Shown here piece after piece: positions 1-48,921 of a DNA stretch of 48,921 bases. Location: IMG/VR virus record IMGVR_UViG_3300024352_000154, positions 1 through 48,921 of that record, one strand, 5' to 3'. The first letter of the stretch is position 1. Every line of letters starts with the position of its first letter. The translations under genes were made by a program, and so were the position numbers. Source of the DNA: a virus. Below the pieces are notes generated by a model that made no database searches, was not told the DNA's origin, and saw nothing but the letters and a program-made list of their open reading frames with translations.

Positions 1-6
1 TGATAA

Positions 7-546
7 TCATGTTGGTGTATCTTGAGTGTACAAATCCCAATGAGTATACTTGTCTTTAGTCATTAGGCTTTGTAAATGATGTGTCCACACACCTGGATTT
101 GTAGCACCCCAAGTTCGGTCATCCAGTTTGAGTGTGGCATTGTAGTTGAGTTGATTAATGTAGGGTAACTTGACACTAATCATAGGTACAAACTTGGGAT
201 ATTCGTTATAAGCAGACTCTAGTACGCCTTCGATGTGTTCAACACCAAAGTCTAGAGCTACCCAATAGCCTGCTTTTAGACAGCCTATAATAACTTCGTC
301 CCATGCTTTGTATTCTTCGTGTGAAATACTTTTAGGATTAAAACTTTGACTAGTGCCAAAGTAAATTTGTTTAATGCGTTTGTTTTCGTCTAAGTATGCT
401 TGTGTGTCACCAGCAATACGTAGTATTTCTTCTAGCGGAGGAGTGCCTACTACAAATAGTGTATACATACCATAGCAAATAGTATGTTCGACTTCGTAGC
501 CTGTAAAGTAGACAATGTCTTGTCTTTCTTCAGTGTTTAATCCCAT
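7..546 (-). CDS. Unknown protein, 179 aa
   Basis: I do not recognise this protein. It is acidic and rich in aromatic residues (many Tyr and Trp), with no signal peptide, membrane segment, Cys cluster or nucleotide-binding loop visible. The ATG at 546 lies inside the end of the upstream dehydrogenase gene (10-base overlap), so it is translated as the last visible member of the operon that begins with the sliding clamp. Its stop codon is only six bases from the window edge, so further operon members may lie outside. Position suggests a partner of the two oxidoreductases and the transglycosylase upstream, but that is inference from context alone. Confidence 0.7.
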   Translation of the reverse strand: MGLNTEERQDIVYFTGYEVEHTICYGMYTLFVVGTPPLEEILRIAGDTQAYLDENKRIKQIYFGTSQSFNPKSISHEEYKAWDEVIIGCLKAGYWVALDFGVEHIEGVLESAYNEYPKFVPMISVKLPYINQLNYNATLKLDDRTWGATNPGVWTHHLQSLMTKDKYTHWDLYTQDTPT

Positions 547-1427
547 TTAATATAACCTCTGCTATAACCATTTGGACGATCCACACCATCCGCAAATGCT
601 TGTTGCCATTCTGTGTTACGATTATAACCTTTTGTCCAGAAAGAATCAACCTCTAGTTTACCGTTTTCAATCATCCAACGTGCTTCAAACATAGCACCAA
701 TAAATTCTTCTGTTCTTGGACTTGGTTTAACTGTAGTAACAGCCTTCCAAAGTTGTTGTTGTGCTTCTTCTTTACTTACTGCTTTACCAACAGCATCAAT
801 GATTACTGCATTGTTATTTAGATTAATGTCGGTACCTAGTTGATATTTTCCAGATAAATCTACTATCAAATCGTAACTGTCGGTAGTACCTAACAGTAAC
901 GCATCTCCCCAAAGTTCCTGATTACTAGAACCTAGTACATCTACTTCAAGTTCTGGAAAATGATGTGCCAGGTTATTAAAAACTACCCATGCAAGGAAAC
1001 CACTACCTAGGATTAAGCATTTACCATTTTGTCTACGTTCAAAAAGAGTATACGCTTGTCTAATACAGTTAACACCACAGGCCACTGGTTCTAAAATGTA
1101 ACGTGGATGTAGTTCTAAAACTGTTACAAACTCACCGTCACGACAGTTGTAATAATCTGCGTATGCTGGTTCGCCGCGGGTAGCAACATAATCGCCTACT
1201 TTAACACCTAATACACTGGCACCGACTTTAGTTACGATTCCTAGACCTTCGTGACCTTGCATGTGTAGTGGTAAAGGTCCAAAGTTGCCCTGCATCATAT
1301 CTATGTCACTGCGACATACACCAGTCATAACTGCTTTAACTTCAATTTCAGTTGACGTAGGTTCTGGCTTTGCATATTCTACTTCTTCAAAGTAACCTTG
1401 TCCAGTTGTTTGTAGACAGCGTGTCAT
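537..1427 (-). CDS. Medium-chain (zinc-type) dehydrogenase, MDR superfamily
   Basis: About 296 residues. The N-terminal GroES-like catalytic domain has Cys38 (context GVCRSD) and the GHEG motif with His59-Glu60, the usual catalytic-zinc ligands, followed by an EPVACGVNC segment. A Rossmann NAD(P) loop (ILGSGFLAW) follows. The protein is shorter than typical alcohol dehydrogenases (about 340-380 residues) and I see no four-Cys structural zinc lobe. I chose the ATG at 1427, which forms an ATGA overlap with the upstream stop; a TTG at 1454 in the same frame would overlap by 31 bases. By family it is an NAD(P)-dependent alcohol or polyol oxidoreductase. The substrate is unknown; next to another dehydrogenase it may act on a sugar or cyclitol-like group. 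Confidence 0.87.
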   Translation of the reverse strand: MTRCLQTTGQGYFEEVEYAKPEPTSTEIEVKAVMTGVCRSDIDMMQGNFGPLPLHMQGHEGLGIVTKVGASVLGVKVGDYVATRGEPAYADYYNCRDGEFVTVLELHPRYILEPVACGVNCIRQAYTLFERRQNGKCLILGSGFLAWVVFNNLAHHFPELEVDVLGSSNQELWGDALLLGTTDSYDLIVDLSGKYQLGTDINLNNNAVIIDAVGKAVSKEEAQQQLWKAVTTVKPSPRTEEFIGAMFEARWMIENGKLEVDSFWTKGYNRNTEWQQAFADGVDRPNGYSRGYIKWD

Positions 1428-2302
1428 AGTTTTTCTATTCTTTCGTGTATCCAAAGGTCAATTTCTAACTGTACTTTCCAGTACTCGTCATTATTTAGGT
1501 TTTCTACAGCATCTTTAATCATATTTAGGTACGCTTCTTCTGGACACCAGCCTAACTCAAATACATCTTTGGTATTATCTTGATTAATAAATGTAATAGC
1601 ACTACGTTCAACAGTCATACTGCGCCAGTTAGCACGGCAGTTCCATTTAGAACCAAATCCAATGTGACACTGGTCGTCTACATCATAAGTTCCATTTGGG
1701 TTTACAGTACCATACTCTGTGCTTTCGATATCTTTTAACAGCCATGATTGTATAGATGATTCGCCGTTAACTTTTTCTATGCGCCAGTCTGGATGTAGTG
1801 CAATATACAAACTTAATAAGTGTGGCATTAAGTCCCTACTAACTCCGCCAAATGCTAGTTTGCGTGTAGTAAACCAACTACCTGGGCTAGGAATACAGTT
1901 CTTTCTAATCCATTCGATGTCTACATTCTTTGCTACTTTAGCCTTTTCCTGTAATTCTGCAATATTGTCACGCCACATATTATTTTTAACCATCATAAAT
2001 CGTGTGCGTGGAAATCTTTTACATAATTTAGCCCATTCGTTTCTATTAATCAGTCCAGGCTTTTCAATAAAGACAATTTTACTGATAGGAGCCAGTTTAA
2101 CGGCTAATTCTAAATGCGTAAAATTTGGTGTGCAAATATGTACGGTGTCAAAAGACCCGTGAAGTAATATGGCTGGTTCTATACTAGGGAAGTCGGCATT
2201 TTTATTAATGTCTGTATCGACAGTACAAACTTCATAACCTAATTGAGTTAGGACAGATTTATATAACTGTCCTATTCCCATTCCTACAACTAAACTTTTC
2301 AT
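1424..2302 (-). CDS. Gfo/Idh/MocA-type oxidoreductase
   Basis: 292 residues. It begins with a Rossmann dinucleotide-binding loop (GMGIGQ, residues 7-12). At residues 55-82 it has the family pattern of a strand ending HICTPN followed by the EKP motif (Glu80-Lys81-Pro82), which places the catalytic Lys near the nicotinamide. The C-terminal part has the mixed alpha/beta content of the substrate domain, including a GGVSRDLMPH stretch that resembles the family's GG...D.G.H region. It shares ATGA overlaps with both neighbours, so it is tightly coupled to the MDR dehydrogenase. Known members oxidise or reduce sugars, inositols and nucleotide sugars. The substrate here cannot be read from the sequence. 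Confidence 0.82.
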   Translation of the reverse strand: MKSLVVGMGIGQLYKSVLTQLGYEVCTVDTDINKNADFPSIEPAILLHGSFDTVHICTPNFTHLELAVKLAPISKIVFIEKPGLINRNEWAKLCKRFPRTRFMMVKNNMWRDNIAELQEKAKVAKNVDIEWIRKNCIPSPGSWFTTRKLAFGGVSRDLMPHLLSLYIALHPDWRIEKVNGESSIQSWLLKDIESTEYGTVNPNGTYDVDDQCHIGFGSKWNCRANWRSMTVERSAITFINQDNTKDVFELGWCPEEAYLNMIKDAVENLNNDEYWKVQLEIDLWIHERIEKL

Positions 2303-2556
2303 CTATATGTTGGTAGTTCGTTAACACATTTAATAAGAGATCCGGATTGTTTGCCCGCTAATTGATGTAGCGCATAATCCGGAGAGGATACACAGGCTTC
2401 GTGCCCATTGAATTTATCTGCTAGGGCAATGGTGTTGCCAGTTTCTGCAAATTTAATTACAAGATAGTAGTCGTTTGGACCCACGGCATCTGCCGTTTTA
2501 TAAAACAAACCAAAACTTAATACTGCTAAAACACCAATGCCTAGTAGTTTTTTCAT
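2299..2556 (-). CDS. Small exported protein, 85 aa
   Basis: The N-terminus has two lysines, a hydrophobic stretch (about residues 4-18) and an ADA site near residues 22-24, a typical Sec signal peptide. The mature part would be about 60 residues with two Cys (near positions 55 and 77) that could form a disulfide in the periplasm. There is no lipobox. The start overlaps the stop of the DpdA-like gene, and the stop overlaps the start of the next gene (ATGA). The function is unknown. An exported protein between two cytoplasmic enzymes is probably carried by operon position rather than shared pathway. Confidence 0.72.
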   Translation of the reverse strand: MKKLLGIGVLAVLSFGLFYKTADAVGPNDYYLVIKFAETGNTIALADKFNGHEACVSSPDYALHQLAGKQSGSLIKCVNELPTYR

Positions 2557-4100
2557 TTTACGCCTTCTTCGAGTTCGTCAAGTTTAGCAATTTCATCATC
2601 GGTAAATTCTTCACCGTGCTCTAATTGTACACTCTCTTCCTCTACTTCGTCAAACAGTTTGGCAAATTGTGTACTTGCGTTTACAGTCTTCTTACCTACT
2701 GCTCCGCGAGTTCCAATAATACTTTGCCAAAATTTATTATACTCTTCAACGACTTTGTCTGCTTCTGCACGACTACTAGTAGCAAAAATGGCTTCTACTA
2801 CATCTTTAAAGAATAGTCTATCAAACCGTTCTTCTACTAACATAGCAGGAACAATGCCCAAATCGTATTGACGATTGGCTTCTTGTACAGCATTAATGTG
2901 CATCCAAACATTATGGCCCATTAAGATAGCGTAACTAAAACTATCCCACGAAGTTTTACCTTCCTTGCCAATCTTGTTTAGATCCCCGGGCCCGTAAATA
3001 CAAACATCTTTAATTTGAACCCCGTCAATAATTGGACTATTGTCAAAGTTTTTAAAATGTCCGTCCTGTACTACTGCATCGCGGAATAGTCTAGTATCTT
3101 TACTATATTTTTTATTATCGATACTAGGTAACATTCTATATACCCACTTAGTTCTGTCTTGTGTTTCTGTTTGAACGTATACTTGTCCGTTTGCAGTTGC
3201 TAAGAATGGACTAGCACAGTCGAAACTAATTGTAAAGTTAGGATTGTGATACTTGCGTACAGCACGTTGAATGTCTGTTAATAAACAAGCCCACTCTAAT
3301 TTACTAGTACCTAAGAAGTGCATCCAGTCTTGTTTGCCCTGTTCAAGTAATCCGTCAAATCGTAATGCTACTAGGCGTTTTAATACCAAGTGTACATCAC
3401 ACATATTCTGACCACCCATGGCCCAACCGTTAAATGCACGGTCACCGTAGACAGTAGGATCGCAGTACTTCTTCATTCGGTCATACCAATCGTCTGCATC
3501 GGTATGATTTTCACCTTGGAGAACGTTTAAGAATTTACAATTACCATTGCGATTGTTTACAAACCAATCGTTGTTAATGTAAGTACCTTGAACTGCTTCT
3601 GCGTATGTAGTAATGCCTGTGGCTTTTTGTCCAGCAGGGCTACGAGCTACCCAAGCAGGGATATCAAGACACATACCATAGTCCATTAGACTATCCATCC
3701 ACTTAAGAACCTGTTCACGTTTCTTTTGTGCTTTAGGACAGTTGGGATTCTTCCAATCGCCTTCCCATACACCTTTACCAATTTGGAAACCACCGGAGTC
3801 GCCTAGTACCCAACTAGTACTGCGATCTCTATTACGAAACATATCTTCGCTGTGATCAACTTTGTTAAGGTCTAGATTAGCATGACCTGCACTATACAAG
3901 CAGTGGTCATAGTAGAACGCACCTTTTTCCGGTTCTAAGTAGTTTAGACTTTCTACTCCGTTTTTAAAACTAGCAGGAACTCTTGCCGGATCAACATAGT
4001 TTCCATATCTTTGTTTACCTATAAAGGTACTATAGAAACCGCTAGTTGCCGGCAAAAAGTATGCGTAGTCGTTTTGTGTTGCGGTTAAATTTTTATTCAT
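2553..4100 (-). CDS. dpdA-like: TGT/DpdA-like 7-deazaguanine transglycosylase
   Basis: 515 residues. The motifs follow the tRNA-guanine transglycosylase fold: GDSGGFQ at residues 100-106 (Asp101 is the expected base-recognition/acid residue), LNVLQGE near 191-197, GWAMGG at 225-230 and ISFDCASP at 291-298, where Asp294 matches the covalent nucleophile. The C-terminal CxCxxC...H zinc site of bacterial tRNA TGTs is absent, as is reported for DpdA, the relative that inserts 7-deazaguanine bases into DNA. The C-terminal 60 residues are acidic. The gene sits in the sliding-clamp operon, which fits modification of replicating phage DNA. No preQ0 synthesis gene is visible here. A tRNA substrate cannot be excluded. 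Confidence 0.8.
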   Translation of the reverse strand: MNKNLTATQNDYAYFLPATSGFYSTFIGKQRYGNYVDPARVPASFKNGVESLNYLEPEKGAFYYDHCLYSAGHANLDLNKVDHSEDMFRNRDRSTSWVLGDSGGFQIGKGVWEGDWKNPNCPKAQKKREQVLKWMDSLMDYGMCLDIPAWVARSPAGQKATGITTYAEAVQGTYINNDWFVNNRNGNCKFLNVLQGENHTDADDWYDRMKKYCDPTVYGDRAFNGWAMGGQNMCDVHLVLKRLVALRFDGLLEQGKQDWMHFLGTSKLEWACLLTDIQRAVRKYHNPNFTISFDCASPFLATANGQVYVQTETQDRTKWVYRMLPSIDNKKYSKDTRLFRDAVVQDGHFKNFDNSPIIDGVQIKDVCIYGPGDLNKIGKEGKTSWDSFSYAILMGHNVWMHINAVQEANRQYDLGIVPAMLVEERFDRLFFKDVVEAIFATSSRAEADKVVEEYNKFWQSIIGTRGAVGKKTVNASTQFAKLFDEVEEESVQLEHGEEFTDDEIAKLDELEEGVK

Positions 4101-4317
4101 TAAGTTGTATCCAAATTTCGTAGTAAGGGTCGTAAGCCCAGCCTAACGGAGGATCCAACGGATCATAATGCTCTGGATGCGTCAGGGGAGTTACTGAAAT
4201 TTTATAACGCTTATTATAAGCCTCGTATATTTCTTTTCTAACAGACGCATTAGTATAATCGTGAGCCATTGGACCTTCAGTTATTGTTTCGTAACGATTC
4301 CAATTAAATAGTTTCAT
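4093..4317 (-). CDS. Unknown protein, 74 aa
   Basis: A soluble, Tyr/Trp/Pro-rich protein with no recognised motif; the C-terminal half has repeated Pro-Leu and Asp-Pro steps. I chose the ATG at 4317 because it makes an ATGA overlap with the upstream stop. A TTG at 4347 in frame would add ten residues but would overlap the upstream gene by 34 bases. The stop overlaps the start of the DpdA-like gene by 8 bases, so the two are translationally coupled. Function unknown. Confidence 0.62.
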   Translation of the reverse strand: MKLFNWNRYETITEGPMAHDYTNASVRKEIYEAYNKRYKISVTPLTHPEHYDPLDPPLGWAYDPYYEIWIQLNE

Positions 4318-4667
4318 TTTATTAAATGCTGTGCCAATACCATACAACTAATCCAAGTCCATACAGTATTAAACCCTACTAAAGTTGGCAAAAACTTTTT
4401 ATTACTGGCCCAAATTAATGCTAGACTAGTAGCCAAAGTCAAAAAGTACAACCACCAAAGGCTAATGCCAAAGATTAATCCTGGCACAATAATCAATGCC
4501 TTAGCAAACCAACTTACAAATTCTACAGTATTATAATTAGTCCAATACTCTTTTGTAAACCACATGCCGTAGCATTCTTTAACTTTTTGCCAACCTGTTC
4601 TATGATAAACGATAACCAATAAAACTACGGCGGCAATGTTAGCGTATAGTAATTGTTCAATAGTCAT
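4314..4667 (-). CDS. Small membrane protein, 117 aa
   Basis: Four hydrophobic segments are visible: about residues 5-21, 48-66, 67-85 and 93-113. There are few charged residues between them, so it is probably a polytopic inner-membrane protein. No family is recognised. It starts two bases after the stop of the sliding-clamp gene and overlaps the next gene by ATGA. As an early gene behind a sigma70 promoter it could modify the host membrane or exclude competing phages, but nothing in the sequence proves either. Confidence 0.68.
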   Translation of the reverse strand: MTIEQLLYANIAAVVLLVIVYHRTGWQKVKECYGMWFTKEYWTNYNTVEFVSWFAKALIIVPGLIFGISLWWLYFLTLATSLALIWASNKKFLPTLVGFNTVWTWISCMVLAQHLIK

Positions 4668-4669
4668 GA

Positions 4670-5404
4670 TTATTTGCTCTGTGCTGGCAAGATGTAATCA
4701 TATACAGCAACACCGCTGTCAACAGTAATCTGCATAGCACCTGCATCTGCAATCTTCATAGTAATATTACCATCGAGATTTAAAATGCTTTGTACTTGTG
4801 CAACAGGCCATGACCATGTGTGCTTTAACTTGCCGCCAACATCGTGTTGGAATACAAAAGAACCTGCGTGTGTACTTGCATCACCGAAGAAGAATACAAG
4901 ATTGTTATCTTCTGTACGAACTTGGAAAACAGTTTCTTCACTGTGTGCCGCACTTTGTAACTTCAAACGACCAATTGCCGCCATGCTTGGTTCAAACTCA
5001 ACTTCCCATGTTGCACCTTTGAACTTAACAGATTTTAGTTTTTCGTTAATAAGTTCTGATGCCATGAAACGATAATCGTTTTGGAAGTCACCTGCTTGGT
5101 TTTCAAAGTGCAAACCTACTGGAACTGTGTTGCCGTTACGTTCCGCAGTAACTACATCGATCTTTGCGTTTTCTTTATACTCTGGATTCTTCAAGTGAAG
5201 ATTTAACTTGTCCAAGTTTGGCATACCAAATGTGCCATCAAACTCTGATACTGGCTTGTGTGCAGTAGCAGTAACAATAACGCTACGATCCTCTGCCATT
5301 GATTCGATAGTTGTGCTATCTTTAGCACCTGTAATTTTTACCAAAGGCAAAAAGCCTAGGCTATGTGTATGTGCTACGATGTCGGTTAGAATATCTTTAA
5401 TCAT
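4670..5404 (-). CDS. 45: Sliding clamp, T4 gp45-like
   Basis: 244 residues, close to the 228 of T4 gp45. The pattern is of repeated beta-rich clamp domains with a central NDYRFMASELIN segment and a C-terminal YDYILPAQ strand. By family it forms a trimeric ring that tethers the gp43 polymerase to DNA; in T4 it also activates late transcription. The start is supported by AAGGAGA seven bases upstream of the ATG. It is the first gene behind a sigma70 promoter (5426-5454), and the polymerase gene ends just upstream at 5459, the replication-gene order expected of T4 relatives. Assignment rests on length, composition and context; sequence identity with T4 is low. Confidence 0.83.
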   Translation of the reverse strand: MIKDILTDIVAHTHSLGFLPLVKITGAKDSTTIESMAEDRSVIVTATAHKPVSEFDGTFGMPNLDKLNLHLKNPEYKENAKIDVVTAERNGNTVPVGLHFENQAGDFQNDYRFMASELINEKLKSVKFKGATWEVEFEPSMAAIGRLKLQSAAHSEETVFQVRTEDNNLVFFFGDASTHAGSFVFQHDVGGKLKHTWSWPVAQVQSILNLDGNITMKIADAGAMQITVDSGVAVYDYILPAQSK

Positions 5405-5425
5405 TTATAGTTCTCCTTAATGTTG

Positions 5426-5454
5426 ATTATATTTAGGTTTTTGGTCAAAGTCAA
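5426..5454 (-). promoter_or_regulatory. Sigma70 promoter of the clamp/DpdA operon
   Basis: Read on the minus strand: -35 TTGACT (5449-5454), exactly 17 bases, -10 TATAAT (5426-5431). The expected start leaves a leader of about 15 bases containing AAGGAGA before the clamp ATG. The spacer also contains CTAAATA, close to the late core, so the site could be reused late in infection. Confidence 0.85.
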
Positions 5455-5458
5455 GTCT

Positions 5459-8128
5459 TTAAAACTCAAACAGTTGATTAAATGTGTTCTTTTCTTCTGT
5501 GGATTTAATATCCCAGTTAAGAACTCCAATTAAGTTTTCTAGTTTGTTATCTATAATAGTTTGTTCCATTTCTGCATCGTCGAATGGAAGTTCCATAAAC
5601 CATTTAGGCAAACGTAGTTCGTCTACAGGATATGCTACCGATGTGTACCCTAGCGGATTTGCTTTGAGTTTACATACAATAACTTTTTGGCCGTCTGTGA
5701 CCTGCATACTATACTTGTCCGAATTCATTCGACGCAGAGTATTCCAATTAATACTTGCACGAACGTGTCCAGGCATATTAGCCTTGCCCTGTTTCTTTTC
5801 TTTGGCTTCGTACTCAGTAATGTTGTTGGCTCGCTTAGGAGAACCTTTCTCCCAACCAGGACGGGCCTTAAACTCTGTACGGAATTGAGTAATGTGATCT
5901 AATACTTGTTCTTCTGTAGCACCAGTTAGAACTTTCTCAAGTACATCACTTAAAAAGTCTTGAATAAATGCAGGAGTATCACTGCGCTTCAAGTCTAAGC
6001 CCATGGCCTTGATCTTGCCTGGTTTACCATCTACGTCTGCACGTTTGCCTTCTTTATCATAGTAAAGTACAGCATAACGTTTCTTAGTAATAAACAATCC
6101 TTTACTAGCAACAATTTCTCGACCTGCTCGAATAACATCACCACGACTTGGCGGGCAATGAAATGCCTGCTCCATAAACTTAACGAATGTACTGTTTACT
6201 TCCTCGCCAATTTGGTCATAGAGTGCAGTAACGTTTTCCTTAGTCCAAGGAATAACTCCAGATTCGATGTCTTTCTTTAATGTAGTATATGCACTGAAAT
6301 AACAAGAGTCTGTATCACCATAGATAACTGCCTTACCTACGTGATTGTATTCACCTGTGATAATTTCATTTACTTTACTAGCCATGTGTTTGGCAATTTG
6401 TCTACCGACTAGAGTAGTTGACTGTCCAATACGTTTATCGAAGAATCTACAACCTGGGTTAAGAATAGCACCATACAAACTGTTCAAGTTAATCTTTTTA
6501 ACTAACTGACGTTTATCCCAATACTCTTCTTCGACCTTGTTACCTGCCTGAATACATTCTTTTAATTTGGCCTGCATTTCTTTACGTTCAGCATACCAAC
6601 GCTTTAACAGTCCAGGAATAATACCTTCCTTTTCGTAGGTAAAGATTGTACCATTTGCCGAAAGCATCCAAGGCTGATGACTATCAAAAATAACTTTATA
6701 TACTTCTGCACCACTGTGTACAGTACTGTTGCCATCTTCCCAGTCTATGGTAATTTCCACATCTTTACGTTGTGCCATAACTGCTTCGTATTCGTCAGTT
6801 CCAAACTTGCCTTCCCAACTGCCTGCAAACGATTTCTTTTTAAGAGTCATTTGTTCATGGATAAATGCTTCTGTCATTGTAGGACGTAATTGACCTACAA
6901 TAGTTTCCGGACCCATGTTAAGCGCACGAATGGCGCTTGGATAAAGACTGTTAATATCCAGCGATCCAATCCAATCTTGCAGACCTTCTTTCGGATGTGC
7001 TACATAAGCACCAGCAGCCGCAGTATTTTCATCGTCATCTCGTTTAGGACGATTAGGAACTTGGAAACCTCTACGATGCGCTTCGTTAATAATAGCCTGT
7101 TCGGTAACAGCCACAGCACCCATTGTAGTCTGTAATAATACAGTATTTTCATGTGCAATTTTATTAGCAAGGTCAATGAATTTAAGTTTTTCATCTAGTT
7201 TGTTTAATAGTGCAACGTCTTGTCTGTTATACACAATAAATCTTTTAAAGTCATTGTTGTATAGTTGATCAAGTGTGCCTTCGTAAACAGTTTTGTTCTC
7301 GCCAATTTCCATTTCACCGATGGCATCTAATCGATAGGTGTGTCGTTCTTCGTAGGTAAACTTGCGATAAAGTTCTAGACTGTCTAAGTGTACACGACCA
7401 ATTAAGTCATATGTTTGTGCAGTCTTGCCATACTTTTCATATTCTCTACGTTTAGGAAATTGATTCCATAGACAGAAACGTCTTGTATCTTCTTTACTTA
7501 ACACCTGTGTCACACGGTTAACAGTATAAGGAATATCATAGCCTTCGCTGTTCCAACCTGTGATAATGTCTGCATCTTGAATTAAATCTAAGAATGTTTC
7601 CAACATATCTGCTTCATTAGTAAACAGATGTGTATCTGGAATATCGGCTACTAACGCTTCGGCTTCAGCAAAGGTTAATGTCTTTGGAGGAAGAGCCAGT
7701 GTAATTAATTTGTCTAACCATTTTAGGTGAACTGTGATAGCAGTAATTGGCATAAACGCATCTTCAGGAGTGCTATAGCCGCGTTCTGGATCGAAGTCCA
7801 CCTCAATGTCGAAGAAGCAAATATTTAGATTAGGTGCATCTTGATTTAGATAGTTTTCGCTTAGATGTACAAAAATTGGATTGATGTCGCTTTCGTATAA
7901 GTCCTTACCACTGTTAATGGCTAATTCTTTTCGAAAGTCTTTGGTGTTTTTACAAACTACCCTAGTCAGCGGATCGCCGTAAATGCTAGTAAACTTGCCT
8001 TTTTGATCCGGATAGTAAAACGTGTAGCGTACAGGATGTTCTTTGAAAACCCGTTCGCCTTGGTCGTTTCGCTCTACGACCTTAATAATATCATTCTCTC
8101 TGTCAAAGAGAGCGTCAACGTAACTCAT
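5459..8128 (-). CDS. 43: Family B DNA polymerase with proofreading exonuclease, T4 gp43-like
   Basis: 889 residues against 898 in T4. The 3'-5' exonuclease motifs are intact: FFDIEVD (Asp107, Glu109), GWNSEGYDIPY and YNRQD. The polymerase motifs follow in order: DINSLYPS near residue 393 (motif A), KINLNSLYGA (motif B) and YGDTDS near residue 604 (motif C). The C-terminus ends in an aromatic, acidic tail (FNQLFEF), plausible as the clamp-binding peptide seen in T4 relatives. No intein, intron or split is present, although this gene is often interrupted in T4-like phages. AGGAG precedes the ATG at 8128. It is probably transcribed with the two genes upstream. Confidence 0.97.
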   Translation of the reverse strand: MSYVDALFDRENDIIKVVERNDQGERVFKEHPVRYTFYYPDQKGKFTSIYGDPLTRVVCKNTKDFRKELAINSGKDLYESDINPIFVHLSENYLNQDAPNLNICFFDIEVDFDPERGYSTPEDAFMPITAITVHLKWLDKLITLALPPKTLTFAEAEALVADIPDTHLFTNEADMLETFLDLIQDADIITGWNSEGYDIPYTVNRVTQVLSKEDTRRFCLWNQFPKRREYEKYGKTAQTYDLIGRVHLDSLELYRKFTYEERHTYRLDAIGEMEIGENKTVYEGTLDQLYNNDFKRFIVYNRQDVALLNKLDEKLKFIDLANKIAHENTVLLQTTMGAVAVTEQAIINEAHRRGFQVPNRPKRDDDENTAAAGAYVAHPKEGLQDWIGSLDINSLYPSAIRALNMGPETIVGQLRPTMTEAFIHEQMTLKKKSFAGSWEGKFGTDEYEAVMAQRKDVEITIDWEDGNSTVHSGAEVYKVIFDSHQPWMLSANGTIFTYEKEGIIPGLLKRWYAERKEMQAKLKECIQAGNKVEEEYWDKRQLVKKINLNSLYGAILNPGCRFFDKRIGQSTTLVGRQIAKHMASKVNEIITGEYNHVGKAVIYGDTDSCYFSAYTTLKKDIESGVIPWTKENVTALYDQIGEEVNSTFVKFMEQAFHCPPSRGDVIRAGREIVASKGLFITKKRYAVLYYDKEGKRADVDGKPGKIKAMGLDLKRSDTPAFIQDFLSDVLEKVLTGATEEQVLDHITQFRTEFKARPGWEKGSPKRANNITEYEAKEKKQGKANMPGHVRASINWNTLRRMNSDKYSMQVTDGQKVIVCKLKANPLGYTSVAYPVDELRLPKWFMELPFDDAEMEQTIIDNKLENLIGVLNWDIKSTEEKNTFNQLFEF

Positions 8129-8208
8129 ATTTTAATTTTTCTCCTATGCCATTTAGGGCTGGCAAATACCAAACAAGTCATTTGTGGCTGACTAAACCTT
8201 TCTTTATA

Positions 8209-8502
8209 TTAGTTAATTAGCATTCTGATCAAGCCAACTGTGTCGATAGTGGTTAGCAAGATATAGTTGGCTAGCATACCAAATGATTTTCTAGTATAAG
8301 CGGCCCACGCATACATCGCACAGCCGCTAATCCATACAGGATACAGAGCAAGCAATGGCGGATTAGGTACAGTAACGGCCATAGTAATACTACAGCCAAT
8401 ACTAACAGCCCAGGCAAGTAACTCAACAATAAATCGAAATGGATGACTATTCCAGTCATCCTTGATCCATTGTATAGTTGGCCCAAAAATAGCGTCTATC
8501 AT
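8209..8502 (-). CDS. Small membrane protein, 97 aa
   Basis: Three hydrophobic segments at about residues 25-44, 46-62 and 77-94, separated by short polar turns, suggest a small inner-membrane protein. The N-terminal 20 residues are amphipathic and Trp-containing. No family is recognised. The start overlaps the upstream DsbA-like gene by ATGA. It is separated from the polymerase start by about 80 bases in which I see no clear promoter or terminator. Confidence 0.68.
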   Translation of the reverse strand: MIDAIFGPTIQWIKDDWNSHPFRFIVELLAWAVSIGCSITMAVTVPNPPLLALYPVWISGCAMYAWAAYTRKSFGMLANYILLTTIDTVGLIRMLIN

Positions 8503-8759
8503 TTGTCTTTGCCAACAGTAACGATAATTGTTTCTAAATCATCGAAATCACTGAATACATCGTTCCAGTTGCCTTTGTGTGCAATACTGATTGCTTTGTT
8601 AATTAGTGCAGGTTTGATTTCTAATTCTTCTGCTACTGCCTTAACTGTTTCTTTTAAGCCTTCTGTCAGACTTTCAATTTCATATTTGACTTGAACGCCT
8701 TCGTTAATTAGTCGCTCTAGTTTGGCCTTTTCTTCTGGTCCATAGGTTCTATTGCCCAT
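8499..8759 (-). CDS. dsbA-like: DsbA-like late-transcription DNA-binding protein, 86 aa
   Basis: A small helical protein of the size of T4 DsbA (89 residues). The order of features is alike: a helical N-terminal half with a KYEIESLTEGLK segment, then an AVAEELEIKPALINKAISIAHKGN region followed by an acidic tail with aromatic residues. In T4, DsbA binds double-stranded DNA and helps late transcription. The similarity is by eye and modest. AAGGAGAT lies just upstream of the ATG, and a strong sigma70 promoter lies 25 bases upstream. An alternative is an unrelated small helical phage protein. Confidence 0.55.
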   Translation of the reverse strand: MGNRTYGPEEKAKLERLINEGVQVKYEIESLTEGLKETVKAVAEELEIKPALINKAISIAHKGNWNDVFSDFDDLETIIVTVGKDK

Positions 8760-8783
8760 GATATCTCCTTAGTAATAAGTTTA

Positions 8784-8812
8784 ATTATATATGTTTATTT
8801 GATCAGAGTCAA
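8784..8812 (-). promoter_or_regulatory. Sigma70 promoter of the polymerase unit
   Basis: Minus strand: -35 TTGACT (8807-8812), 17-base spacer, -10 TATAAT (8784-8789). It lies between the terminator at 8835-8858 and the DsbA-like gene. It has the same hexamers as the clamp promoter, which suggests coordinated early expression. Confidence 0.85.
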
Positions 8813-8834
8813 CGAATATTTTGTCAAAAGACAA

Positions 8835-8858
8835 AAAAAGCGGCCGAAGCCGCTTTTT
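8835..8858 (-). terminator. Rho-independent terminator with UUCG loop
   Basis: A perfect 10-bp inverted repeat: AAAAAGCGGC, four-base loop, GCCGCTTTTT. On the minus strand the loop reads C(TTCG)G, the very stable tetraloop, and the stem ends in five T. It lies 14 bases after the stop of the 592-residue gene, which fits termination of the late region. The A/T symmetry means it may also work in the other direction. Confidence 0.92.
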
Positions 8859-8871
8859 AAGTGTTAGTATT

Positions 8872-10650
8872 TTACTTTGCTGGAGCCGCAGGTGCTGCCG
8901 CAGGAGCCGCAGGTTGTTGTCCGCCTGCTGCCTTAGCCTTTTTAAGTTTGTCTAACTTGGAAATTACAACATCTAGACGTTTTTGGACATCTGCTGGTAA
9001 GCCTGCTTTGATTGCAGGATCTTGTCCATATTGATCTAGAACTTTCAAATGCTTCTGTAGTTCTGCTAGATCTTTTGGATCCATTTCAATGTCACCGCCG
9101 CTAAATGCTTTCCATAGTGCGCCTAGTGCCAATGCCCCACCAACAGCGGCAGTTGCAATAGCCGCTTTTGGATTCTTTAGTACACCAAGTGCCTTTGATC
9201 CTGCGCCTTTGACAAAGTCCATGGCACGTTGTCCCCAACTTGGTTTTGGAGTAATGTCTCTGAATGGAACATCGATGACGTTTGGATTAGCACCACCTGG
9301 TGTAGATAGTGCCGGTAGTTTGCCGCCAGGACCAGGTAGTGCTGGCACAGGTGCTTCACTTAGATAATCTCTTGTAATAGCAATTTGTTCTGCTTCGCTA
9401 AAGTATTTGATATTTTTCATAACAAACGCTCTTGCTTCGTTTTCAGTCATTGCTAATACATCTTCTTCAGTTACACTTTCAGAAATTTTGTACTTAGTAA
9501 CGATTGCTTCGATAGCAGTTAATGATTGTGTTAACTGACTACGTGCAACGATATTTTTACCGTCTGCCAATAGTGTAGATAGTTCAGGAGTAACTTTACC
9601 AGTTTCTGGTTTGCCTGCCATCTTTTCAAATGCTTTAATACCAGCAACAGTTTTAGGACCCATCTTACCATCGATTGGACCAGGGTCAACACCTAATGCT
9701 TTTAGTTGTTCTTGAATTTTCTGAATTGCAGGATCTGCACCAGCAGTCTTCTTATCTTGTGCAGTCTTATCTTGTGCAGTCTTGTCTTGAGATGCTTTAG
9801 TATCAGCGGCAACTTTATCTGCTTCTGCACTTGCGGCATCTAAGTCTTTATCCATCTTTGCATCGTATTTTGCTTTTTCGGCTGCTTCAACATCTGCAAC
9901 AGTTTTCTTAGCATCATCGATTGCTTTACGTACTTCTGGATCATCTCCTAAAGTTTCTAATTCGTCAATTAACGCATTAATTTGATCTGCCACTGCCTTG
10001 GCTTCTGGACTTAGTTGCTCTTGCATTGGTACATCACCAACTACGTCTTGGAATTCTCTCATCAATGATTCAAAGATACTTCCTTCACCAACTTTTAATC
10101 CACCAAGTTTTGGAGCATTAGCAGTCATGCCTGGCATCTTAAGTCCAGTTCCGCTACTTGCTGTTCCGGTATCTGATCCACCAGTAATAGATTGTAACTT
10201 TTTAACCAAGTCCGCTAATTGCGGAAGTTTTTCTGCTTTAATTTCGGCAGTCTGGCGATCTTTATTAACTTTGTCACTAGTACCTTTAACTGCGGTATCG
10301 TGTTCGCCTTTGTCGTCGCCACGGAACATACGTCCTAGTGCTGTAGATGTTTTTGCGTTTTGTGGAACTAAACCTAGATCTGCAAGTGTTTTATCTGCGC
10401 TTGATGTTGCAGTTGCGGCAATACTGTATTTGCCACCCATGCTGTTTGGCTGTCCTTGCTTGCCAACAAAGTAACCGCTAACAGGATCATACAAACCTGG
10501 TAGTTTGTGTTTCCATGCTAGGTCATTAAGGATCTCTGCACGTTCTTGCTCGTCTGATTTACCAGCAACTGCGGCTTCAACGTCTTTGATTGTGATAGCC
10601 TCTGCAAGTACTACAGTATCCAATTTGTTTAGAATTGATCTAATATCCAT
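8872..10650 (-). CDS. Putative virion protein with peptidoglycan-binding domain, 592 aa
   Basis: The N-terminus (about residues 1-20) looks like a T4 capsid-targeting peptide and contains LAE-A, a fit to the prohead protease site. Residues about 305-363 match a PG_binding_1 domain (LKALGVDPGPIDGKMGPKT pattern). A hydrophobic Ala/Gly-rich segment near 495-513 could span a membrane, and the tail is Ala/Pro/Lys-rich. A long charged Lys/Asp/Ala segment precedes the domain and includes short DKTAQ repeats (DNA 9751-9795). A late promoter (10677-10683) precedes it. A virion-borne protein that contacts the cell wall during injection is a reasonable inference; no lytic active site is visible. Confidence 0.78.
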   Translation of the reverse strand: MDIRSILNKLDTVVLAEAITIKDVEAAVAGKSDEQERAEILNDLAWKHKLPGLYDPVSGYFVGKQGQPNSMGGKYSIAATATSSADKTLADLGLVPQNAKTSTALGRMFRGDDKGEHDTAVKGTSDKVNKDRQTAEIKAEKLPQLADLVKKLQSITGGSDTGTASSGTGLKMPGMTANAPKLGGLKVGEGSIFESLMREFQDVVGDVPMQEQLSPEAKAVADQINALIDELETLGDDPEVRKAIDDAKKTVADVEAAEKAKYDAKMDKDLDAASAEADKVAADTKASQDKTAQDKTAQDKKTAGADPAIQKIQEQLKALGVDPGPIDGKMGPKTVAGIKAFEKMAGKPETGKVTPELSTLLADGKNIVARSQLTQSLTAIEAIVTKYKISESVTEEDVLAMTENEARAFVMKNIKYFSEAEQIAITRDYLSEAPVPALPGPGGKLPALSTPGGANPNVIDVPFRDITPKPSWGQRAMDFVKGAGSKALGVLKNPKAAIATAAVGGALALGALWKAFSGGDIEMDPKDLAELQKHLKVLDQYGQDPAIKAGLPADVQKRLDVVISKLDKLKKAKAAGGQQPAAPAAAPAAPAK

Positions 10651-10676
10651 TTGTTTGTCCCCAAAATCTTATTAAG

Positions 10677-10683
10677 TATTTAT
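10677..10683 (-). promoter_or_regulatory. Late promoter, ATAAATA core
   Basis: The minus strand reads GATAAATAC, the extended form shared by most late sites in this window. It lies 27 bases before the ATG of the 592-residue gene. Confidence 0.75.
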
Positions 10684-10772
10684 CAGTGCTCACTTTAAAT
10701 CGTCAGGGTAGCGAATCCGTTGATTAGCCCAGCAGCCGGGCACATAACCCCAAACGGTCCTAGGGTATGTTC

Positions 10773-10877
10773 TTACAATTCATAAGGAATTCCGGCTAAT
10801 CCGCATCCAAAGCGAGCTAACCCTTCTACAATGTCATTAAACAGGGCTGTAAGGGTTTCTCGGACGGTCATAGCCAT
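10773..10877 (-). CDS. Possible small protein, 34 aa
   Basis: A short frame reading MAMTVRETLTALFNDIV and ending GLAGIPYEL, predicted to form one amphipathic helix. The ATG at 10877 follows GAGGAAG; a second ATG at 10871 has better spacing from the same GAGG. It overlaps the end of a 24-codon frame in another phase. It occupies part of the 265-base gap between the Dps-like gene and the late promoter at 10677, and its composition looks protein-like. The rest of that gap (10684-10772) holds nothing I can identify. Confidence 0.4.
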   Translation of the reverse strand: MAMTVRETLTALFNDIVEGLARFGCGLAGIPYEL

Positions 10878-10911
10878 CTTCCTCTGGGTAAACTGGATAT
10901 TCGTTTTCCAT
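10837..10911 (-). CDS. Possible tiny peptide coupled to Dps-like gene, 24 aa
   Basis: The stop codon of the Dps-like gene overlaps an ATG (TAATG at 10911), and a 24-codon frame follows that is rich in Glu, Tyr and Pro. The junction type is identical to real gene junctions nearby, such as 11579. It could be a short acidic peptide, or merely a re-initiation leader for the 34-codon frame that starts inside it. Confidence 0.28.
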   Translation of the reverse strand: MENEYPVYPEEDGYDRPRNPYSPV

Positions 10912-11345
10912 TATTTTAGAGTTGCTCGCAACATCCATGAATGTTTGCGATGAGCATCTTGACGATCTGCTAGGAAATTAGCAAGACCAAATTCATTGTT
11001 TGTTTCTGCAATTTTGTACACTAGGCCAAATAAGTTAGCCATTTTATCAGAGTCTTCTAATAAAATTTGTGTCATAGATAGTGCATCTGGAATCTCTGTT
11101 TCATCATCAATTTTAGTAAGCATAGTGAAACGTTCAAAACTACCAGGAGTGTAACTACCACTCTTGCGAATATTTTCTGCAAAAGTATCTATACTTCCAT
11201 ATACTTCTTCGTAGATGTTACCAAATAGTTCATGAAATTCTGCAAAATCAGGTCCTTCTACGTTCCAGTGAAAGTAGTGTGCCTTTAGATAAAAACTAAA
11301 TTCTGATGCGAATACTATTTTAAGTGCTTTTGCTAATTCTTCCAT
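10911..11345 (-). CDS. dps: Dps-like ferritin (DNA protection protein)
   Basis: 144 residues, a four-helix ferritin of the Dps branch. The family signature is clear: KAHYFHWNVEGPDF at residues 21-34, His38, then Asp53 and Glu57 on the next helix, and a C-terminal helix (DAHRKHSWML) near residue 130. Compared with E. coli Dps ferroxidase residues, His51, His63, Asp78 and Glu82 correspond to His26, His38, Asp53 and Glu57, but Asp67 corresponds to Gly42. Iron chemistry may therefore be altered. Dps proteins form 12-mers that bind DNA or iron and protect against peroxide. It is downstream of a late promoter among putative packaged proteins, so it may act on virion or injected DNA. Confidence 0.87.
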   Translation of the reverse strand: MEELAKALKIVFASEFSFYLKAHYFHWNVEGPDFAEFHELFGNIYEEVYGSIDTFAENIRKSGSYTPGSFERFTMLTKIDDETEIPDALSMTQILLEDSDKMANLFGLVYKIAETNNEFGLANFLADRQDAHRKHSWMLRATLK

Positions 11346-11579
11346 TTATGCCACCTGTGCTACTGCGTATACGGCTGTGACTAACATAGTTTTTAAATTT
11401 ATGTCGTCTGCCTCTTCTTCTAATTTATCTGTTCTGACTAGGTCTAGCATTAATTCTCTAAACTCGTCTTCGCCTATTTGTCCTTGCTGACGTGCTTCAC
11501 ATATCTGCAATGCCACTGCGGCACGTTCAGCCGCCCATGGGCGACCACATTGTGTTAACATCTGCAACTGTTCTATCAT
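11346..11579 (-). CDS. Unknown protein, 77 aa
   Basis: A mostly helical protein with no recognised domain. The first half contains two Cys (residues 11 and 27) and an AAERAAVALQI helix; the middle is acidic (KLEEEADD) and the last 12 residues are hydrophobic. It is joined to the lipoprotein gene by a TAATG overlap and stops directly before the Dps-like ATG. Function unknown. Confidence 0.66.
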   Translation of the reverse strand: MIEQLQMLTQCGRPWAAERAAVALQICEARQQGQIGEDEFRELMLDLVRTDKLEEEADDINLKTMLVTAVYAVAQVA

Positions 11580-11965
11580 TAGAATCTCCCAAGAACTGCA
11601 CTAGCGGCTTTATCCGCTTGTGTAGCCATTAATTTCTTTTTAATTTCGCAGTAAGTTTCGCTACCCTGCTTTTCTGTACTGCGTTTATAAAAGTCATCTA
11701 CAGTTTCCTGCATAGGTTTAACTAACTTAAGAACGTCCTGTTGACGCCAACCTTTGCTTTCACTATAAAGTTGAAACCATTCTAAATTATCTTTGATAAT
11801 TTTAACCTGTGGTGCGTGTGCTTGTTTACAATCTAATTGTGCTACACTTTGACGCACGTCTATAATACGTGCTGATTGATTAGGATCGCTGAAACTAGGA
11901 ATCCAACTCTTAACAGTAGCGCAACCTGTTAATGATATTGCTAATGCTAAGACAAGGGCTCTCAT
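11579..11965 (-). CDS. Lipoprotein, 128 aa
   Basis: The N-terminus has a signal peptide ending in the lipobox LTGC-A (Cys15), so the mature protein should be lipid-anchored. The mature part is helical with further Cys near 46 and 106 and a basic C-terminal half. It overlaps the next upstream gene by ATGA. It is not next to the endolysin and has no obvious partner i-spanin, so I do not call it a spanin. It could be a late envelope protein, for example blocking re-infection. Signal and lipobox are seen; function is not. Confidence 0.72.
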   Translation of the reverse strand: MRALVLALAISLTGCATVKSWIPSFSDPNQSARIIDVRQSVAQLDCKQAHAPQVKIIKDNLEWFQLYSESKGWRQQDVLKLVKPMQETVDDFYKRSTEKQGSETYCEIKKKLMATQADKAASAVLGRF

Positions 11966-12837
11966 TTTCCATCCTTGACACAGTTATCAACAGTCTTACC
12001 GCCTTTCTGTTTGGTACCCATACGTTTGTAACCATCCCAGCAAGCCTTACCATCGACACCTTTTTGCTTTTCTTCTGCTAATGTAAGGTAGTCTAAGAAA
12101 GATTTTTTAGTTTCCATAGTTGCTGGTTGTTGCTGTTGTACTACGTGTGTGGCAGCACCGTCAGGAACAGATGCTGTATTAGTTACATTCTTGTTAGCAT
12201 CTTGTTGACGTCTAACTTTTGCAACACCTAAATCGTATTCGGCATCACTGGCACCTGTTTCCTTGCCAGTTTTGTCATAGGTCTTAACAACATTTAATGG
12301 ACCGTTCATATACTTTACAGTAATATTGCCAGTGACTAAATCGTGTTCCTGACTATAGCCGTTAAACATTGGACTAGAATATTTGATTGCTTTACCTGCT
12401 TTGTCGTAGGTAAATGAACCAAACCCGCTATCGTGTACTCTAGTACCGTCTTGCTTTACTGTAAGTTTCTCACCGCCTTCTAAATCGTAACGACCTGGTT
12501 TAGAAAAATCGCCCTGTGGAAATGCAGGAGCATTTGGAATTTGTAGATTGGGTTTAAAACCCGGCTCCCCAGGTCTGCCTGCTTCTTCTAGATCGCTGTC
12601 TTCTTTTTTATTTGCAGTTTTAATATTATACATCTTAGCCACTGCTTTTTCATCATACGGTCTAAAGTCGCTGAGTTTTTCTTTTGCGGCATCAGCGGCA
12701 GACGCAACTTTGTCAGCAACTGTTTTTAATGTATTGTTTTCCTGCACAATAGACACGAAACGGCGCATGTCATTTGCGCCTTCTACTCTACGACTAGATG
12801 CTTTATCTAGTGCTTGTAAAATTTGTTTCATGTCCAT
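11962..12837 (-). CDS. Putative virion-internal protein, 291 aa
   Basis: The first 25 residues (MDMKQILQALDKA...RVE-G) resemble a capsid-targeting peptide followed by a prohead-protease-like site. A central part of short beta-like phrases (residues about 100-200) has Tyr/Gly/Lys patterns. The last 35 residues form a compact CWDGYKRMGTK...NC segment with two Cys that looks like a small independent module; from memory, such tails recur in proteins of marine T4-like phages. It is expressed in the late operon from 14279, between the Lys-rich protein and the lipoprotein. No enzyme motif is seen. Confidence 0.68.
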   Translation of the reverse strand: MDMKQILQALDKASSRRVEGANDMRRFVSIVQENNTLKTVADKVASAADAAKEKLSDFRPYDEKAVAKMYNIKTANKKEDSDLEEAGRPGEPGFKPNLQIPNAPAFPQGDFSKPGRYDLEGGEKLTVKQDGTRVHDSGFGSFTYDKAGKAIKYSSPMFNGYSQEHDLVTGNITVKYMNGPLNVVKTYDKTGKETGASDAEYDLGVAKVRRQQDANKNVTNTASVPDGAATHVVQQQQPATMETKKSFLDYLTLAEEKQKGVDGKACWDGYKRMGTKQKGGKTVDNCVKDGK

Positions 12838-12841
12838 GATA

Positions 12842-14257
12842 TTATAGGCCTGATAAGAATTTCAAACGAGATAAGTCAGTAGATTCTTTAACTGTTTCTT
12901 TTTTCTTATCTGCTTTGCCGCCCATTTCGTCTTTGCCTAAACGACCAGCAACTACATCACCTTTGGTTACTTTGTCATATGGTTTAGCATTGTTGGCTAA
13001 GTTACCATCGCCCTTTTTCTTTTCAGCAACAACTTTTCTAACAATAGACTTAACTAGGTTAGATTCTTGTACTGCTGGCGTAGGAGCAGTTGTACCACCT
13101 TCGGCTTCTAATTTCTTTCTAAGAGCACTAATAGTTCTTGCTAAGTTTGTCTTATCGGCACCTGTAGCAGTTTTGTATTGTTCTTCGTATTTTGCGAGTG
13201 CTTTTGCAGTTGGGCTATCTGCTTCAGCACCTTCTTTAAATGCTGGATTTGTAGGACCAGGAGTCTTTTCGCTCCACTCTTTACCCTTGTTTGGACCAGA
13301 AGTTACTTTTGGATACTTGCCAGTCTTTGGATCTTTCTTAGGAGCGGCTGTAGCACCATCTGGTGGGCTCATTACTTGACCTTCGTCAGTTTTCTTTTTC
13401 TTTTCTGGAAGACCTTTATGCTTTGTACTAGCAAAGTCTTTGGCATCTTTGTCTTTCATGCCTTTAGCAACTTTAGCAACTTCCTTACTGGCTGGCTTTT
13501 CGCCTTTCTTTGCGGCGTGTACCATGCCCATAAATTTTTGTTGTGCTTTGCTTACAGCCTTTTCGACTACTTGTGTAAGGGCTTCCTTAATCATCTTGTC
13601 TTTTTCTTTCTTGTTCTTGGCGTCTTTTTCAGCCTTGGCAATTTTTTCTGCGGCTTCGTCGATTTCATCCTTAACACGGATGCTGGCCACAGTCCAACCT
13701 GGATTGTCGCGTTTCATACGATCACGTACTTCGCCTTGGCTTTCGCCTTCGTCGGCAACAGTAGTAACACCACGAGTTTTGTTATCTTTTTCAAGTTTAA
13801 CAAAGTATTGTTTCTTTTCTGATTTATCAACTTGACCTTTCTTTTTGTCAGTTGCACGTACACCAGACGCTTCTTTAACAGCACCTTCTAACAAGGATGC
13901 TAATTTTTGTTCATATGTAGTCATTTCGTCAATTTTCCTTTCTTCGTCATCCATGTCAGACACTGGCTCTTCGCTTGGTAGCTCTTGTTCAGCATCACCT
14001 GTAATGTCGTCGATGTTGGATGCGTTGCTGCCATCGCCGAACTTAACTTGGTACTCCATATAGTGATATACACTATCTAAGTAATCTGCAGATTTAGTAA
14101 TTTTAGCCTGTACCCAACCTTCTAAATCTTGTCCGTCTTGAATCATTTGGAACAATTTCATAGAGTACTTTGCGGCTCTATATAGTTCTGAACGTGCCAT
14201 AGCCCCTTCGTGGTCGTCCACTGGTCCTGGCATAACTGGTCTCATCTGGTCGTGCAT
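12842..14257 (-). CDS. Lys-rich protein with DUF3008-like segment, 471 aa
   Basis: An ordered N-terminal part (residues 1-75, helical, with a DSVYHYMEYQVKFG stretch) is followed by a long charged, low-complexity region. Residues about 236-285 contain a QQKFMGMVHAAKKGE ... DFASTKHKGLPEK pattern that matches my memory of the DUF3008 family, common in T4-like phages. The remainder is Lys/Ala/Thr-rich and probably disordered. The ATG at 14257 follows GGAG, and a late promoter core lies 22 bases upstream. High Lys content and late expression suggest a DNA-associated head-internal protein. That is inference. Confidence 0.72.
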   Translation of the reverse strand: MHDQMRPVMPGPVDDHEGAMARSELYRAAKYSMKLFQMIQDGQDLEGWVQAKITKSADYLDSVYHYMEYQVKFGDGSNASNIDDITGDAEQELPSEEPVSDMDDEERKIDEMTTYEQKLASLLEGAVKEASGVRATDKKKGQVDKSEKKQYFVKLEKDNKTRGVTTVADEGESQGEVRDRMKRDNPGWTVASIRVKDEIDEAAEKIAKAEKDAKNKKEKDKMIKEALTQVVEKAVSKAQQKFMGMVHAAKKGEKPASKEVAKVAKGMKDKDAKDFASTKHKGLPEKKKKTDEGQVMSPPDGATAAPKKDPKTGKYPKVTSGPNKGKEWSEKTPGPTNPAFKEGAEADSPTAKALAKYEEQYKTATGADKTNLARTISALRKKLEAEGGTTAPTPAVQESNLVKSIVRKVVAEKKKGDGNLANNAKPYDKVTKGDVVAGRLGKDEMGGKADKKKETVKESTDLSRLKFLSGL

Positions 14258-14278
14258 GGTTAAAATCTCCTGGTGTTG

Positions 14279-14285
14279 TATTTAT
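14279..14285 (-). promoter_or_regulatory. Late promoter, ATAAATA core
   Basis: The minus strand reads CGATAAATAC. It lies 22 bases before the 471-residue gene and overlaps the stop codon of the preceding gene (14282-14284). It would drive the block down to the Dps-like gene. Confidence 0.72.
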
Positions 14286-14941
14286 CGTTTTGCTATACTG
14301 CCGCCTGTTAACAGATTAGCCTTCATATCTAGGGCATTTTTAGCAGTACCGTCTTTATTTTTAGGTGTTTTTCCGGCTTTATTTTTGTATACAGGACCCA
14401 CACTAACCATACCTGCACTAGTGCCTCCCGGTGTTGCAGTTTCGTCAAACTTATCGATTCCACGACTCTGCATTCCGCCCTTCTTACGTTTAGCGGCTAA
14501 TTCTTCTAAACCGTGACGTACTTGCTCTAAATTCTGTTCTAAACCCATGAACATGCCGCCTTTGGCTAACTTAGTAATTTGATGCCAAGTTGCTAGGTCA
14601 TCGCTTTCTGCCATACGTGCTAATTCTTGTAACTGTTTACGTGTTTGCAAAATGCGTCCTTTTAACGTCATAGGATTTGCTTTATTGTGACTGTGAATCA
14701 TAGGATCCATAGGATCATCTGTAGCGGCAATAGGTGCTTCTAAGGTAAGTTGATCTGCAACAGTTTCGCTCATCTGTGCCATTTGTACAGCCTGCGCGGC
14801 CAATCTTGCAGGAATACCTTCTTTAACAAGTTTATCCTGTGCTTGTTGTTCGCTTAGTCCTTGTGCTAATAATGCCTTGGCACGTTTAGCCAAAGCCATC
14901 ATATCAATAACACCTTCGTTTATAATGTCTATCAATCTCAT
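14282..14941 (-). CDS. Putative virion-internal protein, 219 aa
   Basis: The N-terminus MRLIDIINE-G is the best match in the window to a T4 capsid-targeting peptide ending in an I-x-E-G prohead protease site. After it come helical segments: residues 15-60 with a LAQGLSEQQAQDKLVKEG turn, and residues 95-150 with possible coiled coil. A basic, Gly/Lys-rich tail follows. No catalytic motif is visible. It overlaps the HAD-metallopeptidase gene by ATGA. If the N-terminus is cut as predicted, the mature protein would begin at Gly10. Confidence 0.7.
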   Translation of the reverse strand: MRLIDIINEGVIDMMALAKRAKALLAQGLSEQQAQDKLVKEGIPARLAAQAVQMAQMSETVADQLTLEAPIAATDDPMDPMIHSHNKANPMTLKGRILQTRKQLQELARMAESDDLATWHQITKLAKGGMFMGLEQNLEQVRHGLEELAAKRKKGGMQSRGIDKFDETATPGGTSAGMVSVGPVYKNKAGKTPKNKDGTAKNALDMKANLLTGGSIAKR

Positions 14942-16683
14942 TTCTTTTTTCCTTGACGCATATTAATTTGCCAGTGTGCTAATTGTTTTTTACGTGGACT
15001 AGCAGAATCGCTACTGCGTATCTTTTTTAACTGTGCTATGCTCATGCCTTTAGTGATGCCGTGACGTTTACTATCACCTTTATCTTGTGGATTTTTTCCA
15101 TCGGCAAAGTTTTCATCTACATTAAATGTCGGATCAACTTTTTGACGCGGCATATTCTTAGGCCGCTTTGGATCAACCGGGTCAATGTCTGTGGTATCAA
15201 GGCCCAACTTTTTCAAAGCCGCAATATATTTGTGCTCTTCTTCTTCACTGCCAAAAGATACAATAGTACTAGGAGGCCCTTTACCAAAATCTTTATTTGA
15301 TAAATTTTTTAAGTTGGCAATATTCTTACCTAACTTGTACCAATCATACACATCACTTACATCAACTCTAACAGTGCCTCTAGGCATTGTAGGTTTAATT
15401 TCAGGACCTCTTGGTTTTTCATTAGGGTGCTGGTCTTCTTCTGCGTGTTTAAAATATTGTACTTGACGTTCACGTTTCTCTGCACCGGCGCGAGTTGGAT
15501 ACTTACCTAAGTTCTTATTACCATGTTTGCTTTTTAATTCGTAACCGCCTTTAACTTTAACAATATGTTCGTTAAACTGTTCTGGATTCATTTTACCCCA
15601 GTAACGTAGCAATACTCCAGCAAGAGCATTGGCTTCGTTTTCGTCTGGACTGCCAGTTGCACCATCTAATTCTCTTGCTTCGTTTTGTTTGCGATGCACT
15701 AATTCGTGTGCTAGTGTTCGCATAATATCCATTTGATGTCTATCTTTAACAGATACAACTATGTCTTGTGTTTCAGGATCAAAGTATCCAAGTGCAGTAG
15801 TCTTTGTATCACCTACTAATTTAATACGTGGTGCTTGTTCTATTTCTAAAAGTTTGATAGCCCATAATGCAAAGTCTTTGATACGTTGCTTTTTATCTGG
15901 AGTCCATGCTTCCATCAATCCGCCGCCGTCACCGCCGTCTCCCGCAGGCACACTACCTACACCACTGTAGCCTGCATCGGTACCATATAGTCCGTAAGGA
16001 CCTGGTCCATATAACGCACCGTATTTGTTTCTGCGTTTTTTCTTACGACCTTCGTCTACATCTTTGTCACCACTAGTGGCAATTAATTTTCCTTGACTTC
16101 TATCTAGACTTTTTAACTGCTGTGGTTCGTGTTCTTCTTCACCTTGTCCCACACGTTTAGCACGTTTAAGTCCATCTAATATTACTTGTAAACTATCTTC
16201 GTCTGCTTGATATTTGATACCAATACCGCCAGCGGCTTCCCAAGCACTGATATTACTACCTCTGTCGTCAATTAATACGTTAGGCATTCCGCTAGGATTT
16301 CTAGCGTACTTGGCTTTGTTTGAAACAATGTAAATGTTGTCTGGCAGTTGATTTAAGTGTTCATCGATCCAAATACGTTTGTATTTTTCACTGCCTTCGT
16401 GGTCGCCGCGTAATGGGCTAGAACAAATATTGTAGCCACCGGCCACATCAACTACAATATCAATTAGTTTGTCTGCTGTAGGAAACTTTGGTAGACGTGC
16501 AAAAAAGTCTGTTCCTACCATTTTGTTTAATGTAGGATCAGTCTTCGCTGGTGGAATGTCTCTGTAGTTTCCGCTTTTAATGCCAGCAAGTTTAGCATAC
16601 TCTGTGAAAAAGTCTGCAAGAACTCCGTCCATGTCTACATAGACTTCCATGCCTTGGGGTAATTCTAAATCGCTTGCTCTCAT
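14938..16683 (-). CDS. HAD phosphatase-metallopeptidase fusion, 581 aa
   Basis: Residues about 12-190 form a HAD-type hydrolase: YVDMDGVLADFF (Asp17, Asp19) and a downstream VLIDDRGSN motif, similar to 5'-nucleotidase-like HADs. Near residues 322-330 is LAHELVH, a zinc HExxH motif, followed about 20 residues later by an ENEAN Glu that could be the third ligand. Two basic segments follow, one with a KREKQ-like AEKRERQVQYFK stretch and one ending with LAHWQINM. A Gly/Tyr-rich linker (about 215-255) joins the halves. The start overlaps the 95-residue gene by ATGA. HAD plus zincin on one chain, in a cluster of putative injected proteins, is unusual. Targets are unknown. Confidence 0.78.
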   Translation of the reverse strand: MRASDLELPQGMEVYVDMDGVLADFFTEYAKLAGIKSGNYRDIPPAKTDPTLNKMVGTDFFARLPKFPTADKLIDIVVDVAGGYNICSSPLRGDHEGSEKYKRIWIDEHLNQLPDNIYIVSNKAKYARNPSGMPNVLIDDRGSNISAWEAAGGIGIKYQADEDSLQVILDGLKRAKRVGQGEEEHEPQQLKSLDRSQGKLIATSGDKDVDEGRKKKRRNKYGALYGPGPYGLYGTDAGYSGVGSVPAGDGGDGGGLMEAWTPDKKQRIKDFALWAIKLLEIEQAPRIKLVGDTKTTALGYFDPETQDIVVSVKDRHQMDIMRTLAHELVHRKQNEARELDGATGSPDENEANALAGVLLRYWGKMNPEQFNEHIVKVKGGYELKSKHGNKNLGKYPTRAGAEKRERQVQYFKHAEEDQHPNEKPRGPEIKPTMPRGTVRVDVSDVYDWYKLGKNIANLKNLSNKDFGKGPPSTIVSFGSEEEEHKYIAALKKLGLDTTDIDPVDPKRPKNMPRQKVDPTFNVDENFADGKNPQDKGDSKRHGITKGMSIAQLKKIRSSDSASPRKKQLAHWQINMRQGKKK

Positions 16684-16967
16684 TTTTTATTTACCGGTTT
16701 TTCGCCTGTCATGTAAGGTAAACTAAACCATAACTGAAACCACTCAGGTGTTCCAGGTTTAATGTTTTGTTCTCTCTGTATTCTGCCTTTATCACTGCCA
16801 GTAACACTGATGTTACTGCCCTGATACTCGTGTAGTCTTGCGGCATGACCTAAGCCTGCAAGATACTGCATAGATTTAATTTCGTATATAGGATCAGAAG
16901 GATCAAGTAAGCAGTCGTCTGGACTGTCTTGATTTAAATTTTCTGTACTGATTCTATATTGTTTCAT
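16680..16967 (-). CDS. Unknown protein with EWF-LWFSLPY motif, 95 aa
   Basis: A soluble protein whose C-terminal third carries PGTPEWFQLWFSLPY, an aromatic motif that recurs in shortened form (GSAEWFSW) in the Pol-beta-type protein at 19089-19943. The N-terminal part is acidic with two Asp-Pro steps. It lies between the HIGH-type nucleotidyltransferase gene (3-base gap) and the HAD-metallopeptidase gene (ATGA overlap). The shared motif suggests a common binding partner or packaging signal within this gene set. Function unknown. Confidence 0.66.
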   Translation of the reverse strand: MKQYRISTENLNQDSPDDCLLDPSDPIYEIKSMQYLAGLGHAARLHEYQGSNISVTGSDKGRIQREQNIKPGTPEWFQLWFSLPYMTGEKPVNKK

Positions 16968-16970
16968 TTA

Positions 16971-17942
16971 TTATGAAACCTTAACAACAGTAAATCCTGC
17001 TTTTACGTAGTGATCGTGAGCATAATTCTTTGCGTGTTCGCGACCTTTAGTAGTAGTTACACGGGGTGTTCTTTCAACTTCATTTCCGTCCTTGTCAATA
17101 AGAGTAAAACGGAATGAATACTCTTCTGGATCCGGTCCATTAACATATTCATCATCTTCGCGTTCACGACGTCCAAAGCCTGTGCGACTAGAATCGTAAT
17201 CGCGTTGATACGCATCGTAACTACCGTAACGGCCTTCTTCTAATTCTGACATTTTCATAGCATCTTTTTCCTTCTTAGGTTCTTTTTCTTTTTTAGGCTC
17301 TTCTTTTTTCTTAGGTTCTTCTTTTTTCTTAGAATCTTTTTTCTTTGCTTTTTCCTTCGCCTTTTCTTCATAGGGCATCAAGTACTCGGCAACTAAGTCA
17401 AAGAATGGTTTACCCATAACAGGTGTTTCTGAACTTACGCCAGCGGCATCGCTAAATGCTTGTCTGTCGCCTTTGGCTACTGCTTCACGTAAACTTGTAG
17501 CAGAGCTCTTACGTAATTCTAATTTTGCTTCTTCTATACTGTCGTGGAACAGTCTAATTTCTGGAAAATTGTATTCGCCGTGCGGACCAGACTTTCCATT
17601 ATAATCTTGTACAGTAGGAACTACCCATGCTTCGTCAGTAACGATGATTAATTTTACTGCACCGTGTTTCTGATATACATAACTGGCTAATGTTAACCAA
17701 CTTGTTTCGGCAACAATATGTCCTGTAACATCAGGCCAAATAACTTTCATACATTCTGTTTTTACATTGTATGGCAGTGGGTCTTTTGGTCCTACAGTAC
17801 TTTCATTAGTACCAACGTACCATACATCTTTAGTAGCGGCAGTTTCCCAAGCGGCTTTATGTCCTTTGTGCGGAGGATTGAATCGACCAAATATAATGGC
17901 TACTTCACTTGTTTTATTTTCAAATAAATTTCTTAATCTCAT
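16971..17942 (-). CDS. HIGH-type nucleotidyltransferase with Lys/Glu linker, 323 aa
   Basis: After a short basic N-terminal peptide (MRLRNLFEN) comes the HIGH superfamily loop GRFNPPHKGHK (His25, His28). The second signature, SSATSLREAVAKGD at residues 146-159, is also present, so the cytidylyl/adenylyl-transferase core (about residues 12-190) looks complete. Residues about 198-230 are a Lys/Glu/Pro repeat linker. A separate C-terminal domain of about 80 residues follows, starting with a Tyr/Arg/Asp-rich patch. By family it transfers AMP or CMP from a triphosphate to a phosphorylated small molecule (NMN, pantetheine-phosphate or similar). The substrate is not determined. It lies one gene away from two other nucleotidyltransferase-like genes. 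Confidence 0.82.
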   Translation of the reverse strand: MRLRNLFENKTSEVAIIFGRFNPPHKGHKAAWETAATKDVWYVGTNESTVGPKDPLPYNVKTECMKVIWPDVTGHIVAETSWLTLASYVYQKHGAVKLIIVTDEAWVVPTVQDYNGKSGPHGEYNFPEIRLFHDSIEEAKLELRKSSATSLREAVAKGDRQAFSDAAGVSSETPVMGKPFFDLVAEYLMPYEEKAKEKAKKKDSKKKEEPKKKEEPKKEKEPKKEKDAMKMSELEEGRYGSYDAYQRDYDSSRTGFGRREREDDEYVNGPDPEEYSFRFTLIDKDGNEVERTPRVTTTKGREHAKNYAHDHYVKAGFTVVKVS

Positions 17943-17943
17943 A

Positions 17944-19092
17944 TTATTCCCCAGGAGTCCACTGGTCTCTGTTTACTAACTTTACATTACCGAATTTCTT
18001 TTCAGGGCCAGCATAGCGTACACGACCTTCTCCGTTTGTGTCCCAGATATCTCCTTGCTCGCCTTCAACCTGTGCAAGTATTTGGTTTTTCATTGATTGT
18101 ATTTGTTTAACTAGAGAAAATATAGCATCTACAGCGTTAGGATGGGCTTCTATTTTAGCCTGTATTTTTTCTTGTTTTCCTGCACTAACTTTTGACTTTT
18201 CCAACCATGCGTTAAAATTCTGTAAACCTAAACTGCTTAACTGTTTAGCTCTTGCTGTTTGATTTACATAGGTGTAGAATATATTCTTAAGGTCACTTAA
18301 CCCAGCAGTATCGGACAAGAATCCTTCGATTTGTTCTGCGTGTTGTTGTGCATAACCTTCAATGTTATCAATCATCTTAGTATCGATACTAACAGATTTT
18401 TTATTGTATATCGGACCTTGTACAATTAATTTAGGATTAGCATTAAATTGATCAAAATCGTCTAACGGTTCTTGTTCACTGTCATCCATTCCAAATTGTG
18501 GGAAATAAGCATGACCGACAACCATTACATCTGCATAAGCAATACGCTTACCTAAATCACTGTCGCCTCTGACATGATAACAAGTTTGTGATTTAGGATT
18601 TGGACAGAATGTGTATACTCCGTCTTTTAAATCGGGCCTGTTTAAAAATAATGCGTCAGCATAGACAAAGCCTACAAAATCTTTTGGAGTTGCCGCATCA
18701 AATGCTGGATATAAATTTGCAAACTTGGCGGCAAATTCTTCACGTTGTTTACGCTCTTCTTCTGTCTTAGGTGTACCGCTCTTGTTAGCAATAAAATCTT
18801 TTACTGCTTCTGGATTATCTGTCTTAGCACCACGTGCCCAACCGTTGTGTCCTGCTAGAATTAATGGTCCATTCTTTGTTTCACGACCCCAATAGATTTG
18901 AGGATTACCGTCCCATTTCATGCGAATGCTTTCAGAACCTTCTTGTGTAGCGATTTCTTTAACGTGGTCTAATGCTTCGATGGTACCGTCGATGCCGTAG
19001 AAGAAAACTAGATCTTCGAGATGGTTGAATGCACGGCCCAGTTTCTTTTTAACTGTTTCTGTGGATTCAACAAATAGTTCTCTTAATCTCAT
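17944..19092 (-). CDS. KxDG ligase/nucleotidyltransferase-like protein, 382 aa
   Basis: The N-terminus MRLRELFVE-S closely resembles that of the HIGH-type neighbour and of T4 Alt, which is packaged in the head. At residues 58-62 is MKWDG, the K-x-D-G motif I of DNA/RNA ligases and capping enzymes (Lys59), followed by N-P and a strand with Arg70. Later segments (residues about 135-200) have the alternating strands expected of a nucleotidyltransferase domain, but I cannot place motifs IV and V with confidence. From memory this resembles a conserved T4-like phage family of unknown function (possibly DUF6267). Covalent nucleotidyl transfer is a hypothesis. It has an ATGA overlap with the Pol-beta-type gene. 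Confidence 0.6.
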   Translation of the reverse strand: MRLRELFVESTETVKKKLGRAFNHLEDLVFFYGIDGTIEALDHVKEIATQEGSESIRMKWDGNPQIYWGRETKNGPLILAGHNGWARGAKTDNPEAVKDFIANKSGTPKTEEERKQREEFAAKFANLYPAFDAATPKDFVGFVYADALFLNRPDLKDGVYTFCPNPKSQTCYHVRGDSDLGKRIAYADVMVVGHAYFPQFGMDDSEQEPLDDFDQFNANPKLIVQGPIYNKKSVSIDTKMIDNIEGYAQQHAEQIEGFLSDTAGLSDLKNIFYTYVNQTARAKQLSSLGLQNFNAWLEKSKVSAGKQEKIQAKIEAHPNAVDAIFSLVKQIQSMKNQILAQVEGEQGDIWDTNGEGRVRYAGPEKKFGNVKLVNRDQWTPGE

Positions 19093-19943
19093 TCTTCGCC
19101 CCTTGACTGCTTGGGACCTTTACGTTGTTTCCATTTTTTATCTGTACTGCACCAGTAACGTCCATAAGTACCTTCTACTACGCCTTGCATCCATGAGAAC
19201 CATTCGGCAGAACCTTCTTTAACATCTTCAGGCTTTTTGCCTTCGTTGCCAGGCCAGTTCTCATCGGCTAGTGCGTGTTGAATTTTTGGATTTTGTTCTT
19301 TACCTGGTAGTGCGGCAATAATTCTTTCTACATTACCTAAGTCAGCGGCAGTAGCATGAGCACCGATTAAAATTTTAGCAACTTCGTCTGCATTGTGAGA
19401 AACAAAGTCTGCCTTCTTTCCATTTTCATCTCGGGCAAACAGCCCTTGGAATCCGCTCCACATTAGTCCGTAAGGATATCTTTGGTTACGAGTTTCTTTA
19501 GCAATACTGGAAAGTAGTATGTGCTTATGTAAACCTTTGAATGGAGTATTTTCAATGCTATAATCGTGTTGATGAAATTTACTAACAGAGCCAGCATCTT
19601 TAACAAACATAATATCTGCTTGTGCAAACTTATCGCCGTTAGGAACTTTAATGTGTACATTGATGCCAGTTAGTGCAGATTCGGTGCCTCTATCTTGAAA
19701 GTATGTTTTTAATTTTTGTCTTGCTTCTTTGGCTGTCTTAACTTTAAAAAAGTCTAACATGGACTGCTCGTCGACCATTAAGTCCATGTCTCCAGAACTG
19801 GCTTTATGGCCGGCACTGCCAACAGGAATTAAATCAATGCCCTGCGGCATCATTGATTGCGCCTTGGCTAGTACTTCCTTGGCTTCATCCTTGCCAAATG
19901 GTTCTACATCAGGAAATACATTTCCACCTTCTAATAGGATCAT
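19089..19943 (-). CDS. Pol-beta-type nucleotidyltransferase, 284 aa
   Basis: Residues 42-57 read GSAGHKASSGDMDLMV, the GS...DxD signature of the Pol-beta nucleotidyltransferase superfamily (Asp52, Asp54); QADIMFV supplies the third acidic residue (Asp110). This superfamily includes CCA-adding enzymes, kanamycin nucleotidyltransferases and minimal nucleotidyltransferases. The middle part is helical. The C-terminus has GSAEWFSW, shared with the 95-residue protein, and a basic Trp/Lys-rich tail. The N-terminus is short (MILLE-GG), which still fits an L-x-E-G protease site. RNA, a small molecule or a protein could be the acceptor. Confidence 0.8.
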   Translation of the reverse strand: MILLEGGNVFPDVEPFGKDEAKEVLAKAQSMMPQGIDLIPVGSAGHKASSGDMDLMVDEQSMLDFFKVKTAKEARQKLKTYFQDRGTESALTGINVHIKVPNGDKFAQADIMFVKDAGSVSKFHQHDYSIENTPFKGLHKHILLSSIAKETRNQRYPYGLMWSGFQGLFARDENGKKADFVSHNADEVAKILIGAHATAADLGNVERIIAALPGKEQNPKIQHALADENWPGNEGKKPEDVKEGSAEWFSWMQGVVEGTYGRYWCSTDKKWKQRKGPKQSRGEE

Positions 19944-20284
19944 TCATCTCTCCCATCATAAACACCGTTTTCGATGTTATGTTTTTCTTCGTGGAACATT
20001 TTAACAGCCAAGTCCTGTACTTCTTCGGGATCGAATAATACTTTTGGGTTTTGGGTGATTTTGAATTTATTGCAATAAACTGGTATGGCTTTATCGATGC
20101 AGGGCATAAATGACATTTCGTTGCACTTGCCGCCGGATTTCAACTTGCCTTTTAATTCAGCGATTACAGGATAAACTACCTTACGATAAAAACGTGGGTC
20201 GTTGTGCATAAAAAACTTTAAATCATCGACGAAATCGACGTCTTTAAACTGTTCTGCTTGCTTATCTACATCATTTATTTTCAT
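19940..20284 (-). CDS. Unknown protein, 114 aa
   Basis: A soluble protein with three Cys (in GGKCNE, MPCIDK and VYCNKF contexts) and an acidic, His-containing tail; no known domain. I chose the ATG at 20284 over an in-frame GTG at 20329, because the late promoter core at 20338-20344 would place the transcript start almost at that GTG, while the ATG leaves a leader of about 45 bases with GGTGAT before it. It is the first gene of the late unit leading into the nucleotidyltransferase cluster and overlaps the Pol-beta-type gene by ATGA. Confidence 0.66.
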   Translation of the reverse strand: MKINDVDKQAEQFKDVDFVDDLKFFMHNDPRFYRKVVYPVIAELKGKLKSGGKCNEMSFMPCIDKAIPVYCNKFKITQNPKVLFDPEEVQDLAVKMFHEEKHNIENGVYDGRDE

Positions 20285-20337
20285 ATAATCACCATGTTCT
20301 GCATAGAGCCGCGGATATACATACTCCACTAATAGAG

Positions 20338-20344
20338 TATTTAT
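20338..20344 (-). promoter_or_regulatory. Late promoter, ATAAATA core
   Basis: The minus strand reads GCATAAATACTC, matching the other late sites except for the first base of the extended motif. It lies in the 77-base gap between the end of the proteostasis unit (20362) and the nucleotidyltransferase cluster. Confidence 0.7.
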
Positions 20345-20361
20345 GCTATTTTACAACTGTA

Positions 20362-21006
20362 TTAAATTTCGCTGATTAGGTACATTTCGTCCACTCTGCG
20401 TATCTTATTGCCCAGGAATAGTCTGCACATTCCTAGGGTCTTTTCATTTGCGGCGTAAAAGTAGCCTTCGGAGTGGTATGTACGCTTTAGCAGTTTAATG
20501 CTGGGAATCTGCTCTGCCCATGCGTGGAAACTTTCGCTAGAATCACGTAGAGGATTTACAGTTACTCTATACTTGTGCGTATACTTTTTAGATATAATAC
20601 AGTTAGGGTTAGTTAATAGAAACTTCCTAACTTTATCGTCTGCAGGTTTAGTTACTTCTTTAACATGTCCTAATAGTTGAACAGCATCTAATAAAGAATC
20701 ACTGTTGGTGTAAATGCTTAATGTGTCGCTTTCTACACGCAACAAAAAATCAGTTTCTTTATTAAGTAAATCTACAAGTTTGTTTATGTAGATTACATCA
20801 CTGACTGTAGCATATTTCTTACGCCAGGATCTAAGTTGTACTCTACCATCCGGGACGGCTTCAATTTGATCACTAAGAATCTTGATTGAAGCCATTGCCC
20901 GAGCGATAGTTCTGCTACGAAACTCCGAAGCAAAAACATTTATTACACTAATCTTGTTGACATATTTGTCAAAAAACAATTTAGATGTTTGCTTGTACAG
21001 TTTCAT
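20362..21006 (-). CDS. Unknown protein, 214 aa
   Basis: A basic, soluble protein with mixed alpha/beta character and no recognised family. Its N-terminus (KLYKQTSKLFFDKYVNKI) is strongly basic and aromatic, and the centre has two strand-rich stretches. Three in-frame ATGs (21042, 21030, 21006) lie within the end of the ClpA-like gene. I chose 21006 (26-base overlap) because the first good protein-like sequence begins there, but no strong ribosome site decides it. It is the last gene of the DnaJ-Def-ClpA unit, which suggests a role linked to protein quality control or host takeover. Confidence 0.6.
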   Translation of the reverse strand: MKLYKQTSKLFFDKYVNKISVINVFASEFRSRTIARAMASIKILSDQIEAVPDGRVQLRSWRKKYATVSDVIYINKLVDLLNKETDFLLRVESDTLSIYTNSDSLLDAVQLLGHVKEVTKPADDKVRKFLLTNPNCIISKKYTHKYRVTVNPLRDSSESFHAWAEQIPSIKLLKRTYHSEGYFYAANEKTLGMCRLFLGNKIRRVDEMYLISEI

Positions 21007-23221
21007 TCTGTAATTCGAGTTTAATTTCATCGTCTTCAACATTGATGTTTACTGCTCCACCCTGTTTCAGACCACCAAACAACATAAGTTTGGATAATGG
21101 ACGCTTAATATCCTTATCGATTACACGTTGCAATGGGCGAGCACCCATCTTCTTATCAAAGCCCTTATCTACCAAGTAGTCAATTGCTTCGTTGCTGATT
21201 GTAATCTTAATGCCCTTATCCTTGACCTGTGTTTTTAACTCAACTAAGAACTTGCCAACAATTTTAATCATTGTTTCTTTGCTTAGTTTACCAAATGTAA
21301 CAACACCATCTAAACGATTGCGGAACTCTGGAGCGAAGAATTTCTTAAGTTCTTTATCTTCGTAGTCATTATCTTGACTACCAAAACCAATAACGTTCTT
21401 TTCAGCATCTTGTGCGCCAAGGTTAGTAGTCATAATCAAAATAATGTTACGAGCATCTGCTACTTTACCATTAGATCCTGTTACAAAACCATTGTCCATA
21501 ATCTGTAATAGGATAGTTGCTACATCTGGATGTGACTTTTCAATTTCGTCTAACAATAGAACACAATGTGGATTCTCTTGTAGTTTAGTAATCAACAAGC
21601 CAGCGTTTTCTTCAAAGCCAACATATCCAGGAGGGCTACCAATCAACTTAGATACGCTGTGTTTTTCTTGATACTCCGACATGTCAAAGCGAATAAGTGG
21701 AACACCTAACTGTTTACTAAGTTGTTTTGCGGCTTCAGTCTTACCAACACCAGTTGGCCCCATGAATACAAAACTACCCACTGGTTTATTATCAGATTTA
21801 AGTCCTGCTTGTGCTACAAGAATCTTATCAACGATTTCGTCAATGGCTTCATCTTGCCCATAAACTTCACCTTTAAGGTTCTTTTCAAGGTTAACAAGAT
21901 TTTCGTTTTCTTTTTCCTTGACTGTGTCTTCGGGAAGTTTAACCATTTTTGCTAATTCGTATTGAATCTCAGGAACATCGACAATCTTATGTTCTGCGTT
22001 CTTAATATTGAAACGACTACAAGCCACATCAATTAGATCAATTGCTTTATCTGGTAATTTCTTATCTGTCATATATTTTACAGATAATTTAACTGCTGTT
22101 TCAATAGCCGCATCTGTAATTTCAGCACCGTGATGTTTTTCGTAATACTTCTTAATACCTTTAAGAATATCTACTGCTACTTCTGGAGTAGGCTCGTCAA
22201 CAGTGATGCGTTGGAAACGGCGCATTAACGCACGATCCTTTTCAAAGTACTTACGATATTCTTCCCAAGTAGTAGATGCAACTACTTTAATGTTGCCTTT
22301 GCTTAGAGCAGGCTTCATCATATTAGCCAAGTCATTGGCATTACCTTGTCCACCTGCGCCTGCGCCACTAATCATGTGTGCTTCATCGATGAACAATACA
22401 GTTTTGCCTTTGCCTGTTAGTGCCTTAAGTACTAATTTAAAACGTTCTTCAAAGTCACCGCGATATTTACTACCAGCAAGCATAGCACTAATGTCTAAGT
22501 TATAGACTGTATATTCTTTTAAGAAGTCAGGAACAGCACCATTAATAATATTATGTGCTAGGCCTTCTGCGATAGCAGTCTTACCTACACCAGGGTCGCC
22601 TACTAACAATACATTATTTTTAGTTCTGCGACCGAGCCCTAGCGCAATTTGTTCTAGTTCTTCAGTTCTACCGATAACTGGATCGATTTTATTTTTCTTG
22701 ACTTGGTCATTGAGGTTAGTAGTAAATGCTTTCAGTGCTTTTTCACTTTGTGCATCTGTGACCTGTTCTTCTTCGTCTTCATCGATTTCGCTGTTAATAA
22801 AATCAGCAAACTTTTCACGATCCACGCCGCCCTTATTAATATAGAATACAGCGTAACTGCGCTTTTCGCTAAGTGCGCTCATAAACACATCTACAAGCTC
22901 AATGCTTTGACGTCCGCTGAAAAGGACTTGTGTGAATGCACGATTAAGAACACGCTCAACAGTTTGAGTCTTCTTAGGTTTAAATCCTTTGGGAATTGGA
23001 TCTATTTTAATTTCGTCTAATTGATTTTTAAGATAGTGTTCGAGATTCTTTTTAATGTAATCCCCGTCACCACCGAAGTTTACAAGAAGTTCGTAGAACT
23101 TTTCTTCGCAGAGCATAGCAAAAATAAGATGCTCTAGCGTGACATATTCGTGTCCTAATTTTTTACAGTCTGCAACAGCCTTTTCAAAAACTACTTGCAG
23201 TTGATCACTTGGTTCTACCAT
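20981..23221 (-). CDS. clpA: ClpA-like AAA+ unfoldase
   Basis: 746 residues, about the size of bacterial ClpA (758). It has an N-terminal Clp repeat domain (YVTLEHLIFAML), Walker A of D1 (GDPGVGKT near 210) with Walker B FIDEAH, and Walker A of D2 (GPTGVGKT near 490) with LLDEIEK. There is no long ClpB middle domain. An NVIGF sequence in D2 is the type of IG[F/L] loop that docks ClpA or ClpX on ClpP. So the protein probably feeds substrates to host ClpP; no clpP is visible here. GAGGAAAT precedes the ATG at 23221. It shares an operon with deformylase and DnaJ. Confidence 0.95.
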   Translation of the reverse strand: MVEPSDQLQVVFEKAVADCKKLGHEYVTLEHLIFAMLCEEKFYELLVNFGGDGDYIKKNLEHYLKNQLDEIKIDPIPKGFKPKKTQTVERVLNRAFTQVLFSGRQSIELVDVFMSALSEKRSYAVFYINKGGVDREKFADFINSEIDEDEEEQVTDAQSEKALKAFTTNLNDQVKKNKIDPVIGRTEELEQIALGLGRRTKNNVLLVGDPGVGKTAIAEGLAHNIINGAVPDFLKEYTVYNLDISAMLAGSKYRGDFEERFKLVLKALTGKGKTVLFIDEAHMISGAGAGGQGNANDLANMMKPALSKGNIKVVASTTWEEYRKYFEKDRALMRRFQRITVDEPTPEVAVDILKGIKKYYEKHHGAEITDAAIETAVKLSVKYMTDKKLPDKAIDLIDVACSRFNIKNAEHKIVDVPEIQYELAKMVKLPEDTVKEKENENLVNLEKNLKGEVYGQDEAIDEIVDKILVAQAGLKSDNKPVGSFVFMGPTGVGKTEAAKQLSKQLGVPLIRFDMSEYQEKHSVSKLIGSPPGYVGFEENAGLLITKLQENPHCVLLLDEIEKSHPDVATILLQIMDNGFVTGSNGKVADARNIILIMTTNLGAQDAEKNVIGFGSQDNDYEDKELKKFFAPEFRNRLDGVVTFGKLSKETMIKIVGKFLVELKTQVKDKGIKITISNEAIDYLVDKGFDKKMGARPLQRVIDKDIKRPLSKLMLFGGLKQGGAVNINVEDDEIKLELQNETVQANI

Positions 23222-23732
23222 TTAATTTCCTCTGTTTTTTCAGTGCTAAATCTAACTTTAACTTACTTACTCTTTTGGTAAAAGTAATGCCGTCTAAGTG
23301 GTCAATTTCATGTTGAATACACTTGGCGTCATAACCACTTAATGTAATTGTACATTCTTTTGCTGTCTTGTCAAGATATTTTATTGTAATATTATTAAAT
23401 CTGTTAATCTTTATGAACAAATTTGGAAAACTCAAACAGCCTTCCTCGTCTATACACTCGTCGGATCCGCTGACAATTTCGGGATTAAACATGGCAAATG
23501 GTTCTTGCCCACTAGGTTTGACTACAACAACTCTGCGATCAAATCCAACTTGATTAGCGGCAATGCCGATGCCACGGCCGCCTAGCATTATCTCGACCAT
23601 GGCTTGTTCTATTTGGTTAGGATCGATGCCGCAATTAAAATCAAAGGGCTCTAATTTTGTATAGAGTATTGGGTCTGGATCTGTTCTAAGATAAAAATCT
23701 TTAGGTTCTGTAACGGTCTGAAAGTTGCTCAA
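23205..23732 (-). CDS. def: Peptide deformylase
   Basis: All three motifs are present: GIGIAANQ (motif I), EGCLSFP with the metal-binding Cys, and QHEIDHLDG with two metal-binding His and the catalytic Glu. It removes the formyl group from new polypeptides, using Fe or Zn. The frame is open up to an ATG at 23843, which would put about 140 bases inside dnaJ; deformylases normally start close to the DPDPILY segment seen here. I therefore propose the TTG at 23732 (about 175 residues, 32-base overlap with dnaJ). That start is not certain. Phage deformylases are known in marine T4-like phages. Confidence 0.88.
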
Positions 23733-24525
23733 TTTGAATCTTATCTTCCGTGAATAGTATTTTGGGAATTGTAATTTGTACTTGTATAAACAAATTTCCT
23801 CTTTGATGATTGTGTGGACCGACTGGAAGTCCGTAACTATCACACTTAATCATTTGACTAGGTTGTATGCCTGCCGGAACTTTGATTTCTAATTCTTTGT
23901 CTTCTAATGTTTTAAAGCGGATTGTTTTTCCTAACATAGCATCAAACGCAGAAATTTCTACTTCTGCATATAAGTTCCTGCCATCACGTTTGAATCTTGG
24001 ATGTGGAAGTTCAATAATTTGTGCTATTACATCGCCCCTAGGCATATTAGGAATGCTGTCGTCTCCTAATCCTCTAAAACGAATTGAGTCACCGTTTTGT
24101 ACACCTGCAGGAATACTTAATTGTAGTGCCTGTTCTTTTCCACTAGGTAATCTGATACTGCCAGTAACTTCTTTGCCGACAAGTATTTCTTCTAAAGTCA
24201 TTTCGACACGGATATTGATATTCCTGTTCTTTCTGGACTGCTGTCTAAAGCCAGCACCAAAGGGATTAGCACCAAACATGGCACCAAACAAATCATTCAT
24301 GTCGTTCATATTGCCAGTATGAAAACTATACTGTGGCATTGGGTTGTCGTATTGAGCTCGTTTTTGGTCATCACTAAGGGTGCGATATGCTTCTTCAATT
24401 TGTTGAAATTTAGAAGTATCGCCGCCTCTGTCAGGATGGTGCTTTGAAGCCAATTTACGATATGCTTTTTTGATATCGTCTTGGCTAGCAGATTTTGAAA
24501 CTCCTAGTATTGAATAATAATCCAT
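23701..24525 (-). CDS. dnaJ: DnaJ/CbpA-type co-chaperone
   Basis: 274 residues. The J-domain covers residues 1-70 with the HPD motif (His30-Pro31-Asp32). A Gly/Phe-poor linker with many Met/Asn follows (about 71-100), then two beta-sandwich substrate-binding domains (for example [16 protein letters not shown] and IKVPAGIQP) as in CbpA/DjlA-class II proteins. There is no Cys-rich zinc domain. It should stimulate host DnaK ATPase. It is the first gene behind the strong sigma70 promoter at 24555-24583. In T4 relatives, chaperones are recruited for head and tail folding. The host gene, if it exists, could have been the source. Confidence 0.93.
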
Positions 24526-24539
24526 AGTGTATGATGAAA

Positions 24540-24570
24540 AAAGGTATAGTAGTAATTATACTATACCTTT
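24540..24570 (-). terminator. Rho-independent terminator after the lysis region
   Basis: A 12-bp inverted repeat (AGGTATAGTA arms extended by A/T pairs, seven-base loop) is followed on the minus strand by CCTTTTTTC. It lies 17 bases after the stop of the 70-residue gene. The -10 box of the dnaJ promoter (24555-24560) falls in its loop and 3' arm, so the same bases serve both purposes. Confidence 0.82.
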
Positions 24571-24583
24571 CTTAGGATGTCAA
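24555..24583 (-). promoter_or_regulatory. Consensus sigma70 promoter of the dnaJ-def-clpA unit
   Basis: Minus strand: -35 TTGACA (24578-24583), 17 bases, -10 TATAAT (24555-24560), a perfect match to the consensus. The -35 lies upstream of the terminator hairpin and the -10 inside it, so the promoter is read from DNA that upstream transcripts fold to terminate. Confidence 0.9.
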
Positions 24584-24587
24584 GAAT

Positions 24588-24800
24588 TTATTTCTTAGTC
24601 GCTGTATCTGGCTTAGTACCTTCTACTTTGGTACCTTCGTGCTTTTTGTGTACTTTGACTGTTTTACAAACTTCTTTTTCCTTACCAGTTTTTGCGTCCT
24701 TTTGAGTTACGCAAGCCTTTTTAGTTTTTGGTGCTTCTTCAGCAGCCATTGTTGGCATTGCAAATGCCGCTGTTAATAATAATGCTAAGAATGTTTTCAT
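24588..24800 (-). CDS. Small exported Lys-rich protein, 70 aa
   Basis: A signal peptide (Lys2, hydrophobic residues 3-17, AMA-type site near 18-20) precedes a mature part of about 50 residues rich in Lys, Thr and Glu with two Cys. GGAGAGA lies before the ATG at 24800. It is the last gene of the lysis unit before the terminator. It could be a small periplasmic factor acting with the lysis proteins, but no homologue is recognised. Confidence 0.7.
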   Translation of the reverse strand: MKTFLALLLTAAFAMPTMAAEEAPKTKKACVTQKDAKTGKEKEVCKTVKVHKKHEGTKVEGTKPDTATKK

Positions 24801-24812
24801 TTGTCTCTCCTT

Positions 24813-25334
24813 TTAGAGTTCTGGTTGTTCTGGTTGTACAGGCATTGGTTTGCCACTGCTTGAGAATCCTACTGCTGGCGCTGGAGTTGCCTTAGGTGTG
24901 CTTCCAAACCCGCCTCCGCCAAAGCCACTTGGTGCTGGTGCTGGGCTTGGTGTTGCAGAACCGAAAGTCCCAGGTGCGGCACCAAATCCTGTTGAAGGTG
25001 CGCTAGGTGCTGTAAAGCCGCTTGGTGCTGTGGTTGGTGCTCCGCCATTGTTTGCTCCTGCTAATTTTTCTTGTGTGCGACCCATTGCCGCGATACCTAG
25101 AACAGCACCCATTGCGATGTGGAATAATCCAGCACCTTGTAATGTCAATGGTTGCCATTGTGTAATTTGTGATACGTGCATAATTGCTTGTAACATTGAC
25201 CATAGGATTGGAAATAGAACGAAGTCAAATGCACAAACGCCCATGTATAACCAGCCCATCATTGGACGCCATTTACTGTTCATCCAATCTTCTTTTTTCT
25301 TTTCTGAATCACTCATATCTTTATACTCGCTCAT
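24813..25334 (-). CDS. Holin candidate with Gly/Pro/Phe-rich tail, 173 aa
   Basis: Two or three hydrophobic segments (about residues 27-50, 65-85 and a weaker one between) follow a charged N-terminus containing SKWRPMMGWLYMG, similar to the 3-TM holin family of gene-transfer-agent type (from memory). The last 80 residues are Ala/Gly/Pro/Ser with repeated SGFG and GFG units, a low-complexity tail unusual for a holin. AAAGGAG precedes the ATG. Its position beside spanins and endolysin supports a lysis role; experimental proof would be needed to separate it from the DUF4337-like neighbour. Confidence 0.6.
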   Translation of the reverse strand: MSEYKDMSDSEKKKEDWMNSKWRPMMGWLYMGVCAFDFVLFPILWSMLQAIMHVSQITQWQPLTLQGAGLFHIAMGAVLGIAAMGRTQEKLAGANNGGAPTTAPSGFTAPSAPSTGFGAAPGTFGSATPSPAPAPSGFGGGGFGSTPKATPAPAVGFSSSGKPMPVQPEQPEL

Positions 25335-25352
25335 ATTCGCTCCTTTTAATTT

Positions 25353-25916
25353 TTAGAACCAGAGGAATAAACCGTTTAGGCTTAATACTAGTCCGATACC
25401 TGCTACTACAAAACTGCTCCAAAACATTGCCATACTAACTGCAAGAATACTTGCTGATAGAACAACAATGGCTAACTGATATGCTGTACTAGCATAACCA
25501 ATCCATGGACTAGATTTTTTAGCGTGTTCACGCTCTGCTTCCATCTTACGTGCATTTACAGCAATTTCTTTCTTATCACTGTCCATGCGTTCTGCTTCTG
25601 CTTTAAACTCTGCACGTAGTTTAGGATCGCTAGTAGTCTTACTAGCAATTTCGTAACTAACTAAACGATTGTTTTTCGCTTGATATTGTGCCCAAGCATT
25701 GTTAGCACCTAGTGTATTGTTTAAAACTGTACTAGACAATTTACCACCGTACCAACTGTTTACTGCTAGGAATAATGCAAATACAGAAATAACCATACCT
25801 GCTTTATCTTTAATCTTTGCTTCACGCTCACTGCGAGAACCGGGTGCTGGCTTTGGTGCGCTTTCGTCCTTAGGTTCTTTATTGATTAGTTTTAAAATTG
25901 AATCATGTAATGCCAC
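25353..25916 (-). CDS. DUF4337-like membrane protein, 187 aa
   Basis: One hydrophobic segment near residues 40-56, a central charged helical part with NAWAQYQAKNNR, and a second membrane region of two segments (about 140-187). The layout and the WAQYQAK phrase fit the DUF4337 family of small membrane proteins of unknown function. The start is a GTG at 25916, preceded by AAAGGAG with seven-base spacing. The central charged part would lie on one side of the membrane as a helical hairpin. It lies between the holin candidate and the o-spanin, so it may be part of the lysis machinery. Confidence 0.7.
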   Translation of the reverse strand: MALHDSILKLINKEPKDESAPKPAPGSRSEREAKIKDKAGMVISVFALFLAVNSWYGGKLSSTVLNNTLGANNAWAQYQAKNNRLVSYEIASKTTSDPKLRAEFKAEAERMDSDKKEIAVNARKMEAEREHAKKSSPWIGYASTAYQLAIVVLSASILAVSMAMFWSSFVVAGIGLVLSLNGLFLWF

Positions 25917-25941
25917 TTCTCGGCTCCTTTATAATATACTA

Positions 25942-26202
25942 TTATTTAACACTATCTCTGATTTTTTTCTGCCCGTTGTACCATTCGATCCAATCGTCAA
26001 CTTTAGCCTTACAGTCGTAGTATTGTTTGTAGTTATCTGCTACAGTATCTACAATAGTGCTTAATTTGTCGTTTTGTGGATCTACAGTTTTTAAGTCTGG
26101 GCAAGCCTCCAGCAATTCTTTAGGAACTTCAGGAAATGGTGGAATTGTTGTTAAACAACCAGTTAACAATACTGCGGGAATCAATAGGAGTAATCTTTTC
26201 AT
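25942..26202 (-). CDS. Outer-membrane spanin candidate (Rz1-like lipoprotein)
   Basis: 86 residues. The signal peptide ends in the lipobox LTGC (Cys16), and the mature start is Pro-rich (TIPPFPEVP), as is usual for o-spanins. The rest is a helix with two more Cys (near 34 and 58). It overlaps the coiled-coil i-spanin gene by ATGA, and the endolysin lies just upstream, the usual lysis order. By family, o- and i-spanins bridge the periplasm to fuse the membranes. An unrelated small lipoprotein is the alternative. Confidence 0.68.
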   Translation of the reverse strand: MKRLLLLIPAVLLTGCLTTIPPFPEVPKELLEACPDLKTVDPQNDKLSTIVDTVADNYKQYYDCKAKVDDWIEWYNGQKKIRDSVK

Positions 26203-26660
26203 TTTGCCTCCGGATTCTTAGCGGCTTTGTTAATTAGATCATTGACTTTAGGATCTAACTTACAATCTGCGTTAATTTGTTTTTCAACTTCTTTAATTTC
26301 AGTTTTAACGGTGTTGTAATATTCAACACGAACTTTTTGTTTTTTCTTTCGTTCGTCTTCTAACTTTTTATTAAGTTCTGTGGACTGGTCGTTCATTTTA
26401 GCAACTTGAAGTTCTAGTTCTGCAACTTTAGCTCTCCAACTTGCTTCTGTGTCGTATCCACCTTTGAAATAAACACCGCCTACTAATAAAGTCACGCTGA
26501 CTATTTGAATTAATAAGTGATATGGTGCTAATGCTGGAAACCAGCGAACAATTCTATGTAATAAAAAGAAACTTAGAACTGTTCCTACAATACCTGCCAG
26601 AAGAACTGTATGAATAATCCACAGTAAAAAACTATCTGGTACCCACGCAAGTAGCCACAT
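26199..26660 (-). CDS. Inner-membrane spanin candidate (Rz-like)
   Basis: 153 residues. The N-terminal third is hydrophobic and could give two membrane passes (about residues 8-33 and 49-66). A long charged coiled coil follows (residues about 75-125), ending in a Cys (INADCKLD) and a short helical tail, the design of i-spanins. Rz proteins normally have one membrane helix, so the extra segment is a small deviation. It starts one base before the endolysin stop and overlaps the o-spanin start by ATGA. Confidence 0.66.
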   Translation of the reverse strand: MWLLAWVPDSFLLWIIHTVLLAGIVGTVLSFFLLHRIVRWFPALAPYHLLIQIVSVTLLVGGVYFKGGYDTEASWRAKVAELELQVAKMNDQSTELNKKLEDERKKKQKVRVEYYNTVKTEIKEVEKQINADCKLDPKVNDLINKAAKNPEAK

Positions 26661-26661
26661 A

Positions 26662-27288
26662 TTATGCTCCTAATACGTGTAGTGCGTGATTGTAATGCTT
26701 GATACGGTCTTCTAAACCAATTGTTCCGCCGTTAATGCGTTTTGTTAATGTAAGGATGTCGCCCTTGTCTGCCCATTGGTTTAGGTTATTTGTTTCCCAG
26801 AACCAGCAGGCACTTTGTACAGCACCTTCAAATGTTTCTAGGTATTCTGATGCTTCTTCAACTGGGATTTCAAGGCTAGCGGCAAACCAACTGTAATTGT
26901 CTTTTCCGGTAAGTTGGATAAGACCTCTGCCACAGTAGCGGAAACCATCTCCGGACTCTTCTGGTCCGTTACCCATGCGGTTGCCATAAATTCTGTTAGC
27001 GATTTTCTCTGGTTTCTTTTCATATGCTTGTGCTAATTCATCTGTTGGAAAATACTTAGGAAATACTTTGCGTAAACTTGCGGCTTTGTAATTTAAATTT
27101 TCTTTTAAGAATTTGAACCCACCACTTTCATGAGCGCATTGTGCTAGGAAAGCCGCTACACGTTCTGGAGTATTAATATCATACTCTGGAAGTATTTCGC
27201 ATAACGCATGATACCAGTGATCCACATAAGGATTGCCATGAATAATATCTGCTAAATGCTCTTTCTTAAAATCAAACGTAAAACTCAT
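26662..27288 (-). CDS. GH19 chitinase-fold endolysin
   Basis: 208 residues, a single GH19 catalytic domain with no cell-wall-binding module or signal peptide. The signature parts are AAFLAQCAHESGGF (catalytic Glu), LNYKAASLRKVFPKYF, YCGRGLIQLTGKDNY and TKRINGG near the C-terminus. Phage members of this family cleave the glycan strand of peptidoglycan. Without a signal it needs the holin to reach the wall. TAATG coupling joins it to the gene upstream. The same lysis arrangement (endolysin, i-spanin, o-spanin) follows in order. Confidence 0.93.
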   Translation of the reverse strand: MSFTFDFKKEHLADIIHGNPYVDHWYHALCEILPEYDINTPERVAAFLAQCAHESGGFKFLKENLNYKAASLRKVFPKYFPTDELAQAYEKKPEKIANRIYGNRMGNGPEESGDGFRYCGRGLIQLTGKDNYSWFAASLEIPVEEASEYLETFEGAVQSACWFWETNNLNQWADKGDILTLTKRINGGTIGLEDRIKHYNHALHVLGA

Positions 27289-28031
27289 TATAGTTTCTCC
27301 AAAATAACTGCACGGCCTTTGTTTTCAAACATGAACTTGTTGCCCAGTTTGGTAATGTTGTAGTTGCCAATGTACTTGGTTAAAAACATAACTTCGGCCA
27401 TGTCGTTGTATGAGACAGCAATCCTGTCTTCGACACTTTCTAATACTTCTCTTGTACCGCCGGAAACTAGATATTTGAACTTTAATGGCTCAGCGTACAC
27501 CTTTTTAAATTCAATAATGTCGCCGTGCATACGAACACTTTCTAACATACTATTGTTGAAGAACTGTTCGTAACTATTTAGTTCCTGTTCCTGCATACGT
27601 TGTTTGTACAACATAGGATTAGTAGGAATAATTTCATCTAGTTTTTCTTGATTAGCCTCTAGGCTATCAAAACTCTTATGATATCTAAAAGCAAACTTGT
27701 CAATGCCTGCTAGTTTAGAAATACCATATAACATATCGCTGATTTGTTCTGTAACTTTACTTGTTCTTTGTAATTCTACAAACACACGATATTTTCCATC
27801 TTCTAATTCACCGGGACTCATGTCAGCATCTAGAACAAAGTCGTAACCTTTTTCTACAAAACTAACTAAGTCTTCTGCCGGACTGCGACTTTCCACAGTA
27901 AAACTTAAAACAACGACATCTTCGTCGTCGCCCATTTTAGATTTATAATTGTCTACTTCGAATACACGATTTACTAGATTAACTAGATCGTTGGCTAGTA
28001 AACTTGTTTCATTAAGCGGCTGGTGGGGCAC
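27288..28031 (-). CDS. Conserved unknown protein, about 247 aa
   Basis: A soluble protein with alternating strands and helices, no recognised catalytic motif. The first ordered part (NDLVNLVNRVFEVDNYKSKMG) is amphipathic, and the centre has a SFTVESRSPAEDLVSF segment. I place the start at the GTG at 28031: it has AGGAGGAG six bases upstream and overlaps the upstream stop by 20 bases. An ATG at 28130 would add a His/Gln-rich translation of the neighbour's Pro/Ala tail in the wrong frame. Pairing with the 188-residue gene suggests a joint structural or assembly role. Confidence 0.7.
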   Translation of the reverse strand: MPHQPLNETSLLANDLVNLVNRVFEVDNYKSKMGDDEDVVVLSFTVESRSPAEDLVSFVEKGYDFVLDADMSPGELEDGKYRVFVELQRTSKVTEQISDMLYGISKLAGIDKFAFRYHKSFDSLEANQEKLDEIIPTNPMLYKQRMQEQELNSYEQFFNNSMLESVRMHGDIIEFKKVYAEPLKFKYLVSGGTREVLESVEDRIAVSYNDMAEVMFLTKYIGNYNITKLGNKFMFENKGRAVILEKL

Positions 28032-28578
28032 TTGCTTCTCCTCCTGGTGCTGGAGCGGCTGCGGCCGCTGGTGGTGCGCCTGCTGTGGCTTCACCTGCTG
28101 GTGGAGGTGTAAGCTCTGGCGCCTTTTCATTATTTGCTGGCTCTAGTTCGTCCATTAATTGGTTATGATATCCACGGAAAATTTCTAACATTAACTTCTT
28201 AGGCATCTGTACTTCTACAATCCAAATTGGATGCTCGTCTAGTTTACCAAGTTTTGTACCTGGACGAATGTCGTCAGGTTCTTTAATTTCTCTAGGCTTG
28301 ACTAATGTATCTTTTTTGTAAATTACTCGACAGCCGTATTCCATCAAACGCTTTGCGGCCTGCGGGTTAGGCATTTGTTTGTGAGGCCACATAAAACTAG
28401 CACTGACCCAATGACGGTCAACGACAGGTCCTTTGATAAGTTCTCCATCGCGCCAGTTTTCAAATACATACATATCCAACTCGTCAAATACACGCTCGAA
28501 ATCCTTAAGGATTGCAAGGCTACTATTGTTGTTATATATGGTGTTGATGTTTTCTATAATATCTAAAATATCGTGCAT
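28012..28578 (-). CDS. Conserved unknown protein with Ala/Pro tail, 188 aa
   Basis: Residues 1-145 look globular: a helical start (DILDIIENINTIYN), then Trp-containing strands and a CRVIYKKD phrase. The last 40 residues are Ala/Pro/Gly and probably disordered. The DNA of this tail also holds the strong ribosome site and GTG start of the next gene. A late promoter lies 24 bases upstream of the ATG, which places it with structural or lysis genes. No family is recognised with confidence. Confidence 0.72.
   Translation of the reverse strand: MHDILDIIENINTIYNNNSSLAILKDFERVFDELDMYVFENWRDGELIKGPVVDRHWVSASFMWPHKQMPNPQAAKRLMEYGCRVIYKKDTLVKPREIKEPDDIRPGTKLGKLDEHPIWIVEVQMPKKLMLEIFRGYHNQLMDELEPANNEKAPELTPPPAGEATAGAPPAAAAAPAPGGEASAPPAA
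28038..28045 (-). promoter_or_regulatory. Strong ribosome site that sets a GTG start
   Basis: The minus strand reads AGGAGGAG, six bases, then GTG (28031). It is the best Shine-Dalgarno match in the region and fixes the start of the 247-residue gene inside the tail of its neighbour. Confidence 0.82.
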
Positions 28579-28601
28579 TTTTCAGTCATCCCTCGATGAA
28601 G

Positions 28602-28608
28602 TATTTAT
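28602..28608 (-). promoter_or_regulatory. Late promoter, ATAAATA core
   Basis: The minus strand reads AGATAAATAC, 24 bases before the ATG at 28578. It should drive the conserved pair and the endolysin-spanin-holin genes. Confidence 0.75.
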
Positions 28609-28653
28609 CTAGACGATTTTGATATAGTATCAGTTCTATTTTTCTTCTAGATG

Positions 28654-28660
28654 TTAAATA
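28654..28660 (+). promoter_or_regulatory. Possible late promoter of phoH, TTAAATA
   Basis: Plus-strand TTAAATA lies 77 bases before the phoH ATG and just upstream of a stem-loop (28664-28690). The match is weaker than at the minus-strand sites, and I see no sigma70 promoter for phoH. Confidence 0.4.
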
Positions 28661-28663
28661 TTT

Positions 28664-28690
28664 TTGTAGGACCTCTCAGTTGTCCTACAA
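28664..28690 (+). other. Perfect stem-loop in the phoH leader
   Basis: TTGTAGGAC, nine-base loop, GTCCTACAA: a perfect 9-bp stem close to the expected 5' end of the phoH transcript. It has no T run after it, so it is not a normal terminator. It may protect the 5' end of the mRNA or bind a regulator. A second GTCCTAC copy occurs 15 bases further on (28710-28716). Confidence 0.6.
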
Positions 28691-28736
28691 GAAGTGTGAC
28701 AATATGACGTCCTACGCCTCAAAAGGAGAGCAGTTA

Positions 28737-29492
28737 ATGACGACAAAAAGAGCCAAAAAACGTTTTGCCAACGAGGGCTATAATAATCCTCGAGCAAATG
28801 TTATTGAGTTTCAACCATTTCAACACACACTTCCTCAAAGTCTTCCACAGAAGAAAAAGAGCGTACACGTAATTCCGCGCAACCGTAATCAGGAAGAATA
28901 TCTATTTAAACTATTAGACCCATCAAAAAACATAGTTTTTGCTCTGGGCCCCGCTGGCACGGGCAAGACGCTGATAGCGTGTCAAGTCGGTATTAAACTC
29001 TTTAAAGAAGGGTTGGTAGATAAAATCGTGGTAACACGCCCTGCTGTTTCTGTAGACGAAGATCATGGATTCCTTCCTGGTACCCTAGAGCAAAAAATGG
29101 CTCCCTGGACTAGACCCATCTTTGATGTGCTAGCCGAGTACTATTACGCTCGCGATATCGAGAATATGATCCGAGAAGGTGTTATTGAAATTAGCCCGTT
29201 AGCATATATGAGAGGTCGAACCTTCAAGAAGGCATACATTATTGCAGATGAAATGCAAAATGCTACGCCAAATCAAATGAAGATGTTGCTAACGAGATTG
29301 GGAGAAGGCTCTAAGATGGTCGTAACCGGTGATTTAAGACAAGCCGATAGATTAGAAGATAACGGTTTAATTGATTTCACGGAGCGATTGGCAAATAAAC
29401 AACTAGATTTGTTAAGCGTCGTGCAATTTGGTATGAAAGATATCGAAAGACACGAAGCAGTAAAGGAGGTGTTGTCTATTTACGGTGATTAA
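28737..29492 (+). CDS. phoH: PhoH-like P-loop ATPase
   Basis: 251 residues. The PhoH core is intact: Walker A GPAGTGKT (residues 71-78), a VTRPAVSVDEDHGFLPG region, Walker B IIADEMQN, then TRLGEGSKMVVTGDLRQAD, where Asp-Arg matches sensor-type motifs. The N-terminal 60 residues are basic and disordered. I chose the ATG at 28737 because AAAGGAG lies at good spacing; an upstream in-frame ATG at 28680 falls in the leader stem-loop. PhoH proteins are common in marine phages; an RNA helicase or nuclease-related role is proposed for the family, but the phage function is not settled. It is the only plus-strand gene in the central region. Confidence 0.94.
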   Translation: MTTKRAKKRFANEGYNNPRANVIEFQPFQHTLPQSLPQKKKSVHVIPRNRNQEEYLFKLLDPSKNIVFALGPAGTGKTLIACQVGIKLFKEGLVDKIVVTRPAVSVDEDHGFLPGTLEQKMAPWTRPIFDVLAEYYYARDIENMIREGVIEISPLAYMRGRTFKKAYIIADEMQNATPNQMKMLLTRLGEGSKMVVTGDLRQADRLEDNGLIDFTERLANKQLDLLSVVQFGMKDIERHEAVKEVLSIYGD

Positions 29493-29497
29493 ACCTA

Positions 29498-29517
29498 GGA
29501 GGGGTTAATCCCCCTCC
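29498..29517 (+). terminator. Terminator shared by convergent phoH and deaminase genes
   Basis: GGAGGGG, six-base loop, CCCCTCC, a 7-bp G/C stem just after the phoH stop. The stop codon of the convergent deaminase gene (29505-29507) lies in the loop. The T run after the stem is short on both strands, so efficiency may be moderate. Confidence 0.68.
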
Positions 29518-29954
29518 ACTTGTTTTACTTCGATGCCCGATGCTTTGAGAAACTTGACCCCCGAGTCATCTCTATAGTTTTCACCATAGTAAACACGATT
29601 AATGCCAGACTGATAGATAAGTTTGGCGCAATCGAGGCAAGGAGCATGAGTAATAAAAATATTAGCACCAAGCCCAGACTCATTACTACGGGCCAATTTA
29701 GCAATGGCGTTTGTTTCGGCATGTAGTACCTCCGGTTTAGTTTTTAAAACTGTTTCAGGTTCATCGTCGCCGTTATCTTCCCAAATCTCATATTCGCAGT
29801 TATTATCCCAACCTGCTGGCATACCATTGTAGCCAATACTAATAATTCTATCGTCTTTAACTACAATGGCACCTACGTGTAATCGACGAGCATGACTGAG
29901 TTCTGCGAATGTTTCCGCAGTTTTCATGTATGCTTTTACTAACTTAGGCTTCAT
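29505..29954 (-). CDS. cd: dCMP deaminase
   Basis: 149 residues, a zinc deaminase with HAE at residues 78-80 (His ligand and catalytic Glu) and PCLDC at 105-109 (two Cys ligands). A short insert, residues 50-75, holds a Cys and acidic residues. It converts dCMP to dUMP for dTTP synthesis, as T4 Cd does. Its start overlaps the clamp-loader stop by 11 bases, so nucleotide supply and replication are expressed together. A broader deaminase of the ComEB type is the alternative. Confidence 0.93.
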   Translation of the reverse strand: MKPKLVKAYMKTAETFAELSHARRLHVGAIVVKDDRIISIGYNGMPAGWDNNCEYEIWEDNGDDEPETVLKTKPEVLHAETNAIAKLARSNESGLGANIFITHAPCLDCAKLIYQSGINRVYYGENYRDDSGVKFLKASGIEVKQVEGD

Positions 29955-30870
29955 TGAGTCTTGCTAATCTAATCAGCGTGGCCGCTAGATTAATTTCAGG
30001 ATCTGCCATAGATACGTGATCCACTAATCCTTGTTTAATTACCAGCACAGCATTGTCTTGTGTATGCTCGTCCTTGCCAAACAGAGTAATGTTGTTGTAC
30101 ATCCAAGTGTAGATTTCTTCCATTTCTTCTGGACGGGCTTGACTACATAACAGTTTACGTGCTTCTTGAATACGGCCTTTCTTAAACAGTTCAACCATTT
30201 CAACTCTGTAATCTGCACTACCTTCTACAGCATCTGGCAGTATTAATTTACCAGCCAAACTGTTCATTTGAACGTTGTTAATACACTTACGCAAATCTGG
30301 ATATGTACCTTTGACATAAGTGTCCAGTGTATCCAAGTCAAATTCGATATTTTCTTCTACAAGAATAGTTGCTACACGAGCAGTAAACTCTGTAATGTCT
30401 GTGCGTTCAATTTTAATTTCTTGGCAACGACTTTTAACTGGAGTAATAATTCTGTGTGGATAGTTACAAGTAAAAATAAAGCGAACGCTGTTACTGTAAT
30501 CTTCCATTAAGTTACGTAGTGCTGGTTGAACAGAATCTTTGTTCATATAATCTGCTTCGTCGATCAGCACAACTTTATAGTCGCCAAACGGCATAGTTTG
30601 ACAAAAACCGATTAGTTTATCAATCCATTCAATTTTACGACCTTCCTTACTGCCGTTAGCAATAAGAATGTCTGTGTCTTCGACACCGATTTCATTTAAC
30701 AATACTTTAGCCAGTGTAGTTTTGCCTGTACCAGCATTGCCGCTAAACAGCAAGTGCGGAATAGCCTTCTGACTAATCCATTTTTCAATTTGCTGTTTTA
30801 GTGTTTCATCCTTAAACACATAACCATCTACAGTTTTAGGACGATACTTTTCTACCCATAATTCTTTCAT
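29944..30870 (-). CDS. 44: Clamp-loader ATPase, T4 gp44-like
   Basis: 308 residues (T4: 319). An RFC-type AAA+ protein: ELWVEKYRPKT at the N-terminus (RFC box), Walker A GNAGTGKT (residues 44-51), Walker B VVLIDEAD (DEAD 104-107), and the SRC motif (147-149) that carries the arginine finger. The C-terminal third is helical as in the clamp-loader collar. It loads the gp45 ring. The T4 partner gp62 is not obvious nearby. The start overlaps the 73-residue gene by four bases. Confidence 0.95.
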   Translation of the reverse strand: MKELWVEKYRPKTVDGYVFKDETLKQQIEKWISQKAIPHLLFSGNAGTGKTTLAKVLLNEIGVEDTDILIANGSKEGRKIEWIDKLIGFCQTMPFGDYKVVLIDEADYMNKDSVQPALRNLMEDYSNSVRFIFTCNYPHRIITPVKSRCQEIKIERTDITEFTARVATILVEENIEFDLDTLDTYVKGTYPDLRKCINNVQMNSLAGKLILPDAVEGSADYRVEMVELFKKGRIQEARKLLCSQARPEEMEEIYTWMYNNITLFGKDEHTQDNAVLVIKQGLVDHVSMADPEINLAATLIRLARLNEA

Positions 30871-31088
30871 TGTAACGATGCCTTTTGAAAAGTTTTAACT
30901 TGATCTCTGCTTTCACTAATATTATCCACCATAGTGTCATATTCTTCTGGACTTAGCGCAGATTTATAAATGGTCAGTGCCTGTGCAATCATAATAGCCG
31001 CTACAGGCAATGGCCCGTATTCTCCAGCCATGGTATCTGTGAATGACAGATACGTTCCGTATAATTCTTCTAATCGTTCGTCTGTCAA
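30867..31088 (-). CDS. Unknown protein, 73 aa
   Basis: A small helical protein with no recognised motif. The start is a TTG at 31088 that overlaps the previous stop (TTGA) and is preceded by GGAGG at seven-base spacing, so the start is well supported. It precedes the gp44-like gene where T4-like phages often have clamp-loader partners, but T4 gp62 is 187 residues, and I see no similarity. Function unknown. Confidence 0.66.
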   Translation of the reverse strand: MTDERLEELYGTYLSFTDTMAGEYGPLPVAAIMIAQALTIYKSALSPEEYDTMVDNISESRDQVKTFQKASLQ

Positions 31089-31333
31089 AATAATTCCTCC
31101 GCAATTCCTAATACTTCAGCAATAATAATAAACACTCCTGCTCCAATTAAATCGCCTTGGATTAATCTATAACCTGCGGCAAATCTCATTCCGCTTTTAA
31201 CGATGCTGATTCTAAAATGCCACTTACTTGTATCTTTAGATTGAATATCTATCATTGGTTTGTGGTGCGGACACCTTCCTTGTTTGTAGTCGCAATCTGG
31301 ACTATATTCTTTTTTACAAATATCACAGTTCAT
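31085..31333 (-). CDS. Zinc-binding membrane protein, 82 aa
   Basis: The N-terminus carries CDIC...C....C.HH, a possible zinc site (Cys3, Cys6, Cys13, Cys20 with His22-23). The last 30 residues are hydrophobic (GDLIGAGVFIIIAEVLG), a likely membrane anchor. I chose the ATG at 31333; an earlier in-frame ATG at 31423 lies before the promoter. The -10 box ends six bases before this ATG, so the transcript should begin at the ATG itself, and no Shine-Dalgarno sequence is present. It is the first gene of the clamp-loader/deaminase operon. Function unknown. Confidence 0.66.
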   Translation of the reverse strand: MNCDICKKEYSPDCDYKQGRCPHHKPMIDIQSKDTSKWHFRISIVKSGMRFAAGYRLIQGDLIGAGVFIIIAEVLGIAEELF

Positions 31334-31339
31334 TTTTTT

Positions 31340-31368
31340 ATTATACAGAATAAAAAAGGGTCCGTCAA
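31340..31368 (-). promoter_or_regulatory. Sigma70 promoter of the clamp-loader operon
   Basis: Minus strand: -35 TTGACG (31363-31368), 17 bases, -10 TATAAT (31340-31345). The six -35 bases are exactly the loop of the terminator at 31355-31376. The start site should be at or next to the ATG at 31333. Confidence 0.84.
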
Positions 31369-31376
31369 GACCCTTT
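31355..31376 (-). terminator. Rho-independent terminator after the MazG-like gene
   Basis: AAAGGGTC, six-base loop, GACCCTTT, followed on the minus strand by more T (six in a row in total). It lies five bases after the MazG-like stop at 31381. Its loop is the -35 box of the next operon. Confidence 0.85.
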
Positions 31377-31380
31377 GGTG

Positions 31381-31752
31381 TTATTTTTTGGTAACAAATG
31401 GTTCTAATACTGGAGGAGTCCAACCGAGCGGTTTAAGTACTTTTCCGTCTTCACGCTTGCGAACCTTGCCAGTTTCTTTGTCGATCTTGGCAAAGTTAGT
31501 TTTCATAACTTCTTTCCAAGCACCTTCGGCATCTGCTCCCATACTATGTATAGCACCGATGGTAACAACCAAAATATCAATTAAGGCATCCAATTGTTCA
31601 ACATCATCATTGGCGGCAACTGCAAGTTGAAGTTCTTTATATTCTTCTTCAATTAATTTTAAGTACATGTCATATTGTGAAAAGTCGTAATCATCTACGC
31701 TTTGGTCACAAGCAACCATGAATTTTTCTTGATCTCGAAATGGGTTTGTCAT
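31381..31752 (-). CDS. mazG-like: MazG-like nucleotide pyrophosphohydrolase
   Basis: 123 residues. The helical core has IEEEYKEL and DALIDILVVTIG, the acidic EExxE...D pattern that binds Mg-NTP in MazG and related enzymes, followed by WKEVMKTNFAKI. The C-terminus has a KVRKREDGKVLKPLGWTPP segment typical of phage members. The family hydrolyses nucleoside triphosphates to monophosphates, with proposed roles in nucleotide supply or (p)ppGpp control in marine phages. It overlaps the co-chaperonin gene by ATGA. Confidence 0.83.
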   Translation of the reverse strand: MTNPFRDQEKFMVACDQSVDDYDFSQYDMYLKLIEEEYKELQLAVAANDDVEQLDALIDILVVTIGAIHSMGADAEGAWKEVMKTNFAKIDKETGKVRKREDGKVLKPLGWTPPVLEPFVTKK

Positions 31753-32093
31753 AGGTGTCCAATAATCATGTCTTTAGGTTCTTCGTCGTCCCACATCATA
31801 ACTGCTTCGTTATCAATCATACGAATAGTAATTTCTTCACCGCTTTCATTTTCGTACTTGATACCTCTAGTCCATCGTCCGTGTTCAACTAATATCCAAT
31901 CACCGACTCCGTATTCTTCATCGTGTTCTGGACCAACAGCAAATACCTTAGCCCATCTTGGATGGATGCCGCGATCCTTGCCGTCATCGCTTTGAATGAT
32001 GATACCGCTTTGCGTTTTAGTATCACCGAAATCCATATCTGTTACAATGACTTTGTCATGTAACGGTCTAATGGTTCCTTTAACTACCGCCAT
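31749..32093 (-). CDS. GroES-like co-chaperonin (gp31 analogue)
   Basis: 114 residues. The start IRPLHDKVIV matches the first strand of GroES, and SGIIIQ is in the place of the mobile loop that contacts GroEL. KVFAVGPE, GDWILVEHGRWT and DNEAVMMW match later strands. GroES is about 97 residues; the additions lie in the mobile-loop region and the C-terminus. T4 gp31 does the same job for folding the major capsid protein, so this may act with host GroEL. The stop lies three bases before the next gene. Confidence 0.88.
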   Translation of the reverse strand: MAVVKGTIRPLHDKVIVTDMDFGDTKTQSGIIIQSDDGKDRGIHPRWAKVFAVGPEHDEEYGVGDWILVEHGRWTRGIKYENESGEEITIRMIDNEAVMMWDDEEPKDMIIGHL

Positions 32094-32096
32094 TTA

Positions 32097-32321
32097 TTAT
32101 TCCTTTTCTTGTGGTAATTCGGATTGTTCGTAAAAGTCTTTTAGAATATCTTCACGTTTGCGAAGAATTTGACCACCAGGTCCTAGTTCGTCTCCGCGGG
32201 CATTAACACGAGCATTACCTACTGCTGGAGTTAATTCGTTGCGTTGACGCAATAGATCCATATCTACAGTTCTACCGTTGGCTGTACGATAAACTTTCTT
32301 TGGTGCTGGTTTCATGGGCAT
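32097..32321 (-). CDS. Conserved unknown protein, 74 aa
   Basis: A basic N-terminus (MPMKPAPKKVYRTANGR) is followed by DMDLLRQRNE and NARGDELGPGGQI, then an acidic tail. From memory, small proteins of this type are common in T4-like marine phages, often annotated as hypothetical. GGAGG lies before the ATG at 32321. There may be a late-type core (GATAAGTAC) 24 bases upstream. Function unknown. Confidence 0.68.
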   Translation of the reverse strand: MPMKPAPKKVYRTANGRTVDMDLLRQRNELTPAVGNARVNARGDELGPGGQILRKREDILKDFYEQSELPQEKE

Positions 32322-32344
32322 TTTAATGTCCTCCTTAATATATG

Positions 32345-32351
32345 TACTTAT
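32345..32351 (-). promoter_or_regulatory. Possible variant late promoter, ATAAGTA
   Basis: The minus strand reads GATAAGTAC, one change from the GATAAATAC form, 24 bases before the ATG at 32321, the same spacing as proven-looking late sites. It overlaps the end of the DnaE-like gene. Confidence 0.4.
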
Positions 32352-32854
32352 CTCAGGAATTCGCGCCAGTCTAAATTATATTTCAAACTGTCAATTTTAT
32401 GTACACCAATTAAGTATAGTACATAACTGGCTACGCTACTTCCTCTTCCTACACCCCAAACTATACCTTCCTTACGACAAGTATCTACAAAGTATTTTAG
32501 CCAGCGTAGTAGATCCAGCATATTTCTTTCTCTATACTCTTGTAATTCTTCTATTAGTCTTTGGTAGTTTTCTTTAGGACATTCGTTAACAAGGAACCCT
32601 TCAATGTCCATTTGTTTGTATTCCTCAGGCATATTCCAATTACTCTGCATTAAGGAATCAAACTCTGTTTTAGAAAGTTGTGGTTCTTGATATTCTCGTA
32701 TTTTTACAGATTCAGTATGTAGATTAAACTGCTTAACGTCTGTATCGTCAGGCTCTGCCAAAATATTAGGCAAGACATCCAATTTACCTTGGTAAATTAA
32801 ATCAAAGATGTCTTTGGCTGAATATACTGGAATACCTAAATTATCAATCCTCAT
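32348..32854 (-). CDS. DnaE-like fragment (Pol III alpha palm motif), 168 aa
   Basis: Near the C-terminus is GIVWGVGRGSSVASYVLYLIG...DSLKYNL (given here in parts), strongly resembling the GPGRGSAAGSLV...DPLKYGL segment of bacterial DnaE. In DnaE the catalytic Asp residues (the PDFDIDF motif) follow directly; here the protein ends 10 residues earlier. So it cannot be a polymerase by itself. The N-terminal 90 residues are helical with no PHP metal motifs. It might be a remnant, a domain recruited for binding, or part of a split protein. No ribosome site is seen; a sigma70 promoter ends six bases upstream. Confidence 0.7.
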   Translation of the reverse strand: MRIDNLGIPVYSAKDIFDLIYQGKLDVLPNILAEPDDTDVKQFNLHTESVKIREYQEPQLSKTEFDSLMQSNWNMPEEYKQMDIEGFLVNECPKENYQRLIEELQEYRERNMLDLLRWLKYFVDTCRKEGIVWGVGRGSSVASYVLYLIGVHKIDSLKYNLDWREFLR

Positions 32855-32860
32855 GCAAGT

Positions 32861-32889
32861 ATTTTAACTTACATTAATGAGGCTGTCAA
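32861..32889 (-). promoter_or_regulatory. Sigma70 promoter of the DnaE-like gene
   Basis: Minus strand: -35 TTGACA (32884-32889), 17 bases, -10 TAAAAT (32861-32866), six bases before the ATG at 32854. The start should be at the ATG, so the mRNA would be leaderless, as at 31333. Confidence 0.72.
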
Positions 32890-33097
32890 GATCTGTGTCT
32901 CGTTTTTGGTATTGTTCTTCCCAGAGTTTTTGTCTGCGAATGTTTAGTTCTGCTTTATACATGTCCAACAACATAATAATCTGCTGTTGAACTCCAGAGT
33001 TACTAGCGGCCATGAAATATCTTCTACTAAGATCTTGGATCTTAGTTTCAAGTTCCACATCCTTTAGTTTGGAAAAATCTTCTGCTAGTGGGTGCAT
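32864..33097 (-). CDS. Unknown coiled-coil protein, 77 aa
   Basis: Mostly one long helix with heptad-like Leu/Ile (about residues 8-55), ending in a basic and acidic tail. No family is recognised. The ATG is joined to the fibre gene upstream by a TAATG overlap. The last codons overlap the promoter of the DnaE-like gene. A small assembly or tail accessory protein is possible. Confidence 0.68.
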   Translation of the reverse strand: MHPLAEDFSKLKDVELETKIQDLSRRYFMAASNSGVQQQIIMLLDMYKAELNIRRQKLWEEQYQKRDTDLDSLINVS

Positions 33098-33678
33098 TAT
33101 AGTGCTGTAAAGTTACCTAAGTATCTTCCAAATACGTTTACGCCACCATCGTAAGTCCAGAATTCAAAAATCTTTGGACTTGTCGAACTAGTAACGCTTT
33201 GTGTACCGGGCCATCCTGATTCTACATAGAAGTCACCAATGGATTCTGTGTTAAAGGAAAAGAATTGTTCTGTACCATTTCCATATAAATGAACTCTAAT
33301 AACAGCCAATGTTCCGCTTGCTGGTAAGTCAGAGAATGTAAGTTCTAAAGGACTTCCTGCGTCAGGATCTGTTGCAGCCAATGTGTACACATGATATGCT
33401 CCGCTGGTAAAACTTACGTTTTGACTAGCAACAATGTTGCCACCTGCATTAAATTCGAAACTGGCACCTTTTAGGTTTGCATTAGCAATGGTGTTTCCGC
33501 TAAGATCTGTTTCTGGACTAGAAATGTCTAGTCTAGATGCTTGTAAATCTTGAATGTCAGACTTGGCCTGAATTAGCGTATCTTTAATTGCTGAGAAGTT
33601 ATCACGGAAGCCTTGGCTTTCGTTGTCTACGCCCGCTACTGGGAACGCTTCATCTATTTGGGTCTCGCGGTATGTCAT
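33097..33678 (-). CDS. Small tail-fibre-like protein, 193 aa
   Basis: The N-terminal 60 residues (DEAFPVAGVDNESQGFRDNFSAIKDTLIQAK) resemble the first module of T4-like fibre and whisker proteins, also seen at 38121-38702 and in the giant protein. The rest is strand-rich with many Ser/Thr/Gly and a Trp-containing C-terminus. A late promoter lies 24 bases upstream. It is probably a short fibre or fibre-tip protein. No catalytic site is seen. Confidence 0.75.
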   Translation of the reverse strand: MTYRETQIDEAFPVAGVDNESQGFRDNFSAIKDTLIQAKSDIQDLQASRLDISSPETDLSGNTIANANLKGASFEFNAGGNIVASQNVSFTSGAYHVYTLAATDPDAGSPLELTFSDLPASGTLAVIRVHLYGNGTEQFFSFNTESIGDFYVESGWPGTQSVTSSTSPKIFEFWTYDGGVNVFGRYLGNFTAL

Positions 33679-33701
33679 TTTACTGGGTATCCTTTATTTG
33701 A

Positions 33702-33708
33702 TATTTAT
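33702..33708 (-). promoter_or_regulatory. Late promoter, ATAAATA core
   Basis: The minus strand reads TGATAAATATC, 24 bases before the ATG at 33678. It touches the stop codon (33708-33710) of the 1,040-residue gene. Confidence 0.73.
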
Positions 33709-36700
33709 CATATGTTATAACGTGCATCGGAGAATTTTAGGTATTTTTCCTGCACATCGTTGATGTCAGAATCTATGATAAATCTGTCAATTTCAAAATC
33801 TAACTGATTAAAATCAAAGTTTCTGTTAATAATGTTGTCTAAAATATACTGTCCCTCGCCAGGTTTACAGTAGCATAGAGGTACTGCTTTAACAAATCCT
33901 GTAGCCGCAGTTCTAGCATCCTGTGGAGTAGTCATCCAAAGTGGCAGGAATTCATTTTCAGTTAATCCTACTTCTGAGATATTTGCTCTAACATTTTTAA
34001 TACTGCTAGGGTAAACATATTCTGTATCATTGCCACTGACCATAACATTTGCTGTATCGATAGTCACAGGTGTCGACATAGGACTAAATCTGTCAAATGC
34101 TTGTTCATTTAGTTTGCCATTAATGTATGTACTTCCGTAGGTAACAGTTCCGTTACCGTCAACAGTTCCTAGGGAACCGTCCACTGGATTACGTCTTGCT
34201 TGATTAATTTTTGTTGGGCTGTTTACACCTCTGTCCAACTTAATTCTGCTGGCCGCAGATTTATTAGCAATTTCATAATCATCTAATATTTCAAGATAAA
34301 TCACTTCATAGACAATGTCGTTAGTGCCCTGTACTTTAGCAATGGCCTTTTTAAGATTACCAATTCTGTAACGTTTACGTCGAATGTTCTTTGATATGGC
34401 AGCAATATATTCTGGCATTGCTTTACTCTCAATTCCAGCATAGATTAACATTTTTAATTCTGTCTGTAATCCGTAATTAGGATCGCCTAAGCGATAAATT
34501 TTTTCTGGAGTAAACACAGTTGTGTCATTGATAAAGTTATAAAACAATTCTCTCTTTGATTGTTTAGGCAAAGGTTTGGTATAGATATTACTATACAGAG
34601 TTAGTGTACCTTCGCTGATTGTAATTATAAATTCTTTACTTACTGAACTATATCTAAATTGATCCTGTGCATTAACAACAAATCTATAAGAACGATCTAC
34701 GGTTAATAAGTCACCGTCGAATGTGGTATCGCCACCGTCGAATAATGTAAATCCTGAAATGCTGTTAGCACGGAACTGATTAATTTTTCCTTCAATAATA
34801 CCAGATGATTTTAATGTAAGTCCTTCAGGCAATCTTCCGTCTACTAATGTGTATCTTAATTTAGCATTAGGCACGGTTGTAGTTGCTTCCACATAAAAGT
34901 TACTTGGGAAACTTGGTTTAATTGATCCTAGTATTCTATCTGTTGTAAATTGAATTACAGAATCTACTTCGCCTAAGATAGCAATAGTAAATGTCTTCGG
35001 AGCAATCTGTGTTGAAAACTCACTAACTGATTGGTTATATGTTTTTCTAATAATTAATCCGTCTGTTACATTAGTTAATAATGCATCGGATAGTTTAAGT
35101 GTAGCCATTGTTCCGCCTAGCACAGTATTACTAATATATTCAGTCATAGTATAGATACTAGGACCAATACGGATAACGTCTCCTATTAGTAAGCCAACAT
35201 CTTCTTCTGGTAAAGGCAGTATCTTTAAGAAAGTTTGACCAATAGGTGCATCGTCTGCTACTACAATAGCGACTTCAACTTCTGTTAAATTTTCTTTGTC
35301 GTACTTAATGGCATTAACTGTAAATTTAAACTCTTTAGTAATTGCTGGCTGATACGGTGCAAATCCAAATACTTCAGCAGTATCGGAATCAATATATAAG
35401 CCGTCAGGCAATACGCTTGGAGTCAAATCGTCATTGAGTGCGGCTAATTCATATCTTACAGGACCAACTTCTGGATTAGGATCGAAAACATCCAATAAAA
35501 TAGTTACATAATTGTTGGCTCTTCTTAGGCCAAGGTTGGCGGCACTTAACCATATTGGTGCTCTTAAGTATGTAGAGTCTGCCGTGTAAGCACCGTTACC
35601 AACTTGTAAAAGTGTATTGTCGGTTCTTAAGAAGTCATCGCCTACTACATAAATTCTAAATCTTCTTCTAGCAACAGATTCACCATCGCTGACTGTAACA
35701 ATAAATTCGTAATTTCGATTTAGTTTTCTAGGAGTAACAACATTTAAATAATCTTCTTCTCCTATGTTAGGACGCTTACCAAAGTCATAGGCATAGGCAT
35801 CATACAAGTTTGTATCATAGAATCCTGTACGTGCTGTTACGTCTAGGGCAAGGATAGGATCGATAATACCAGTAATTCTTCCTGTGCTACTCATAGACAG
35901 ACCTGGGGGAAGTTCTCCATCGCCGTCACCGATAAAATATTCCAAAGTATCTGTTGATGACAAATCTGTATCTGTTGCTTCTAATTGAAAATCTACAGGT
36001 GTATTATCTAACACAAATGTTAACGGATCTTTAATTAATGTAACAGTACCAGAAACAGTTTGTGAACCTAGGTCGCCACCAAGTTTATTAAAGGTAATTG
36101 TAGTAGAAATTCTTGTTAGATATTCTTCGTACTGTTCTCCGTCTAAAGGCAATGGTTGTAGCACTTCTACATTGGCAGCGTTGAATGCCGCAACGTTGGT
36201 AGCAATAGTTACAATATTTCCAAATACAAAGTTGTGAGCGGATGCAGTAGTTATAGTAACAAGGTTACTTTGACGTTTGGCGCTAACAACTGCCGACACC
36301 CTAGTTGTGACTGGACCGACTGGTAGTAATCCGGTATCTTCTGTGAAAACTTGATAATATGTACTGTTTGGAGGAGTCACTCCTGAAACAGTAGTTGTAG
36401 TTCTGTATAGTGTACTTTCGTTAGACACAGTATGTCTAATAACAGTATCTGGGATATAAGTTGCTTCTGGATCAAAATCGTAGATTTGAATGTCTGGATT
36501 TGGACCAGGAGTGATCCATACAGGTGCGTCTGGACCTGCAATGGTCATTGTAAATGTTCTGTCGGAAATTTCTGTACCGTTAGATGCACGGATTACAAAT
36601 GTAGATGTTGTGTTAGTAGAAACTTCTAAAGGAGAGCCCTTGATAACCCAAGTGCTTAAATTTGTATCGTAGGCGACTCGTAGCCCGCTGGGCAAATTGC

Positions 36701-36830
36701 CTGCGATAACTGAAAATGTTACTCCGGTTAAGTCTGCGCTTGGAATTATAGGCAGAGGTATAGTCTGGGTCTGTCGTTCGTTGTAAGTATTAAAACTGTA
36801 TCCAGACGGTTGATTCCATATATTAAGCAT
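33708..36830 (-). CDS. Large virion protein with Ig-like (He_PIG) modules, 1,040 aa
   Basis: At least four LP-x-GL ... G modules (LPSGLRV, LPPGLSM, LPDGLYI, LPEGLTL, each followed by a GxI/GSP turn) mark cadherin/Ig-like beta-sandwich domains of the putative-Ig type. Between them are strand-rich stretches. The last 250 residues differ: a basic, Tyr-rich helical part (residues about 790-900) and a more acidic end. Such proteins are tail or baseplate-associated adhesins in T4-like marine phages. A late promoter lies 20 bases upstream. No signal peptide or enzyme motif is seen. Confidence 0.82.
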   Translation of the reverse strand: MLNIWNQPSGYSFNTYNERQTQTIPLPIIPSADLTGVTFSVIAGNLPSGLRVAYDTNLSTWVIKGSPLEVSTNTTSTFVIRASNGTEISDRTFTMTIAGPDAPVWITPGPNPDIQIYDFDPEATYIPDTVIRHTVSNESTLYRTTTTVSGVTPPNSTYYQVFTEDTGLLPVGPVTTRVSAVVSAKRQSNLVTITTASAHNFVFGNIVTIATNVAAFNAANVEVLQPLPLDGEQYEEYLTRISTTITFNKLGGDLGSQTVSGTVTLIKDPLTFVLDNTPVDFQLEATDTDLSSTDTLEYFIGDGDGELPPGLSMSSTGRITGIIDPILALDVTARTGFYDTNLYDAYAYDFGKRPNIGEEDYLNVVTPRKLNRNYEFIVTVSDGESVARRRFRIYVVGDDFLRTDNTLLQVGNGAYTADSTYLRAPIWLSAANLGLRRANNYVTILLDVFDPNPEVGPVRYELAALNDDLTPSVLPDGLYIDSDTAEVFGFAPYQPAITKEFKFTVNAIKYDKENLTEVEVAIVVADDAPIGQTFLKILPLPEEDVGLLIGDVIRIGPSIYTMTEYISNTVLGGTMATLKLSDALLTNVTDGLIIRKTYNQSVSEFSTQIAPKTFTIAILGEVDSVIQFTTDRILGSIKPSFPSNFYVEATTTVPNAKLRYTLVDGRLPEGLTLKSSGIIEGKINQFRANSISGFTLFDGGDTTFDGDLLTVDRSYRFVVNAQDQFRYSSVSKEFIITISEGTLTLYSNIYTKPLPKQSKRELFYNFINDTTVFTPEKIYRLGDPNYGLQTELKMLIYAGIESKAMPEYIAAISKNIRRKRYRIGNLKKAIAKVQGTNDIVYEVIYLEILDDYEIANKSAASRIKLDRGVNSPTKINQARRNPVDGSLGTVDGNGTVTYGSTYINGKLNEQAFDRFSPMSTPVTIDTANVMVSGNDTEYVYPSSIKNVRANISEVGLTENEFLPLWMTTPQDARTAATGFVKAVPLCYCKPGEGQYILDNIINRNFDFNQLDFEIDRFIIDSDINDVQEKYLKFSDARYNI

Positions 36831-36849
36831 TGTTTAATCCCCGATACTG

Positions 36850-36856
36850 TATTTAT
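36850..36856 (-). promoter_or_regulatory. Late promoter, ATAAATA core, within a short hairpin
   Basis: The minus strand reads CCGATAAATACAG, 20 bases before the 1,040-residue gene. The core lies in a 6-bp hairpin (CCGATA, seven bases, TATCGG), which may also help end transcripts of the 409-residue gene. Confidence 0.72.
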
Positions 36857-36878
36857 CGGTACCGGGAAATTAAATTTA

Positions 36879-38108
36879 TTACCAAGTACCGCCAGTAAAT
36901 GCTACTCTGACCCAAATATCGGCTGCGCCGGTTGTATAATCTGCAATACAGCGATAAATGTACGAATTTGTAATAATAACAGTTCCGGCAGCATCTCCAG
37001 ATGCGCCCTTAGATGAAGTAGGTGCAGTGGCTGTACTTAATATTAAAGAATCGTTAAGTACAAAATTTCCGCTTACTAGTACACCGTCTCCGTCAAAACT
37101 TAGGGGAATTAGGTCATATGAGCTGGTTCCAGTATTGTAAACTTTAAAGTTTAAACCAGGACTTAGTGCAGGAATTAAGTTGGACTGTGTATATGCTTCT
37201 AACTTAACTAACTGCTCAGTTGTTGTACCGTTGTTTACTTTAAACTCCATAGCAGAGCCAGATCCTAGCAAATCTAATGCGCGACCATTAATTTCTAATG
37301 CTATAGGACGAGCGCCTGAAGTTGAAGTATCAGTAACCTTTAATAATGTAGGGCTACCAGCAGTTGCATTAAACGTACCGACGCCAGTAACTGTTACATT
37401 TCCAAATGTAGAAGCACCTGTTACATCGATACCGTTTGAAAAATTAGTGTTAGGAGTTACAGTTAAATCCCCAGAAGTAGTAGTAATGGAACTTGTAACA
37501 ACACCACCAGTAAAACTAGAACCAGTAATAGCGCCGCTAACAGCAAGACTAGTCAGCGTACCAACGCTGGTAATGTTTGTCTGTGCGGCAGTTAATACTG
37601 TTCCTGTTAAATTGCCTGATACATTACCAGTTACATTGCCTGATACATTACCAGTTACATTGCCTGTAAACGTACCTTTAACAACTTCTGCTGGAATTCT
37701 TCCGTTACCCGAATCAACAAGGAGAGTTGAGTCGCTTGCAAATACATTACCTTCAAGCCACCCATTAAAACCATTAGCATTAACTAGACCAGTAACATTC
37801 ACGTTACCAACATAAGGAGTAGATGTTAAGTTAACAGCGGCACTAAAACTACCAATATTGTTGCCATCGTCAACATATGAAAAGTTTATATTTGTGTGTG
37901 TACCTGTTGCAAATACTGCCGCAACTGCATCTCTTGCGTTTTCGTCTGAAAACGCAGTTACTGATTTGCCACCGGCTGTTCCGTCGATGCCGTTGGTACT
38001 GTCGCCTACATACACTTGCTGAAGTGTTGTATCATAAATTAGTTCGCCTTCGAGGAATTTTCTTGCGGTTCTCTCAGCGGTTGTTCCTCTACGGATTTGT
38101 AATGCCAT
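36879..38108 (-). CDS. Tail-fibre protein with Gly/Asn/Val repeats, 409 aa
   Basis: The N-terminus (IQIRRGTTAERTARKFLEGEL, first residues LQIRRG) and DTTLQQVYVGDS match the head domain of phage tail-fibre or tropism proteins. The centre has GNVTGNVSGN repeats (DNA repeats 37611-37666), then a long beta-rich region. The C-terminal 80 residues include a Trp/Phe-rich end. ATAAGGAGAG lies before the ATG. It follows the 193-residue fibre gene by 12 bases with no promoter between them, so the fibre genes form one late unit. Confidence 0.82.
   Translation of the reverse strand: MALQIRRGTTAERTARKFLEGELIYDTTLQQVYVGDSTNGIDGTAGGKSVTAFSDENARDAVAAVFATGTHTNINFSYVDDGNNIGSFSAAVNLTSTPYVGNVNVTGLVNANGFNGWLEGNVFASDSTLLVDSGNGRIPAEVVKGTFTGNVTGNVSGNVTGNVSGNLTGTVLTAAQTNITSVGTLTSLAVSGAITGSSFTGGVVTSSITTTSGDLTVTPNTNFSNGIDVTGASTFGNVTVTGVGTFNATAGSPTLLKVTDTSTSGARPIALEINGRALDLLGSGSAMEFKVNNGTTTEQLVKLEAYTQSNLIPALSPGLNFKVYNTGTSSYDLIPLSFDGDGVLVSGNFVLNDSLILSTATAPTSSKGASGDAAGTVIITNSYIYRCIADYTTGAADIWVRVAFTGGTW
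37611..37666 (-). repeat. 24-bp tandem repeat in a fibre gene
   Basis: Two exact copies of a 24-base unit (ATTGCCTGATACATTACCAG plus four bases on the plus strand) and an 8-base partial third. It encodes GNVS/GNVT repeats and could change copy number by slippage. Confidence 0.9.
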
Positions 38109-38120
38109 TCTATTCTCTCC

Positions 38121-38702
38121 TTATGCTATGGGTCCAGCGTCTATACTTATAGGGCTCGGGTCGGTAAACGTGCCCATGTCCGTTCCAATTTCATTTAACA
38201 AATAAGTAATTGGATCGTAGTACGTAGGTGCAATGGGTCCATAGTCAAATGTATTTACCTGTCTATCTAAAAGTGTTACATCAACAAACGGGTTTTGAGT
38301 TGCAGTTCCGCCGTTTCTAATTAAACCTACAACATTTCCAGTTAAAGTGCCAGAAAATGTAGTGGCTGTAACAGTACTAATGTTATTAATAGCCTGCCCA
38401 TTAAAGTCAACTGTAGCCGTTGGATGTAAATCTAACTGCAACACATCTCCTACTAATTGTAATCTTAGTGGTCCTAGCGCATCTAGTTTTCTAAGTTCTA
38501 GATTGCTGTCTGCGTTCTTTTGTTTAAAAACACCTAGTCCTGAAGTGCCTATATTTTCAGCACTAACTGGAGCATAACCGTTGTTGTACAGATATTCAAA
38601 GTTAGTTTTAACTTTTTCAAAGGCTGTACGCAGGTCGTCCCCAGTACCGTCGTTGACGACATTTCCTAGGTTAATCTCTTGTAAATCATCATATAATGCC
38701 AT
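38121..38702 (-). CDS. Small tail-fibre-like protein, 193 aa
   Basis: I chose the ATG at 38702 (MALYDDLQEINLG), preceded by AGGAA; an earlier in-frame start at 38738 would overlap the giant fibre gene. The N-terminus has NVVNDGTGDDLRTAFEKVKTNFEYLY, the same module as the start of the 3,092-residue protein (NDGTGDSIREAFRKTNENFQELY). The rest is strand-rich. It may be a fibre connector or a duplicate of the giant protein's base. It lies ten bases after the giant gene's stop. Confidence 0.78.
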   Translation of the reverse strand: MALYDDLQEINLGNVVNDGTGDDLRTAFEKVKTNFEYLYNNGYAPVSAENIGTSGLGVFKQKNADSNLELRKLDALGPLRLQLVGDVLQLDLHPTATVDFNGQAINNISTVTATTFSGTLTGNVVGLIRNGGTATQNPFVDVTLLDRQVNTFDYGPIAPTYYDPITYLLNEIGTDMGTFTDPSPISIDAGPIA

Positions 38703-38712
38703 GTTATTTTCC

Positions 38713-41700
38713 TTAGAATCTACCAACAACAATCTCAACTAGGCCTTCGCCTAAATCGTCTTTGTTCTCTAAACTCTTACCAATAATAGTTCCTACAGAT
38801 GGAGTATTATTAACTATTGCGTAACCTTTCTTAGCCGCAGTAACTAGAATATCACCTTTCTTAACCTTACCAAGTACTTTACATGGCAAGCGTCCTGTTA
38901 GGCCTACTGCTAGTGGATGTTTTCCTGCTAAATCAGAGTTCATCAAATGCGCTGGTTTTTCAGAAATAACACCAGCAACTCTAGTATCGTTATGTTTGTC
39001 AGTGACTGTAATTTCTTCATCACCACCAAATACTACAACAGTACCAGTTTCATATTCTGCATCTGACAAGTATTTTTCAGCCAAGTCAGCGTAACGAGCA
39101 CTTGTAGCAGTACCATTGAATAATGTTGCGTATAGTGTGTCGGTAAATGGATTACAATAAATGCCGCCTGTGCCATATACACTATTACCGCTACCCCATA
39201 ACATTTGATATGTGCTGTTACTATCGTTGTTATAGTTAATTGTAACTGTACTTGCATTACCTGCAATGTTCATTGACTGTCCGCTAATGAACGAAGCAAC
39301 TTTTGCGGCTGTAGCAGAGCGATAGTAGTTATCGCCAAACTTAGCCATTATGTATGTAATGGTGCCACCACTTACATCGTCGCTACTGTTAAAGTAACTG
39401 CTGTTAATATAACGTCCGTTGAAGTCACCGTTAACGTCACGTGCAACTAATGTGCTTCCTGTGGCCGCACTTGTTGCGTTAGTTTGGATTGTACGTGTTG
39501 TACTACCATCGTAACTTGAACCAGCAGTGAAACTTAGGTATGTGCTTAGACCCAGTGTACCAGCCAATGTACCAGTAACAGCACCGTAGATAGTTCCACC
39601 AACACGTAGGTCGCCACTGATACCTGCACCGCCTGTAACCTGTAATGTACCAGTACCGTTGGCAGCACCTGTTACTGCTTGGTTAGCAGTTAAGGTTACT
39701 GTATCGTTAGCAGACAACAATTTAAAATAACCATTACCTCGAGTAGTTGCACCAATGTTTACGTTGTTTATTGATCCGACACTGGCCGGAGCAATAGTTA
39801 CAGTACCGGTACCACTTGGACTTAGTGTTACGTTAGCATTAGCAGGACTAAATGTTGTAGTGCTTGCTGATGTTATTGCGTTTGCACTTAAAGTACCAAC
39901 TGTGGTAATAGTTGTGCCTGCTGAAGTAGTTCCAACTGCTGTTAAGAAGTCTACAGCACCGGGTGTAGTCATAGTCAGTGTAGTTCCGCTGACGCTTAAG
40001 GTCTTATAACTACTTGAAGTTAAGTCTAACTGTGCTACAGCAACACGGCCGCTACCATCAGATTGTATCAATGAACTAGCCTGAGCACTTGTACTAATGT
40101 TTGTTGTACTGTAAGCGTTTGGACCAATAGCAGTTAAAATCATTGCACGACCATTGCTACCTACTGATCCTGGAGCAAATGACGCATTCTTAATACCATC
40201 GCCGTTGGTAACAATCTGTCCAGATGTTACTTGACGAGGATATGTAGCACTGCCTGTATTATTACCTAAATAAGTGTCGTTGGCAATATACTGTAATTTA
40301 GTTTGTAATACACCTGTAGTTGTTGAACTGGATGTTTGCAACTCAATCCAACCGTTAGTTGCAGTAAATTCTGTACTCTTGAAACTTGCTAGACCCAAAT
40401 CTGCCTGTGCAATACTTGTAGCATTTGCACGAGTAGTTGCTTTATTCATGTCTAACTTACTTTGTGCAATAGCCGCACTAGAATTAACGTCTGCGTTAAT
40501 AATTACATTAGACTTGATGTTTAAAGCAAGATTTTTAGTTCCAGGAGTCAATGAAGTTTGAATATCGCCTGTGCTAACTGTTTCAGCGTTGATCCATTTA
40601 ACTCCGTTATAAACTAATAAATCATTTAAACTTCTTGCTGGACTTGTTGAAGTATCAACTCTGTCATCGCTTAGTTCTTGATTTCTAACATATAACTTGT
40701 TAGCCGCATCTGTATCAGCAGTAGGACTACCTAAGTTAGCAATAACAAATCCGCCCATGTCCATTGGATCTGGACCAGTAAATGTTAACAAACCAGCACG
40801 ATCCATGTAGCCTGGACCAATTAGTGCAGTTGGATCTAGAACGTTATTTGTACGATCCATTCCAAGACGTCTGTCAATGTAACCTTGTGTTGCCGCTTCA
40901 GTTGGTAGCGCATCGTTAGCACCGTCAGTAAATCTATCATCGTTTGAGAATTCACTAACTGTAACACCACGCTTAAATCCTAGACCGTCTAAGTTTGACA
41001 ACGCAATAGATGCCGCAAACGTTACACGACCAGTACCTTGGTCAACTGTAAAGAATCGACCTACACGGAAAATACCGTCTTGGTCTGTGGTTACATAGAA
41101 ACAACGTCCTCTTGTACGTTCTGTAACTTCACGTGCTTGGTTAGGTTCTTTTGGAGCACCGTAAATCTTGCTTGGGAAGTTAGTATCGTTATAGCCTCCA
41201 GTACCAATGTCTAAGAAGTCATGTCCTGTAACACGGCAAGTACTAATACGTACAATAACTTCTGCTGGCTCTGTGCTAGATAAACCTGCACGTAATGTTG
41301 GAGGTTCAGAAATATCCAAGTTAAAGTCTGGATCAACTGGTGTATTAATACCGCTAGCAGATGTTCCTGCTAGACACTTATCAGCGACATCTTCTATTTC
41401 AACATAAGCGTAACCGGCTAATAACCCCATGTCAGTGTAACTTAAAATTTTATGAATCTTGCCATCCCAGGCAGTAATCATATCTCCGGTATTAAGTCTG
41501 CTTTCAATGTCAGTTTCGTTTACACGGTCGATGGCAATCTTAGTATCACCAGCAGTCGACCCCATAGTCTGTCCAACATTATCTGGATCAGCGTTAGATA
41601 CATTTTCTGCATTGACTAGTAATTTTACATAATCGTAAGTTGTATCGAAGCCTAGAATACTTTCGTCTACCGCAAGGTCTTCATTTAATGGACCTTTGTT

Positions 41701-44700
41701 ACCGTATGCTAACACACGATAAACAATAGCACCTGCATCGGGATCACCGACGAATGTCAATGCAGTACTTGGACGAACCGGGTTAGTGTCATCGACTTCG
41801 TAGAACTTAAAGTTTTGGTTACTGCGAATAATAATTGGTTGGTCATGTGACAATGCTACGGCCAAGCCGTTTGTAGCAGTATCATTATTACCGCCAGTGT
41901 TGATGTTTAGACGTAGAACGTTGCCTAGGCCCCATAGGCTAGCCAAACCGCCTGCCCATGTTCCAGGATTGGTACTGTACTCTAGTGTAACACTAGATGT
42001 TGTACTAGCGGTAGCAGTATATACACCGTTAAACCCAGAAGTTGTTGATCCACTAACTGTGTAAGGTACACCAATTCTTGGTGTATATGGTTCAGCAGTG
42101 AACGAATATGTTACGTAATATTTTCCGCCTGTTGGCCCAGTCTTAAGTGGTGTTCCAGAAACAGACTGTGCCAAGGTACTTGAAACATCAGTTACACCTG
42201 CAACTTCGTAACGAGCAATACCGTTACCAATAATAGTTTTAACAGTGATAAAGAAGCCCGAACCTGTTCCGCCTACGTTTGTATTACTGCAACTTAAAAT
42301 ATCACCTTCGCTGTATCTAATACCTGCGGCAACTAAACCTACAGTAGTTACTACACCTCCTGACACAACAATGTTAGCAGTGATACCACTACCAGTTCCG
42401 CCTGTTAACGGAACATTAATATATGTGCCGTTGGTATAACCACTACCACCGATTAAACTAGTTGCGTCTAGTTCTGTAACAACGCCAGCGCCGTGGTTAA
42501 TTTCAACTTCAGATACGTTGTATGGTGAGTAATCATGTTGGTAGAAAAATACCTGTAAATCACCAACATCGTTGTCTGTGCTATAAATTCCTTGTTTGTA
42601 AACACGAGCAACCTGCATCATGTTGTCTGACAAGTTACACTTATCTGGAACTTCTAATGGATCACTACCTTCAGAAATAATACCATACTCGCCGTGTGCG
42701 TTAGAACCGTTCAATGAACGAATCTGTCCACCGTTGTTGGCATAATAAGCAGTCCAGCAATAGTAACTGAACACAGAAACTGTTTCAATCAAACCAATGT
42801 TTGTAGCAACCAGTCCATAACCTAAGTCGTTAATCTGTGTAAAGTCATTTGAACACATACTGGTGTTACCAGCACTTAGTAGCATAAAGTCTTTTACATA
42901 CTCTATGGTAGTAGTGCCAGTGCCAAATGCACCCGGGTCACTTGGATAACGTAGTGTCATCGAAGTTAGTGTAGATGCTACACACTCTACAGCATCATTG
43001 TTATAGTTAGAGTTGCTGTTGCCAAACACTCTATAACGTGTTTTAGTTCTAGGAGCAGTAGTTCCAACGGGCGTAACAATGCTGAATACTACATCGTAAG
43101 ATCCATCCCCGACGCCCGAGTCTGCCTTGCTAGTGAAGGTAGAAATAGTATATTCTAAGTCGTTAGTTACAGGAGTAGTTGTAGAAAGAACTAATCTGTA
43201 TGTTGGGTAAACGATAGGTTTGGCACCAGTTAATACTGTTGAAACATCTACTTCCGGGTCTGTAATAACTTCGTTTAATAAATCAAACAACTGTCCTGCT
43301 CGTGTAACAAATGCAGAGCCGTCGTAGTCAGAACTGAATACCTGTGATACTCTATTCTCTACAGCAACATCGTTAATAACTTGATAATTTAATGTTGGTG
43401 GAACTTGATTCAATACAGCCTGTGCAACTTCCTTGGCATAGGCAAATGAATCTAATGTTTGTGATAATTGATTTTCTAATACAACACGGCTACTAGCAGT
43501 ACCTACATAGTAACGCTGTGCGGCACGAATTGTTAAGTATGTTCCGCCATATAACAAGTCTGCTGAAACTGCGGCAACAATAAAGCCAACGTCTCGTGAA
43601 CAAATTTCTTCATTGTAAACTAATGTGTTTGTATAATTAGCATCGATATAATTTGTTACAGCAGTTTGTAAAGTTGACTTAGCACTTTGTAGTGCAGAAT
43701 TTGCACCAGTTAAGCCAGCACTTACCCAAGCAGTACTTGGAGTAATTGTTGAAGGAACAGAACCGAGCCCAAGGTCGATAATTGTTAAAATTTCTCCAAT
43801 ACGCTGTCCAGCAGTAGCACTGGCAGAACTGTTACCTGGAGTACCGCGAACCTGCGCAACACCACCTTGTAATGCAGTAATAGGTAAGTCTAATGCAATG
43901 TCTTCAACTAGACTTTGTAGATAACCATATGCGGCCAATGTTGCTGGTTTCTCAGGAGCCGCAACTTGTAGAGTTGTGTAAGAATAATAAGCCTTACCAG
44001 CAATCAATGTTTGAATGTTACCACCGTAGGTTAGGTCGTGATATAGTGCATCTAAAATGTATTCTGTATCACGTAAGCATACAGCAGGGTCATAACTTAA
44101 TCCAACATAGTTGTTAGAAATATATTGAATTACTTCTGCTTTAATAAATTCTCTGTTAGATTCAATCAGTGTTCTAGCACGATTATAATTTACATCGTAG
44201 CCTGTTGGATCAGGAGTTACGATTGCAGGTTCTTGAGTTAGTCCGTTAGTAATAACATCTAAGAACATATTCATGTTGGTAGTTACACTAGTAACTGCGG
44301 TAGCACTTGCACTAACAACAGATAATATTTCATCTCTTAAGAAAGTAAATGCGTCAATAGTTGCGGCTTTTTGTACGCCAACAGCCACAGCGGCTGAAGC
44401 TCTGTAATAAGATCTTGCCGCTGTAATTGTCTGGAAGTTGCCGCCAAACATTAAGTCGTAACCAATAGCATCAATTACATAACCCACGTCACGTTGACAT
44501 GTAGCAGAATCATAGGTAAATCCTACATATTTGTTGTTAATGTAGTTAATAACTTCTGCTTTGATAAAATCTTTATTATCGACTAACAATGCACGAGCAC
44601 CACGAGCACTTGGCGGATTTTCTAAAATGCCAATGAACTCGTCAAACAAATCTTGAATAGTTGCTTCTGCTAAGCCGCCATCGGTAATATCGGTATCGAT

Positions 44701-47700
44701 ATACTGTAGAACAGATTGTTGATATCGTACTGTTGGATCTTCGTTATTAATAACATTTAATATCAATGTTTCAATGTAGTTAATAGCCGCAAGTGTGTTG
44801 GCCAACTGCTGGTCAATAACAATCTTAGAACTAGCACTAGCATTGAAGTATGCTAGAGCTGCCTGAACTGTTTTTAAATTACCGCTATAATAAATGTCGT
44901 GTGCAATAGCATCGCAGATGTATCCAGTGTCACGAGCACAAGTATCTTGGTTGTAACTATATCTTTGTTGTAGATAAACTAATGTGTCAGACTTGATACT
45001 TTCTTTGTTGTTTAACAATAATGTTCTGCTGTCTGTTAACGAACCAGACACACTATAGAAAGTTGGATATTCAATAGTAGGAGCCGCTTCACGTCCGCTT
45101 AAAATAATAGTATTAATGTAGCCCATTAACACACCTACTCTAGCAGATTCAGTTGCGCTACCTGGATTAACTAAATCAAATACCTGTGTTACAGCACTTT
45201 GTTTAGGGAACGGAACAGGAGTATTAGTAACAACTAACTGTGCAACACCACTGGCATAGGCCAATGCTTCTGTGGTTTGCAATGTTTGTCCAGGAATTTG
45301 CAAACTTCCGTTACCATCGTAATATTGATATCCGGCTTCTACAGTTGCCGAGTTACCTTCATATAGTAAGTCGTAAACAATAGAATTTAAAATGTATGCC
45401 GCATCTCGACGACACTTGTCTTCGTCGTAGACAAAGTCTGGATATTCTTCAGCAATCCAGGCAATAATTTCTTCTTTAATAAATTCAATGTTATCTAAAA
45501 TAAGATTTTTTGCATTTACTCTTGAAGTAGGAGCACCTGACGGATCTGACCATGTAATTGTATCTGATGAAATAATACCGTTAGCAATGATATCTGTTAT
45601 CTCATCAAAACTTGCTTCTGCTCTTAGACGTGCAACAGAGTTACCGGCTAATACATCAGAAATTAATGTTCTTGTATAGATTAACGCATCTAAGTATTCA
45701 TCTTTTTGGTCTGGAAGAATACTGTATTGTGTGCCGCGATAGTATGATTGTCCAGCACGTACAGCATTAAAGTTTGTACCTAGTGCTAGATCGTAACCTA
45801 GTGCATCAACAATCAATCCAACGTCACGAGCACATTTGGTTTCGTTGAATGTAAATGGTGGACTTAGTTCTGTATTAATATAACCAATAACTTCTGCTTT
45901 GATAAAGTCGATGTTTCGACGAATTAATTTTCTAGCATTTCCATAGCCGTTGCCGTCATCAGTGTATGCTTCAACTTTAAAAGTTCTTCCGTCAATAACA
46001 AATGAGCAAGGAGTTGTTGGAGCACGTTCACTGCCTGTTACTAGGAATTCTGTGTCGCTGATTTTTTCTTGAATCTTAAGAGGAACGTTACCAGCAAAGC
46101 CGTCAACATACTGTCCACCAGCAAAACGTTGTTTGTTTAGTGATCCTGCAAAAGAACCGGACTGTTGAATATATGCAGACTTGGTTAAAATTTGACCTTC
46201 TGGGTCAAGTACCATCATAAAGCCGCCGTGGCCTTGACAGGTAATCTGACGAATAATAACAGCATCGTTACATAAGAATACGTCAAGGTCTCTGTTGTTC
46301 TTTGGTTCACTTAAAATATCAGACGGGTCTGTTAGATAGTGATAACCGTATTCTGTGCTGGTTAAAGTTAATCCGTCAAATGTTTTATCTCTACGGAACC
46401 AAACGTCAACCCATGGACTGCGACTTGGGCGGTCCGCTGGACGAACAATACATCTACGCAATTCGTCACCAACGATAGCAACGTTTGGCGGGACACGAAT
46501 TGGATAGTCTTCAAAATAGATACCAGATTCAACAACAATACTAATTTGGATATTTTTAACTGCTTGGTCAAACTCTAGGTTTTCGCCAGGCACAAAATCA
46601 CCAATAACATCCTGCAAGTCAAAATAGTCTTCGCCGATACTTGAACTACCATCGGAGCCATAGTATTGATAAATGAAACCCTGTGCGCCGCTGGTACGTC
46701 CAACAACAATCTTACCGGAGACAATATCTGGTTTTGGTAATTGACCTTGGTCAACACGAGAACCACCGTTGTTAGTAAAGTAAACACGAGTAGTACCAGA
46801 TGCACCAGATTCAATTCTTGTAACTTCAGAGAACGCTTCACCGCCACCGTAGGCAATTAACTGACGATAAGGACCAGTTTCCCATGGTGCATCATTTACT
46901 AATTGTTCTGCTTTTTGACAGGCTTTGTTAATACTTGCATAAGCATAAGAACGATCGCGTCCTTCTTTTCCACGCGGTGTACGTGCCTGTGTGTCGTCAC
47001 CGCCTGTGGTAACGTACAAGTTAAATCTGCTTGAATAACTTGAATTATCTACATAATATTTTGTAGCGGCTTGTAAGTCATCTTCTCCGTTAGGCGTACC
47101 AGCACCTGCAAGTCCGCCTGGATGATCTGCTAAGTTTAGCACACCAGTCATATCGCCGCCAGTTTTTAATACAACTTCTGCGGCACGTGGTGCTTGGTTA
47201 CCTGTGGCGTTTGCTGGCACATTTAAGTGACCAGTCATTGTGTCGCCTGTAATGTTTACATATTTGGAGTCGGCATAACCTTTGTTAATAGCAAAGGAAT
47301 CTATGCTATAAAGAGTTTCGTGCTGTGTGTTGAAACTATTAACAGCAGTTTGGAAATCTGTTTGATTAATAGGACTGCGTAAGCCGCCGATTAATTGATT
47401 ACGTGCATCCAGCGCATATTGTAATTTTGGTAATGGGTCGTCCTGTAATTTAGAACTTAATGTATCAATTTTAACGGAACCGTAACTGGTAATAGTACCA
47501 GTTGCCGCACTAGTTGATAAGTTTGTTCCTGCGTTTGTATATACTAGAACATTGTCTACTGTGCCAGTTAACAATAGGGCAGAAGTAGTGTTAAATGAAG
47601 TATTGTCTGTGGACGCGATTGTAACTCGTTGTCCAGGATCTAAATTGTGGTTTGCTGAAAGTGTAATAGTGGCAACGTTGCTACTTCTTGATACACTAAC

Positions 47701-47991
47701 AATATCAAAGGTTTCTTGCTCGGAATAATCAAACTGGATAGTACCGTTAGGACTGAAAAAGTCTTTGAATACTAAACTAGTACCAATAGAATTAACTACT
47801 GGAATCTTATTACCTTGTCCTACTAATGTATCAGGAGTATCGCTAAGGTCAGTGAACTTTAAAAATCCGCCTTGACCGAAAACAGCATATAACTCTTGGA
47901 AGTTTTCATTCGTTTTTCTAAACGCTTCACGGATACTATCACCAGTTCCGTCATTACCTGATACGCCGATGTCGACTATTTTACGTGCCAT
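38713..47991 (-). CDS. Giant tail-fibre/adhesin protein, about 3,092 aa
   Basis: The ATG at 47991 is preceded by GGAG; an earlier in-frame ATG (48021) lies just after the late promoter. Residues 1-40 carry the NDGTGDSIREAFRKTNENF module. Residues about 680-1530 hold six copies of a 140-160-residue repeat (DNA 43390-45960). Then come Gly/Ser/Thr-rich strand regions with short GSGYTNGTY and GxTGSG modules. The C-terminal 125 residues (from about 2967, ADLAEKYLSDAEYE...) resemble a fibre C-terminal chaperone/peptidase-G2 type domain, which may self-cleave. Very long fibres of this type are found in marine T4-like phages; the role is host recognition. Confidence 0.88.
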   Translation of the reverse strand: MARKIVDIGVSGNDGTGDSIREAFRKTNENFQELYAVFGQGGFLKFTDLSDTPDTLVGQGNKIPVVNSIGTSLVFKDFFSPNGTIQFDYSEQETFDIVSVSRSSNVATITLSANHNLDPGQRVTIASTDNTSFNTTSALLLTGTVDNVLVYTNAGTNLSTSAATGTITSYGSVKIDTLSSKLQDDPLPKLQYALDARNQLIGGLRSPINQTDFQTAVNSFNTQHETLYSIDSFAINKGYADSKYVNITGDTMTGHLNVPANATGNQAPRAAEVVLKTGGDMTGVLNLADHPGGLAGAGTPNGEDDLQAATKYYVDNSSYSSRFNLYVTTGGDDTQARTPRGKEGRDRSYAYASINKACQKAEQLVNDAPWETGPYRQLIAYGGGEAFSEVTRIESGASGTTRVYFTNNGGSRVDQGQLPKPDIVSGKIVVGRTSGAQGFIYQYYGSDGSSSIGEDYFDLQDVIGDFVPGENLEFDQAVKNIQISIVVESGIYFEDYPIRVPPNVAIVGDELRRCIVRPADRPSRSPWVDVWFRRDKTFDGLTLTSTEYGYHYLTDPSDILSEPKNNRDLDVFLCNDAVIIRQITCQGHGGFMMVLDPEGQILTKSAYIQQSGSFAGSLNKQRFAGGQYVDGFAGNVPLKIQEKISDTEFLVTGSERAPTTPCSFVIDGRTFKVEAYTDDGNGYGNARKLIRRNIDFIKAEVIGYINTELSPPFTFNETKCARDVGLIVDALGYDLALGTNFNAVRAGQSYYRGTQYSILPDQKDEYLDALIYTRTLISDVLAGNSVARLRAEASFDEITDIIANGIISSDTITWSDPSGAPTSRVNAKNLILDNIEFIKEEIIAWIAEEYPDFVYDEDKCRRDAAYILNSIVYDLLYEGNSATVEAGYQYYDGNGSLQIPGQTLQTTEALAYASGVAQLVVTNTPVPFPKQSAVTQVFDLVNPGSATESARVGVLMGYINTIILSGREAAPTIEYPTFYSVSGSLTDSRTLLLNNKESIKSDTLVYLQQRYSYNQDTCARDTGYICDAIAHDIYYSGNLKTVQAALAYFNASASSKIVIDQQLANTLAAINYIETLILNVINNEDPTVRYQQSVLQYIDTDITDGGLAEATIQDLFDEFIGILENPPSARGARALLVDNKDFIKAEVINYINNKYVGFTYDSATCQRDVGYVIDAIGYDLMFGGNFQTITAARSYYRASAAVAVGVQKAATIDAFTFLRDEILSVVSASATAVTSVTTNMNMFLDVITNGLTQEPAIVTPDPTGYDVNYNRARTLIESNREFIKAEVIQYISNNYVGLSYDPAVCLRDTEYILDALYHDLTYGGNIQTLIAGKAYYSYTTLQVAAPEKPATLAAYGYLQSLVEDIALDLPITALQGGVAQVRGTPGNSSASATAGQRIGEILTIIDLGLGSVPSTITPSTAWVSAGLTGANSALQSAKSTLQTAVTNYIDANYTNTLVYNEEICSRDVGFIVAAVSADLLYGGTYLTIRAAQRYYVGTASSRVVLENQLSQTLDSFAYAKEVAQAVLNQVPPTLNYQVINDVAVENRVSQVFSSDYDGSAFVTRAGQLFDLLNEVITDPEVDVSTVLTGAKPIVYPTYRLVLSTTTPVTNDLEYTISTFTSKADSGVGDGSYDVVFSIVTPVGTTAPRTKTRYRVFGNSNSNYNNDAVECVASTLTSMTLRYPSDPGAFGTGTTTIEYVKDFMLLSAGNTSMCSNDFTQINDLGYGLVATNIGLIETVSVFSYYCWTAYYANNGGQIRSLNGSNAHGEYGIISEGSDPLEVPDKCNLSDNMMQVARVYKQGIYSTDNDVGDLQVFFYQHDYSPYNVSEVEINHGAGVVTELDATSLIGGSGYTNGTYINVPLTGGTGSGITANIVVSGGVVTTVGLVAAGIRYSEGDILSCSNTNVGGTGSGFFITVKTIIGNGIARYEVAGVTDVSSTLAQSVSGTPLKTGPTGGKYYVTYSFTAEPYTPRIGVPYTVSGSTTSGFNGVYTATASTTSSVTLEYSTNPGTWAGGLASLWGLGNVLRLNINTGGNNDTATNGLAVALSHDQPIIIRSNQNFKFYEVDDTNPVRPSTALTFVGDPDAGAIVYRVLAYGNKGPLNEDLAVDESILGFDTTYDYVKLLVNAENVSNADPDNVGQTMGSTAGDTKIAIDRVNETDIESRLNTGDMITAWDGKIHKILSYTDMGLLAGYAYVEIEDVADKCLAGTSASGINTPVDPDFNLDISEPPTLRAGLSSTEPAEVIVRISTCRVTGHDFLDIGTGGYNDTNFPSKIYGAPKEPNQAREVTERTRGRCFYVTTDQDGIFRVGRFFTVDQGTGRVTFAASIALSNLDGLGFKRGVTVSEFSNDDRFTDGANDALPTEAATQGYIDRRLGMDRTNNVLDPTALIGPGYMDRAGLLTFTGPDPMDMGGFVIANLGSPTADTDAANKLYVRNQELSDDRVDTSTSPARSLNDLLVYNGVKWINAETVSTGDIQTSLTPGTKNLALNIKSNVIINADVNSSAAIAQSKLDMNKATTRANATSIAQADLGLASFKSTEFTATNGWIELQTSSSTTTGVLQTKLQYIANDTYLGNNTGSATYPRQVTSGQIVTNGDGIKNASFAPGSVGSNGRAMILTAIGPNAYSTTNISTSAQASSLIQSDGSGRVAVAQLDLTSSSYKTLSVSGTTLTMTTPGAVDFLTAVGTTSAGTTITTVGTLSANAITSASTTTFSPANANVTLSPSGTGTVTIAPASVGSINNVNIGATTRGNGYFKLLSANDTVTLTANQAVTGAANGTGTLQVTGGAGISGDLRVGGTIYGAVTGTLAGTLGLSTYLSFTAGSSYDGSTTRTIQTNATSAATGSTLVARDVNGDFNGRYINSSYFNSSDDVSGGTITYIMAKFGDNYYRSATAAKVASFISGQSMNIAGNASTVTINYNNDSNSTYQMLWGSGNSVYGTGGIYCNPFTDTLYATLFNGTATSARYADLAEKYLSDAEYETGTVVVFGGDEEITVTDKHNDTRVAGVISEKPAHLMNSDLAGKHPLAVGLTGRLPCKVLGKVKKGDILVTAAKKGYAIVNNTPSVGTIIGKSLENKDDLGEGLVEIVVGRF
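43390..45960 (-). repeat. Six tandem protein repeats in the giant fibre
   Basis: Six diverged copies of about 140-160 residues. Each has (F/S)IK(A/S/E)E(V/T)I.YI, a middle C.RD.GYI.DAI.YDL.(Y/F)GGN, and an AALAY(Y/F) segment. A Cys-x-Arg-Asp is found in all six. Starts are spaced 420-485 bases apart (for example near 45905, 45475, 44990, 44565, 44145, 43665). The last copy is the most diverged. Confidence 0.85.
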
Positions 47992-48021
47992 TGAATACTC
48001 CAAAAAAGACTTTGTATCCAA

Positions 48022-48028
48022 TATTTAG
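48022..48028 (-). promoter_or_regulatory. Late promoter, CTAAATA form
   Basis: The minus strand reads GCTAAATATTGG, about 31 bases before the giant fibre ATG. This form is close to the CTAAATA late core of marine T4-like phages. Confidence 0.62.
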
Positions 48029-48061
48029 CAGATAATTTTATAACCTTAATGTAAATAACTG

Positions 48062-48349
48062 ATGTTCATACGTATAGATACAGAAAAAAGTCAGCATACA
48101 CGAACTAGTAAACTTGGTCGTGAGCATACTTATGAACGTAAAAAAACTATTGTAGTCCTGCGCTGTGATAACTGCGGTGAAACATTTACTAGGACTAAAG
48201 GATCAATGGATCCTAATAGGTTAAACAATAATTTCTTTCACTGTTGCCCTAGTTGCGATCCTAAGAGATTTGCACAGAAAAAAGGTGCAGAACGCAAAAT
48301 CATATGGGATAAGACTGTTTCGAGCCTGGATGATATTAGTAAACTATAA
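48062..48349 (+). CDS. Small zinc-ribbon protein, 95 aa
   Basis: Residues about 34-70 hold CDNCGETF ... CCPSCDPKRF, two CxxC pairs that should bind one zinc. Both flanks are basic (ERKKTIVVLR, GAERKI). There is no HNH or other nuclease motif. No ribosome site is clear before the ATG. Plus orientation and position next to the H1-like gene suggest a small DNA- or RNA-binding protein; the role is unknown. The end overlaps the late promoter of the next gene. Confidence 0.72.
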   Translation: MFIRIDTEKSQHTRTSKLGREHTYERKKTIVVLRCDNCGETFTRTKGSMDPNRLNNNFFHCCPSCDPKRFAQKKGAERKIIWDKTVSSLDDISKL

Positions 48350-48352
48350 ATA
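48345..48352 (+). promoter_or_regulatory. Late promoter, perfect TATAAATA
   Basis: Plus-strand TATAAATA, an exact match to the T4 late consensus, 22 bases before the ATG of the H1-like gene. It overlaps the stop codon of the zinc-ribbon gene (48347-48349). Confidence 0.8.
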
Positions 48353-48374
48353 TTTGCTCATGGAGGACACTAGA

Positions 48375-48593
48375 ATGTTGTCATTATTAAAAAAACTATT
48401 TGGCGGTAAGTCTCAAGAAACCGTAGCAGAAGCACCATACAAGGTTGAAGCACCTAAAGTGGAAGAAACTAAAGTAGAAGCACCTGCTCCAGTTGCTGAG
48501 GCACCTAAAGCAGAAGCACCTAAGAAAAAGGCCGCTGGCCGTAAACCAGCAGCCGCAAAAAAGGCTCCTGCTAAGAAAGCCCCTAAGAAGTAA
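48375..48593 (+). CDS. Histone H1-like Lys/Ala/Pro-rich protein, 72 aa
   Basis: GGAGG lies before the ATG at 48375. The first 12 residues (MLSLLKKLFGGK) form an amphipathic basic helix. Residues about 15-48 are Pro/Glu/Ala/Val repeats (VEAPK, VEAPAPVAEAPKAEAPK). The C-terminal 25 residues are Lys/Ala/Pro repeats of the AAKKAPAKKAPKK type, as in H1-tails and bacterial AlgP/HctB proteins. Strong late promoter and high basic charge suggest a DNA-condensing or packaged protein. The stop overlaps the convergent gene by 11 bases. Confidence 0.72.
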   Translation: MLSLLKKLFGGKSQETVAEAPYKVEAPKVEETKVEAPAPVAEAPKAEAPKKKAAGRKPAAAKKAPAKKAPKK

Positions 48594-48921
48594 TCGCTTG
48601 TTTGTGTAGTGCAAACGAGGCTAGATTTTTAGCCTTGCTTTCGCACATAATATCAAACTGATCCCAAAAACTCAGTGCCCATTCGTTCACTGCTGTGTTC
48701 CAGTAGAAGTTCGAATGTGCTCTGAGTTTTGCTTTTTTGTGTCCACTTTCCATTAGTGAAAGTAGGGAGGGAGCGGAGTCTGTGGCATGGCCATTAAGAT
48801 GCTCTTCCCGTGAAACACTATAATGTATGACAGGGCGCACACCACGCCAACTATCGATAATCCTTTTAACACGGTCGTCAGTTGCTTCAATATATTCTCC
48901 AGTATTAATCCAATGATGGTG
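48583..48921 (-). CDS. Unknown protein, incomplete at the window edge
   Basis: The frame is open from the right edge (48921) to a TAG at 48583, at least 112 residues. It is Trp/His/Ser-rich with no recognised motif. An in-frame GTG at 48840 is possible, but the reading frame upstream (WINTGEYIEATDDRVKRI) looks equally protein-like, so the true start is outside. It converges on the H1-like gene with an 11-base overlap and no terminator between them. Confidence 0.66.
   Translation of the reverse strand, partial: HHHWINTGEYIEATDDRVKRIIDSWRGVRPVIHYSVSREEHLNGHATDSAPSLLSLMESGHKKAKLRAHSNFYWNTAVNEWALSFWDQFDIMCESKAKNLASFALHKQAITS

Follow-up and report, generated by a model that had tools for sequence, protein, structure and literature searches.

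A locus with three nucleotidyltransferase genes

Why would a large, T4-like phage carry three nucleotidyltransferases of different types in adjacent genes, and what might these enzymes do together? The question is posed by the 48,921-nt IMG/VR record IMGVR_UViG_3300024352_000154, the whole of which (positions 1-48,921) we call the window. The genes concerned are transcribed from the minus strand, as are all features given below, in the order Pol-beta-type gene, KxDG gene, HIGH-type gene, 95-aa ORF and HAD/HExxH gene, with 4-base overlaps or 1-3-base gaps at the junctions. The Pol X-like nucleotidyltransferase (19089..19943, 284 aa) has the motif GS..SGDMDL and falls in no Pfam or PHROG family, the ligase-like covalent nucleotidyltransferase (17944..19092, 382 aa, KWDG) belongs to Pfam DUF6267, and the HIGH-type (HxGH) nucleotidyltransferase (16971..17942, 323 aa, HKGH) is NMN-adenylyltransferase-like. 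A 129-aa ORF (19940..20329) lies upstream of the Pol X-like gene, and a 219-aa ORF with the capsid-targeting-like N-terminus MRLIDIINE (14282..14941) lies downstream of the HAD gene. Our survey of ligase relatives covered the best 80 of 255 from the first scan, near-identical copies of the window region (L006-L009, L013 and L015) being counted among the 80; the 129-aa ORF has a relative in 43 of these 80 loci and the 95-aa ORF in 39.

A first-pass annotation had described three consecutive genes with three different nucleotidyltransferase signatures. The ORF order bore this out, and the active sites were intact in every sequence aligned (24/24 Pol X-like, 31/31 KxDG and 26/26 HIGH), members of our alignments A1-A5 having been chosen by hand from larger lists. 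Loss of active-site residues in homologues, which that annotation had thought would speak against it, was checked for, and the catalytic residues were kept. Because they are conserved in all three nucleotidyltransferases, we judged the set to be more than a chance assembly.

The same annotation had a HAD-metallopeptidase follow the three. A gene with HAD (NT5C-like) and HExxH features does lie downstream (14938..16683, 581 aa, HELVH), but the 95-aa ORF (16680..16967) intervenes and support for a metallopeptidase is weak (DUF6782, E 0.0018, 18 bits, below the cut-off of 27); the HAD domain itself barely passes Pfam NT5C (25.2 bits versus a cut-off of 24.8). Nor is it a fixed member of the set, since a HAD domain was found in 6/80 relatives' loci (best 80 of 255). 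Of the 27 Melnitz-like loci that span at least 9 kb among the matches listed (the Melnitz-based scan gave at least 600 matches, of which 80 were kept), 11 carry the HAD gene, as does immuto; the HAD profile was built from four sequences, and three of its source loci (L003, L061 and L226) are among its own matches. From one locus to the next, HAD and peptidase domains are reshuffled. We conclude that the HAD-peptidase is loosely linked to the nucleotidyltransferase set.

The Pol X-like protein

The metal/NTP motif G42-S43...D52-M-D54 lies at 19782..19820. In an alignment (A2) of 24 members, chosen from 64 loci with a Pol-like (POLB) match and leaving out identical copies and those shorter than 200 aa, G42, D52, D54 and D110 were present in 24/24, and residue 43 was Ser in 21 and Thr in 3. 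Foldseek comparison of the AF2 model (pLDDT 82.8, pTM 0.70) with the PDB returned DNA polymerases lambda, mu or beta at all of ranks 1-38 (best E 3.2e-7), and VIA gave a best Z of 11.2 across 165-175 residues. The predicted structure is thus a family X palm with three Asp, plus a thumb. The structural match starts between Pol beta residues 104 and 149 and ends near 335; the protein begins at the palm and therefore lacks the lyase and finger domains. ASFV Pol X likewise has no N-terminal lyase and finger domains, so that these are no strict requirement for family X.

No Pol X family was among the 15 Pfam families matched by the 24 members at E 1; NTP_transf_2 was matched by 3/24 (best E 0.027). 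The 11 PDB profile matches of the family at E 10 included no Pol X chain, and none was significant, the best being a peroxygenase (E 0.04), with the uridylyltransferase Tailor (E 0.17) as best Pol-beta-superfamily row. Searching phage isolates by tblastn gave no match for the window protein or the L033 copy, and 18 matching records for the copy of L019. Profile comparison did not place the family in RlaP: PF10127 matched none of the 24 members at E 1. A search at E 10 found no RlaP in two large phage records, and the same search matched 4/14 control genomes.

The KxDG protein carries ligase-like motifs

The window KxDG protein matches DUF6267 (PF19782) at 60.3 bits (cut-off 27), and 31/31 aligned members match it at E 1. 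Covalent nucleotidyltransferases have the motifs I (KxDG), III, IIIa, IV (EGxV) and V (KxV). Motif I, K59-W-D-G62 (18907..18918), is kept in 31/31 and 44/44 aligned sequences. Ten residues (K59, D61, G62, D146, F162, E355, G356, V358, K371 and V373) are invariant in the 31 sequences, isolates included, and all but V358 are invariant in a second alignment (A3) of 44 members chosen from 177 loci with a DUF6267 match. Judged by these alignments, the DUF6267 protein carries covalent nucleotidyltransferase motifs I, III, IIIa, IV and V; on inspection, the Glu of T4 Rnl2 motif III is replaced here by Asp.

With the AF2 model (pLDDT 89.6, pTM 0.84), the best 50 of 277 VIA rows (Z 2 or more) were all ligases or capping enzyme, at low Z (4.8-6.5) and with a few NHEJ-complex chains taken as ligase IV from their residue range; among these 50, DNA ligases tie with RNA ligases. 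No significant match came from Foldseek against the PDB (best E 0.17) or from the sequence profile against the PDB (best E 0.98), and hhalign of DUF6267 with T4 Rnl2, on shallow alignments, gave a probability of 0.2 per cent; hhalign with the HIGH family, intended as a control, showed no similarity. In its motifs the protein is like T4 RNA ligase 2, Trl1 and DNA ligases, and its predicted fold may resemble theirs. It is unlike them in a mostly helical segment (model residues 238-342, between motifs IIIa and IV), in having no Rnl2 profile match, and in its C-terminus, where only nine residues follow motif V and hence leave no room for an OB domain.

The search for DUF6267 relatives matched 463 phage records, chiefly of marine cyanophages, and in 105 of these the match spans at least 80% of the query; nearly all those among the matches listed are annotated as hypothetical. 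A text search with little coverage of subscription papers found no literature on DUF6267. The function of this family becomes testable once it is credited with a ligase-like active site and with two constant partners (see below).

Taken together, the polymerase and ligase matches raise the possibility that the enzymes repair DNA ends or gaps in the incoming genome, the Pol X-like protein filling and the ligase sealing, as in viral Pol X-ligase systems of base-excision repair or end joining. DNA polymerases fill Foldseek ranks 1-38, and DNA ligases I, III and IV, archaeal and ASFV enzymes stand among the KxDG VIA rows (Z 5.0-6.4, best 50 of 277). Like the phage pair, in which ligase activity is predicted, the giant-virus polymerase-lyase-ligase PgVPolX joins a viral Pol-beta-like core to ligase activity; unlike the phage proteins, it is a single giant-virus protein, reported to serve DNA base-excision repair (PMC5537341). 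Against DNA as the substrate, the phage already encodes a separate DNA ligase, the Pol X-like protein is without the lyase and finger domains, and the ligase partner in phage Atu_ph07 weakly resembles RNA_ligase (E 0.002, below cut-off). Moreover, T4-type phages can mend ends by recombination. We consider DNA repair rather unlikely.

The HIGH-type protein

G27, H28, K53, D103 and R152 are found in 26/26 aligned HIGH sequences, and residue 25 is His in 22 and Thr in 4; by sequence, the protein has the HxGH and C-terminal S-x-[TS]-x-x-R motifs of NMN adenylyltransferases. It matches a PHROG cytidyltransferase (E 4.4e-16), and the nearest PDB entries by profile are NadM, NadR and archaeal NMNAT (best NadM, E 8.8e-4). 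At E 0.1, TIGR00125 matches 25/26 members and two NMNAT models match 20/26 each. The window protein is like NadM and NadR in its HxGH, K-x-P loop and C-terminal motif, but differs in that the match spans only about 55 residues, in that all nine of its NCBIfam matches stay below the curated cut-offs, and in being fused or adjacent to a ligase. Searches for cytidyltransferase with cyanophage, and for RNA ligase with cytidylyltransferase in T4-like phage, found no literature, subscription papers being mostly outside their coverage.

Two conserved gene pairs

Among the best 80 of 255 relatives, the ligase gene was accompanied by both partners in 34 loci, by the Pol-like gene only in 27, by the HIGH gene only in 19, and by neither in 0. 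The gap was at most 50 nt in 53/61 cases for Pol and 49/53 for HIGH. The HIGH gene is present in 135/177 DUF6267 loci and adjoins the ligase in most relatives with enough flanking sequence to tell; scans based on XaC1 and S-H9-2 gave 2 and 7 loci, respectively. Loci L096-L098 were retrieved via the Pol-like protein, whose presence there is by construction. In S-PM2, one 591-aa protein fuses DUF6267 (residues 6-389) and HIGH (410-582).

Pairing of the Pol-like gene extends to distant phages. Its relative overlaps another KxDG gene in Phosso and Atu_ph07 and lies three genes downstream of one in PA5oct, and these KxDG partners escape the DUF6267 profile. In BFVD, the window ligase matches a 446-aa PA5oct protein (E 9.2e-4) of the same length as the PA5oct KxDG partner. 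PADLOC matched 0/5 proteins. We conclude that the set of three consists of two conserved pairs, Pol-ligase and ligase-HIGH, with the ligase in common. Conservation in related phages, which the first-pass annotation had proposed to check, thus takes the form of pairs rather than of scattered genes.

As a separate observation, the S-PM2 fusion, the ligase-HIGH adjacency and the NMNAT likeness are compatible with a complex in which HIGH protein and ligase work in one cycle.

The HIGH protein might instead be an NMN adenylyltransferase rebuilding NAD+ after host NAD depletion, its two neighbours having separate tasks. Its profile likeness to NadM, NadR and archaeal NMNAT and the two NMNAT models argue for this, and phage NAD rebuilding is known (PMC9503650). 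Its fusion to, and adjacency with, the ligase argue against it, as do its below-cut-off NCBIfam scores and the phage records, which contain no NadV, so that a NAD role would need host NMN. We hold this explanation to be quite improbable.

N-terminal packaging signals

The three proteins begin with putative signals: a cleavable propeptide MILLE before GGNVF in the Pol X-like protein (19929..19943) and capsid-targeting peptides MRLRELFVE in the ligase (19066..19092) and MRLRNLFE in the HIGH protein (17919..17942). Among 61 Pol-like relatives, a prefix ending in L-x-E (x = L, V or N) precedes GG in 40, 1 starts at MGG, 16 differ and 4 lack the start; the relatives in Phosso, Atu_ph07 and immuto begin directly at MGG. 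Scoring distinct N-termini for [LIVFM]xE within residues 5-17, we found it in 35/35 for the ligase (versus 0.43 after shuffling), 33/34 for HIGH (versus 0.42) and 22/24 for Pol; shuffled sequences often contain the motif too (0.33-0.43). Starts were trimmed by aligning each copy with the window protein, a procedure that favours similar starts, and matches beginning past residue 8 were dropped. Across the window, 10/39 ORFs pass, namely the three set genes and 7/36 others; the HAD protein has no [LIVFM]xE in this range. Residues 1-16 of the ligase model have pLDDT <50. The DUF6267 copies of S-CAM4, S-H9-2, S-RIM44 and S-PM2 have no targeting-like peptide at their start.

T4 Alt and IPI-III are internal head proteins with capsid-targeting sequences (PMC9026906). 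The window proteins resemble them in a putative N-terminal packaging peptide of about ten residues and in the gp21-type protease of a record with the same region, and differ in that the cargo is nucleotidyltransferases and cleavage is putative. That 270-kb record contains gp21 protease (Peptidase_S77, E 7.8e-27) and gp23; in a 212-kb record sharing the region neither gp21 nor gp23 was found, and the records searched may be incomplete. The PA5oct annotation lists the distant Pol relative among the virion proteins, citing ESI-MS/MS, and has no mass-spectrometry note for the KxDG gene. The packaging-like N-termini of the first-pass annotation were thus supported as a sequence feature fitting T4 capsid-targeting peptides, and the three enzymes probably travel inside the virus particle.

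Injected nucleotidyltransferases might modify host proteins or RNA polymerase by adding NMPs, much as the packaged modifying enzyme T4 Alt does with ADP-ribose (PMC9026906), and Pol-beta nucleotidyltransferases appear among the protein-modifying domains of polyvalent proteins (PMC5512222). The Pol X-like fold has a thumb, though, and its constant partner is a ligase-like enzyme; we regard such modification as very unlikely. Slightly less probable still is that the genes are grouped only as internal head proteins with no common pathway. Several nearby ORFs do begin with targeting-like peptides, and the HAD and peptidase domains vary between loci through shuffling; but distant phages have the pairs as well, in one case fused, the pairing persists where the ligase partner is invisible to the DUF6267 profile, and in S-CAM4 and S-H9-2 ligase and HIGH are adjacent although the ligases are without targeting peptides.

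Search for a late promoter

A weak late-promoter candidate, CATAAATA, precedes the operon (20338..20345), 16 nt from the listed GTG and 61 nt from an internal ATG. Five GATAAATA sites on the same strand lie 27-34 nt ahead of ORF starts, whereas the operon CATAAATA, measured to the listed GTG, is the single one of the six sites that falls outside the 20-65 nt range. Exact TATAAATA occurs once in the window versus an expected mean of 5.0, that is, more rarely. The wider form NATAAATA was picked after sight of the operon CATAAATA, which makes its test post hoc; in addition, the loci are partly redundant and some permutations overlap the motif by one base. NATAAATA lies within 200 nt upstream of the 129-aa ORF in 7/10 loci (six near-identical copies and L010), of the Pol-like gene in 1/44, the ligase in 3/62 and HIGH in 1/52 (background 0.047), and was absent from gp21 and gp23 loci. 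GATAAATA occurs 30-34 nt upstream of the Pol-like gene in L046 and of the ligase in L038, L040 and L061. Since the operon's own CATAAATA is misplaced compared with the five well-placed GATAAATA sites, and NATAAATA is absent from the gp21 and gp23 loci, we no longer claim that this operon has a late promoter.

A possible virion-delivered end-repair kit

Our preferred, though tentative, reading, which we put a little short of even, is a virion-delivered end-repair kit that acts as infection begins, with RNA as the likeliest substrate (or else DNA) and the HIGH protein supplying an adenylylated compound. T4-type capsid-targeting peptides would draw the three enzymes into the prohead, where the prohead protease would trim them, and the enzymes would be injected together with the phage genome. 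Broken ends would then have nucleotides restored or added by the Pol X-like enzyme and would be joined by the DUF6267 enzyme via a lysine-AMP intermediate. The role of the HIGH enzyme, in partnership with the ligase, would be to provide NAD or some other adenylylated compound that the chemistry needs. The substrate would be RNA, above all tRNAs cleaved by host defence nucleases. Behind this reading stand the motifs and predicted folds, the pairing of the genes with its one fusion, the peptide signals and the protease in the same-region record. It further supposes that the genes are expressed late, that this phage packages the enzymes, that these are active and act on RNA, and that HIGH plays the part given to it.

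RNA is the likeliest substrate because the phage has its separate DNA ligase, about 30 tRNA genes (31 and 32 matches in two records, 30 and 31 of them above cut-off) and no other RNA ligase in its records, where PF09414, PF09511 and RtcB were not found (the PF09511 search does match T4). Against it stand the modelled resemblances discussed above, the Pol-like structural matches being DNA polymerases and DNA ligases tying for KxDG. More specifically, a preformed virion complex might mend tRNAs before phage expression, HIGH making NAD+ (or a 5'-adenylated end) that the ligase consumes while the Pol X-like protein restores nucleotides; we consider this improbable.

The first-pass annotation knew of no named system with this set, a statement that our analysis does not support, since the theme of RlaP with RNA ligase is already named. 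RlaP (PF10127) and ATP-grasp RNA ligase form pairs in jumbo phages, the distribution of RlaP mirrors that of RNA ligases, and RlaP is predicted to restore lost nucleotides ahead of sealing (PMC7824862). Like that system, the window pairs a Pol-beta-superfamily nucleotidyltransferase gene with a KxDG-type ligase; unlike it, the window set has no RlaP profile match, its ligase is DUF6267, and it adds a HIGH partner and putative packaging signals. Little literature was found on RlaP with phage RNA ligases, or on RNA ligases injected with the phage virion for tRNA repair, subscription papers being mostly outside coverage. As a whole the earlier interpretation is partly supported, and its suggestion of RNA end repair or NAD-type chemistry appears, from motifs and models, a likely use. 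If the enzymes are injected, RNA-cutting defences could be countered from the first minute of infection, unlike with repair genes expressed post-infection.

A compact operon in a T4-like phage

The three nucleotidyltransferase genes lie in an operon on the minus strand. In transcription order, a 129-aa ORF (19940-20329) is followed by the Pol-beta-type, or Pol-like, gene (19089-19943), the KxDG gene (17944-19092), the HIGH gene (16971-17942), a 95-aa ORF (16680-16967), the HAD/HExxH gene (14938-16683) and finally a 219-aa ORF (14282-14941). Adjacent genes share 4 bases or lie 1-3 bases apart. Judged from its sequence, the phage is T4-like; PHROG matches include DNA polymerase, clamp loader, ATP-dependent (ClpA-like) protease, endolysin, holin and virion proteins. 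The same region was found in two longer IMG/VR records of 212 and 270 kb, with 10 of the 11 compared proteins 100% identical to those of the window and one 99% identical.

Upstream of the operon, ORFs for a ClpA-like protease (20981-23221), a peptide deformylase (23205-23843) and a J-domain-like protein (23701-24525), the last assigned by eye, lie next to one another. Near their C-termini, the 95-aa ORF product and the Pol-like protein share a G-[TS]-x-EWF motif.

The KxDG protein is likely a covalent nucleotidyltransferase

The KxDG protein belongs to Pfam family DUF6267, as do its relatives (31/31 members match). Across an alignment of these 31 sequences, which reaches down to 17% identity and includes cyanophage, Methylophilales and Xanthomonas phages, motif I (KWDG), the Asp of motif III, the Phe of motif IIIa, motif IV (EGxV) and motif V (KxV) were invariant; in a 44-sequence alignment, only the Val of motif IV varied among these residues. 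The structural model was of good quality (pLDDT 89.6, pTM 0.84) and places a mostly helical segment, residues 238-342, between motifs IIIa and IV. Foldseek gave no match for it in the PDB (best E 0.17). In a structural second look (VIA), polynucleotide ligases or capping enzyme were found throughout the matches listed (50 of 277 with Z of at least 2), a few being chains of NHEJ complexes that were taken for ligase IV from the residue range. T4 Rnl2 and Trl1 scored 6.5, archaeal DNA ligase 6.4, ligase IV 6.3 and vaccinia capping enzyme 5.6; Z values of this order (4.8-6.5) are low, and according to the tool those below 8 may reflect a common arrangement only. Taken together, motifs and predicted fold make it likely that the KxDG protein is a covalent nucleotidyltransferase. 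They do not separate an RNA from a DNA ligase.

A Pol X-like fold and a HIGH-type partner

The Pol-beta-type protein of the window matched no Pfam or PHROG family. Among 24 members of its family, Pfam profile search recovered NTP_transf_2 in three (best E 0.027), and neither Pfam on these members nor PDB sequence profiles gave a Pol X match. All 24 retain the three catalytic Asp. An AlphaFold model from the 24 sequences (pLDDT 82.8, pTM 0.70) was compared with the PDB by Foldseek, which listed DNA polymerase lambda, mu or beta at every rank from 1 to 38 (best E 3.2e-7, TM 0.42); CutA appeared after rank 38, amid more polymerases. VIA aligned 165-175 residues at 3.2-3.7 A with Z up to 11.2. The match to Pol beta begins between residues 104 and 149 and runs to about 335, the span of its palm and thumb. 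On this model, the protein is Pol X-like, without the lyase or finger domains.

In the HIGH protein, G27, H28, K53, D103 and R152 are present in 26/26 members, and residue 25 is His in 22 and Thr in four. The top PDB profile matches, spanning about 55 residues, were the NMN adenylyltransferases NadM (E 8.8e-4), NadR (0.005) and MJ0541 (0.0095), followed by pantetheine-phosphate adenylyltransferases (0.025). NCBIfam model TIGR00125 matched 25/26 members and two NMNAT models 20/26 each; for the window protein itself all nine NCBIfam models, TIGR00125 included, stayed under the cut-off.

The ligase keeps its partners in relatives

A first scan with the window DUF6267 protein retained the best 80 of 255 relatives. 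Both partners accompanied DUF6267 in 34 of these loci, the Pol-like gene only in 27 and HIGH only in 19; none had neither. Gaps of at most 50 nt separated Pol-like and DUF6267 genes in 53/61 cases and DUF6267 and HIGH genes in 49/53. A profile census placed HIGH in 135/177 DUF6267 loci: isolates 5/5, window clade 53/80 and Melnitz-like 68/80 among loci kept, S-H9-2-like 7/7, XaC1-like 2/2, and 0/3 of those retrieved with the Pol-like protein as query. With at least 3 kb of downstream sequence available, HIGH lay within 1 kb in 39/50 window-clade and 32/34 Melnitz-like loci. In the S-PM2 record used, that of a spontaneous deletion mutant, DUF6267 (6-389) and HIGH (410-582) form a single 591-aa protein. 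The Pol-like gene was present in 57/74 window-clade loci having room upstream; the census detected it in 0/57 Melnitz-like loci with such room, 0/5 isolates, 0/2 XaC1-like and 0/7 S-H9-2-like loci. By tblastn, two DUF6267 members reached 463 and 462 phage records, mostly of cyanophages, 105 and 124 of them with at least 80% query coverage.

The first-pass annotation had counted the HAD-metallopeptidase as a member of the set, a view that this comparison does not support. BLAST found a HAD domain in 6 of the best 80 loci, including four that are identical to the window, and among loci of at least 9 kb a HAD profile matched 6/57 of the window clade, 11/27 Melnitz-like and 0/3 S-H9-2-like. The HAD-metallopeptidase is recurrent cargo rather than a fixed part of the set.

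Pol-like and DUF6267 genes also occur on two contigs binned to a Neomarinimicrobiota MAG (L227, L228), which are probably phage. A conserved ORF of 85-93 aa (K.TRSIL.EL ... ESAINL) lies directly upstream of the Pol-like gene in four loci (L037, L060, L072 and L228); these comprise several without HIGH, plus the MAG contig L228.

A second ligase partner in distant phages

With the Pol-like copy of one relative (L019), tblastn against phage isolates recovered relatives in 18 records, among them Pseudomonas PA5oct and kin, Sinorhizobium Phosso, Agrobacterium Atu_ph07 and Flavobacterium immuto. A KxDG gene lies upstream of the Pol relative in Phosso and Atu_ph07, overlapping it, and three positions upstream in PA5oct. 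All three KxDG proteins carry EGxV, and those of PA5oct and Phosso KxV. The DUF6267 profile matched none of them; Pfam RNA_ligase matched two of the three, under the cut-off (E 0.002 and 0.085). A structural search of BFVD with the window ligase listed a 446-aa PA5oct protein (E 9.2e-4), by its length a candidate product of the PA5oct KxDG gene.

In immuto, no KxDG gene adjoins the Pol relative, which is followed by a 907-aa protein (6779-9502 of locus L226) and then an NT5C-like HAD. The 907-aa protein is annotated as NMN adenylyltransferase NadR, and has HExxH motifs; its Pol-beta, cytidylyltransferase-like and peptidase matches are weak, none of them reaching the cut-off. The HIGH profile does not match it, so its likeness to the set in the window depends on motifs and such low-scoring matches.

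RNA is the favoured substrate

The large records encode a DNA ligase and gave 31 and 32 tRNA matches, one in each under the cut-off. They yielded no match to RNA_ligase, T4 Rnl1-type ligase, RtcB, RlaP or NadV, an absence that is not proof since the records are possibly incomplete; the Rnl1 search was positive in T4, but in none of the control genomes. An RNA substrate is favoured by the DNA ligase, the tRNA genes and the lack of any other RNA-ligase-family match, and a DNA substrate by the polymerase-like fold of the Pol-like protein. On balance we judge that the substrate is more probably RNA than DNA.

Phage RNA repair and NAD systems are reviewed in PMC9503650. RlaP proteins are described as Pol-beta nucleotidyltransferases that accompany RNA ligases in jumbo phages; their predicted role there is to put back missing nucleotides ahead of ligation (PMC7824862). 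We liken the window set to these pairs in its way of working, although no RlaP profile matches it; nor does its ligase show a detectable relation to Rnl2. A literature search on the family name DUF6267 found no paper. The set is akin to a known kind, and its unusual points are the probable packaging and the HIGH partner.

Late-promoter candidates

Five GATAAATA late-promoter-like sites were located on the minus strand (36857, 33709, 28609, 14286 and 10684), in every case with an ORF starting 27-34 nt further on. The wider form NATAAATA, chosen after CATAAATA had been seen before the operon, stood 20-65 nt ahead of an ORF start in 126/218 cases in the window and its partly redundant relatives. 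It ranked top of 21 letter permutations; the runner-up (65/153) overlaps NATAAATA by one base. The CATAAATA before the operon is off the 27-34-nt spacing (16 or 61 nt), and no such site was found at the gp21 and gp23 loci. Some relatives have GATAAATA ahead of the Pol-like gene (30 nt; L046) or the ligase (32-34 nt; L038, L040, L061). Late expression of the operon is thus no more than possible.

Packaging-like N-termini

T4 capsid-targeting sequences are described as about ten N-terminal residues, and gp21 as the protease cleaving during head maturation (PMC9026906). Among distinct N-termini, [LIVFM]xE occurred at residues 5-17 in 35/35 ligases, 33/34 HIGH and 22/24 Pol-like proteins, compared with 0.43, 0.42 and 0.33, respectively, after shuffling; among the 36 other window ORFs, 7 passed the same criterion. 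A prefix ending L-x-E before GG (x = L, V or N) was seen on the Pol-like protein in 40/61 loci, the others having an MGG start (1/61), another N-terminus (16/61) or no visible start (4/61). Pol relatives of three isolates start at MGG, without the prefix, and no targeting-like peptide was found on the DUF6267 copies of S-CAM4, S-H9-2, S-RIM44 and S-PM2. The ligases of Methylophilales phage Melnitz and Pelagibacter phage HTVC008M do have a targeting-like N-terminus. A gp21-type protease and gp23 are both encoded in the 270-kb record; neither gave a match in the 212-kb one. In PA5oct, an ESI-MS/MS annotation marks the Pol relative as a structural protein, and the KxDG gene carries no such annotation.

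In one gp23 (L190), YLSE is followed by SASTGATSAGN, and a similar peptide, ATAGATSAGN, recurs in small downstream ORFs of the a219 type (e.g., L018, L024 and L048); by their sequence, the two perhaps share a prohead-protease context.
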